From contig NC_087080.1 in the NCBI RefSeq assembly GCF_026151205.1, positions 817,812-877,811 of the forward strand: a DNA stretch of 60,000 bases, written 5' to 3'. The translations under genes were made by a program, and so were the position numbers. Source of the DNA: Bolinopsis microptera. Its lineage: Eukaryota > Ctenophora > Tentaculata > Lobata > Bolinopsidae. Under the pieces are notes generated by a model, which saw only the letters and a list, made by a program, of their open reading frames with translations, was not told where the DNA came from and did not search any database. Positions 1-60,000 of this stretch are shown here, in pieces (within the stretch, counting starts at the first letter, position 1; each line of letters starts with the position of its first letter).

Positions 1-397
1 TAAAATCTATCTTCTATTTATTGGAGGTTACAGCTTCTAGCCGGCAGCCGCCAATAAATGGATACAGACTTTTGGTCTGGGCTCTCAATTCTGGCGCTTT
101 TTCTCGACCACTGTTAAACGTGAATAACAAAGTTCGCGCCATTTTTAACTTGTACATATTGATCCCTCATGACCCATCGCGAATTGTAAACTATTCCAGT
201 TAGTATGACTTAAATCATTTTATCCCTGGGCTCATTTCATACTTATAACAGTTTGTATTTTTTAACACTAATTTTAACTAAAAACGTGCGATAGGCTAAT
301 ACATACTGATAGGCTTATAATATGCTCTGATTTATCAAGGCTGAAGGAAATATGCCGTACCATTTAATGTGGGGCACGGTTTAAATCGGTGTTACAA
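1..397. other. Non-coding stretch, nothing recognised
   Basis: No exon with convincing splice sites, no RNA gene and no repeat family is visible. Short open frames here have no family resemblance. The stretch runs directly into the 18-bp minisatellite. Confidence 0.5.
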
Positions 398-723
398 GTT
401 GAAACGTTTGTCCAGGTTGAAACGTTTGTCCAGGTTGAAACGTTTATCCCGGTTGAAACGTTTGTCCAGGTTGAAACGTTTGTCCTGGTTGAAACGTTTG
501 TCCCGGTTGAAACGTTTGTTCCGGTTGAAACGTTTGTCCCGGTTGAAACGTTTGTCCCGGTTGAAACGTTGTCCAGGTTGAAACGTTTGTCCAGGTTGAA
601 ACGTTTGTCCCGGTTGAAACGTTTGTCCAGGTTGAAACGTTTGTCCAGGTTGAAACGTTTGTCCCGGTTGAAACGTTTGTCCCGGTTGAAACGTTTGTCC
701 CGGTTGAAACTTTTGTCCCGGTT
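398..723. repeat. 18-bp minisatellite, about 18 copies
   Basis: The unit is GTTGAAACGTTTGTCCAG, with a CCCG variant of the last bases. One copy near 563 is a base short. Because 18 is a multiple of 3, several frames on both strands stay open; these open frames are by-products of the repeat and not genes. Confidence 0.95.
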
Positions 724-2880
724 GTTGCACCAAATTTCTTCTTGTTTGCACGGTCAACCGTCTTGTTAACTGAAATTCAAGGTGCTAAAATTTAGCAGCA
801 AGGATGCATACTTCAGCGGTAATTGTTTGGCATTTGTAAATCTTCAGGTCATCATTCATGTTTTGTAACCTTACACTTCTCCTGATATTTCAATTCTAAA
901 CCTTGTTCAGTGGTTGGAATTTGGCAACATTTCAAAAAATGATTGATAATATCCCATTATAATTTGCATTCTATTTCCAGTTATTTTCTAATGTTCCCAC
1001 TCGAGCATGGTGCCCTCTGATAAGTGTGGTATTTTCCCAGATGCCCTATAATCAGTTCATTGGTAGTGGAAGCCAGAAAATTGCCATGCGTTTGAGTCGA
1101 TGACATGCTAAATTGTTTGACTGGTAGCTTTTTTGCAGTTTTAAACGACTCGTCTGAGAAAAGTTATGAGAATTTAAATTTTTGATATAAGCCCTTCTTT
1201 TCCTTTCCCTACATCAGGCGTTTGTTGCTCAAGTAATTAACCCAGAACACTATTAATTTATTTAATCGGTTGTGCCCTGCAGTTATCTCCGGCTGCATCA
1301 CCCTGTACCGTAGGTCTTCATACTTACCACAATCCCGTCATAGCCTACAAATAGCGGACATACTTGGAATACTAGTTTCTTATTGACTTGCTCCTTTCTA
1401 TTACATAACCCCGCCAATTTTACTGTATCACTTTCGCGTCCTAACTCCATGTTTCGGGGGAGGTGACTTTAATGGTCGATGATTGATATCCGTTTCATCC
1501 GTAATCAGATATTAAGATCAGTACCTTCTCCTCCGCATGCAGTCTCCTCCGCATGCAGTCAATTTCTCTCAATTACATCACCCCGGAATAGTTCCCACCA
1601 CTAATTATACGGAAGTGTGCTGGAAACCCTTATTATTTCCGGGATATACACCAGTACTAGTACTATATAGAGTCTATATAGTACCCAGGTCCTATTTCCT
1701 GTCGTGGCTGGATATTGTTTCTGAGCTCTGGAGTCTAGACCCTGGTCTGAGGTGGTACTTCCATCATCTTGTTTTGTGTGGTGTGAGGTTTGTTGTCCCA
1801 ATCAGTGCAACTCGACCGTTCTTCCAGAACCATCAACGATTATCAACACGTTTTTGAGCGACCTTCCGAAGAAAAAGTGATCTTTGTCTTTTATCAGGGA
1901 GGCTCTGAATACGTATCGTATAGTTTTGAGTAGTTATTTTTTACTTACTCAAGAAACTGTAGTACCTGGGAATATGACCTTATTATATGTTAAGTTGTTC
2001 GCCGGAAGCAATTTTGTTGCATCACGAGTTTTTTAGTTTTAACAGCCAGTTTTTCGTGCCGTCCTGCCTAACACAGACACAAACCGCCTGCCAGACTCTC
2101 AACAAACTATGATGCAGCAACTGTTAGTTTACCTCTTATTCCACACAGACAACACAAGGCTCGTCAAGTGAGAACTACACAGATCACCCTTCAAACACAA
2201 TTCCCTCATAGTTGATAATGGCCCGACTTTCCAGACTTTCTAGACCCCTTAACCGCACCACCATGACGTCATCATGCATCCGGGTATCACCAGTAGAACC
2301 TCCAGTACCACTCAGTACTGTTAGTACCACACCGTACTTGTTTGAGGAGTTCTTAATCTAGCCTCCCTGATATTTACTTCTTGTCTTAACTCCTCCCTTG
2401 ATGTTTGTTTTTCTCTCCTCCTTTATTCTGCTCGTTTCCTGTCTGAGAGAAAGAGAGAGCTGTCTTGTTGATAGAACAAATCCTGAGAAGCTGTGACAGC
2501 TTGCTTGTTATTATTTCGGTGGATGATTGTCTCTTTTATTGTATTTCTGTCGCTTCGTTTCAGTAGTTTGGTCGGCGGATCAGTGTCTGTTCCCGGTTAA
2601 TTGCTGCCGTTTTACGCTCGGACAATGTTTGTGATTTTTTATGTTAGAATTTTTCACAGCTATTATAGATGATTGTCTGTTGTCCGTAAAACATTCCTCG
2701 CTACTCGGGAGTAGTTTGAACTCAACCTGCTAATTGCTCATTAAATAAATCATTGCTTTGGTTCTATTCGGAGAATCAGCTTGTGTTTGTCTGCATTTTT
2801 AAAGCTCACTTTTTAATCTCTGGAGTTTTATCAAGTCCCTGAAGTATTACTAAAGGAATAGACTTGTTTTACCAGAACCA

Positions 2881-2983
2881 CCTGTCCAGGATTCCAGTAA
2901 ACATCTGTGTTTTGACTGCACTCAAATCCTGGCACCTGTCCAGGATTCCAGTAAACATCTGTGTTTTGACTGCACTCAAATCA
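2881..2983. repeat. 54-bp tandem duplication
   Basis: Two head-to-tail copies start at 2881 and 2935 (each beginning CCTGTCCAGGATTCCAG) and are almost identical, so the duplication is young. Confidence 0.9.
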
Positions 2984-4104
2984 CCATGTGGAAATTAGAA
3001 GGCACTCAGATGAATCATCACAACTCTCAGACATAGTCGTGATCTTTGTGTTGCTCTTTGAGACGTGTGTCGGTTACTAAGTAACCGGGTTACTTGCACT
3101 GTGATAGAAATCGCCGTGTTATTGTATTGTAGTTAAATGGACCGTGTTACGTCTACTGATGCGCTGCATTTTCCGAATAACTTCCAAGTACGCGGCCAGT
3201 TATATACTCATTAACTTCACACACTGCTCCAATCACAATGATTGACAAACAATTTGAAACTATTATAGTAGCGGCACTTTAACCAATTATCTGATTTACT
3301 ATTCGGTATTTTCTGTATTTAGAGCGGATTGGGCTGAGCTGTGGTGCTGAAATGTCGGCAACTTAGAACCGGTAACTATGGTAACTAGTGGTAACTAGTG
3401 GTAACCATGACAACGTGCCACTTCCATTACTCCACACCTCATCATCTCAGTAGCTAAATTATCGTAAAATCGTGACAGTAATCGCTAGAATATTACTTGA
3501 CATGCCTTATGTCTCCTCTACTGCACAAGCGCCGACTTCATCACACTTTCTTCACAGGGGTCGTTAGTGCTAATGAATAATTTGAAAATTGCCAAATCGC
3601 GTTCTTAGCATATTTGGGATGGTTTAAAGTCTGTTTGATGACGACCAAACTGCTTCACTGTCATTATTATCCCTGAATTGTAGGTTCGCACGCATTTTGC
3701 ATATGATTTCACCACTTTTTACTCTCTAATGATTGTTGTTATGAGCTGTTGGCAACCAATAGATATCCGGATACTGATATTTACAACTTTCGATTATTCC
3801 TGCTTTGACATTTCCTTAGTCCTGAAAAAGACAGCGTTTATCCCAGCACTCATCCAACCAGTACCCATTATTAAACCACGTGATAACCCAGCCACCAATG
3901 TTGCTAGGTTACTGTTGCTAGGTAACCAACCAGAGCTCGTCACCAGAACACGTGACCACTACCTCACCAATCAACAAACCGATCGTCCAGTAAAGAGTTA
4001 TCAAAGCTGATGCCTGCTTCTCATTGCCGATATCTGAAGGTGAAATGAAACAGTGGGAATCCCGGGTGAAGGCAATCCTGAGTAAGACAACCAGGCGGTG
4101 GTAG

Positions 4105-4168
4105 AATTGATTGCGGAGTTAAGATTGATTGCGGAGGTAGGATTGATTGCGGAGGTAGGATTGATTGC
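4105..4168. repeat. 18-bp tandem repeat, about 3.5 copies
   Basis: The unit is ATTGATTGCGGAGGTAGG with minor variants. It lies in non-coding DNA and has no visible function. Confidence 0.85.
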
Positions 4169-4782
4169 CAGAATGGCTCGTTAATATCAGCCACTCGACC
4201 GGGTATATCGGCGACTGCAGAGGATGTCATTCTAATTGGTCCCCGTGGTAACTGCTGCTAGGTTACCCCGTGGACGTATCGTCAGTGATCTCTGACAGTC
4301 AGTTTAAAGTATTGGTTTGTGAGCCAGTCACATTGGAGATAATCTTATTATCGTGGGTTTGTTTGAGCCACACATTTTCCTGTCAACAGACAGACGCAGT
4401 GGGCTAATTTTACAATTTTACCCTGTTTATTGAGAAAAGTTCGGATCGTTTGTTCGAGCTACTGAAGGGTATCTTTTTCCGATTTGAATCGAAACTTTTA
4501 TCGTTTGAGTTGATACCGTTAAAAAAACATCAAAGAAATCATGTATGCCGATATGAAGGTTGAAGATGTGATTTTAGAAATATTCCTTTGAAACACACCT
4601 GTCTTTACTACATCGGGATAGTTAACCCTGAGTACCCTCCTCAACCCCTGTGTAGTGTGTAAAATACTCCTCAACTAAGTCATTCAACTCGCGATGCAGA
4701 CGGAAGTGCGGGACAATACTCCTCCGCAGACGTTCTCAGTGTTCGGACTCCAGTTCACCCTTCACAAGACACCCGGTGTCAC

Positions 4783-5463
4783 GGTTGCTAGGTTACTGTT
4801 GCAGGTTGCTAGGTAACAATGAATTGTTGCTAGGCTACTGTTGCTAGGTAACAATGCATTGTTGCTAGGCTACTGTTGCTAGGCTACTGTTGCTAGGTAA
4901 CAATGAATTGTTGCTAGGCTACTGTTGCTAGGTAACAATGCATTGTTGCTAGGCTACTGTTGCTAGGTAACAATGAATTGTTGCTAGGCTACTGTTGCTA
5001 GGTAACAATGAATTGTTGCTAGGCTACTGTTGCTAGGCTACTGTTGCTAGGTAACAATGAATTGTTGCTAGGCTACTGTTGCTAGGTAACAATGCATTGT
5101 TGCTAGGCTACTGTTGCTAGGCTACTGTTGCTAGGTAACAATGAATTGTTGCTAGGCTACTGTTGCTAGGTAACAATGCATTGTTGCTAGGCTACTGTTG
5201 CTAGGTAACAATGAATTGTTGCTAGGCTACTGTTGCTAGGTAACAATGAATTGTTGCTAGGCTACTGTTGCTAGGTAACAATGAATTGTTGCTAGGCTAC
5301 TGTTGCTAGGTAACAATGAATTGTTGCTAGGCTACTGTTGCTAGGTAACAATGAATTGTTGCTAGGCTACTGTTGCTAGGTAACAGTGAATTGTTGCTAG
5401 GCTACTGTTGCTAGGTAACAATGAATTGTTGCTAGGCTACTGTTGCTAGGTAACAATGAATTG
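4783..5463. repeat. Minisatellite of GTTGCTAGGTAAC-type units
   Basis: This 0.7-kb array is built of two alternating blocks, GTTGCTAGGCTACT and GTTGCTAGGTAACAATGAA/CA, giving a period near 32 bp with some shorter units. The block GTTGCTAGGTAAC is an imperfect inverted repeat resembling the RFX-factor X-box. Single or short runs of the same block occur at about 3900, 4253, 14327-14348, 14628-14915 and 15340, and in reverse at 35940-36020, so the motif is dispersed in this genome. Confidence 0.95.
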
Positions 5464-5895
5464 TGTCTCTGCTATTTGGGCTGAGGGCTGGTTTTGTACC
5501 GCTTCCTTTCAAAGTTTCAATGTTCCAATCTGTTTCTTTAAATCAAGTACTGGAATGTTTGACTCGGTTTGCGCATGTCTTTACGTCTTATTTGTGAGCC
5601 CAAGTTTCAACAAAACTTCATGTAACCTTCATCAACCTTACTAAGAACTGTATTTTCATATGAAATACCTAGACACCGAGACAATTAACAATTAATTAAA
5701 CAAAGGGTTTTTGCAGTAAAATGAAAGTAAATGACTCGCTAAACGTGTCAACATTGTCCCGAACACCACGTCTACCTTCCGCAGGACTGGAGCAGATGGC
5801 TTTGAAGTTTTTTAAATTTATATGGCTGTAATCAGGAGTTTTTTGCAGTTTGGTACGCTGTAGTTTAGTTGTGCTTGTGATTTAGTTTGTGGTGA
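5464..5895. other. Non-coding spacer before LINE 1
   Basis: No exon is seen. The right end (5868-5895) resembles the 19-bp minisatellite unit found on the far side of the LINE (9195-9404), suggesting the element sits inside or beside that repeat. Confidence 0.5.
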
Positions 5896-8800
5896 TTAGA
5901 TTAGATTGAGGAGCACTACCCGAAGGCATTACTCGGCACTAACGCCTTAAAATCTTTAATTACAATCAAATATAAATATATGCACACAATGTATAAAATA
6001 TTAATAATGTATAAAATATGATTACGCAATTAGCAAATTTAAATAGTACTATTAAGAATTTGAAATAAATCTTATCTCTTGACATAAATTTAGAACAGCG
6101 ACACAGGGTCTGAAGAATGCGCGGTGATATTTTTATCTTTTAAAAGTTGTAAATGACAGTGAAATTGCGCTGTAGCGATAGCATTGTAAAAAATGCTCGA
6201 AGATAGTCATATTTTGTTATGAGGTTAAAGTTTTGTTGCTCGTTATTATGATCAACGTATGTTGTACCAAATTATTTAAATTTCTAAAAGTACGAAATTT
6301 GAGTTGTTCCAGTCCTTGTCATCCGGGTTAAGTGCTTGTGCAGTAAGCACATGCTTGCTGACTGTAGACTTGAATGAATTTAGGAATTTGTCTTGTAGGC
6401 AAGTGGTGACGTATTTTATGTCCTTGTTAATAATGTTGACTGTTTTGTTATATAACTTAGGCCCAATGTAAGAAATGCTCTTGTCTGAATTACATAAACG
6501 GTTAAATGGTACTGCAAAGAACTCAGGTTCTCTTCTAGGTGCGTTTAAGTTTGAAACAGTGAACATTCTTATAATATTTGGTGGTGCAGTGTTAGAATAA
6601 ACTTTGTGCATTAAGCATAATATACATTTAGCTATCACGTTCGGTAAAGCTAATACTTCTAGTTTATTGAAAATTTCCTTTGTGTGTGAAGGTGTGCTAT
6701 TCAGATCTTTGTCATAAAAATAGCAGTGGTATTGGTTATCTGCAGCGCGAATGCCCTTTTTCTGGGCCGAGAAGACTCTTTTAACGGAGTTTAGCGATCT
6801 TGTTCCCCAAACTGTGCAGCAATAGTACAAGTGAGACTGAACAAAGCTGTTGTATATCAACTTGAGTGCTTTGTTAGGTACTGAGCCTTTGAGTTTGTAG
6901 AGAATGCCCGCATTTCTAGATACTTTAGTGGCTAAATGTCTAATGTGGTGGGCCCAGTTTAGCTTGGTATCAATGATCACGCCAAGAAACTTTTCGTGAT
7001 AACTTTGCTTTAGTCGTTCACCTCCCATGTAGATTTCTATATCCTCAGTTTTCTTATTTGTAAAGATCATATATTTAGTTTTGCTAGCATTTAATTTAAG
7101 CCCGTTATTAGTAGCCCAATCAATTATCAAAGTCAGAATCTCATTCACCATTGCATTAAGTTGTTCAAAAGTATCTGTACTTATTATTAGGTTTGCGTCG
7201 TCAGCGAAATAAATATGTTTAGCTAAATTACTAATCTGAGGAAGGTCGTTGATGTAAATTATGAACAGAATTGGTCCGAGAATGGAGCCCTGTGGAACTC
7301 CGTAGTTAAGTTTGAGGTGAGAGGACTTGCAGTTGTTGACGCTCACGTATTGCTCTCTATCGGTTAGATATGAGTCAAACCAAGATAAAGCCAACCCCCG
7401 AACTCCATAGTGCTCAAGTTTTCTCAGAAGAATACTGCTGTCAACCATGTCAAAGGCCTTGCTGTAGTCCAATAGAAGCAGTGCTGTGACCTGCTTTTTT
7501 TCTAGTGCCCTGTGAATATGGTTTTGGGCTTCTAGTAAAGCATGTTCGCAGCTATGCCCAGCCCGAAATCCGTATTGAGAGTCAAATAGGATTTTCTCTG
7601 TCTTTAAGTGATATAATAGTCGCGCTTGCATAATTTTTTCAAAGATTTTTGAGAAACATGAGAGTAGTGAGATAGGTCGATAGTTTGAAACTTCAGCACG
7701 TGACCCACCTTTGTGAAGTGGAATTACTTTCGCGATTTTCAATTTATGTGGAAACTTCCCCTGATGTAGAGACGCAGAGACTAGGCAGCTAAGCACTGGT
7801 GCAAGTATATTGCTCACTTTTTTCAGGGGAAGTATACTCATATCAGAAGTCGACTTAATCTTTAAACCCTTAACTATTTCAATTATTTCTGATGCGGACG
7901 AATCTTCTAGATTCATGCTCCGCTGACATCTGCTATCTTGAGTTTCTGTTACGATAGTCCGGCCCTCGGAGCATACGAGACCATTTTCTCTCTTAAGAGT
8001 CTCAGCTATATTGCAGAAATAGTCATTGAAGCTATTCGCAATTTGCTGAGAATCTGTTATCTCGCTCCCATTATAGTTAATTTTGTTTATCTTAATTTTG
8101 CCTTTTTTCTTTCTGTTTAACAAGTTATTAACCATTTGCCATTGTTTTCTGCTGTCGCTAGAATATTTTGTAAAGTACGCGTTGTAATATTTGTTTTTGG
8201 CCTTATCCACGTGTTTATTCACAAATTTCTTCATTTTCTTGTACCTAATATCATTTTCAGTGGTCGGGTTTGTGACAAAATCTTCATAAAATTTATTTTT
8301 GCGATCACATGCGCACCGTAACCATTCTTGGATCCACGGCTTTGTGTTTTTACGGCGGCCTGGTTTACTCTTTTTTGCCTTAATTGGGAAATTTCGGTCG
8401 TATAGTTCACTATATTTTTTATCGAAAGCCTCAAATTTTTCATCTACAGAATCATAGTTATTAACCAAGTTCCAGTCTACCGCAGAAATGTCGTTCTCGA
8501 ACTTTTTGATACTGTCATCGTTTATTACTCGAGAAGATGTTTCTGTTGTATCTTCTTGAAGTTTACAACTGAGCCTATTCTGATCAACCATAATTGTGAC
8601 AAAAGTTGCCAAGTGGTCAGAGATTGATTCAGAAATTACTCCCGATTTTGTAACAGCGTGGCAATTATTGACGAAAATATGGTCAATGATAGTCGCACTG
8701 TGATCTGTGACTCTAGTTGGTCTTGATATCACAGGAGCGAATCCGTGCTCTGCTAAAGTGTCCACATACTTAGTAACAGAGTCTATTTTCCCGTAATCTA

Positions 8801-9190
8801 GTAGGTCTATGTTAGTATCACCGGCCAGTATGATATTTTTGTTTCGATGTCTTGCTAAGTTACGGAGAAAAATTTTCAATTGTTCAAGGAAACCATTCAA
8901 GTCCCCACTTGGAGAGCGATATATATTACAGATTAACGCGTTTTTGTGCCCTTTCAAGGTAAGTTCTGCAACCAAGAATTCTCCTATCTTAGGATTATCG
9001 TGGCAACATAGAGCGCTCTTAACGTTTATGTCAGATAATTCACATAGTTTTTTGTTAACATATATGACTAATCCTCCACCACGATTTGACGCTCTAGCGG
9101 GAGTCTGAACATACGGTGGATAGAAACCGTCTAGTTCGAGCTCCTCTCCCTGAAAAGGCAAACATTCCGTGTTACAATTTGTTTCATTGA
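5896..9190 (-). mobile_element. LINE 1: jockey/CR1-group non-LTR retrotransposon, 5'-truncated
   Basis: The element reads on the minus strand. Its 3' end is placed near 5896, where the minus strand reads into CTCAATCTAATCTAATC, a short tandem tail typical of CR1-group LINEs. At the other end, recognisable endonuclease sequence stops near 9190 at an in-frame stop, where a 19-bp minisatellite begins; the N-terminal part of the endonuclease is missing. Truncation at the 5' end is the usual product of aborted reverse transcription. Exact ends are inferred. Confidence 0.85.
6276..9161 (-). CDS. LINE 1 ORF2-like protein: AP-endonuclease (partial) plus reverse transcriptase
   Basis: This open frame of 961 codons has no internal stop. 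The N-terminal ~200 residues carry apurinic-endonuclease features: NIILAGDTNID, a TxxDHIFVN block and the catalytic SDH in ISDHLATF. Sequence just upstream of the first ATG still encodes the Glu-containing ETN motif, so coding homology runs to about 9190. The reverse transcriptase follows: VIPLHKGG and NYRPISLL (early motifs), LLDYSKAFD (motif A), GVPQGSILGP (motif B) and the catalytic FADD near residue 652. The C-terminal region is the thumb-like tail seen in jockey/CR1-group elements. The protein copies element RNA into DNA at the nicked target. The long intact frame suggests a recent insertion, but loss of the start of the endonuclease makes this copy non-autonomous. Confidence 0.9.
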   Translation of the reverse strand: MPFQGEELELDGFYPPYVQTPARASNRGGGLVIYVNKKLCELSDINVKSALCCHDNPKIGEFLVAELTLKGHKNALICNIYRSPSGDLNGFLEQLKIFLRNLARHRNKNIILAGDTNIDLLDYGKIDSVTKYVDTLAEHGFAPVISRPTRVTDHSATIIDHIFVNNCHAVTKSGVISESISDHLATFVTIMVDQNRLSCKLQEDTTETSSRVINDDSIKKFENDISAVDWNLVNNYDSVDEKFEAFDKKYSELYDRNFPIKAKKSKPGRRKNTKPWIQEWLRCACDRKNKFYEDFVTNPTTENDIRYKKMKKFVNKHVDKAKNKYYNAYFTKYSSDSRKQWQMVNNLLNRKKKGKIKINKINYNGSEITDSQQIANSFNDYFCNIAETLKRENGLVCSEGRTIVTETQDSRCQRSMNLEDSSASEIIEIVKGLKIKSTSDMSILPLKKVSNILAPVLSCLVSASLHQGKFPHKLKIAKVIPLHKGGSRAEVSNYRPISLLSCFSKIFEKIMQARLLYHLKTEKILFDSQYGFRAGHSCEHALLEAQNHIHRALEKKQVTALLLLDYSKAFDMVDSSILLRKLEHYGVRGLALSWFDSYLTDREQYVSVNNCKSSHLKLNYGVPQGSILGPILFIIYINDLPQISNLAKHIYFADDANLIISTDTFEQLNAMVNEILTLIIDWATNNGLKLNASKTKYMIFTNKKTEDIEIYMGGERLKQSYHEKFLGVIIDTKLNWAHHIRHLATKVSRNAGILYKLKGSVPNKALKLIYNSFVQSHLYYCCTVWGTRSLNSVKRVFSAQKKGIRAADNQYHCYFYDKDLNSTPSHTKEIFNKLEVLALPNVIAKCILCLMHKVYSNTAPPNIIRMFTVSNLNAPRREPEFFAVPFNRLCNSDKSISYIGPKLYNKTVNIINKDIKYVTTCLQDKFLNSFKSTVSKHVLTAQALNPDDKDWNNSNFVLLEI

Positions 9191-9194
9191 AGAT

Positions 9195-9404
9195 GATTTA
9201 GCAGGTTTGTGGTGATTCAGCAGGTTTGTGGTGATTTAGCAGGTTTGTGGTGATTTAGCAGGTTTGTGGTGATTCAGCAGGTTTGTGGTGATTTAGCAGG
9301 TTTGTGGTGATTCAGCAGGTTTGTGGTGATTTAGCAGGTTTGTGGTGATTTAGCAGGTTTGTGGTGATTTAGCAGGTTTGTGGTGATTTAGCAGGTTTGT
9401 GGTG
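9195..9404. repeat. 19-bp minisatellite, 11 copies
   Basis: The unit is GATTTAGCAGGTTTGTGGT, with a GATTC variant. It abuts the truncated 5' end of LINE 1. A half-copy-like sequence (GATTTAGTTTGTGGTGATT) is present beyond the 3' end of the LINE near 5880. Confidence 0.95.
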
Positions 9405-11225
9405 GTCTTAACAATTTGTTTTCCTTCTCCTTCTCCTTCTATAATAGCTGTATATTTTTAGATCCTATCGTGTAATGTCATAATATATTGATTATTTCCT
9501 AGTAAGAGATCAGTCTCATGAGAATATGTCCTTATTACTAATTATTACTAATTAGGCTAATTAGACCCTATTAAATAGCCAAGCTATCAAGCAGATTAGA
9601 TATTTGAGTGCACCTCGATCTGAAACCGAAATGTTGTGGTCCAGCTTATCAGGTCCCTTCAGACACCTGTCGAGATCCTTGTGTTTGGTTGGTTGTAACG
9701 ACTCCTTGATCGGTAACTATGGTAACTAGTGGTAACTACGGTAACATTGGGTCAAGCTGTTCAGATTCCGACAACTGATCTGTTTGCTTATGTTCGTGAC
9801 TCTTGCTATTTTGCTCCGAGACGTCATCATTTAAAAGTTAACCAACCCTATTAACCCTTTATAGTGTCTTCACTTGTGCTATAATGTCTTCACGGTTCAT
9901 TGAATTTATTATAACCACTAAAATGTTCCGGTATATTGAATTCCTCAAAAAGTCACGATTCATTGACTTCATTATCATATCTCTATTAGCTTTTCAATTA
10001 AATTGTCTACCTATTTGCGGTATTCACTAAGCTTTGAAGTGTATGTCAGAATTCAGACAGATACTTTCCCGATCGTTTACTGACAAATTGGTAGGCCATA
10101 TTTATGTCTACTTGATACTTCAACGTTTGATTTCCAAGTTGAACTACCAGGAGTGCCCCGTAACACCATCTCATTGTTATTGTGGTCTTTCCTAAACCAC
10201 AATAACACGTGCACAACTTCTAGAACTAGGCCCACACCTCTGCTGGCAACCACTAAATCCACGTGACCCCCTCTTTGTACAGCACCTCTTTGAACTAGTC
10301 CGACTCTAACGTGACCGTTACCATGACAACGTGACCGCAGCTTCATTTGTCAGTTTCACCCCCAGCTACTTTATTACTAAATGCACCGTTACACTAGGGT
10401 GAGATTTTAGCGAGCTACCTCATAAGTGCATTTCATATCCATTTCATATCTACTTTGTGGTCAGTTCGGGTCAATGATAGTTCTGTCATCAACTTTATAC
10501 TAAGATCACTAATAGATAGATTGTTGATGCCTATTTCGATCTAGTACAGTCTATATACTGTCTAGACCAAAGCGTGGAGACTATGATAGATTTGCTGTTG
10601 TCTGCACAACAGAGTCCATGGTTGTGATGTAAGTCTCACCTTGCTGAGCTGGTTTCTGAACTGTAATTTCGTCTGTCCTAACCCTTCCTTTTGACTCTTA
10701 CTAATCCATCATCTGAATCTTATGTTTTGATCGTCTCAATATTCATTTGTTCGCACGGTTCTATGGACCGCAATATATCCTAATTATCTTTATTGGTGGT
10801 TACAGACAGTAGTGGTGTGCTACTATGTAGTGGTACCATATTACCATCGTACCAATTTGGTAATTGTCCTTATTGGAACGGATCTTACTCGTGACCTGCA
10901 GTTAGAAAGCTGATTGGTTTAAATTGTACTGTCTAGACCCGTTGGTGGGCGGTTAATTTCCTAGTTAAGATCCAAAAAGTATAGTTTGCACGTGCTAATT
11001 GGAGATAGTATCGGAGATAGGACTGTTCATCACCGCACATTGTTATCCTCGTGTCTATCTCCCAATATTTATACATTGTCGCCGTTATTTGGTCTTCTAG
11101 ATGTTTCGAGTCTGTTTCTGTGTTCATAACAGGGGCCTAGTGATTCCTGTAATTATTGAACTTTCATGATCACGACATCTAGTGATTGTTGTACATCTAG
11201 TTATCATCAGCTAACGTTTCACTAT

Positions 11226-11400
11226 GTTTTTTGTTTGTTTTTTGTTTGTTTTTAAGAGAGGCTGGGCCAAGATGGCCCACGAAAGGATAGCATTGGGATG
11301 CTCTGCCTACCTCTGGGGTGTGGTAACCCTGTGAAAGGTTGCCGGTGAAATCAGAGTGACTGGTGGAGGATGGTGTATAGAGTGACATGATTCAAAGTAA
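11226..11400 (-). mobile_element. SINE- or LINE-end-like insertion with A-rich tail
   Basis: On the minus strand about 150 bp of non-repetitive sequence ends in GGCCCAGCCTCTCTTAAAAA followed by AAAC repeats (plus-strand T-rich run 11226-11253), the form of a retroposed 3' end. The surrounding DNA (11164-11228 and 11439-11508) is a ~65-bp imperfect direct repeat, too long and too diverged for a simple target duplication. No Pol III A/B boxes are recognised, so the family is unassigned. Confidence 0.4.
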
Positions 11401-11991
11401 TACGCTTAATTGCCAGCTGGGTTTGGAAGAGTAATTTTTCATGATCACGACATATTCTAGTGATTGTTGTAGGCATCTAGTCATCATCAGCTAACGTTTC
11501 ACTATGTTGCAGTCCCTGAAAATGTTTATTCACATTGTTTATTTACCTTTAAGTTTGTTGTAGTTTATACAAGCAACACGTTACTGTAGGAACACGTTAC
11601 CATAGTAGCACGTCACTGTTACCATGGTTACAGGGCTTACTTTTAAATAATTCAACTAAGCAGCCCTTCTTAAGTTCAGCTAATTAAAAGAGATATTTTA
11701 AAGATTCGTCCAGTCCTTGTCCAGTCACGTGACATCCCGTAAGAGTGTGGGAACCTGAAATAATCAGTCAGCGGATTGTCCTGAATATTAGCCTCCTATT
11801 ATTCCTATTCCCTGCCTTTGACTGGTAAGAATTAATCCAGGGTAATGATTACCGTGCCCTTTTAAATCCTCCCTGTACCATCCATTAAACTAAATCCTCC
11901 CTGTACCGTCCATTAAACTAAATCCACCAGTAAGTTCCAAGTTTTGAAGCCAGCTGGTCGTTGAGTCGTCCCCCGTATCACTTACTACAAG

Positions 11992-12008
11992 CTCTCTCCC
12001 TCTCTCTC

Positions 12009-12079
<71 letters not shown>
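11992..12079. repeat. CT microsatellite
   Basis: An almost pure (CT)n tract of about 88 bp with a few CC interruptions at its left end. Confidence 0.97.
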
Positions 12080-12082
<3 letters not shown>

Positions 12083-13567
12083 TACTTGTCATCCCGGAGA
12101 GAGATGACCATTCCGGTCATTTCTACGAGTCTACCAACCACCGACTGTTGTCCAATCGCGTCTAATAATGACAGTAGTTCACCGCATCATTAAGTACACT
12201 CTGGCCATTTCAGTGCAACCACATTTCAGGTGCTGTGCCAGCCCGCTGGAATAAGTTTGGTGTAGTGAAAATAACAAGCTTGTTTTTAGAACGCTACGTT
12301 ACGTTACTTACTGTTTTTCTGCGATTCGCTAATGTTTTTGTGATGATTTAGCAGCTTTAAAACATATTGTTATGTACAATGAGCTAGTAGAGTTGCACAA
12401 CCGAATTAATAAAATCAGGGGTCCAGGGCACAATGATCTATACTCGGATACCTCTAATTTCAAGGAGGGAAACTCCTCAATCTATTAATTGAAATGTTGC
12501 TCTCTTTTCACGTTTTCTTCAGTCCTGAGTGGTGATATAGAGTGGTCGCTTATAGTAACAATGTAGTTATGTCTCTGATCGTCCTAAATTCGGCTCCTGC
12601 TTAATGAAATTTCATCACGAACTGGCTTTGAATCAGACACAATTTGTTTTGAGTGTGGTCTTATCTTTACCTTCTGGCCTGGCTGGTTTCCTTCATTTGA
12701 TAATTCTGTTTTTCAATAGAAATTCCACGGAAAATTGATTTTTGTCGGGTGTCTCGAATTTTATCACTCTGCTTTAAAAATTATATAATTATTGATGATA
12801 TGATTGCTCTGCCTATCAATCGTATGGGTACGTGATCATCAATGGAGAATTAAGATTATAACCTGAAACTTTAAATACCAAATCAGACCTCATTATCCCA
12901 TTACCCATGTTCCAAGTTTTGTAATTTGAACCAGTTCCACCACTTCTTCCCCTGCTCACTTCCTACTTTCCTTCGTTTAAATCCTGGTTATGGGAATTTC
13001 ATGTTGTGACGTCATCAGGCCATGTTGTGACGTCATCAACACAGGACGGAACGTCACCCACACTTGCTCAACCCAGGGTGGGTGGGACATTTCGTCATGA
13101 ACGTTAATGCTGTGATCTGATGAATTATCTTATGAATTAATTCATTTCGTTTAGTAAAGCATTGCCCTTATCCATGGTATAATAAGCAGTTTAAGTTAAA
13201 CGAAAGTTTGTTAAGACCTGCTCTAACAGTGGGCACCGTTTTGTTTATCCTTAATTAGTTAATTTTAAACAGAATCTTGGTCGCATATTAACAGGGTAGT
13301 AAATACCGTGTTTCGTTTTCATATGAGCACAATTATAACCTCGTGTAGCCTCGTGTTATCCAAAATTATCCTACATTTTAATATCAACAGTAGTTTTCAT
13401 GTTACATGTTTTGTTTATGCCGTATAGTTATTTTGAGCTCTATTTAAACTATATTTAAACTTCTTAGTTCTTCCAACAACTATGACAGTTATTCATATTA
13501 ACATGGTGCCATCCATTTTCGTAACTGGCGTCAAGATATCAAGTATCTCAAAGTGTGTATGCTATTA

Positions 13568-13652
13568 ATGTATAGCAACGTGTATAGCAATGTATAGCAA
13601 TGTATAGCAATGTATAGCAATGTATAGCAATGTATAGCAATGTATAGCAATG
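13568..13652. repeat. 10-bp tandem repeat, about 8 copies
   Basis: The unit is AATGTATAGC, nearly perfect after the first copy. It lies in non-coding DNA. Confidence 0.9.
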
Positions 13653-14097
13653 TGTATTCTATTCTAAATTATGGGCCCACCACGTCGTTACCGGTACCTT
13701 AGGCCTAATTTCTAGCCTGCTCCGAGTGAAATGGCCATTTTGAACAATTGGTAATGAAGTGTGGACCAGGTGTTGTGACGTCATCAGGCCATGTTGTGAC
13801 GTCATATACACAGGACGGAACTGTGATGAAGTGTGGAAACCCTCCTTCAGGGTAACTGTACTACTCAGCTTCCGATGGAATGTTCTGGGAATGTTCCTTG
13901 TTCGTTTTAATCTTAAATTCACAGAGGTTTTACCCTCATTATTCGAGTTGTTGCCGTCACAAAAACGTCCGAAATTATTCGGCATTATCAAATATTACCC
14001 CCATTAACCAGGACTTTGTTGTTACCGCTACTACAAAAGAACGGATTCACTAATACCTGTCGTCTAACAACCCTATTTTAGCGTCACTTCTACACCA

Positions 14098-14960
14098 TAT
14101 GGTCTGACAAACATATCAAACCTTTATTTAGCATATTTTATATTCTCACTATACTATATGCCTGCAAACATAGCAAACCTTTATTTAGCATATTATATAT
14201 TCTCACTATATGCCTTCAAATATACGGGTGTTATTAGTATAGCCCAATATTTGACGGTATTACTTGTTATCCCTTCGTACTGAAGCTCACCAGTCTCTCA
14301 ATTCTCAATCTTTCTCTCTTACTGTTGCTAGGTTACTGTTGCTAGGTTACTGTTGCTATATGCCTTCAAATATATCAAACCTTTATTTAGCATATTATAT
14401 ATTCTCACTATATGCCTTCAAATATATCAAACCTTTATTTAGCATATTATATATTCTCACTATATGCCTTCAAATATATCAAACCTTTATTTAGCATATT
14501 ATATATTCTCACTATATGCCTTCAAACATACGGGTGTTATTAGTATAGCCCAATATTTGACGGTATTACTTGTTATCCCCTCGTACTGAAGCTCACCAGT
14601 CTCTCAATTCTCAATATTCCTCTCTGTTACTGTTGCTAGGTTACTGTTGCTAGGTTACTGTTGCTAGGTTACTGTTGCTAGGTTACTGTTGCTAGGTTAC
14701 TGTTTCTAGGTTACTGTTGCTAGGTTACTGTTGTTAGGTTACTGTTGCTAGGTTACTGTTGCTAGGTTAATGTTGCTAGGTTACTGTTGCTAGGTTACTG
14801 TTGCTAGGTTACTGTTGCTAGGTTACTGTTTCTAGGTTACTGTTGCTAGGTTACTGTTGCTAGGTTACTGTTGCTAGGTTACTGTTGCTAGGTTACAGTT
14901 GCTAGGTTACTGTTGTTATCCCCTCGTACTGAAGCTAACCAGTCTCTCAATTCTCAATCT
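14098..14960. repeat. Composite array: 52-bp AT-rich units plus 14-bp TTACTGTTGCTAGG units
   Basis: Two nested repeat types alternate. The 52-bp unit (TATGCCTTCAAATATATCAA... to ...ATATTCTCAC) occurs at 14098-14225 and 14350-14525. The 14-bp unit TTACTGTTGCTAGG fills 14628-14915. Between them a ~90-bp segment containing GACGGTATTACTTGTTATCC and CTCACCAGTCTCTCAATTCT is present at 14223-14310 and 14527-14614 and in part at 14908-14960, showing that the whole composite was itself duplicated. Confidence 0.9.
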
Positions 14961-15015
14961 TCCTCGTTTCTCTGTAGGACACAAAACTCCTCCATGTATC
15001 TTCTCTGAGTATAAA

Positions 15016-15113
15016 ACTAGTTTCCCTGAACTATCCCTACATCTGCCAGTGCCAGGGACTTGTTACTAGTTTCCCTGAACTTTCCCTACATCTGCCAGTG
15101 CCAGGGACTTGTT
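15016..15113. repeat. 49-bp tandem duplication
   Basis: Two near-identical copies start at 15016 and 15065 (ACTAGTTTCCCTGAAC...). No splice signals place it in an exon. Confidence 0.9.
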
Positions 15114-15722
15114 TACGCTTTGATTGTGGTGTCTGGTGGTGCATATTATGTAAATAAATATAAATATTCAGTAAAAGAATCTTCAACTGTTGGCACTTTA
15201 TATACTTTGTTCTATTTTTATTGCAATAACTCTCTTAAATTTACCGACGGCAGCCCAGTTTACTGTCGGTGAACTTTTCGGTCCACTAATTGCTAACTCA
15301 ATAAGTGGTACCTAATTTAACCTAGTTTCTTAACTTACTGTTGCTAGGTTACTGTTGCTAGGTACTCGTTTCTTAACTTACCGCTCATTATTTTGTTCAT
15401 TTAATGAGAGATATTTGTTTGTAGCATTCTTTATTTCTATTGTTGTCCATTTCGTTTTAGTTTATCCAATTATCTTTTAACCGATCAGTTTGGATGCTCC
15501 CTACAAGTGCTTTATATTAATTAGGAAATAAATCGTGTAATTATACTTATCTGCTTTGATAATAATTAGTAATTTTCATTTTTAATAACCTGTATTTGCA
15601 TTAATTAATTAAGTGTTAAATAATTACCCTTATCTAGTTCTGTGAACTGCCTCTGTCTCGTCATCCCCGGATATTTATATGATTGCTGGATTCATCAAGA
15701 GTTGCTTTAACCCTAACACAAG

Positions 15723-17828
15723 CTTCATCGTCCAAGAAACCAAACTCCAACTTCACCATGACAAGATTCAGAATAATTTGTAAGTTTGAAAAATAAAAAT
15801 ACGATTTTCATAGCTTACAATTGAGTTTCATATATAATCAGTACGTGACTTAAAGATGTTGTGTAACCGAGGGGGACTGGATGACAGAAAAGAAATAAAG
15901 TTGTCATCAGCTGCATTATTAGTTCACAGAAATATAGCGTTATATAGTGAAATATAGTGAAATATAGTGAAATATAGTGTTATATAGTGAAATATAGTGA
16001 AATATAGTGAAATATAGTGTTGATGTCTTAAGTGCCAGCTAACGGAAGATGTCGTTTGCGAATTTTTAATTATTTAACTGTGAGATAACGATTACCATTA
16101 ACATGATATAATGGGTTGGAGCGAGGAGAGGAAGTAGTCTACATTAACTCCTGCCTGCCACGTGATGCCCATATAAGGAGTGTGCTGGATCCAACTTGTT
16201 ATTTTCATGAGATGGTTCTTGGAGCCGTCAACAGAAAAATCCGTTATAATTTACGTACAGAACTTAAAACAAGTGCTGGTTAAGTTTCTAAAATGATAAA
16301 GTCTGCACAAGGAACATGATAAGATATCATTATATCACGTCATAATAATTGTTAAAATAACAGAACTACCACGATAATCTCTCCTCAATATTCATCTTAA
16401 CTACCATACAACTTTACCCAGCCCTTGCAGTGGTACCGGGTATTGTATGGGTATTGTAGTGCGAGTTCACCTCAGCGAGTGTTGTCTGGTTTTGAGGAAT
16501 TCATTGCTTCCTACACTTCCAATTATTCGTACTTGTGAAGAATTACCTAATTACCTAATTACCTCATTACCTAATTACCTCATTACCTAATTACCTCAAC
16601 ATACCCAACTATTTGCTTGGTTTTGTCGTACCCGCATACCAAGCAACTGACGACTGACGAGTGGTCCACTATGATTGTTGTGTGGTCCACATGGACAGGA
16701 TGTAAACAAGTTGTAACTATCGTTACCTGGTCTTGTCATATTTAAGTTATTATTTAAGTGGTGTCCGGGAGGAGATAATAAGTGTGATGAGAAAGCAATT
16801 AGAATCCTGACAACACTGTGATTCCAGTTGTCCTGACAACACTGTGATTCCAGTTGTCCTGACAACACTGTGATTCCAGTTGTCCTGACAACGCTGTGAT
16901 TCCAGTTGTCCTGACAACACTGTTCAAAGTTTGTATTGATTGTGGGTCGTGGCGCCTGCTAAGTGTTTAGATCTCCGATATGCTGTGATGTTGTGAAATA
17001 TTTAGTTGTCAGTGTTAAATAGTTATTATGAGTAAACATTACGAGATACGAGTAGTCGTTGTGAGTAAACATTACGAGATACGACTAGTTGTTGTGAGTA
17101 AACATTACGAGATACGAGTAGTTGTTGAGAGTAAACATCAGATCCGGGAACCTAGCTTGTCAGTTCATGATACACTAGGAAAGAGTCAGATTTGTAGTAA
17201 ATTTGGTTTCAGTATTTAAACTGAGGTATTAACGTGATGCTAATAATATTTAAATACAAATGCGAGTGTTAACAATCACCATAGCAACGCGATATAATCG
17301 TCTAAATGATGGTTATTAAAATACGTGACGATCTCCACAATTTCAGGTTGCAGTCACCGTTTAAAAATGCGATCAGGCCTAACCGAAGGACCACCACGTC
17401 AACAAACCCAGTCAGATTACGGCAGAAACTGGACAAAGAGCACAAGGAACAGGTAACTTCCAGTTGTCATGACAACAAGGAACAGGTATTTTCAGTCACG
17501 AGTTCTTGTTATTCCTTTTGACTGTTATTACTGTTATTACTTGATGTCCAGGTGGTTGTGGTAGCGGCGCCAACAATATATCAGATCACCGGTGACTGGT
17601 TACTGGTTACTGGTTACCGGTGACTGATTAGGATGTTGTGAAATGTTCAATGATTGTTGTGTGCCGCCGAATCAAGCTGACATCTTACTTATTTAACGAC
17701 TAAATACAATATCATATGTAAAATCCGCTTGTTCTAAATCAACGCATTATTTGATCAGGATGAGAAAGAGAACGTGCTGAAGAGAGCCGAATCTAAGAAC
17801 CCTGGAGCAGTTTCCCACTGGAAGAAAG
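15723..17828 (+). CDS. SVIL: SVIL exons 1-3 found: basic, disordered pre-gelsolin region
   Basis: Exon 15723-15779 is the least certain: a short frame ([14 protein letters not shown]) ending at a GTAAGT donor in phase 2, which fits the phase needed by 17347-17452. The second exon encodes a basic tract with [14 protein letters not shown], resembling the NPV/L-rich motifs repeated before the villin-like part of supervillins. The third (17759-17828) encodes [20 protein letters not shown] and ends at GTAAGC. An ATG at 17306 is in frame with the second exon through its acceptor, so an internal start there is an alternative. The 8-bp array ACCTGGTT starts 18 bp beyond the third donor. Confidence 0.6.
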
Positions 17829-20800
17829 GTAAGCTGAACCCTCATCTTACCTGGTTACCTGGTTACCTGGTTACCTGGTTACCTGGTTACCTGGTTACCT
17901 GGTTACCTGGTTACCTGGTTACCTGGTTACCTGGTTACCTGGTTACCTGGTTACCTGGTTACCTGGTTACCTGGTTAATGTTAGGTTTCTGTTTCCGAGT
18001 TTTAGAATTGTGAGCAGAGGTTGAACCCTGCTGTGTTCTGATTGGTTAATTTGTGTCACGTGGTGTGAATACTGTGCTCTGATTGGTTAGTTTGTGTCAC
18101 GTGGGCAGAGGTTGAACCCTGCTGTTTCAGACAACCCGAGAGAGAGACCTCACTCTTACACCTACGGCGGTATATACTGCGTGTGTTTTAGAGTGATCTT
18201 TACTTTTAGCCTAAAAAATTATTTTTTAAATATCGCTAAATCGTGTGGCTGCAGAGTACAGAAATTGGGTACTTTTCGTGATCTTTGTAGAGTGAGCGCT
18301 GATTTTAGTATCTGTTACTCGGTGAGTAGTAACCGACCATAACGTTTTGATTTATATAATATTTACCGATCAACAAAAAAAAAGAAAAAAAAACGGTCAA
18401 CAAAATGTTGGAAGGTCTTATTCTATCTAACACGGGATACTTTCAGCTTCTTCGGGTAAATAACAGTTTGATTGTAGGTATTTTGTGGGCATTCTGTGCT
18501 ATATTGTGGAATGTAGTTGTGGCTTCTGGTGGCATCTGTCATCTTCTGGGCAGTTTGCGCCATATTTTGGCATTGTGCCATATTTTGGCATTGTGCCATC
18601 TTTTGGCATTGTGCCATCTTTGGCATTGTGCCATCTTTTGGCATTGTGCCATCTTTTGGCATGGTATGCGGTGTTTACAGAGGTGGAGTGGCATGATATT
18701 TTATAAAAACAAATATTTGCTTGTTGAATTAACTGACTTGGTTATGGTCTGCTGCGAGTGTCAAAGTAAGGTTTCTGTGAGATTGAGAGTTAGAAAATGA
18801 AAATACTGTCTCATTTATTGCGGTTGATTGCAGTAATTTGAACAACGTAGGAGAAGTGAATACGTGACTTTGGAAAGATTACTCAGGTCTTTAGTATATA
18901 ACTAGGTTATGAAAAGTAAGCTGATTAATAATAACTAAAAGGAAAGAGCAATATTAAAGTATTTTGTTCGATTACAAATATTAAAAATAAGTGTTAAATA
19001 TTATTTGTTTCACTGCACTCTGCTATACTAGAGTATTATCTGTTGTAATGTACCTAATAACATTAAGATTCTAAATACGGTTTGTTTACAGAGGAAAGTT
19101 TAACTGTTCACTTCTGCACGTGTAGCAGCTGGGTTCCTCAAATCACCATGGAAACAGTTACCCTACTACCGAATATCATGATTCATGCCATGTTGTAGAA
19201 ATACGACTCAGTTCAGCCTTTTGCAAATCTGCAAACAAAATGCCATGTTGTAGGAGTATAAAATGACTTTCTTTCACCATTTTTAAAATTCATTGACGGC
19301 CAAGAGAATAAAATGTGTAGGTGACCAAAAAAGGCTAAATTGGCACAATAAAAGTGCAGGGACCCCATAAGTGTGCAGCGGGGGCGACAGATTGTTTTTG
19401 GCGATAAAGTTCTAACTTATAGTTCCTATGGTAAAAGTAAATTACATTCTATGATAACATATGGTAACATATGGTAACATATGGTAACATATGATAACAT
19501 ATGGTAACATATGGTAACCCCATATCGGCACGTGTTGTACATAGAAAGGTGACTAGAAACAAACAATAGTAGCAATGTTGTGTCAAGTGGTGTGAATACT
19601 GTGTTCTGATTGGCTAGTTTGTGTCACATGGTGGTATATTCAATGAAAGTTGTGGTCAGCTCAGACCACGTAAAATGTGTGTGGGCTACGTGTTAAATTG
19701 TTTTGAACAGTGTTGAGAAAACCTCTTGTTTTCCTTGTGCTTCATGCACTGTAGCTCTGTGAAGGTGTAAACTCTGCTCATGTGTGCTCCAAAATATCTC
19801 AAAACGTGAATGTCAAAACGATTTCAAACTTTAGAGTGTCCAGACTTAGTGAGTCCAGACTAAACCGAAGTCCCTCGTGTAGACTAAAACGAGCCCATGA
19901 TGACAGATTTTGTACCATGGTACACAGAAAAGTCGGGATTAGAAATATATTTCATTCAGAAATAGCGTGCCATGAGGTAATATAGATATACATTTTAGTC
20001 AGGAAGGGACCAATTTAGGAATGGAGACTTGTGTATACTGTATAGATACACATTTGAGTCAGGAAGGAATACCTAAATCTGAGGAATAGGGCTTCACAAA
20101 TACCACCTATTACTGAAAATTTCTTTAGTGCGGCTATAGAGCTTCCCTTACGAACGGAGAGGTTTAACACGGTCGTGTTGAACAGGAGGATCACAACGGT
20201 TTAAAACTTGATGATCTGTGAAGTGAGCGTGAGGTGAGGTCACTGTGTGCGTTTTGAAATGGAAGGGAGAGAAATACTGTTGAGAAATTCCTGAGGAAGT
20301 CCCAGGGTTGAATGTTTTTTAAGTTTGCTCCTGGAAGCTGACGTAAGTAGTATATGATGCATCATATACTACTGACCTATACTGTTTGTTCTCCCTTGAG
20401 AAATGTAAAAAGTAACGCTCTGTCTTGTTGGAAATCAAAAAGAGAAGTTAAGCATGCTGCATCTAGAATATGATTTGGATTGAAGAGAACTTGTTCTTAA
20501 CTTATTGCTCCCTTCATCACATCTAACAGTTTCTAAAACTAAACACAAAGGAGTCCCTCGAATCATAATCCTTACAAACAATTCATTTCAGCTCGTCTAG
20601 CAGCATCAGCTATCAATTATTATACAAGTCTCACTAAACTAACATGTGACGTAATAGTGACGTAATAGTGACCTAATAGTGACGTAATAGTGACGTAACA
20701 TTTCAGCTCGTCTAGCAGCGTCAGCTATCAACGGACTGCAGATGAAGATAGACTTTGCAAGTGCTGCGCGCGGTCTGCGCAAGACTGAGAAGCGCGCTGA

Positions 20801-23800
20801 CGGCACCGCAAAGGTCAGCAAGGCAGCGGGTGAGGAGTCTTGTGTAGAGTCTCATTTCCCTGAGAAAATGCTCCTTTTGCTCAAGGGAAGGAAGAACGTG
20901 AGTCAACTGAACACTTTGTCCGGGGAGATCATAATCATTCAGGAGGCAAATTATCAGTCGATTACGAAATCAAACTGCAGTTATTTAATCAACGGCACAC
21001 CTTTAATAACAATCATCATATATTATAAAAGTGTCACTAAACTAACATGCTACTAGTAACATGGTACTACTAACAGGTACAATGTGCTCTTGTTGAATGC
21101 AAGGTTTCGTCTCTTAACAGCGGAGACGTCTTCCTCCTACTCCACAAAGACGAGCTCTTCCATTTCGTTGGCGAAGAAGCCAACGTTCACGAAAAAGCAA
21201 AGGTTAGTTTTTAAATGATATTTACATTTTACTTTTAGTTGATGTTAATATGTAAGTTTCTTGTAAGAAACGCCATAAAAATGGTATCGTCAATTAATTA
21301 TTTGTCGTCAATTTGATGACGTCGTCAGTTTAATCTCCTCTACATCCAACGATAACGTCAATGCCCCCTCAGGGAAATGATCTGGTAGACCGTATCATTC
21401 GTAATAAGGAGATGGGTTGCACAGCCACTAAATGTGTCTCACTGCAAGAGAAAGATATGGATATGTGCAACAGAAGTTTTAAACGTTTCTTCGAACTTCT
21501 TGGTGGTCGTCCCCCTATTGCAGGTAACTTAAATCCCTTTCATTTCGATATCAATTGTACATTTTTAATTCTCCAACTGAATCAAGTGGGAGCTTTCTTC
21601 AAGCCAGACTTTTCTGTCCGTTGTCAGTTGTAAGGGGGTTGTATTTCAACCATAGAATAGAACTCCTACAGTCCAAGGATCAGACCTCATTATGAATTTT
21701 AAAAGCTACATAAATTAATATAATTATATTAATATAATTATATTAATATTATTATGTTATGCAGACGAGCCCTTAGAGCATTAGCGTAACTTATCCAGAA
21801 ATCCACATGGAAATTATAAATTATTTGTGCCGTCTATGAAAATCGCATACTCTTGAAAAATTGCATACATTACACAAGAGAGTATAGTTAGGGTCTGTTA
21901 TAAATATTAATACTTCTGTGGGATTAATTCACGCTTTACAGGCAACTATTCAGCAAATCACTATATCGCCTGATCGAGCGGGAAAGTATTTGCTTAGTTA
22001 CTATCTACTATACATCTAGTTACTATACTATCTACATCTAGTTACAATACTATTTACATCTAGTTACTATCTAGTTACTATCTAGCTACTATCTAGTTAC
22101 CATCTAGTTACTATCTAGCTACTATCTAGTTACCATCTAGTTACTATCTAGTTACTATCTAGTTACTATCTAGTTACTATCTAGTCACTATTTAGTTACT
22201 ATCTACAATCTACATCAACAGAGCAATAAGAGCTGAACCTCAGAGGGCTGCTAGTATAGGGTAGTATATTATATAGCCCGCTGTTAGATACAATACTCGG
22301 ATAAACATTGTGGAATGTAAAACATCACATTACTAGTTACATACTGACAAGAGTCACATACCTTCATGTAGAATGTAGATCTACCTTTATTTTTAATAAC
22401 AATAGATTTGCATACTGGTGAGCAGGTGAGGGGGTGAACCATATTCCTCTGACAAGTGCGAGCGAATAATCAGCTTCTATCACAGTAGTCAGTACAGTAG
22501 CACTGGCCTTTAAAATAAAGATCACGTGACAAAAAAAATAGGTTCACCAGATAGATCACATGTTAAACTCACAGATAACAGAGGATATAAGGCTAACATA
22601 ACATTTTCCCTTGTGTATTTCACCAGTACACAATTGTAGATACCAATATGGGAGGTCCATGTGAAATGTGATACAGATTGTTCATTACCCGTGTTCCTTT
22701 CTGTTAAACTACAAATGAGACCCAGGTTGTACCTTGTATCATGTAAATCATTACAAATTCATTACGCGGTGGATGACGTGATCACGTGACCACGTGATTA
22801 CGTGACCACGTGATGACTGTGTTTAAAGTCATGCAAATCACGCGCGGCAGCGTACGCGGCGGCTTTACTATTTCTAGGGTGGATTTATCATTTAGGTCAA
22901 GGTATTTGTGGAATTAGCTTTGATTGGAAAATTCCATCAGTGAGATCAGAATTTGTTGTCGGATTCATTAGGGGCATTAAATCGTGCTTCAGCATTACAT
23001 TTATACATTATGTCAAAACATTTTTCGTCATTGATCATCGATAACTGACAAACATTAAATTAATTTATCCAAATATTCCATTTAAGGATGCACGATTCAG
23101 AATTTTTGACAAGTGAAAACATGTTTGGTATTTGGAAATTTGTGATAGTAATTTGGAAGCCTAGATAAAAATAGCTTTCCCGGAATTATTGACACTGATT
23201 CATTTTCTACCTTACAACACTGAATCGAAGAAGTGATAAGAACCATAAATTTTTGATATTTTGGTTTCATCATTCATGCTAACAGCGACAAACCGTCGAA
23301 TGACCATTGCTCAATAATAATCAGTAACTACACATATCTCCAGATCCACGTTTATTGAATTTAAATATGCCCATAGCCCCTGCATATGCTCCAGCATAGG
23401 TCCCTGCATAGGTCCCTACATAGGTCCCTGCGTATCAAGAGCCAGGTTTCCCTTTGTTTCCCCAAGATACACACAACTACCTTGCTCCTTCATAAAGATA
23501 CACACAACTAGGATCCGGTTCTGATTGGTTTAAATTTGCAGCATCCTGATTGGCTGGTACAAGTCACGAGATGGATTCTCCTTCGCTGATTGGTCGGCGA
23601 GTGGCAGGTAGTGAGTACACGGGATAAATCTTATTATTAACCTCATTTGGGAGGTAAGGACCCGGAATATACTCCTGTTCATTAGATTGGGGGACCTGTG
23701 GGGCCAGAACTTCTTTTAATTGTGCTGAAATGGATAAGATTTGTTATTATGGTATTCAATTTGAGTTAATAATAGCCTAAAAGTGGAGCATACCCGTAAC

Positions 23801-26800
23801 AGTAGTCCCATTACCTTAGTATATTACCTGTACAACTACAACAATAACTGTTTCCCTTTGTTTTGATATATATTCAGTGAATGATTAACATTTAACAATC
23901 TTATGCCAGCTCCTCAAAAATAAACAATACGATCGACTGATCATCAGTATAAAACGGGAAAATAAACAAATTAATAAATTTTAATTAATATTGACTTGTT
24001 AACCCGCAGGTTTGCCTGACACTGCTTTGTACGGAGTCCTAAAAGTTAACAATGCTAAACTCATTGCGGTTAACATAAACTATTGTCTTCCCAGGAATTT
24101 CCGGATATTTGAATTTGTTTGTAAATCTTCTGTTTATTTCCAGAGAAAGAGTCGGTTATAGAGGATAAGGAATTTGAGAAACGGTTCCAACAAGAAGCTA
24201 AAATCAGTGTTTACGAGGAACACGAGGAGGAGGAACCCTCATTTGTTCAGCTTAACACCGGCAAAAGGCTCAGATACGACATCTGGACTCCAAAAAGGTA
24301 ACCACTAGTAACCATTAGTAACCACTAGTAACCATTAGTAACCAATAGTAACCACTAGTAACCACTAGTTACCACTAGTTACCACTAGTAACCACTAGTA
24401 ACCACTAGGTAAGAGGTGATTAGTTCAAAATGCTTAAGACTAGCTTGTAATATGATTTCAAAGGATTTCAAGGATTTCAAAAGGATTTCAAAATAAAATG
24501 ATCATTACAATAAACATTGTGTCGGATCTAAATATTAAAAAATAAAGATAAAATGAAAGTCAAAAACGAAAAAACCGAAACCTGTCCTGAAAAATGCACG
24601 GTTGACGGTTATAGTCTAAAGAGTTTTAAAAACCGAGCTATTCTAAAAAGGAATGTTCATGACGCGAACAACCAGTCCTTTGTGTCCATGCCTAAGATCC
24701 ACACATAAATTCCACACTAAATCAAAAGTGTGAAACGCACACGAAAAATAACACACAGTCGGATCCACGTTTCGCATGTTGAGTCCGTGAGTCATGTTGT
24801 AGGTCCTTCCTTTTCTTTTCTGTCACTCGGGGGGAACCTCCGCTTGTTCACTTTACTCAAGAATCTGGCAGTTTCTCTGATCAATAGGATATCCTTGAAG
24901 AGGTCGGCAAAGGTCTCCGCTCCAGAGGTGATCATGGTTCTCGCCTGCTGACCTATGTTTCGCCTCAGGTCGTCGTAAAGCGAACAATCCGTGAGAACGT
25001 GTTTCTCATCTTCAATGATCGGCTCAAACATTGGTAGTTCGGCCAGTATACCGACAGCTTCAAGGTCTGATGAAGAACAGTGCTTACAAATGCGACTGAG
25101 CGGATTTTCACGGTTGATGGCGTATCTACCGGTCTCGATGTTGAACTTATGAGCACTCATTCTGAACTGCGCCAGCCGCTTCACCTCTTCTCCACTGAGC
25201 TGCAGGTTCAGGTACGCTTCAGCTGTAAATTCACTTTTGATAGTGTTGTAGAAACTGAGCTTCCGGTTGTTTTGCCGCTCCTCGTTCCAACAGTTAGTAA
25301 AAGTACTACGTAGTGCTCTTTTGAATTGGTTGGGGTAGGTCAACCTGCGAGATGATACTGACTGAAGGCTTTGTCGGAGATCTTCTATACCTTTGTACCA
25401 TGGCAGATTGAGTGTGCGTTGTTCTATGAACGCCTGTCTGGCTAGACTTGTGCAACCAGCTCTGTCCATTTGCTCAAGTCGGTTGAAATACCCAAATACT
25501 TGCTTTGATGCCTTTATCACTAGGGGGCAGCGGCCTGTATCACCCCATACACTCGCATTTGAGGTTTTTCTGCCCACTCCTAAGGTCCACTTGAGGAATG
25601 AGAGATGAAGCTTTTCGAGAGGATCTCTTGCAGTCTCCTTCAGGAGAGATTTGGTGTTGATATTATCTTGATAGTTTCTGACAAAGAGAGTCTCTGGGAG
25701 CCACACCTGACATCCGTATGTCACAATCGGTACCACAAGCGCGTCGAATAGCTTGAATACGATTGTTCGCCTGAAGTGTCTTAAGTCAATACTGCTTTTT
25801 AGCGCGAAGTAGCTTCTGAGACCTTTTTGCTTCAGTTTGTTCTGTGCTACTGCTGAAGAACCGTTGAGGGTAAAGGTTATCCCGAGGTAGCAATATTCTC
25901 GAACTGATGTGATGTTGGTTTCGCCGAGTTGGAATGTCAGACTCTCTTTAAGGAGCCTCCCGGAACGGTTGAACACCATCACTGCCGTTTTTTCGATGTT
26001 AACGGTTAGTCCCCATTCGATACAGTAACTGTGTAAAACGTTTAGAAGTTTCTGTAGTCCAGTATGATCAAGGGCAAGAAGTATAAGATCATCAGCCCAG
26101 AGGAGATGAGTGATATTAACATTATTCAGTTCAGGGACGTTGACTTCCTCAGCGTTATCCAGATCTAGGGAGAGTTGGTGGATGAAACACTTGAACAGCT
26201 CAGGAGACATCGGGTGACCTTGCTCAGTCCCACAGTGAATGTCGATTGTCTCTGACAATCTGTTCAACAGTTTGATTTTTGCTGAGGAATGTGAATACAT
26301 CAGCTCGATACATTGAAAGTATCGACCTCTTACTCCTAGCTCCCAGAGTTTATAGAGCATGGCATCTCGGCACACAGAGTCGAACGCCTTCGCGTAGTCG
26401 ACGAAGCATCCATATAGCCTCTTTTTCCGTTGCGTTACATACTTTTGGATGCAAGTTGAGAGTGTTAGTATGTGGTCACTCGTCTGTGCTTTTTTACAGA
26501 ACCCTAGCTGGTTTATGGTGTCTGGACAGTTCAGTGACCGGAATGTGAGTAGGCGCTGTAATAAGATAGTTGAAAACAGCTTCCCAACATTGTTCGCCAC
26601 GGCTATCGCCCGGTAGTTGTTCGGATCGTATACACTCCCCTTTTTGTGCAAGGGGGTAACTAGAGAGGTCGTCCATGGATACTCCCCGAGTTTCAAACAG
26701 TGGTTGAACAGGTTGAGAACAGCTGACAGCATTGGTTCATCTGACGAAATGAGGAACTCATTCAGGATTTTATCTTCGGCGATGGCTTTCCCTTTCTTAA

Positions 26801-29800
26801 GGCCTTTGATGGCGGTCCGAAGTTCCTCTATTTCGATATCTTTGTCCAGAACTTCCACGAGTTCATGAACACGAAGTTCAGTCTTTCTGCGTTCCGTGAA
26901 GTCAGCAGTTTCTTCATTCGGGAGGGAAGGTTTTGAGTACAGCTCTTTGAAGAATTTACAGAAGTTCATCATATCGAAAACGTCCAGCTTTGAGCCATTT
27001 GAGGAGAAGCTTTTAAGTTTCTTAAAGCGACTCCAGTTTATGTCGCGCCCCTCGTCAACATCACGACAAAGAGATTCCACGAACTTGGCCTTCTTCTGTC
27101 TCACGAGCTTTCGATATTCGCGGCGTTTGTTGTAGTAGCTGTCTCTCAGTTCTTTATCAAGAGGACTTTTACCGTATGTTTTAGCTAATCGATTTAGTTC
27201 ACGTTTTTCGATGATGCAGGCAATATCAAACCATGGAGACTTCGGTTTTGCCCTTTTGTATCCCCGAGTTTTCCTATTGAGGGGTTTTTGTTTATGTTTT
27301 CTAGGTCTTGGTAGGGCCTGATCAGCCATATCACGATAAATGCCGACGATGTTTTCATTGAGCTTAATGACATCCTCCTTTTTTACGCAAACAGCTTCAA
27401 CCAGTTCCGCGATTCTGCTTGCAAACTGGGGTTCTTTTTGGACATCTAGGAACTGCTGTTTATTCTCTGAAGCATTCTCGTCCCATTTGTGTTTTATTGG
27501 GGCTGGCTGGAGCGAGGATAGAATTTCGTCCGGATCAATTATATAATTATGACTCAGTTTATGATGTAACAGTAACGCACACCAAAAAGGTGAATGAACT
27601 TTTGAATTTATGGTTTCCTACTAAATCATTGAAAAAAATAACATTGAAAACCAAAAACATCGTGGACCTAATCATTTACGATTAGCTGTCTAACTAGTCT
27701 ACTTACAATCGTCCTATATCAATAATATCTTACTATATATAAAGCGAGACGATATATATTATATATATATTTATCCGTGCCATTTTACTGACACCACAGC
27801 ATCAACTTTAACGCGACTTTCCGCAAAAACCGTAAATGATATAAAACTGAAACTTTTTTGACTGGGTCAAATGCTTTAATGGCCTTCAAATCAGCATGTA
27901 AAAATAAAAAATCGGCCAAGGAATAGGAATTTTAGAGCCCAAAATTTGGACCCCCAAGTGGTGTCAAAAACGCGAATTAAATAGGTAATCATTATTTTAG
28001 TCTCTTGAGTCTTGACACCATTTTAGGGTTATACGGGTTCCTGCTAGTGTGTATAATATATGTGCATAATAATAATAACATGAATAATATGTGTCGGGTA
28101 TCTAGATTTACAATTCCACTCGACCATTATAATAATAATATGTGGCCAGTAAGATTGTTGGTCAGAACATTGAGGAAACCTATATATGTGACATCATCTT
28201 GTTTAACATGAAAAGAAGACTTACCAGTAATCCAGACTTGGCACTTTAACACTCATGAGTTTATCCATTATAATATTCAAGTGAAACAAAGCGTGAATTT
28301 ATACGGCCTCCACTGAACCGACCACTTACTCGACTTCTGTCCAAGAATTTCCTGTTTTCCTGCTGAGCATTCATCCAACATTGTTACATGTCAGTTTTTT
28401 GTGCGTTTTCTCTGTGATTCTAGGCATGATGAGTGAGGAGACATGGTTTCTGGGTCCTGCTTCAAAACTTCATGACTCAATTTTTTGAGTTTGTCGGTCA
28501 CTAAGAATTGTTTCACTATGCGGAGAATGTCGTGAATTTTCTGGCCACGCTGTAATATTTGTGAATTTTTGTGTGTTCTCTCTACAAACTGTCTCCAGAG
28601 ACAATGTTATACTTTATTAGTCGTACTTGAAGGCTTCAGGACTGTCTTTTTGAAATTTTCTTGAATTAGGCATGAAATTGAAGAGGCTTTATTTATGTCC
28701 CGCTCTCATCAAAAATGTCTGCGCTTAATTTTGTAACTTTATAATCGATCAATTAAGGGGTACTAACCAGTGATTGTAAAATAGTATAGTTTAAAGAATC
28801 CCCACAATTTTCTGGCATTTCATCCTAACTCTAGCTCCAATCAGCACTGCAGTACCACATTCGAAAATTCTTTCGAATGTTTAAAATGTGTACGGTATAG
28901 TGTCACCCTGTGCTGGAACTCGAAATGTATACAGAACACTTACAAAAACTACCAGAAATTAGAAATATGATACAGCCAAGTATGAAATGGTAAACATCTG
29001 TCATCTGCCAAGGTACATGCCTGGATTTAACGGACGTTTTTATAGTGGTGTGGACAGTGTAGTTACCAACCTGGCACAGTGACTACAGTGAGTTGTGACT
29101 ATAGTGCGTTGTGACTACAGTGAGTTGTGACTACAGTGAGTTGTGACTACAGTGAGTTGTGACTACAGTGAGTTGTGACTACAGTGAGTTGTGACTACAG
29201 TGAGTTGTGACTACAGTGCGTTGTGACTACAGTGAGTTGTGATTACAGTGCGTTGTGACTACAGTGAGTTGTGACTACAGTGCGTTGTGACTACAGTGAG
29301 TTGTGACTACAGTGAGTTGTGACTACAGTGAGTTGTGACTACAGTGAGTTGTGACTACAGTGCGTTGTGACTACAGTGAGTTGTGACTACAGTGAGTTGT
29401 GACTACAGTGAGTTGTGACTACAGTGAGTTGTGACTACAGTGAGTTGTGATTACAGTGAGTTGTGACTACAGTGCGTTGTGACTACAGTGAGTTGTGATT
29501 ACAGTGCGTTGTGACTACAGTGAGTTGTGACTACAGTGAGTTGTGACTACAGTGAGTTGTGACTACAGTGAGTTGTGACTACAGTGAGTTGTGACTACAG
29601 TGAGTTGTGACTACAGTGCGTTGTGAGCACCACAGAAACTCTGTGAATAGAGCACATAGAGTCATTATTCCAGGTCTGATAGTCATTGTTCTGTGTCCGT
29701 GCCCCACTTCTAGCCCTGGACTTCTGGTCCACCTAACTTGACCACACACAACTTGATCACGGAAACCTGAGAATACTGAATAGTGCAGGTACCACGGGTC

Positions 29801-32800
29801 TCCTGCGGTTCTGGACTCCGGTTCCCCTGTGATAGTGCAGGTACCAGGGGTCTGGACTTGTCCCCGGTTCCCCTGTGATAGTGCACGTAAATTGCGGTCT
29901 CCATTGGTTTGGGATTCCAAATGTTAATGGCAATTATTTTGGCTCCTCGACTGTAAATCTAAATTTGCCCACCGGAATGAAACCAAGGAGGGCTCTAGAG
30001 GGCTCCCGGCTCTAGAACCCGATTTTAAGTCAAAGTCTGGGGTAATCCTTATCAGGGAACAACTCATTTCTGAGCGACCTATCTAGTGTTGTGGGACATG
30101 CAGTTTACGGAGGGTAATTGTAGATAAATCTAAACCGCTATACGCCAGTTCGGTCTTGCTCCTCTATACTTAGCATGTAATCAAGATAATGAGGGTCATT
30201 ACACGTGATGCCCATATAAGGTCATTAAGGGTGCTGAGAGTTCTGATTTGTAATCATATTCTTCCTCGTACGGCACTGGACTGCAGAACTGTATAACAGC
30301 TGACAATTAAAGAACCCTGGAATCATTGTGGAGAAAGATTACTTGAAAATTGGTATGAGATTCTTTGGAAGGGGGATATGAGCAATTAAATGTGGCTGAA
30401 GACGAGAATGAAGATATGAGTCTGTAACAATTAGTTAATTAGAAACGATTAGTTAATGGCTCAGTAATTGGTCTTTGCTTGTGTAGATCTTATAAGACTA
30501 AGAGGTATTGACTTTGCTGAGCGTGATAACAGAACTTAGAAACCGATTAAGATAATTAATCGGTTTCTAAAGAAAAAATCCAGTTCAAAATATATTATGA
30601 TGAAAGCCAACTTTTTGTTACATCATTTATATATTATACGTGTGCACTGTGCATTTAACTCTATCTGTACACTTTACACATTATCATTACTTGTTCATTT
30701 ATATGAGACAGCAGGGTCACGGAGATAAAAACAAATCAGCCAAACTTATTAGCAGAAAATATGCTTACATTACTTATACAATTGTTATATACAATATGTA
30801 ATTGGTAATAGTTATATAATAGTTATATAATTGTTATATAATTGGTAATTACCTACATATTATCCTTACAAAGAGCCGTACACATTGGACCCACTCTTTC
30901 AGACCGGCCTCTTTGTTCACATTTAAAATACAGATAAGTACAGGGTTGACCCTGTGTCAGGATCTTTTCTCATTTTAGATGAGAGTTAAGACAGCGTACC
31001 TATTACTAAAACTGTTCCCAGGAGTATGATATTCCGGCCAAACCCTTCTTGTCTCACATTATCCACTGCTTACTTACTTTACTTTGGGCGATCCTCAATC
31101 GAAATCCCATTCACTGTCTGCCTCCACACGTCTCGATCGCACATAACAGTTCGAAGGTCGTCTAACTGGAGCCCAGTGTCACGAGCTACTACGTCCAGGA
31201 AGGTGAGTGGTCTCCTTCCACGGCCGGATTGGGCAAGTCGCCAGGGGAGGATAGTGGAGATAACTTGGTCAGAAGCTCTCATGCAATGCCCAGCAAATCT
31301 GGAACGCCTCGACGCAACCACTGAGGCAATAGATGGAAGGTTGCCATAGATCTGCTTGAGGGTTGGATGTTTCTTCCACGAGATGTTCTTGGCCTTCATT
31401 AAAAGACGGGTGTAGCATCCGTTGAGGCGCTTCTCAAGCTGCTTGTTTATGGTCCATGTCTCTGATCCATAGAGCAATACTGGTTCTACACAGGCTCTAA
31501 AGAACTTGACTTTCAGTTGTTCGGAAATGCCAGAGGACCAGACTTTTTGCAGTTTAATACAGGCTGACCAGGCCATTCCTTTCCTTGTGTTGAAATCCTT
31601 TCTACTGTCCGCAATGAAAGAGCCGAGGTATTTAAAGTCATCAACCTGTTTAATCTGGCGGCCTGAGATGGAATGTAAGTCGACAGTGTCAGGGATGTTG
31701 ATGGTCATGAACTCGGTCTTAGAAGCATTCATAGCAAGACCAACTTGTGCGGCTGCATTTTCAAGGTCTGTCAGCAGAAGTTGGACTTGCTCTATGGTGT
31801 CTGACATTAAGGCCAAATCATCAGCAAAGTCAAGGTCTGTGATTTTGACCGCAGGCACTCTTCGACTTTTCCTAGGCACGATGGTAAGACCGAATTCTTC
31901 ACCCATGCAGCTTCTGAGGACATAGTCAAGGACGATGATGAAGAGAAAGGGTGCTAGAGTGTCCCCTTGGAGAACTCCAATAAGTGTCCTAAAAAAGTCA
32001 GTAAGGCCGTCGATGGTCTGGACACGAGAGAACGATGAGTCATAAAGAAGCCTGATAGCATCTACAAGTGGAGCAGGGATACCGTAGAGGGAGAGGATGT
32101 GGAAAAGGGCATCCCGGTTAATGCTGTCGAACGCTTTCGAAAAATCGACAAACACAATTGCGGCTGAGCGATTTCCGATCTTGCATTCCTCGAGTATACG
32201 ACGTAGGGCAAGGACCTGTGGGAGTGTGGATCTTCCTCTACGGAAACCATTTTGGTTTGGCCGCAAGAGGGGATCAATGAATGGGTAGATCCGGTTGAGG
32301 ATGAGCTTGTTAAAAACTTTCGCTGCAACCGGTGCCAGTGAAATGCCACGGTAGTTTCCTGGATTAGTAAGATCACCCTTTTTGGGGATAGGAATGATAG
32401 AGGCCGTTTTCCAGGCTTGAGGGATCACACCATCCATGAGTGCTTTGTTACAGAATCCGAGGAGGTTTTCACGTAGCTGGGGAAGCTTCCAGACTGAGGG
32501 AGGGATGCTATCTAGACCGGGTGACTTGGAGGACTTGGCGGACTTCAGAACCGTGTCGAGTTCTGACATGCTGAAGGATGAGCAGCTGATGGGCAGGGTG
32601 TCAGAGACTCGCTGGTTGAAGAAGGGGAGGGTGAGGTCCGGCGGAGGCTGTTCTGTGCCTAGAAGGGACTTGAAGTGCTCGAACCAGATGTTGAGCCGTT
32701 CTTCGGTAGTGCCTCCTGGCACTTTGCAGTATGGCACAGTGTCGGAAGATGTTAGTTGCCTGATGATGTGCCAGGAACTGCGATGCCTGTGCTCAGGGTT

Positions 32801-35800
32801 AGTTTTCTCCAGCCGGTCAGTCTGTTGTCGAATGTGCTGTGAAGTAGCAGCATTATAGGCTTCGTCCAGTTGCTTCTTTGCGTCTTCAAGCTTTTCCTTG
32901 GACGAAAAAGAGGGGGAAATCCTGTGACTCAGGGACGCATCCTTTAGGATATTACGATGGTGTGCAATATTAGGATCGTTGTAAGGATTTTCCCGTTTCC
33001 TCTTCCTCTTTTTTGGCAGCACCTTAAGTGCTGTGCTTGTAACGCTTTTAACGAGCAGGTCGTAGTCGGACTCGAGCTCTGCTTCCTCTAGGAGTGCACT
33101 GTACCTGTTTTTCACTTCCACTGCATACTGGTGTTTCATGATGGAATCGTGGATCAGTGGAGTCCAGTCAATGCTCCTAAGAGGGTCCCGTGCTGGAGTT
33201 TTGTTGACTCTGTAGCTGGCTTGAACAAAACATGTTACAATCCGGTGATCTGAACCGACAGTTTGCATGATGTTGTACGCTTGACAGTTCTTCACACTGT
33301 TTGCCCACTTCTTACGCCAGAGTACAAAGTCAATTTAATGCTTTGCTCTTTTGGGGTCTTCATAGGTCCAAATTTTATTAGCCGGTTTCTGGAAACAGCG
33401 GTTAGCAACTATCAGCTGGTGTTGGTCTACCAGATCCAGTAGTCGTTCGCCGTTGTCGTTGGTTGACTGATGGTATGTGAAACCGTAGCTATTACTGAGC
33501 TTCGCGTTGAAATCACCGCACACTGCTAGCATGTTGTGAGGAGGCACCTTAGAGATGATCCTGGTTAGAGCGTTGTAGAATGCAGTTTTATCTTCAATAT
33601 CACTGCAGTTAGTAGGAGCATAACATGAGAGGACTGTGAGGCGAGGATTCCCGTTTACATGGAGCAAGATGATTCTGCTATTAACTTTCTCTACAGATAG
33701 GAGAGATTTCTGAATTCTAGGAGATAAAAGAAACCCAACACCACCAACTGACGCATTAACTGAATTCTTCGTAGCAGAAGCAGTGATGAGCTGATATGAT
33801 AAGATGTTTTCAATTCTTAGGGATTCTTTGTGGTGTTGGCGATGCTCTTGCAAGGAGATAACATCATTATGATGCAGGAAGGCTGAGTGAGCTAACTCCT
33901 GTTTACGTGATACAGGGTTGAGAGTCCTACAGTTGAAGGTGCTAACCTGAAAAGGGGTTTTCCTACGAACTAAAAGGGTAGTAACAGGGTTGCTGCAACT
34001 ATCAGGACCCACCCCTCCCGAGGGTTTTAGGGAGGGCCCGTCATACAGGGAGCTAGCTGCCACTGAGTAGTTAGGGGCTTGAACCCTAGTGCTGTTATCG
34101 TGTGTCATCATAAAAGTGAGGGGGGATTTTGTCTAATGGCTAGACATTGTTCCAGGCACGGCGCCACTGCAACCTGGATGTGACACTATAATCCAATACC
34201 CTCATCAGTAGGTACAATCACGGGTGCAGGTCTTCATAAACCCGGCTTGTTTTTCGAGGTATGTGCTCCTCTAGATCCGCCGTGTTTAGTTGACCCAGAC
34301 AGTCGGATTCTTCAATGACATGCCGGTCTAGCAGGGTCACCTCGTGCAGGATGTGGCTCTTCACCACGCACGGACGGTCTAAGCTCGATCTAGAGTCTAG
34401 ACCGAGCCCTGGCCCATATTACAGGACCTTGAAACGGATCAGTTCAAAATGAAGCTGAACATGACCCTCCACTGCTTAGTATGGAAATATAATAAGATGC
34501 TGCCAGGTTTCTGGTACTTATTTTAAGAGTGAACAGCTTTGAGGATATTTTAAAGACCTGGAGTAAAATCATTCATGATTTTAACAAAAAATGGAACTTT
34601 AATGTTCAGTTGGCACTCTCTAATGATATAATCATAATAACCTCTAATTTCAGACGTTTGTGCTGGACTTCATCACAGAGTACTACATCTGGTGCGGAAA
34701 AGGAGTGCCTCTCTCGGTAAGAAAGAAGGCGCTGCTGCTTGCTGAAGAGGAATACAAGAGAAGCGTTGAGGAATGTCCCAGAAACCCTATCGTACCTCCT
34801 CAAGTAAGTGTCCCATAAAACCGCCTCTCTCTAAGTTAGCACTTAACAATTTTACATACTCCATACTGACAATATTTGTACCGTGGTCTCTGAACTAACA
34901 GGACATGACCCTAGGGAAGAAGAGCCAGTGTTGCCATGACAGCTGGAGCACTTCCCTCAACTGATGTACAGCGGAGGACATCATGTGCCAGTAGGGGTTC
35001 TGTTGATATGCCCAGCTCAGTAAAGCTACTTAGACGAACATCCAGCGCTTCTAGTAAAAGTAGGTGTTAGCGTGGCTCTGATAGGTTCTCTGAACGAGAT
35101 ATGGATAGTGTAGTCCAATATCTTGAGGCTCTGATTGGTCCTCTGAACGAGATATGGATAGTGTAATGTAATATCTTGAGGCTCTGATTGGTCCTCTGAA
35201 CGAGATATAGATAGTGTAGTGTAATATCTTGACCAAAGTGATAGGACTGTGAATAATACATCTCTACAAAATGTTAATAATATTATAAAGTTATACAAGT
35301 AGGCACGGGTTACACTAGTAAAGTTATAATGGTACTCAGTCATCAGTTAAACCTTAAATCATCTCTCCATATTTCATCACATATTATCAACAACGACAAT
35401 CCGAAAATCTCACCAGTTACATGCGTCGCTTACATACCCTACTTCCAACTTCTGAACCCCGTCTTAGAAAATCTAAAATCATCACCTCAACTCAACATTG
35501 CTACGATTAAGTGCTCCTTTATACTTTATGTTATAAATAATCAGGAAGAGTAAAGTTACTATATTTTCAGTGACGCAGCGTAGTATCAGTTCAGACAGCG
35601 TTGGAAATGCTAGAAAAGTTAGCGTTAATGTCCACTCCCGAGGCAGCATTTCGAGGGTGAGAACAAGATGATAATTAGTCAATTAGATAATTACTAATAA
35701 GATAATCATTAGACACAAATTACGATCACCCCAATATTCTTAGAGACACGGAATTTGGTTGAAATATGCAAAATTAGTGTGTACATCCTTTGTGGAATCC

Positions 35801-38800
35801 CTCGGGAATCAAATGCTCAATTTGAATACCTTAAAATTAAATTCCGCCCAGGTAAACTCAGAAACCAATCTGCGGAGGATGTCCTCGACCTCGACCAGCT
35901 CCTCCGGGGAACGCCGGCAATCTATCGCCTCCCAGGTACTAGCAACTGTAACCTAGCAACTGTAACCTAGCAACTGTAACCTAGCAACTGTAACCTAGCA
36001 ACTGTAACCTAGCAACTGTAATTCATGTGCAGTTTCCGGGACCGTTCACCTTTTGTTCCTAGTAACAAGTAAAATAGGTGGTAAGAGTATTAGCAGGGTT
36101 GGCATGATGTAAATCTCCTTATATGGGCATCACATGTAGGCTGGTTTCAGTTACACTCGGGTGTAACCTTATTACACGCGTATCACTAGTTATTACACGT
36201 ACATTTCCCATGTTACAGACACCCTCACAACTAGTTTCAAATGTCTCCTCCCACTCTATAATACTGGTACACTGGTTTGTGATAAGTTTATTTAGTAGTT
36301 TAGTGTAACTATGGTAACTAGAAGACGTCATGGTACACTGTTTTGGTGACAGCTACAGGGTCCTCTTCATTTGACACAGAAACCAAATAATCTTGTTATC
36401 TTTATCGGACTGTATTGTAACAAGCTAACACCTCAACTTTTAAAACACGAACACAGGTCCACCCCAAAAAGCAAACTTCCTTTGTTCCTTGGAACTCTCT
36501 AGAGGTTTCTTCAGATAGCCCCCTTTGTAACACGGTTATATCCCCAGGGAGGAAGACGCATGTCCACATCCAGCAGACGCTCCTCCTCTGTTTCAAACGG
36601 TCGAGGATCATCATCCCGCAGATCTAGTCTCATGAGCACGAACAGTGTGGACAGTTCGGGACAAACCAGAGGTAAGTTGAGCACGAACAGTGTGGACAGT
36701 TCGGGACAAACCAGAGGTAAGTTGAGCACGAACAGTGTGGACAGTTCGGGACAAACCAGAGGTGAGTTGAGCACGAACAGTGTGGACAGTTCGGGACAAA
36801 CCAGAGGTAAGTTGAGCACGAACAGTGTGGACAGTTCGGGACAAACCAGAGGTAAGTTGAGCACGAACAGTGTGGACAGTTCGGGACAAACCAGAGGTAA
36901 GTTGAGCACGAACAGTGTGGACAGTTCGGGACAAACCAGAGGTGAGTTGAGCACGAACAGTGTGGACAGTTCGGGACAAACCAGAGGTAAGTTGAGCACG
37001 AACAGTGTGGACAGTGCGGGACAAACCAGAGGTAAGTTGAGCCCGGACAGTGTGGACAGTGCGGGACAAACCAGAGGTAAGTTGAGCACGAACAGTGTGG
37101 ACAGTTCGGGACAAACCAGAGGTAAGTTGAGCACGAACAGTGTGGACAGTTCGGGACAAACCAGAGGTAAGTTGAGCACGAACAGTGTGGACAGTGCGGG
37201 ACAAACCAGAGGTAAGTTGAGCACGAACAGTGTGGACAGTTCGGGACAAACCAGAGGTAAGTTGAGCACGAACAGTGTGGACAGTTCGGGACAAACCAGA
37301 GGTAAGTTGAGCACGAACAGTGTGGACAGTTCGGGACAAACCAGAGGTAAGTTGAGCACGAACAGTGTGGACAGTTCGGGACAAACCAGAGGTAAGTTGA
37401 GCACGAACAGTGTGGACAGTTCGGGACAAACCAGAGGTAAGTTGAGCACGAACAGTGTGGACAGTTCGGGACAAACCAGAGGTAAGTTGAGCACGAACAG
37501 TGTGGACAGTTCGGGACAAACCAGAGGTGAGTTGAGCACGAACAGTGTGGACAGTTCGGGACAAACCAGAGGTAAGTTGAGCACGAACAGTGTGGACAGT
37601 TCGGGACAAACCAGAGGTAAGTTGAGCACGAACAGTGTGGACAGTTCGGGACAAACCAGAGGTAAGTTGAGCACGAACAGTGTGGACAGTTCGGGACAAA
37701 CCAGAGGTGAGTTGAGCACGAACAGTGTGGACAGTTCGGGACAAACCAGAGGTAAGTTGAGCACGAACAGTGTGGACAGTGCGGGACAAACCAGAGGTAA
37801 GTTGAGCCCGGACAGTGTGGACAGTGCGGGACAAACCAGAGGTAAGTTGAGCACGAACAGTGTGGACAGTTCGGGACAAACCAGAGGTAAGTTGAGCACG
37901 AACAGTGTGGACAGTTCGGGACAAACCAGAGGTAAGTTGAGCACGAACAGTGTGGACAGTGCGGGACAAACCAGAGGTAAGTTGAGCACGAACAGTGTGG
38001 ACAGTTCGGGACAAACCAGAGGTAAGTTGAGCACGAACAGTGTGGACAGTTCGGGACAAACCAGAGGTAAGTTGAGCACGAACAGTGTGGACAGTTCGGG
38101 ACAAACCAGAGGTAAGTTGAGCACGAACAGTGTGGACAGTTCGGGACAAACCAGAGGTAAGTTGAGCACGAACAGTGTGGACAGTTCGGGACAAACCAGA
38201 GGTAAGTTGAGCACGAACAGTGTGGACAGTTCGGGACAAACCAGAGGTTTTGACGTGTATGGTGGCTTTTTTTACACTTGTGTATGATAAAACTGCTGTG
38301 ATGTGTCTCTCCATTCGAAACCACTGCGCACTGTGACGTGTGATGTGTGAAGTGTGACGTGTGACTCAAGTGTGACACGGGGAGTGGTTTTGGAACAAGC
38401 GGGTTAATCACCTAATTTACCTTCCAAGTGATATGCTGTAACTATCATTACATTTTAGCTGGTGCTGACTGTTTGCTTGTACTTTAGATGTGGCAACGAA
38501 GTTGTAATTTCCTTAGTTGTCATTGAATTACGTGGAGATGTTATTTATAGAGATTAACCACTGTGATGTGTGATGTGTGATGTGTGATGTGTGATGTGTG
38601 ATGTGTGATGTGTGATGTGTGATGTGTGATGTGTGATGTGTGATGTGTGATGTGTGATGTGTGATGTGTGATGTGTGATGTGTGATGTGTGATGTGTGAT
38701 GTGTGATGTGTGATGTGTGATGTGTGATGTGTGATGTGTGATGTGTGATGTGTGATGTGTGACGTGTGATGTCATTGAATTACGTGGAGATGTTATTTAT

Positions 38801-41800
38801 AGAGATTAAACTTCCAGAAACATATTGGTGACAAATTGCAGAAATTTCTCGATGTAAAGTAAATCAGTATTAGATTAATATCCGACTGCTATCATTAAAT
38901 CACAAATATTACCTAAAAATATGTTAACTGAGTGGCGCGACTTTAAGTTTCCTGATGTTGAGCCTGAAACCTAACGCCCCACCTAATTCTAACTTTAAGC
39001 CCAGCCCTGGCCCTTACCCTAAACTTAACACCCACCTAATTCTAACTTTAAGCCCAGCCCTGGCCCTTACCCTAAACTTAACACCCACCTAATTCTAACT
39101 TTAAGCCCAGCCCTGGCCCTTACCCTAAACTTAACACCCACCTAATTCTAACTTTAAGCCCAGCCCTGGCCCTTACCCTAAACTTAACACCCACCTAATT
39201 CTAACTTTAAGCCCAGCCCTGGCCCTTACCCTAAACTTAACACCCGGTCCTTAACCCACATGACTCACCCTTTCTTCACCCTATCAACAAGTACTCAAAA
39301 TATAAGTTAAAATTCATTAGGACAGGAGTCAGCATCATTTAAAATATAAAAGTGTCTGCTCCTTTATAAAACTCTTTCTTTTTCAGGTCGGCGAGTAAGC
39401 GTGTCGATGAAACAACTCAGATCTCTTGTCTCAGGCTCGGGAAAAAGAATGCAATCTGAAGAAGGAACCATACAGGTAGAGATAATCACAGCTCGTAATT
39501 AGTAATTAGTAATAACAGGTAGAGATAATCTTAGCTCGTGTTTTTAAACAACAGTCAGAAGTAGTTACCAAATTAAAATTTAAATAACACAACAGAGCAT
39601 AATAATAATAATTCCTCTCGTTTTATTCATTTTAACCCTGCATTACATTCCACCACAACGTTAATATACCTGTGACAATGTTAATATACCTGTGACCACC
39701 AGGTTGAGAGACCGGACTGGGGAATCAACACGGTCACTATCCAGGGAAAGGAACCCATATCCCTCAGAGAGAAGTTCTCTGATTGGCCCGAACCCGGCAG
39801 AATGATCAAAATGAAGGGTGGGTGTTGTTATTGTTGAGCTGCTTGCAATGGCATGAATATTAATACCCCGCATAATTTATTCTAGTCAAGCCAGTCTGCA
39901 TAATTTATTCAAGTCATTCAGATTCAGCTGCGCATGACCGGTAGTTTGGTGTTCCATCTATCCCGGGCACATTTTGAATTGTGATGACATTTTTAATCGC
40001 TCAAACAAATTTTCGAAATTAAATAATCGTCGTAGGGCGTAGAGATGGGACACCCTTTCGTAATATCTATTATGGGCCAAGTGGTAAATTCGCTGCTTCT
40101 CATGAACTGATGTCATTTCTCCGCAAGTCCTTTACTGATAAAGTCCTGCGGCTCAGCACTTTAAGTTGACGTGTATTTTTATGAAGGAGTAAAGTTGACG
40201 TGTCACGTGACGTCTTATCAGAAAGTGATTGGATGATGGTTAACCACATGACTTAACAAAACGACCTGATTGGTTACTGTTATGTCACGTGATAAAGACT
40301 AGAATCTGGTGTTTAGTACTTTGTATTAAGTCCTGAATATAACGGAGCAGCTTTTAACTACGCATTAACTTACAAAGGATAAGCAGTCTGAAGATTGACA
40401 CAATGAATAAATATATTTGCAGACTTAAACGTGATATTTTGAACGTTTATACTTTGTATTCACTAATGTATAATGTATTCACCATGTATTCAATAAATTA
40501 ATAAGCATCTCCGTAAGATGGTATTTTTTGCTTCTAGCTAATATCAAAATAGCACAATGAAAAAGTAACCGGGATTATTAGCCGGGATTTTTAAAACAGA
40601 ATTTCGATCTTTATCCAATTTAGCAAATTATTACTTGTGCCACTGTTAAAATGTTCCATTTCAACATAGAAATATCGTGAAAATCCCGGTCCCGGACGGG
40701 ACAAAATTCCGATCCCGGTCGACCCCCACTAACCACTAACCTCCCCCTCTATTGCAGGCCACGCGGCTAGTGGTGACCAGAACCCAAGCTTACTAGCACC
40801 CTCACAACCCCTGGAACCGTACGATGCGGAACTCATGCACAGACCTCAACCAGCGGAGGAGGTGCTGAAACTTGAGTTTACCAAACTCGGTCGGGGCAGA
40901 GGTCAGCAGACAATTTAAATGTGATTTATCTCATTTTTGCAATCCTAATGCTTGTGTAATTAGTATGAATTAAGTGTGTCAAGAGTTTGATGGGTAATTG
41001 TTATTAATTTGTACGACCGTTTTAGCTACTGTCAACAATTGTCCAGACAGTTATTGTAGACAGCATTTAAAACGGTCAAATTCACGGTTCCTCTTTATCA
41101 ATTATATTCATATTTTAAACATGAAAATAGAAAATATTTCCCGGTCCTAATTTCGTTGACTCTCTTGCACAAGTTAACTACAAAATGTAAATATCAGCTG
41201 TTCTATTAACTAACCACTGAACTAACTAAACACTGAACCCCCTCAGGAACATTCAAATCGTATGACGAGGAGATAACAGTTCTGACAGATGATGTTAAAG
41301 TCTGGCTTGTTCACGAGTACAAGAACTACAAGCTCCCTTCCTCGTACAATCAGTAAGTAACGAAACTCATACTTATTACTCATAAGAACTCTGCTTTGGT
41401 TATTGTATTTTATTGAGATGGCCCAGGGCCCATATGATACGAATGATCATCCATACATCTATAAAACACTAATTAATTACTAATTACTAATTACTAATAC
41501 TATTTACTAACTTATCTTAATTACTAATTACTAACTTATCTTAATTACTAATTACTAATTACTAATTACTAATTACTAATTACTAATTACTAACCTACTT
41601 AATTACAGCATGCTGTACGCGTCTGAAGGATACGTTGTGAGATGGGAATACCATCTGGAGGTATTTGACGGGTTTGTGAGGAAACACAAGTGTAATCGGT
41701 GCGCTTACTATTTCTGGCAGGTTGGTGAAAACTTGTTGTTCTGTGCCCGACTTTCTCTTTCACTTTCTCTTTCTCTTTCACTTTCTCTTTCACTAAATCT

Positions 41801-44800
41801 AAAAAGTGACTTCATTTTTCTGTCGAATTTGTAAAAATTCAGCATTTCGTGTCTAAAAGGTACCTATTTGGCAGGGTAAAGAGTGTGAAATAAATTCTAA
41901 AGGAGCGACTGCTCTGATGACTGTAGAGTTGGACAAAGAGAAGGGTCCCCAGGTCAGAGTGGTTCAGAACAGGGAACCTCCGTCCTTCCTTAACCTTTTT
42001 AATGGTAAGTCAGGGGTTTATAATTCTACTGATTAGCACTCATACTTCCTTACTTGGGTTTTCCGTACCTTTTTATTGGATTTATTGGAAAAAGCATTGA
42101 AAAAGTATACCTTTTCATTGGACGTTTTTCCTTTTTTATTATAGAACATCTTCAGTCTTCACTCTGTAGTCTCATGTTCTTACACATTATACTATTACAA
42201 TCTGGCAACTAGTCTTTAATCTGATTCCTTTCACAAATAAATACTAAATAGTTATTAAGTTATATATAATATTGAATAGTTATTAAGTTATACACTATAC
42301 GAATATTATGTAAATCTATAAAACCCACCTTACAGGTAAACTAGTAGTCCGAACCGACAAACGGCAGATGTTGGGTCGGGAACCTAACCTGGGACGTAGA
42401 CAGTTCCCCACCAACACGGAGATGTACGTGGTTAGGGGCGAGTGTGCTGAGGAGGGACATCTTCATCAGATCCAGCCTAGGTTAGTTAGTTTCTCTTTCA
42501 CTTTCTCTTTCTCTTTCTCTTTCTCTTTCTCTTTCACTAACTAGGTTAGTTCTTGTGGGTAGTTAAGTGGGGACATCTTCATCAGATCCAGCCTAGGTTA
42601 GTTCTTGTGGGTAGTTGAGGGGGGAAATCTTCATCAGATCCAGCCTAGGTTAGTTCTTGTGGGTAGTTAAGTGGGGACATCTTCATCAGATCCAGCCTAG
42701 GTTAGTTCTTGTGGGTAGTTAAGTGGGGACATCTTCATCAGATCCAGCCTAGGTTAGTTCTTGTGGGTAGTTAAGTGGGGACATCTTCATCAGATCCAGC
42801 CTAGGTTAGTTCTTGTGGGTAGTTAAGTGGGGACATCTTCATCAGATCCAGCCTAGGTTAGTTCTTGTGGGTAGTTGAGTGGGGACATCTTCATCAGATC
42901 CAGCCTAGGTTAGTTCTTGTGGGTAGTTAAGTGGGGACATCTTCATCAGATCCAGCCTAGGTTAGTTCTTGTGGGTAGTTAAGTGGGGACATCTTCATCA
43001 GATCCAGCCTAGGTTAGTTCTTGTGGGTAGTTAAGTGGGGACATCTTCATCAGATCCAGCCTAGGTTAGTTCTTGTGGGTAGTTAAGTGGGGACATCTTC
43101 ATCAGATCCAGCCTAGGTTAGTTCTTGTGGGTAGTTAAGTGGGGACATCTTCATCAGATCCAGCCTAGGTTAGTTCTTGTGGGTAGTTAAGTGGGGACAT
43201 CTTCATCAGATCCAGCCTAGGTTAGTTCTTGTGGGTAGTTAAGTGGGGACATCTTCATCAGATCCAGCCTAGGTTAGTTCTTGTGGGTAGTTAAGTGGGG
43301 ACATCTTCATCAGATCCAGCCTAGGTTAGTTCTTGTGGGTAGTTAAGGAGGGACATCTTCATCAGATCCAGCCTAGGTTAGTTCTTGTGGGTAGTTAAGG
43401 GGGGACATCTTCATCAGATCCAGCCTAGGTTAGTTCTTGTGGGTAGTTAAGTGGGGACATCTTCATCAGATCCAGCCTAGGTTAGTTCTTGTGGGTAGTT
43501 AAGTGGGGACATCTTCATCAGATCCAGCCTAGGTTAGTTCTTGTGGGTAGTTAAGTGGGGACATCTTCATCAGATCCAGCCTAGGTTAGTTCTTGTGGGT
43601 AGTTAAGTGGGGACATCTTCATCAGATCCAGCCTAGGTTAGTTCTTGTGGGTAGTTAAGTGGGGACATCTTCATCAGATCCAGCCTAGGTTAGTTCTTGT
43701 GGGTAGTTAAGTGGGGACATCTTCATCAGATCCAGCCTAGGTTAGTTCTTGTGGGTAGTTAAGTGGGGACATCTTCATCAGATCCAGCCTAGGTTAGTTC
43801 TTGTGGGTAGTTAAGTGGGGACACTTATAGTTTCACTGATGGCTTGCACTTTGTATTTAGTAGTCATATTATCGATCACGTACTGATAGCTTGCACTTTG
43901 TATTTAGTAGTCATATTATCGATCACGTACTGATGGTTTGCACTTTGTATTTAGTAGTCATGTTATATATCACGTACGATGAGTACCCTGTGATCGGACT
44001 AACAACCTGCGTGTAGAACTAAAACCCAACGTATCATATTTCCTCGATTAAATTAATACTGCTTAAAATCCCATGGATCTGTCTAAAGTATTTAATATAT
44101 ATTATATAATCTAATATATCAGGTTCTATAAATATAACATTAATTATAAGCACTGTGTATCAAAACAATACCCACATTGGAAACGTTATAAGAGAATTCA
44201 GCAGTGCGACTGTTGTTCTGATCTAGCAACACATTGCACCAATTCCACCACTTTGCACCTTATTGCACCTCATTGCACCACTTTACGCTAAGTCTCATCA
44301 CAAAGAGTCTGAGTTAGACTGGGGCTTGTAAGGCTTTTAGTAGGCTTGAGATTTATTGACAGTACTGGTGTTTACTGCAGGTGTTTCAATAATCCCGGAC
44401 TGTGAAGTAGCACTGTTACTGGAATATTATGTGCTAAACGCTTATTGTTATCGTATTAGACTCTGAGTATACTCATGAAAGTAGAACCAAAACGGATAAA
44501 GTGAACCAGTCTGAAGCGGTTAGCGGTGGTTAGGAGCGGTTAGCGGTGGTTAGGAGTGGTTAGAGACCAGCTTAATATCCTGTGGTGATGTTAACCCATG
44601 TTGACCCACGTTTCACTGATTGAATCAAGCCCTAAATCCGACCTGTGAAGTTACGACTGGATGATTGCCGCTGTAATCCACCTCAATTATCTCGTTAGAG
44701 AGAATAAATGGAATTATGTTTTGTGTGCAATTTGATTAACATGACTGAGTGCTTACAGTATGGACTTTGGTAGGCTTACTTTCTGCCAAAACAGTGACGT

Positions 44801-47800
44801 GACGGACTAGTTACAGTGTTACAGTTGCTTGGATTAGTTCTGTAAATACTGTTACTTTTCTTAAGTTAATTCACTAATACCAGTTATTTATGTTCTGTGT
44901 AAAAGCTGACAATAACTGAAAAACAAATCTGTTATCTGATAAAGGCATCAGTAAGGATTTTTTGTAAAAGTTTAGCAAAGAGACAAACCTAGCCCAAACC
45001 CTATTCAGTAAAATGTTTAGACAAACGTGTGGACAAACGAGCTAAATTCTCCGAATATTTTGATCATTCTCTGAATATTTTGATCAGAAAATGTAAAATG
45101 TACACTCTTTACACAAGAATTCCTAGTAGTACATAAGAGATCCTCTTCTCTTATAGTCTTATGTCCTAGCGACATGTTTGGACAATAACCTGGTATATAT
45201 TGAATAGTAACCTGGTATATATTGAATAGTAACCTGGTATTTATTGAACAATAACCTGGTATTTATTGAACAATAACCTGGTATATATTGAATAGTAACC
45301 TGGTATTTATTGAACAATAACCTGGTATTTATTGAACAATAACCTGGTATTTATTGAACACCAAGGTTTGATAACCATTATTCCACAGGATGGGATCCCT
45401 ACGCTCAAGAGGTTGTTTTATCGTGGTGTCACCTGACCAGGCTGTCTACGTTTGGCTCGGAGCCAAGAGCACGCCTCACCAGCGCGAAAACGCTCAGAAA
45501 GCTGGAAACGAAATCGAGGACAACTACATCAGTGACAACTTTAGGGTTGTTATGGTAGGTTATATTTAGGTGTCTTATTGTTTTATTTTAGATTAAAATT
45601 TAACACTCTAACCTCGTTGTCTAAGTGCAATCTCAAATAATACGATAAATTTGTTTATTTTGCGGCTATAACATTGTACTGGAATCAGATATAATAAAGT
45701 AAGATATACAGATATTATAAAGAATAATAACACAAACCTGCTTGTTCAGGTACACGAATCAAAGGAACCCTCCAGTTTCTTCACCAGTCTTGGTCGACAC
45801 GAGGACTACAGTCCCCTAGTTGGCTCCATTGACTCTCACATCTACACCCCACGTTTATTCCGGTTTGATAGTACCAGTGGGAAGTTCGTGGCGGATGAGA
45901 TACTGTGTAAATACCGTGTACCTGACCGAGACACCCAGTTCCCCTTCATCCAGGTGAGTTACCACTAGTTACCACTAGTTACCACTAGTTACCACTAGTT
46001 ACCACTAGTAACCACTAGTAACCACTAGTTACCATAGTTACCACTAGTTAGACACCCAGTTCCCCTTCATCCAGGTGAGTCGTGTGGACTTTTAATTTGT
46101 TTTAATATAGTCAAATTCCATTTATATTTGTTAATATTAGTATTATTATTATTTTGACAGTTGCGGTTGTAACTTAAGATTTGAAATTTGCATTCCTTGT
46201 ATTGCTTTAAGAAGGGGCGCCGGGTGAGAGTGTGTAGTGTGTGTAGTGTAGTGTAGTGAGAGAGATGTTCCAATGTTATAATGTTAGTTCTCTCTTGCTT
46301 GATTAGGTCATTTTACTTATTCATCACTTTACTACCGACCAGTGACCATTTGACAAGTCATCAGACGATGAATCATTCGCGTTAAAGCTGAAAATCAAAC
46401 AATCGTTTAAAAACCATTTTAACAACCTTCGCCCAACTTAAGCATCTGATCTAACACGACTAACTCCCTTCTCACAATCACACATTCCCAAACTTAAATA
46501 ACTTTTAAAATGAAAGCAACTGAATTTCAGGACGATCTGTACGGATCAAGTCAGCCTGCCCTCTTCCTGTTAGACGCTAAATACCAGCTTTGGTTGTGGC
46601 AGGGATGGTTTGAAACTGCGGAGGATTCCGAGAAAGTAACTGGGTCCGCTCGACAGACGTTCGCACGCAACAAGAAGGTTGCTATGGAAACTGTTAACAA
46701 CTATGTCGATGGTGAGTTTATTTTTAAACCAAAATTTACACATTTGAGTGTTATGCGACAATTTCAATCATTTATACCCAACCTGGCCATATTTTGTTGA
46801 CTAACAATTCTAATAATGTTTTATGGTTAATATCGTTTAAAAGGTTTTATACAAAAGTAGTGACTCTAATTTTACGTGTGTCACTGTGTCTAGTATAAAC
46901 ATTAAACCTACTTCGCTCAATTGACACTCTCTCAGAGATGATGCTGGCAGAAAACCCCAAAGTGTTCCCGATTGAAGCTGGTTACGAACCCGTTGATTTT
47001 ATCTCACTTTTCCCGTTCTGGTCGGAAAGAGAGGACGTGAAACGTTACGGCAACAAGGTACGTCTTCAACACTCGTGCCTGAGTATTCTTCCAGCAAATA
47101 TTTTGCACAATGTCTCGGCGTTGTTTTATGAGTTGATGACACTTAGTTTAGCGCCCGGATAGAAAACGTAAAGTAAGTGAATCGTTCACGGTCTAATTAC
47201 GCTACTGGCACCTGACGGCACTTATAATTACATAATCTACGTTTCAGGCAATTGTTGAAAAGGGTGCGGGTGGTCGCCGAACATCTATTAACACAGCCTA
47301 CAAGATGTTAACACGAACAGAATACACGTTGGAGGAGCTCAGGTTGAACCGAAGCCAGAGGGAGTAGATCCCTCAAGACTGGAGGACTATTTGTCAGAGG
47401 AGGAATTTATGGTATGTTTACAGACCGCGAAAAGATAGCCCTAATCGTAATCGCAATGCATGATCGTAATTGGAAAAATTCGTGTCTAAAGGCTTATTTG
47501 AAAGTGTGTATTAAAAGGAACGCGCCAAGTTTTGTAATGTAAAAAAGTCTTCTATCGTTAGCGCTTATTTATGCGCGCTTCCTACGCGCGCAGCATGTTT
47601 ATTGTATTTCCCACATATTGTTTAAGAACCACATGTGTATTCCCTTTTTCACATATTGCAATTGTCTGGTAAATATACTGATCTCTAACTACGGACACGT
47701 CTTTTCCTGTTTTAGTGTACAATATGCCGGAAACTGCCTGTAACTTTGTCCAATATAATACATTGCACATTCTAATAATCTTTTCCCTTTCAGAAAGTGT

Positions 47801-47880
47801 TCGAAATGCACAGAGAAGAATTCAAGCTCATCGCTAAATGGAAGCAAGTGGTTATGAAACAGCGCAAGTTACTCTACTGA
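15723..47880 (+). CDS. SVIL: Supervillin (villin/gelsolin superfamily), C-terminal half, 25 exons found
   Basis: Supervillin is a peripheral-membrane scaffold that binds F-actin and myosin II and links them to the plasma membrane. Exons: 15723-15779, 17347-17452, 17759-17828, 20707-20897, 21077-21202, 21373-21523, 24144-24297, 34654-34803, 34915-35059, 35571-35656, 35852-35935, 36548-36671, 39387-39475, 39703-39817, 40758-40901, 41247-41352, 41609-41720, 41875-42004, 42336-42480, 45389-45554, 45750-45953, 46531-46711, 46936-47057, 47248-47411, 47794-47880. All junctions are GT-AG and phases agree, except between 24297 and 34654, where a small exon of 3n+1 nt is missing. About 1,070 residues are covered. 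Gelsolin-like repeats and a terminal headpiece align in order with vertebrate supervillin. The start codon and the long disordered N-terminus of the family are not found here. One base is missing near 47340. Orthology is from recalled family similarity; the tract PEGVD before the headpiece is diagnostic. Confidence 0.88.
15931..16020. repeat. 10-bp AT-rich tandem repeat in intron
   Basis: Units of TATAGTGAAA alternate with TATAGTGTTA across about 90 bp, in the intron before exon 17347. Confidence 0.85.
16541..16598. repeat. 8-bp tandem repeat (ATTACCTA/ATTACCTC)
   Basis: Seven units of an 8-bp repeat in intronic DNA, with A and C variants at the last base. Confidence 0.85.
16805..16922. repeat. 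26-bp minisatellite, about 4.5 copies
   Basis: The unit is TCCTGACAACACTGTGATTC followed by CAGTTG. Copies are nearly identical. Confidence 0.92.
17030..17140. repeat. 33-bp minisatellite, about 3.3 copies
   Basis: Units start GAGTAAACATTACGAGATAC at 17030, 17063 and 17096, with a degraded fourth at 17129. The open frame across it is a consequence of the 33-bp period. Confidence 0.9.
17847..17976. repeat. 8-bp minisatellite TTACCTGG, about 16 copies
   Basis: This nearly perfect array begins 18 bp after the splice donor of SVIL exon 17759-17828. It is one of several repeats placed immediately downstream of a donor in this window. Confidence 0.95.
18009..18125. repeat. Imperfect direct repeats in SVIL intron
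   Basis: The segment GCAGAGGTTGAACCCTGCTG occurs at about 18016 and 18105, and TCTGATTGGTTA...TTTGTGTCACGTGG occurs twice between them. A further diverged copy lies near 19590-19630. They mark local duplication. Confidence 0.8.
18126..20580. other. SVIL intron, largely non-coding
   Basis: This lies between exons 17759-17828 and 20707-20897. It holds an 18-bp array (TTTTGGCATTGTGCCATC type, 18553-18662), a 10-bp array CATATGGTAA (19451-19517) and a 28-bp perfect palindrome (20346-20373). No exon was needed to complete the phase between flanking exons, and none was seen. Confidence 0.6.
20346..20373. repeat. 28-bp perfect palindrome
   Basis: The arms AGTAGTATATGATG and CATCATATACTACT are exactly complementary with no spacer. 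The centre is ATGCAT. It lies in an SVIL intron. Confidence 0.9.
20587..20706. repeat. Duplicated 3' splice site and exon start plus 11-bp array
   Basis: CATTTCAGCTCGTCTAGCAG at 20587 repeats the acceptor and first bases of exon 20707-20897 with one change over about 33 bp. It is followed by a stretch (about 20617-20645) that matches the intron after that exon (about 21017-21047), then by an array of GTGACGTAATA units (20646-20699) leading to the true acceptor. This is the signature of an exon duplication whose interior was lost. Confidence 0.8.
20707..21523 (+). CDS. SVIL: SVIL exons: first gelsolin-like repeat
   Basis: Exons 20707-20897, 21077-21202 and 21373-21523 encode the start of the villin-like region. 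[18 protein letters not shown] corresponds to the Ala-rich helix just before gelsolin repeat 1 in supervillin. Then come the core strands [22 protein letters not shown] and [17 protein letters not shown] (the place where canonical gelsolins have WxGxxxS), followed by the helix of [11 protein letters not shown]. Exon phases are 2-0, 0-0 and 0-1. In vertebrate supervillin this half binds actin weakly and has lost some calcium sites; whether this copy binds calcium cannot be told here. Confidence 0.88.
21524..24143. other. SVIL intron with 11-bp array
   Basis: This intron joins phases 1 and 1 cleanly, so no exon is missing. It contains an array of ATCTAGTTACT units (about 22005-22205), TA-rich repeats (21715-21755) and an alternating CACGTGA run (22778-22813). 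Confidence 0.65.
22005..22205. repeat. 11-bp minisatellite ATCTAGTTACT
   Basis: About 16 imperfect units with CTA, CCA and TCA variants. The core AGTTAC is shared with the decamer arrays at 24298, 45954, 49789 and 53250. Confidence 0.88.
24144..24297 (+). CDS. SVIL: SVIL exon: linker into gelsolin-like repeat 2
   Basis: The exon encodes an acidic stretch ([10 protein letters not shown]) and the edge of the next repeat ([15 protein letters not shown]), matching the position of the YRL..D segment in vertebrate supervillin. It ends in phase 2 at AAAAAG/GTAACC, and the donor runs straight into a decamer array. The next exon found starts in phase 0, so a microexon of about 10-15 codons is missing. 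Confidence 0.85.
24298..24408. repeat. 10-bp array TAACCACTAG starting at a splice donor
   Basis: About 11 units of GTAACCACTA/GTAACCATTA begin with the intronic GT itself, so the donor dinucleotide is part of the first unit. Confidence 0.92.
24792..27612 (-). mobile_element. LINE 2: non-LTR retrotransposon, endonuclease missing, intact RT frame
   Basis: The frame is open from an in-frame stop near 27613 to 24792, with an ATG at 27329 (845 codons from there). No apurinic-endonuclease motifs are present upstream, so the element is truncated inside ORF2. Reverse transcriptase motifs in order are VTPLHKKGS and [19 protein letters not shown] (A), [11 protein letters not shown] (B), the catalytic [10 protein letters not shown] near residue 411 (C), [10 protein letters not shown] (D) and YCYLGITFT (E). 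The C-terminus carries a CKHC...H...C knuckle, common in several LINE clades. I cannot assign the clade. It lies antisense inside the SVIL intron; the absence of stops indicates a recent insertion. Confidence 0.88.
27613..29078. other. SVIL intron, no feature recognised
   Basis: AT-rich sequence with a TATATA tract near 27740-27770. I looked for the missing SVIL microexon (phase 2 in, phase 0 out) but no candidate was convincing. Confidence 0.45.
29080..29627. repeat. 16-bp minisatellite, about 34 copies
   Basis: The unit is GTGACTACAGTGAGTT, with a GTGCGTT variant recurring at irregular intervals and a few GATTACAG changes. Each unit contains GTGAGT, a donor-like hexamer, but it lies deep inside an intron with no exon next to it. 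Confidence 0.95.
29628..31061. other. SVIL intron, mostly unassigned
   Basis: It contains an imperfect ~55-bp duplication (about 29780-29900), the dispersed motif CACGTGATGCCCATATAAGG (30202-30221) and a perfect 15-bp stem-loop (30536-30570). No exon seen. Confidence 0.5.
30536..30570. repeat. Perfect 15-bp inverted repeat, 5-nt loop
   Basis: The arms TTAGAAACCGATTAA and TTAATCGGTTTCTAA are separated by GATAA. In this intron it could fold in RNA or DNA; function unknown. Confidence 0.85.
31062..34430 (-). mobile_element. LINE 3: near full-length RTE-type non-LTR retrotransposon
   Basis: Both endonuclease and reverse transcriptase are present, and the 3' end on the minus strand passes into AAAGTAAAGTAAGTAAGCAG (31062-31086), the short tandem tail usual for RTE elements. 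A GC-richer leader of about 300 bp (34112-34430) precedes the ORF. The 5' limit is approximate. It lies antisense in the same SVIL intron as LINE 2 and is broken by one stop codon. Confidence 0.85.
31079..34111 (-). pseudogene. LINE 3 ORF: AP-endonuclease plus reverse transcriptase, single nonsense codon
   Basis: One frame of about 1,010 codons is interrupted only by TAA at 33335-33337. The first part (34111-33335) holds the endonuclease: [16 protein letters not shown] with the catalytic Glu, VCGDFNAKL, and, after the stop, SDHRIV. The second part (33295-31079 from its next ATG) holds the reverse transcriptase: [26 protein letters not shown] (A), [13 protein letters not shown] (B), FADDLAL near codon 762 (C) and the SETW tail typical of RTE-like elements. 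The 39 bases between stop and next ATG stay in frame and encode conserved sequence ([10 protein letters not shown]). A C-to-T change at a Gln codon would explain the stop; that is an inference. Confidence 0.88.
34654..34803 (+). CDS. SVIL: SVIL exon: gelsolin-like repeat 2 core
   Basis: It encodes [20 protein letters not shown] followed by a Lys/Ala/Glu helix ([11 protein letters not shown]), matching the supervillin strand-helix with its WHGK-type motif (here WCGKG). Both phases are 0. The acceptor is TCTAATTTCAG and the donor GTAAGT. Confidence 0.87.
34915..36671 (+). CDS. SVIL: SVIL exons encoding a Ser/Arg-rich linker between gelsolin repeats
   Basis: Exons 34915-35059, 35571-35656, 35852-35935 and 36548-36671 have matching phases (0-1, 1-0, 0-0, 0-1) and one shared composition: [86 protein letters not shown]. 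RxxS and RRxS motifs recur, the form of basophilic-kinase sites. Vertebrate supervillin, as I recall it, has only a short connector here. The acceptor at 34915 (GACCCTAG) is weak; the one at 34902 would bring in a stop. A 53-bp triplicate repeat (about 35078-35240) and a 14-bp array (35940-36020) sit just inside two of the introns. The last exon feeds the 45-bp array. Confidence 0.75.
35078..35240. repeat. 53-bp tandem repeat, 3 copies
   Basis: Units begin CTCTGAACGAGATATGGATA and include GTAATATCTTGAGGCTCTGA. The first begins 18 bp after an SVIL donor (35059/35060). Confidence 0.9.
35936..36020. repeat. 14-bp array CTAGCAACTGTAAC starting at a splice donor
   Basis: Six units follow the donor of exon 35852-35935 (CCCAG/GTACTAGCAACTG) with no spacer. 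In reverse complement the unit is the GTTGCTAG block seen at 4783-5463. Confidence 0.92.
36633..38246 (+). repeat. 45-bp array carrying an exon end and its 5' splice site, 36 copies
   Basis: Each unit holds about 38 nt of the end of SVIL exon 36548-36671 (...TTCGGGACAAACCAGAG) and GTAAGTT (GTGAGTT in four units). The first 35 copies each end in CAGAG/GTAAGT or CAGAG/GTGAGT; the last is followed by GTTTTG. The period is 15 codons with no stops, so splicing from any copy to the acceptor at 39387 would keep frame and add [15 protein letters not shown]-type repeats. Variant units (SAG, SPD..SAG, GE) recur in the same order with a 765-bp shift, showing a 17-unit block duplication. Open frames on both strands across the array are by-products of its period. 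Confidence 0.93.
38518..38809. repeat. 7-bp array TGATGTG flanked by 40-bp direct repeats
   Basis: About 30 copies of the heptamer (38562-38772) lie between two identical ~40-bp segments (38518-38557 and 38770-38809, TGTCATTGAATTACGTGGAG...). The flanks look like one sequence split or duplicated when the array formed. Confidence 0.9.
38978..39245. repeat. 53-bp minisatellite, 5 copies
   Basis: Units contain CACCTAATTCTAACTTTAAG and CCCAGCCCTGGCCCTTACCC and are nearly identical. They lie in the intron before exon 39387. Confidence 0.93.
39387..40901 (+). CDS. SVIL: SVIL exons: end of linker and segment before repeat 3
   Basis: Exon 39387-39475 completes the basic linker ([18 protein letters not shown]). 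Exon 39703-39817 encodes [20 protein letters not shown] and [11 protein letters not shown], matching the conserved RPDW...FKEKFLDW block of supervillin. Exon 40758-40901 is Pro-rich ([14 protein letters not shown]) and ends in LGRGRG. Phases are 1-0, 0-1 and 1-1. The intron 39818-40757 shows no feature. Confidence 0.85.
41247..42480 (+). CDS. SVIL: SVIL exons: gelsolin-like repeats 3-4
   Basis: Exons 41247-41352, 41609-41720, 41875-42004 and 42336-42480 encode [83 protein letters not shown] and [11 protein letters not shown]. The YVV.W and YFFWQG / TALMTVELD / EPP.FL..F order is the same as in vertebrate supervillin and villin. Phases are 1-2, 2-0, 0-1 and 1-2. The last exon ends CCTAG/GTTAGTT, the junction copied in the following array. 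Confidence 0.9.
42481..43826. repeat. CTTTCT tract and 52-bp array carrying an exon end and donor, about 24 copies
   Basis: After a short CTTTCT tract (42487-42540), a 52-bp unit repeats from about 42568 to 43816. It contains GGACATCTTCATCAGATCCA and GCCTAG/GTTAGTT, that is the last ~27 nt of SVIL exon 42336-42480 plus its donor, then TCTTGTGGGTAGTTAAGTG. Unlike the 45-bp array the period is not a multiple of 3 and the units contain stops, so use of a downstream donor would end translation. Confidence 0.93.
43836..43982. repeat. 47-bp tandem repeat, 3 copies
   Basis: Units start CTGATGGCTTGCACTTTGTA and include ATCGATCACGTA. The array follows directly on the 52-bp array. Confidence 0.9.
43983..45388. 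other. SVIL intron, with a 22-bp array at its end
   Basis: No exon is needed between phases 2 and 2 of the flanking exons. It contains GCGGTTAGCGGTGGTTAGGA repeats (about 44515-44570) and eight copies of a 22-bp unit, AACCTGGTATATATTGAATAGT type (45186-45362), ending about 25 bp before the acceptor at 45389. Confidence 0.65.
45389..47057 (+). CDS. SVIL: SVIL exons: gelsolin-like repeats 5-6
   Basis: Exons 45389-45554, 45750-45953, 46531-46711 and 46936-47057 encode [20 protein letters not shown] with the helix [28 protein letters not shown] and [41 protein letters not shown] and [19 protein letters not shown]; and [20 protein letters not shown]. Each block aligns with vertebrate supervillin in order. 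Phases are 2-0, 0-0, 0-1 and 1-0. Confidence 0.92.
45930..46080. repeat. Decamer array between two copies of an exon end and donor
   Basis: GACACCCAGTTCCCCTTCAT followed by CCAGGTGAGT occurs at 45930 (the true end of exon 45750-45953) and again at 46051. Between them lie about nine units of TTACCACTAG/TAACCACTAG. The second donor is as strong as the first; using it would add 127 nt and shift the frame. Confidence 0.92.
47248..47880 (+). CDS. SVIL: SVIL last exons: villin headpiece, with a one-base frame break
   Basis: Exon 47248-47411 encodes [13 protein letters not shown] and TEYTLEEL, then the frame must shift for [18 protein letters not shown] and EEEFM, which match the PLPEGVD..LE.YL.DEDF block of supervillin. 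The exon is 164 nt where 165 would fit its phase-0 ends, so one base is missing between about 47338 and 47343 (GAGCTCAGGTTG). Read without a shift, translation stops at TAG 47367-47369 and the headpiece is lost. Exon 47794-47880 encodes [18 protein letters not shown] and ends in LLY-stop; WKQ is the headpiece core. The conserved sequence after the break argues for an assembly error or a very recent mutation. Confidence 0.88.
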
Positions 47881-49001
47881 TACCTTGCTCCTTCATAAAC
47901 ATATACTATCTTACTCATGTCTCATTGAATGTTTACTGACTCAGTCAATGGTTTTATAAATCGTAAATTTGATATTGGTTACTGCACTTTTATAATTGAT
48001 TAGAAAGCTGTGCTTGAATACTATTACAATTGTCATTGAAGTTATTCGTTATGTATTCTGCGATTATTCATATTTAAATTAAATTTTTACTTTTTTCCGT
48101 CAAACTTAGCATAAGCTGCCGGTATTGATTTGATTAGTTTATTATACTCTGTTTCGTTTATCTATTGTGTTATCCGTAACCATTTTTTCTTTTCTACCAT
48201 TATTTTGTGACCTAGAAAACCTTTTATTTATCGAAAAATCTAACTTATATTGTGTAAATAGTTTTCTACTTAACGTTTGATATCCAGAAGAGTAGGACTG
48301 ACTCTCGAGATTATAAATAAACGATTGTTAATTTGGATACCCCCTTTACTTCAAGATATAGCTATTAAAGGTATTTCTTAATTGTCCGAAAGAAATTCTA
48401 CGTAGCAGACATCATTTTAAAGCTGAAGAATATATACATGTTTGAGTTTTTAGAGGATGAAATAAAATATGAAATAAAGTGATCATTGACAGTTTTTCAT
48501 TACTGTTTAAACCAAAATTATCGCATTTTCTTTGTCAAAACATTTAGTAAATCAAAATGTCGATGAATACTTCAACCCACAGTTAAAAGATCCTAACTTG
48601 TGAGGATTGCTTGCGGAGTACTCCATCTCAATTCTTAGTACACAGTAAAGTATTTGATTTCTGGGGTGGTCACACGATATTTGGCCCCGTCATGTCTTAA
48701 CAAAGCTGGACATAACATCCTGTTCAGTGTTGGTTCACGGTCCGGCTCACACAGACTTTACCCACGCTTGTCAATATTTAATGAAAGTTTGAAGAAATAG
48801 ACTAAACAATAAACATGAACATGTTACTACCATACAAAAACATCCGAACACAATGCAGTTGCCACGAAAACAAAACAAATAACAATAACATGGTTTTTGT
48901 TTTTGAAAAAATGAGTGCCATATAAGTTTTTCTTCCCCATTTCCATCAGCAGCTTTGTTATTTTTCTAATAGAACTTGGACAAGAAAATCTACAGCGAGT
49001 T
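47881..49001. other. SVIL 3' UTR and intergenic spacer
   Basis: No further coding sequence is seen. The SVIL transcript probably ends after one of the AATAAA signals at 48316, 48461 or 48473, leaving only about 0.5 kb before the start codon of the BPI-like gene. Confidence 0.6.
48316..48478 (+). promoter_or_regulatory. Polyadenylation signals for SVIL
   Basis: AATAAA occurs at 48316-48321, 48461-48466 and 48473-48478, 0.4-0.6 kb after the stop codon and in the SVIL sense. Which one is used cannot be told from sequence. Confidence 0.55.
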
Positions 49002-51145
49002 ATGCAGATGTCCATACATCTGCTGATAATGATGGTGCTGGTAGCTGGCAAGACTCGAGGTGATCAGCTATTCTCTCCTTTTGATCATGGGGTAATTGGA
49101 AAAGTATCTGAACAGTTTCTACAGGATCTGGCAGACGAGATAGCCACAATGATTTCAGATCTAATGCAGGTAAGATATTCAACGTTTATAACACTAATTG
49201 TAATTATAAACACTATAAATAGACGAGTTCTTTGTCACAGTTTTGCTGCGTCTCGGGTTAATCATTGGGCAAAATAATCATTTTTGTAAAATATAAATAT
49301 AATACGCTTTCGGTTGTAAATTTTGTTATCAATCCACTATACGTCTGGTTATGAAATAAAGTAACATATTCTTCAGGGAGAATCACTCAGTGGAAGTGAC
49401 TGTAGTGGTGTGGACGCGTGTGACTACGATATAAACGTAGGCTCACTGAATCGCAGTCCTAATATCAATCTTAAACACGATGGAAGCGATGGACCTGTTG
49501 GACAGCTTGTTGTAGACGCAAGTATTGGCGGGTCAATTGAAGCGTCCGGAAGCTGGAGCGTGGAGAAGAAGATATGGTTTAAAACTTTCTCTTTAGCAGG
49601 GCATGTGGATATCCTCGCTACCGAGTTCAGTCTGGAAAACCGCGTTATTCTCGGACGCAAGTCAAACGGACAAATTGGATTTTCCCGTGGCCTGGACACC
49701 TGTAAAGCAAACGCAGGATCTCTTAACATTAAGATCAGCGGTTCTTGGCTCAGCTGGCTACTCAACGTTCTTTCTCAGGTCTTGTCAGGTTAGTTACCAC
49801 TAGTAACCACTAGTTACCATAGTTACCACTAGTTACCATAGTTACCACTAGTTACTACTAGTTACCACTAGTTACCACTAGTTACCACTAGTTACCATAG
49901 TTACCATAGTTACCACTAGTTACCACTAGTTACCACTAGTTACCACTAGTTACCACTAGTTAACATAGTTACCATAGTAACCACTAGTTACCACTAGTTA
50001 CCAATAGTTACCATAGTTACCACTAGTTACCACTAGTTACCATAGTTACCACTAGTTACCATAGTTACCATAGTTACCACTATCTGTCAGGCCAGGTGGA
50101 GAGTTTCTTGGAGGAATTAGCTTGCGAGGAAGCTAACGAGGCTATCGATGAAGCTCTACAAAAGTTTGAAGAGACTGTGTTTAACAAGGACCTCTCGCTG
50201 AATCTAACATCGGGAGGAGAGTTGAAGCTGGATTTCCATCCCTCTCTTATCACAGGAGGGGACGAATGTGCTGTCATTGTCGCACCAGTGCCAATTGAAA
50301 TGATCGGCCAACCGAAGCCTTCCGAAACAGTGACGCCACCGTTCATCAACATTCCGGCTGACGTGGACGAGATAGAAGAAGTTGAAGAACTCAGAAGAAA
50401 GAGAGAGGTTAACCAAGACTGGTGTGACGTGGTTCCAGGCTCAAACAGCGGGGTTTCTGTTATAGTAACAGAGAATATGATCTCTAGAATAATCCAAAGT
50501 TTGCATCTTTTTGATTTGATGAAGTTCAGTTTGAAGGAGAGTGGCAGTTTTGGCAGCAAGAGGAGGTTTGATGTGTTTCGTGGTGGACAACACTTAAGCA
50601 CGTTTAATGTGGAACTTCCGGACGAAGTTCAGGAGTTGGCTGCCTTTACTGTAACTGATATGAAAATAAGCAGTACCTCAATACCTGAGGTTCAAATCAC
50701 TAGCAGCGGAGTTTCTACCACAGTCAACCTCAGAGCAAGAATGATTTTGTCCAATGAATCCCCACAAGTCGAGATGAGAACGGAATTCGAATCCAAAGCT
50801 AATTTTAAAGGAACCGTCAAATTAGCTAAAAGAGATGGACGATACCTATTGCTGCCACAAGTAACTGCGAATGTTGACGTTTGGACAGGGAAATTGTATG
50901 TTGAATCTGAAGATGGTCAGGACTTCAAGGAGTTAGACGACGGCGACGAATTGTTGGAGGTCATTGAGCATCTTTTAAATGCTGCGATAGAGGAAAGCCT
51001 GGCAAAGCTGTTGGAAGAAGAAGTGAAAGACGGCATTCCGATAAATATACCAAGCGGGTTACTGTCTATTGGAGAGGCTGAGATCATTTACCAGGAAGAC
51101 TACATCCTGATCAACGCCGATGACATTAGTATCAAACTTGAGTAA
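49002..51145 (+). CDS. LBP/BPI/CETP-family secreted lipid-binding protein
   Basis: There are three exons, 49002-49169, 49377-49788 and 50091-51145, with phases 0 and 1 and a total of 544 residues; family members are usually near 480. Start ATG 49002 is chosen because a hydrophobic signal peptide follows (IHLLIMMVLVAG). BPI-family features: the Cys of DTCKANAG and of ELACEEANEA, placed like the conserved disulfide pair; a Pro-rich turn TPPFINIP between the two lobes; SRIIQSLHLFDLMKFSL at the start of the C-terminal lobe; and the C-terminal IPSGLLSIGEAE...YILINADDI. BPI/LBP proteins bind lipopolysaccharide or other lipids in a boomerang-shaped tubular fold and act outside the cell, often in antibacterial defence. 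Odd points are an acidic insert (DVDEIEEVEEL) ending in RRKR at residues 295-298, and an intron (49789-50090) made almost wholly of decamer repeats. Confidence 0.87.
49789..50080. repeat. 10-bp array TTACCACTAG filling a BPI-like intron
   Basis: About 30 units of AGTTACCACT with ATAGTTACC variants begin at the donor (TCAG/GTTAGTTACC) and continue to within 10 bp of the acceptor at 50091. Virtually the entire 302-bp intron is repeat. Confidence 0.95.
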
Positions 51146-51325
51146 TTTAGGTAATTTAGGTTCTGGTTAATTACCTACTTTATTAGTTATTTACTTATTG
51201 TACTATGGACAAAAGTCGATTTTTAGACTAAAAGACACTGCATTTAAAACATTTGATTACAAGGTTGAACAGTTTAGTTTCGAATCTTATCAGACTAGCA
51301 ATTTTTTGTTATTTACACATGTATC

Positions 51326-51331
51326 AATAAA
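51326..51331 (+). promoter_or_regulatory. Polyadenylation signal for the BPI-like gene
   Basis: AATAAA lies 181 nt after the stop codon, in the same sense. The convergent PHF24-like gene ends at 51938, leaving about 0.6 kb between the two genes. Confidence 0.6.
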
Positions 51332-51937
51332 TACAAAATTTAATTAAGCTAAACCAACTAAAATCTAAAACGTCTTATACTCACACAAATAACTTAAAGT
51401 TAACAAAAGAAAAATTATTCATCTTAAACCACCAGCATTTAAAATATTGAGATCAATTTTTGGAACGAATAAATTCTCTTCAACCAGATGAATAGAAAAT
51501 ATTTGATACTTCGTCACATTAATCTTGACCTGTTAAAAAACAATAATATTCAAATCTAAAGCGGTTCACCGCATTATGGAAATTACAGCAAGCATCAGCA
51601 AGTAATGGAACGGACGTAGACTCGGACATGGTAGAGGTTGTGAACTAGGTCGAAATGTATGATGCTAACTTGGGAAATAGCTTTCAAAGTTGTAAGAAAA
51701 TCAGTGTGGTAAAACTATGCTGCATTAGATTTTGTCTTTCATAAACAAGATAATTCTTAAGAACGTAGATTATGATTTTGACGCATGTTCGTTCTTGTCT
51801 CTGAATAAAATTCTCATTTCCAAACCGTGTTACTGTTGGCCTGTTGGCGTATAAGCGTCCTTCTGACATAATATATGGTTATTGGCTGACGCTGACCCAA
51901 TGTATGACTGCAAATCAAATTTAATAAAAATTCTCGA

Positions 51938-54900
51938 CTACTCGATCTTCGTGTAGTTAGTTTCTGCTTCGATTATTTCCATCTCTTCGGGCTTTGGTTT
52001 TATTTTGTAGAGATTGGCGGCGTTTCTCCTAGCTGCCAAGATGTATATAGATTGGTCTCTTAAAAACTGAGACCAGCTCACAGTCCTGAAGGGTTCATTT
52101 TTAGATGTTTTCTTTATTCTTTGAAAAAGCAATTCTAAGCAATAGGGTCAATCTTAAATAGTGCCATAAAATTAAAGTCATCTGACTATCTGATAAGGGG
52201 TCGTTCACATTGCATATTACTTTATCACTTTTTGTTTTAAAAAAGTGATAAAGTCTTGTCTTTATCCATCCCCCCTCCGTAATCAGTTTTACACAGCTAT
52301 TGTATCAACATAAAAAGATAAAAATGCGTGGTTATTATTGAAACAAATGACTTGTCTTCGCATAAACTCATTCAACGTTGTTCAAGATAGTTCAAACAGT
52401 CGTATTACCCGTGCTTTTTTTCATCGGCTTCCATGAATATCTTTACGTTTACTTTGACATGCTCGCCGACTCTTTTTGTCAACTCGGGATTTTTCTTTGG
52501 ACCAGTCGTCGAATCCGAGCAACTGAATTATTATATATTACAAAGCGTTTATATTTCATGACGAATATCAAACAATGCGTGCCATAATGTTTTGACTCTT
52601 GAGCGATATATTAGGCCAATGTAGTTTCTAAACTACCTATACCACTCATGTTATTGTCCATGATAGCAACAAGATTGAACAGGGACAAAAGGAAATCGCG
52701 GCATGTACGGAATCGCGATTTTTCCCATTATTTGCGTTAAATTTTATGTATAGTTTAATGTATAGTCGTTAAAATTCGCGGTATCGCAATTTTTGGCCAA
52801 AATAATCGCGAAATCCTTTTGTCCATGAGATTGAATGATCGGCAGACGTAGACGAGTTTTGGGATGGACTCACTTAAGCACTTTTGACCACAAGCTAGCA
52901 AACCAGCGTTCGTACGCTTTCTCAGCCTCCCGAAGAGTTATCTTGCCGTCACTGTCTGCATCGAATGATCGGAAGAACATTTTAGCCTCCGATATCTCGA
53001 ACGGGGTGAGGCATGCAACTAGCTCTGACTGAGGTATTTTTAGTGGTTTAGGTGACGTGGAGTAGGTATCTTTCCACTGAAAACCATAAAATCATTCAGA
53101 TAGAAAATAGTTCGAGCTACTGGTGATTTGGGTGGATTGCACGGTAAAAATAGTTCACCTTGGGTCTGTCGCTAAGTTTTTCAACTATTCGACTGTCGAC
53201 AAAACTCCACCAATCGACTTCTCCCGTGTTGGGTTTGTCAAGTCGTCGGAACTGTGGGTGAGTTTTGGTTAAGCACATAGTTACCACTAGTTACCACTAG
53301 TTACCATAACTGTGGGTGAGTTTTGGTTAAGCACATAGTTACCACTAGTTACCACTAGTTACCATAACTGTGGGTGAGTTTTGGTTAAGCACAAGATAAC
53401 ATTGTCGAGGTTCATTGCGAAACTCAGGTCAGATTTTAGTTGTGTAATTTGACTGTGAGGTTTCAAACGAATATACCACAACAAAATCAGTCGATCTAAT
53501 TAAAGTCTTAATTCTATACCCGCAATCACCTCTTCAACCGATCCCTCAACTTCATGTAAATCCATAGCTCTTTTGTACTTGTCTTTAAAGATTTTGTGCT
53601 TATATTTCAAAAAGTCGTCCAATGATATTCTCGAATCTGAGATTATATATTTTCAGTTCTGTTGTATCATGTTTTTATCAACTTTTAAAACAACTACACA
53701 AACTTTTCGTACAATAAAATCACGTATAAAAGTTGATATTTTACTGACCAATGGCGACCACAAAACCGTACACATATATTTAAAGCATGACCATTATAAT
53801 TTTATATCTTAGGAATATTTTTAGATTGTTGTTTACCAATTTACTATGCATCATTATAATAGACTCATTGAAGAATGGGTATTGTAATCAAGCAAATACG
53901 AGTGTGGGAATCAAGCAGTATCGGCTAAGTCAGCGATGCAGATTTAATCATTAATATTTTTACAATATGCATGCGTAAAACCTTACCGCAATCGACATCG
54001 AGATCATCAAAACTCTCCATTAGTTCGATCATCTCTTCATCTGTCAAGAGACCGAGCAGATTTTCGCAATCTGGGCACGACCACACAAAGTCTGTCATAA
54101 AACACCTGCCGGTAAAAATCATGAAGTTTGAGTTGAGAATTTAGCCTATGAAATTCCTTCAAATACAGTTTATAGTCACTAGTCAAGTCAGTCAAAAACA
54201 ATGACGACGTTTCATTTTATCTGATAAGATGAAACGTCGTTTTTGTTTGTGACTGACTTGACTAGTGACTGATAAGTTATCAGTTCTCGAAATTATCTAG
54301 AAAGTCTTGATCAATCAATTGAAATTCAGCTCTGATGCCAATCTAGAAATAAAGACCTGAGGGAAGTTGCCGTGACGATTAAGTCCCCATTCGTCTCATT
54401 GAAAACGCATTTTGGGGTATGTATCGACTTTCCACATACTCTGCATTCAATGAGCCTTAAAAATCCCTCTCCACATTGGTAACAGGTCGCCGTATCATCT
54501 TCACCGACATCCTGCAAAACAGACAAAAAATATTTATCCCAACCTAACAGAATCCTGGAGAGATAGCATAAAATGTACAAATGATAAACTACAAAACGAC
54601 CCTAGGGCCTAGTTTGATGACTTGAACAACTCACACCATGATTGTGGTCAGTAGTTTCATCCCACGATGGGCATGCGTCACTTTGAGCTGTGTTGGGGCG
54701 AGGGGTCTTTGCTCTGAGCCAGGCGTCTACAAGTTTTCTATCAGACTCCTTGAGTATAAAACTGTTAATAACGAATTGATTTAAAATTATATCTAATTGG
54801 CTAATATATGTAGCTATTGAAAGCAAAACGTTGACAAAATTTATAAACTGATCCAGAGTTCTTGCTAGTACACTCAGGTAAACTATGTAGTGTGGATAAG

Positions 54901-56464
54901 ATCTTCACGTTTCTTAGAAATTGTCTGAAAGATGGCATCTTCTTTAAGTTTAAGTACCTTTTTAGCGACAATGGTGGTCTTTTTAATTTTTCTCGTACAG
55001 GGAGTTTTTCCATCCTGAAATTGAATCTGATAAAATTGAACTTCAAAGCTATATAAATGTAAATGACCATGTGCTTCAATTAATTGTATCTTAATCAATA
55101 TATAATGTTGGCTCCTCTCAAGTCTTACTTCCTTATTAGTATTACCCGTCCTATGTAAGGTTCGCAAATCTGACTTTCTGTATCTGCATACTGTTCAAGC
55201 TTTGTCCAAGCTGCCACAGTGTCGTTGTAGATAAAGATATGCTCAGTGCCCCACGAGACCTCGGCCGTTCCGTCCCTGTGACTAAAAATTTGAATTTGAA
55301 CTTCTATAATAGGAATTAGTAACTTACTATTTGATGTTTTGTCTTTGGTATGGCGAGTGAATGTGGTGAATGCAGCACTTGGTTATTGTTAGGTACAGAT
55401 TCTAGTTCTGATTGACTGAAATGCGTGTGGGGTATGGCAAAGGATAGTAAACTTTCCTGACTGGTTGATGGAAACGGGGCAGAAAAATCTGCTCTATGAG
55501 TATGACTGCAAGTCCCGAGCAAGTCCCATACGCTCATCGGGTGACATAAACGAGATCTATGCAAACAAACGATTATTATAAGAGATTTTTTAATTTAATT
55601 CTAGGTTTTTTCTACTACGAAACTATAACTACAAATTAAACATATCGATGGTTAGGTAACGCACGACAAATGTATGGATGTATGAATGAAGCAAACAAGA
55701 TAATTAAATTCATACAACATAGTTTTATTGGTTAAATTTAAATAAGTTCGATTTTCTTGCTGTTTTATGAAAATCAAGATTTAAGATGCTAAAATAGTAG
55801 CTCTGAATCAACATAAAAACGGCACTTTAACAAACACTTTATTGTGCTTTCGAATTAACATGAGCCATACTCCTTTATAAATATTTCGTTTCTTCTACGT
55901 ATTATAGTTATAAAATATGCATACTTGGATTTGTGTTTAGGTTCATCTCCCGCTGTCACCGCTGCTTTTCTTTTCGCTAATTTTCGATCTTCTAATTCTG
56001 CAGCAGATAGAAAATCCTGTAAAGAGAAATTACTAGAGTTGAGCTTACGATGATACCAAAAACAGTTTTACTCATTTAACCGATTCGAAATAATAATAAT
56101 TCGAAATGAGATCGAGATATTGGCGGCATCATTTGGTGGTTATATTCGAAAACAAGTAAGTTTAATTAGGCCTAAGTTTTCATGGCAAAAAATTTAGTAA
56201 ATTTAATGGTAATTGAATATAAGTATAGCTCTACCATCTACCTTCGAATCAAATGACTCTTAAATAAATAATTGATGGTATAACAGCTCACCATATCTAA
56301 TCACAACCCAAAGTTTTTCGGTGGATATTTAAGTGATAACAGGGATGAGTATCAAAACCTTTTCGAAGAACATTTAAAAATAACCTTTGTTTTTCCTGCT
56401 TCATAATCTTGCTTCGACCAGACACACAATCTGTTGATTTCTCTGACCCCTCAACATTTACCAT
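51938..56464 (-). CDS. PHF24: PHF24 (GINIP)-like protein: PHD-type zinc finger and EF-hands
   Basis: Minus-strand exons, 5' to 3': 56464-56385 (possible first exon), 56016-55925, 55275 or 55281-55146, 55014-54958, 54748-54635, 54511-54357, 54105-53987, 53636-53530, 53251-53159, 53076-52874, 52085-51938. From 56016 onward every phase agrees; the first exon ends in phase 2 and does not join directly. The zinc finger reads TCYQCGEG, ECRVCGKSIHTPKC, WSCPDCE, a C4HC3-like layout. LLTDEEMIELMESF, then SRISLDDFLKYKHKI, then a degenerate EF-hand (LDKPNTGEVDWWSF), then a full EF loop DADSDGKITLRE. The C-terminus SWSQFLRDQSIYILAARRNA matches the end of vertebrate PHF24, which binds GTP-loaded G-alpha-i and tunes GABA-B signalling in neurons. 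Orthology rests on recalled similarity, strong over the last seven exons and weak at the N-terminus. Confidence 0.82.
52219..52254. repeat. Stem-loop, about 15-bp arms, in PHF24 intron
   Basis: ACTTTATCACTTTTT pairs with AAAAAGTGATAAAGT across a short loop. It is intronic, with no known function. Confidence 0.75.
52680..52827. mobile_element. hAT-type MITE, copy 1 (148 bp)
   Basis: The terminal inverted repeats read CAGGGACAAAAGGA at the left and TCCTTTTGTCCATG at the right (one mismatch). The element is flanked by a perfect 8-bp target duplication, AGATTGAA (52672-52679 and 52828-52835). An 8-bp duplication and CAGGG ends are hallmarks of hAT elements. It has no coding capacity. It sits in an intron of the PHF24-like gene, 46 bp from exon 52874-53076. 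Confidence 0.93.
53250..53396. repeat. 58-bp array carrying a PHF24 3' splice site, about 2.5 copies
   Basis: The plus-strand unit AACTGTGGGTGAGTTTTGGT + TAAGCACATA + decamers GTTACCACTA starts at the junction of exon 53251-53159. On the gene's strand each unit contains CTCACCCACAG/TT, that is the acceptor and first exon bases, so three acceptors lie in tandem at 53251, about 53309 and about 53367. Confidence 0.9.
54174..54270. repeat. Long foldback: 42-bp arms, 13-nt loop, 3 mismatches
   Basis: Arms 54174-54215 and 54229-54270 pair almost fully (AGTCACTAGTCAAGTCAGTC against GACTGACTTGACTAGTGACT at the base). The loop is TTTATCTGATAAG. It lies in the intron between the two zinc-finger exons of the PHF24-like gene. 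It could be a palindromic MITE, as no clear target duplication is seen, or a transcribed hairpin. Confidence 0.88.
55312..55560 (-). CDS. Possible alternative or orphan exon in PHF24-like locus
   Basis: This open frame of about 80 codons (VWDLLGTCSHTHRADFSAPF, SFAIPHTHFSQSELESVPNN) ends at a perfect GTAAGT donor and follows a plausible acceptor (TTTGCATAG). Its phase-0 end does not join the next PHF24-like exon, which needs phase 2, while exon 56016-55925 does. It may be an alternative exon, part of another transcript, or chance. Confidence 0.2.
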
Positions 56465-57456
56465 ATTGATTAAAGTACCCTGTGACTAGTGCTAATAGTA
56501 ATCATAAATAGCTAGCTTTAATGATTTTAAATGTGATGAGAGGTCAATACCTAACGATCAACGCCCATCTGTGCTAATTTTTGGCATCATTAAATTCGTC
56601 AAAACGATGAAAATATTCTAACGTGATATTCCAAACAGCAATTAATTACTCTTCACACGGGTTCATCATTCCCGTTGCACATTCTTAAAATTATTTGGCC
56701 ATGTCAAATATAAGCATACAATTTATCAAAATCATCGAAGCTATATTGAATTCCTCAGCTCAACAGATTTCGTTACAAACGACAACGAAAAATCGACAAT
56801 ATTAACAATGCTCTTAAGATGTCCAATCTGGATCGGCTATTTTTGCAAGTTACGTGGTCACAACCTTTACAACATTGTATAACAATGCGCCACATGATAT
56901 GCAATATGTGATAATATCTAATGATATCTCGACACGTGTTTCACGCGGATCGACTTTGTCTATGACAATACTATAAGCTTAGATTGTAACTGAATCTTTT
57001 AGTTAGAAATGTGCCAAAGCAGTAAAATGGGCCACATCAACTTAACAGCAAACGTGATATCTTTGATCAGTTTTAACTCGGCAAACCGACTCTTCGAGTA
57101 TACTGATACGTAAATTGTAGAATAAAGTTGAGTCGATCGCAAGCATAAAAGTTACCATGCAGATCACTGAGATCAATACAGAGCTCAAAAACGAACTGTG
57201 TTAAAAATATTCCATCGTCATTCAATTTGAATGCAACCAGCAAAAACTCATATATTTGTTCATTATTTAATCAGCTTATATTTACTTTTAGATATGACGA
57301 ACGCGAATGATCTCTTATATATTTCTGAAAAAAATGATGTGTTCGTTGCTTTTTTTGGATAAATTTCAAGCTGTGTTGAGTCAGGTTGAGCGTAATTTCG
57401 AACATTTTAAATGATTCTCTACTATTCAGAATGCTCAATGTACCAACCCTGGGAAG
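56465..57456. other. Non-coding stretch
   Basis: AT-rich DNA between the possible first exon of the PHF24-like gene and the orphan ORF. It may contain promoters for one or both divergent units, but no TATA or initiator element stands out. Confidence 0.4.
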
Positions 57457-57840
57457 ATGAAGAGCTTTTTTCCTGTTATCCATATCGATGAACTCCGTGA
57501 TAAAGAATTTATTAGCAGGGTGTGTTCGAGACCGGCCAGCATGAAAATGCTGGATTTTACCCCCGTTAAAAACTGGAGGCCCGTAGGAACCATTCGACCT
57601 TTGAGGACGAAACCCGCTCATAACACTCGAACTATAAGCCACAGAAAACAAACAGCACAGAGGGAACCGAAATGTATAGCCGTAAATCTAAAAGACACAC
57701 TGATTCGATTTAAAGCTCCGTTGAGATCTTTAGTGCATACGATATTTGAACTGGTCAGTGAAGAAATTCTTGTTAAGTCGTGTCCTATCACACAATGCGA
57801 GACTCGCGTGAATGCATTGACGAACACCAACCTTATTTAA
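57457..57840 (+). CDS. Hypothetical 127-residue protein, unrecognised
   Basis: The single-exon frame starts at ATG 57457; the frame is open 14 codons further upstream, to a TGA, and that extension includes an acceptor-like CTACTATTCAG, so it could also be a 3' exon. The product is basic in its middle (RTKPAHNTRTISHRKQTAQR) with a more hydrophobic C-terminal helix (LRSLVHTIFELVSEEILV). It has no signal peptide and no motif I recognise. No AATAAA follows within 200 bp. The opposite strand also carries a 126-codon frame over 57271-57651, so chance is a real alternative; I prefer the plus frame for its more protein-like composition. Confidence 0.3.
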   Translation: MKSFFPVIHIDELRDKEFISRVCSRPASMKMLDFTPVKNWRPVGTIRPLRTKPAHNTRTISHRKQTAQREPKCIAVNLKDTLIRFKAPLRSLVHTIFELVSEEILVKSCPITQCETRVNALTNTNLI

Positions 57841-58751
57841 CAGTCTGATAAGCAGTGTACGCTCCGGCTGAGTAATTTGGAGGTGATAAGTTTTAAAGAT
57901 CTTTTATTCGATCTTATTATTGATTGACGGTAGGTTATGGCTGTTAAAGTGTCGCAAACGAGTACGAATATATTGACCACTGTGTCTGTTGACCCGCTGT
58001 GTCTGTGATAAAATGAGATAGTTATTAAATTAATTTTATGTTAAGTAATGTTTGATATTTATTGCATGCACAAGATCAAAGATGTATTCGATCCAAATTG
58101 AAATATGATATATGTATTTACAGCGTAATGATTCAATAATTCGATTCATGATAATTTCATGAACTGGAAGCCTTGTGAAATAACAGAATGTTTCTGTACT
58201 TTTAACTCGAAGTCAAATTCCTCAAGGATTTCAATAATTTGTCGGTATGTCAGATGGATAATGAATTTATAAATTAATTTATAATTCTTACTGTGCAGAA
58301 TTCATTTGATATTTATAAAAATACTATTTATACTTGTTATTTTAACTCGAAAATAATGATTGTCTGCGTATTTTAATTGTATCACTATTCAAAGAAACGT
58401 ACGTTAATGTATTTACAGTCCATTTACCCCATATTTCAAACTAGTGACTATATATTAATCAATGCACTACCGATATTCATATAGAACCATTTACATACAG
58501 GCTCATATTTTTTTCGTGCTGGATACGGGGGGGGGGGGGGGGGGGGGGGGGGGGGTGGGGGGAAGAGGGGCTCCCTGTATCGTGGAGAGCAACTGAAGGC
58601 TGTGAATGGGGAGCTTACAACTAACTCCCCCTCTTCTTGACTTGTGATAAGCTTTCTAAAAACCCCACTGAAGTCCGAAAATGAAGTACTGGAAAGGTAC
58701 AAGTGATACGAATAGAGGCAAAAGTCAGGTTACTGTTAGGTTCATGGTGTT
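57841..58751. other. Non-coding stretch with poly-G run
   Basis: No gene seen. A homopolymer of about 29 G (58527-58555) followed by GGGG/GAAGAGGGG may be overextended by sequencing or form a G-quadruplex. Confidence 0.5.
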
Positions 58752-58900
58752 CAGGGACAAAAGGAAATCGCGTCGTGTACGGAATCGCGATTTTTCCCAT
58801 TATTTGCGACAAATTTTATGTATAGTTTAATGTATAGTCTGTTAAAAATCGCGGTATCGCGATTTTTGGCCAAAATAATCGCGAAATCCTTTTGTCCCTG
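58752..58900. mobile_element. hAT-type MITE, copy 2 (149 bp)
   Basis: Ends CAGGGACAAAAGGA and TCCTTTTGTCCCTG are perfectly complementary. The flanks are a perfect 8-bp duplication, ATGGTGTT (58744-58751 and 58901-58908). The body is about 90% identical to copy 1 at 52680. Internal segments GGAATCGCGATTTTTCCCAT and ATCGCGGTATCGCGATTTTT are themselves palindromic around TCGCGA. Confidence 0.95.
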
Positions 58901-58908
58901 ATGGTGTT

Positions 58909-60000
58909 ACAATGCTGAGGATACGGATCCAAGTCAGGAACTTTGTGATATATCTGTGACGAGCTACTACCATGAAATCTCTTCGCCTCCTTTCTAATCG
59001 TAAAGTTGGATAATCGAAATAAATAGAATGTTTGTCATTTTCTCCACAGAAACGTCTCGAATTATAAAATATAACTTATACACCATTGAATAGCGACTAT
59101 CAGTCAACAAGCTCCAATATAACAAAGAAAATACACTCAGCAGTTTTTTAAAGGCTTTGATTATCAAAATTAAAGGATAATAAATGACAAATCAACAATA
59201 AAATTTGTAGCCTATGCCCAGTTAATAAGTAGGAATAAATGTTTACAAATACCATAAAAAACTGACAAGAAAACTGACAAGCTGATAAGAAAGAATTTCA
59301 GCGGACAATTATCAAACTAAACCGAAGCACACCGTGATGATACTATACTGTTAGTTGCTACATGGTGTAATACTACTGAGTCTTAACAAGACAAGCGGCG
59401 GCTAACAAAGGATTTTCAAAGCGCTATTATCCGACAAGCAGTGTTATTGGGCCGATTTCAAAGGGTCTTTGGTTCTTATTGACTGTAGAATCTGATCTAC
59501 AAAAACAGTACAACATATTATAAGCTATTGTCACTGTTTCTTCAGGTCGTTAAGTTACCGCTTAAACGAATATTTGGTCAGAAATAGAAACATGATACGG
59601 GGTCCGTCTCTGGAATTTAAAAATACCGAAATTCCAGCATTTCTGTCTCCTCTGAAATTCTAGAAATATTTTAATTGAGGTAATTAATTAATAATTAGGG
59701 TAATTAATTAATTAATTAATTAATTACCTCTATTCTTATGACCCCGATTGAAGTCCGGGGAGGCGGGTTATCGGCTACCTTTAAAGCAAGCCTAGCAGCT
59801 GTTGCGATGTCACTGTTCTTTACAGGATACGATACGACTGTTCCCATAGCAACTGCCCATTAGCTTGCTGAAACAATCAATTTAATATCATTTTTACATC
59901 AAGTAAAAATAGAGCATGTAGTAAAATGATAACAAAATGTATTAATTAATTTACAAACGAAATTGCACAAGAAAAATAAACGATAACGTATCTGTAAAAT
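58909..60000. other. Non-coding stretch to window end
   Basis: No exon, RNA gene or transposon is recognised. The only structure is a TAATTAAT tract (about 59674-59732) bounded by GAGGTAATTAATTA and its complement TAATTAATTACCTC, which would form a long AT-rich hairpin. Confidence 0.5.

Follow-up and report, generated by a model that had tools for sequence, protein, structure and literature searches.

A 45-bp splice-junction minisatellite at a supervillin exon of Bolinopsis microptera, with other multiplied junctions in the same gene and genome

In the 60,000-nt stretch of Bolinopsis microptera DNA analysed here (the window), the end of one coding exon is repeated in tandem together with its splice donor, in a single open frame, which raises the question of whether the gene makes a series of proteins of different lengths or discards most of the copies with the intron. 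Our preferred reading, to which we give a probability of roughly 70%, is that the array is a splice-junction minisatellite produced by slippage or unequal exchange, in which the first donor is mostly used and the array is tolerated. The features concerned are collected in Table 1.

Table 1. Exons, arrays and copied splice junctions of the supervillin gene (positions in the window)
Position	Strand	Feature	Basis
20584..20617	+	Extra copy of acceptor (at 20590) and start of exon 20707-20897, CATTTCAG/CTCGTCTAGCAGC	sequence
34915..35059	+	Linker exon	tblastn
35571..35656	+	Linker exon	tblastn
35852..35935	+	Previous linker exon; a 14-bp array starts 3 nt into its intron	tblastn
36548..36671	+	124-nt coding exon (phase 0 to 1), its final 39 nt forming the exon portion of the repeat unit	Mnemiopsis alignment
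36633..38248	+	45-bp minisatellite, 35.9 copies, in coding frame	TRF, motif search
36672..38207	+	35 consensus donors at 45-bp intervals, with GT from 36672 (first) to 38202 (last)	motif search
38208..38248	+	Copy 36, CAGAG/GTTTTG, donor consensus lost	sequence
39387..39475	+	Next exon, acceptor partner of the 45-bp array	join seen in P0001 and P0113
42336..42480	+	Supervillin exon; its end and donor, CAGATCCAGCCTAG/GTTAGT, also multiplied	sequence
42541..43823	+	52-bp array, 24.7 copies; 24 further copies of exon end 42480 and donor	TRF
45750..45953	+	Supervillin exon with duplicated end	sequence
46051..46080	+	Second copy of exon end 45953 and donor, GACACCCAGTTCCCCTTCATCCAG/GTGAGT, 121 bp downstream	sequence

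Exons 34654-47880 encode a gelsolin repeat (PF00626), a DUF7904 domain (PF25480) and, on the last exons, a villin headpiece (PF02209), and the same 506 residues score 361 bits against a supervillin-like protein of Actinia versus 124 bits against the best solved villin. Judged from these sequence matches, with gelsolin repeats followed by a villin headpiece and the closest similarity to named supervillins, the gene is a supervillin, as the preliminary description had proposed. Three long open reading frames with a reverse-transcriptase match lie on the minus strand of the window (6279-9197, 24795-27617 and 31082-33334), the latter two between supervillin exons 24144-24297 and 34654-34803, and an open reading frame beside the supervillin gene (49365-49790) has a weak LBP/BPI/CETP match that is below the cut-off.

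That the array-bearing exon is a genuine one had also been claimed, and this is borne out by the annotated Mnemiopsis leidyi protein ACHWQZ_G016940 (P0113), which shares 91% identity in the 260 residues used for the search. In P0113 each of the five linker exons is represented, with the residues of the 45-bp unit once only; its segment SGRRMSTASRR...LMSTCSVDSSGQMQ aligns with exon 36548-36671, and it joins this single-copy exon end to the same next exon. Since P0113 has the same exon end and the same join, this exon, with its end, and the partner exon are real. The match of this exon rests on the alignment and not on tblastn, which at E<0.01 listed the other four of the five linker exons in the window when queried with P0113, and Mnemiopsis enters the comparison through this annotated protein. 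The join to the next exon is present as well in P0001, a 99% identical protein that was the only one returned by a search with the linker, a longer query adding P0113 and a distant gelsolin-type protein (P0114). The last unit of P0001 ends in QTK, which is encoded by none of the 36 copies of the array, and its source allele may lack the arrays; the join is seen in two proteins, neither of them from the allele analysed here. The start of P0001 at DSSGQTK could be read as a break that repeated units in RNA produced during assembly, but this was set aside, since the length of the contig's 3' end also fits other readings.

The 45-bp period found by TRF on the window shows 98% matches, and each unit comprises 39 nt of exon end (36633-36671 in the first copy) followed by the first six nucleotides of the intron, GTAAGT. 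The motif CAGAG/GT[A/G]AGT occurs at exactly 35 sites on the plus strand of the window, all at 45-bp spacing (31 with GTAAGT, four with GTGAGT), and at none on the opposite strand; all 15 of the matches listed in the one assembly examined fall inside the array. When each of the 35 donors was joined to position 39387, an in-frame mRNA without a stop was obtained in every case, in agreement with the preliminary description.

The same gene contains further copied junctions (Table 1), so that the array does not stand alone in this genome. Use of a downstream donor brings a premature stop with 24 of 24 donors in the 52-bp array and with the single one of the 121-bp copy; a full-length protein therefore needs the exon-proximal donor at both places, and this is the join that P0001 uses at both. 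Of the 21 donors and 21 acceptors of the supervillin gene, three and one, respectively, have extra copies nearby, as against none of 171 exon-internal 20-mers, although within the window as a whole the rate of repetition among junction 20-mers (4/42) does not exceed that among intronic or intergenic ones (100/559). These 20-mer tests are approximate for three upstream exons, 20705-20893 having been used for 20707-20897 and 21374 for 21373, and the end of exon 24144-24297 being uncertain relative to Mnemiopsis. Short arrays start a few bases from donors at 35939-36021 and 45957-46050, and perhaps at 24298-24408 and 49791-50082 (CTAGCAACTGTAAC, AGTTACCACT, GTAACCACTA, TAGTTACCAC), the donors beside the latter two being uncertain. 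On the minus strand, 53250-53393 holds three copies of a 58-bp tandem unit with an acceptor-like site, CCAAAACTCACCCACAG/TT, and an open frame (FRRLDKPNTGEVDWWSF...) starts after the last copy, beside an open reading frame with an EF-hand match; this is probably another junction array.

Across the genome, triples of the donor motif AGGTRAGT with gaps of 15-45 bp number 2793, 13 times the 215 counted with the reversed motif, while single donor motifs number 19232 versus 15615, and triples of the acceptor motif TTTCAGG 1504 versus 313; these are counts of overlapping windows rather than of arrays, to which big arrays contribute most, and the reversed motif is their sole control. Twenty-four arrays were sampled from the matches listed, starting with contig C1 (7 donor-motif arrays and 17 of 18 acceptor-motif arrays), and by reading, six of the seven and nine of the 17 look like coding junctions. 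Among the former, L042 appears intronic, and three (L039, L041, L043) lie in genes on the strand opposite to that of the searched motif, with CTCAG/GTACTT junctions and an acceptor, so that the search led to donor arrays in the intended sense in three of the seven (L040, L061, L062). Ten exon pieces (L041 left out) were compared with Pfam: matches were above the cut-off for UQ_con (L064) and deaminase (L068), at the cut-off for zf-Di19 (L076) and below it for copine (L043) and sushi (L061, L040), with none for the pieces given from L062, L039, L069 and L073. Three of the 17 acceptor arrays are in this way supported (L064, L068, L076), six show no more than a plausible open frame (L065, L067, L069, L073, L077, L078), and in eight a clear exon was absent or not reached (L063, L066, L070, L071, L072, L074, L075, L079). 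L064 (G000:C1:19562300-19563400), in a ubiquitin-conjugating-enzyme exon, is a 45-bp acceptor array that is in frame and open, with at least seven sites in the fetched stretch; L061, which reads into a TGA, and L040, with a 34-bp unit, are not in frame and open in this way. In L077 (G000:C1:25355200-25356300) the acceptor array is followed by tandem copies resembling a short stretch of exon plus donor. Junction arrays thus recur in the B. microptera genome at both donor and acceptor junctions, as shown in supervillin and in the sampled loci; an excess at junctions is suggested by the genome-wide counts, and within the window there is none.

In kind the locus has precedents: tandem repeats across exon-intron boundaries are known in lancelets under the name of mirages, and repeats spanning splice sites are known in human and fission yeast genes. 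According to the paper on lancelet globins, the mirage units of Adh3 measure 10-72 bp, and either boundary can be hit with regular splicing retained; the PGBD5 paper likewise reports retained splicing. The mirages of Adh3, the globins BflGb6 and BflGb9, PGBD5 and troponin C resemble the arrays of Bolinopsis in having units that contain the exon-intron boundary, many of them with AG/GT, and in affecting donor as well as acceptor sides; in the lancelet the mRNA is reported as normal despite the extra sites. The 45-bp array has the same two properties, since its tandem units lie across the boundary and 35 of its 36 units carry AG/GT within a full donor consensus, and it is therefore a mirage, or splice-junction, minisatellite. 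It differs in number, BflGb6 being described with six and three units in two haplotypes and BflGb9 with one duplicate, compared with the 35 donors found here; unlike the mirages as described there, its donors are near-identical and all in one open frame, and it belongs to another phylum.

Work on intron gain by the Rogers model (ATP2A1, potato RdRp, and the fission yeast SPOG_01682/SOCG_00815 with 24-bp units) likewise describes tandem AG/GT copies, which could create introns or retained units; those cases, however, mostly copy an exonic segment to yield a new intron, whereas the supervillin array copies the donor of an existing junction, and in the comparison with Mnemiopsis by protein alone it shows no sign of a new intron. 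In human segmental duplications, variable internal tandem repeats also alter splicing at boundaries, with 27 intron modifications reported, but as described there the repeats are shorter (on average 30 bp, four copies), belong to primate gene families and do not include arrays with tens of equivalent donors. In the open-licence literature no account was found of a gene having 35 donors, nor any related title on ctenophore tandem repeats at splice sites or introns. The 45-bp array is accordingly of a known kind, with many sister arrays, yet it is an unusually large in-frame case.

As to its splicing, the array would have arisen by slippage or unequal exchange, the 39 exon and six intron nucleotides in its unit being a matter of chance; the spliceosome would define the exon from its acceptor, 124 nt upstream, and mostly pick the exon-proximal donor, and the remaining 34 copies would be removed with the intron. 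The array would be tolerated because it changes little. The argument is taken from the other multiplied donors of the gene, where all 25 downstream choices bring stops, so that a mostly one-unit mRNA is predicted at the 45-bp array as well. Occasional use of a later donor would add multiples of a 15-residue spacer, which would be harmless here, since among the three multiplied donors only this array is in frame and open. Selection need not be invoked for the in-frame unit, because the unit lengths sampled vary and another in-frame array exists in L064. The idea that splicing occurs within the array, each unit being a 45-nt intron, was discarded, as by eye no pyrimidine tract precedes the AG.

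It is possible, although we consider it unlikely, that use of many donors among the 35 gives rise to a ladder of supervillins with 0-34 extra 15-residue spacers in a linker rich in kinase sites (not 0-35, as initially counted, since the exon always holds the first copy). The absence of stops in all 35 frames fits such a ladder, as does the strong consensus kept by every donor, in which the sole variant is A or G at the third intron base; the near identity of the units, however, means that recent expansion explains the intact donors. A spacer would fall in a linker that is Ser-rich and full of RxxS motifs, as had been pointed out (28% Ser, and 18 RxxS/T motifs in the surrounding 176 aa), but the repeat itself contributes no such site. 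Against a ladder, moreover, the annotated Mnemiopsis protein has one unit, and the gene's two other multiplied donors permit a full-length protein from the first site only. A ladder is thus possible but not our first guess, and the array cannot yet be taken as evidence for a family of different proteins.

Less probable still is that the array is shorter in the animal than in the assembly, through an artefact or over-counting. Shifted by 17 units, the array matches itself over the 850 bp compared with no mismatch, a perfect doubling, so that the copy number may be either very recent or a matter of assembly; in addition, the frame slips by one base against P0001 at 47342/47343, before the villin headpiece, through an assembly error or a variant, which indicates that small changes of this sort exist. 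Arrays of similar size are, however, read elsewhere in the genome, and 1.6 kb is short for long reads such as the PacBio data reported for the Bolinopsis assembly, whose annotation is said to have drawn on Iso-Seq (PMC10232365). Least probable of all, by a small step, is a preference for the last donor, with a main product of about 35 units and 510 extra residues: duplicated-donor and minigene experiments in mammals often favour the intron-proximal of identical sites, which would predict a late donor, but the internal exon would then measure 1654 nt, and the 52-bp array of the same gene cannot be spliced in that way without a stop.

A much stronger interpretation would be that splice junctions in this comb jelly are birth hot spots of minisatellites, rather than places where these are merely tolerated, and that open units of a multiple of three are read as a heritable protein-length ladder that varies with copy number. 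We regard this as improbable; if it were true, the supervillin donor array and the acceptor array of L064 would be the candidates. With 35 near-identical donors on a natural exon and, elsewhere in the gene, a 52-bp array that breaks the frame, the locus offers a test of the choice between first and last donor that requires no minigene. If the recurrence of junction arrays is properly counted, mirages would no longer be a peculiarity of lancelets but a feature that recurs among animal genomes, and these arrays would become a possible source of intron change and of variation in protein length.
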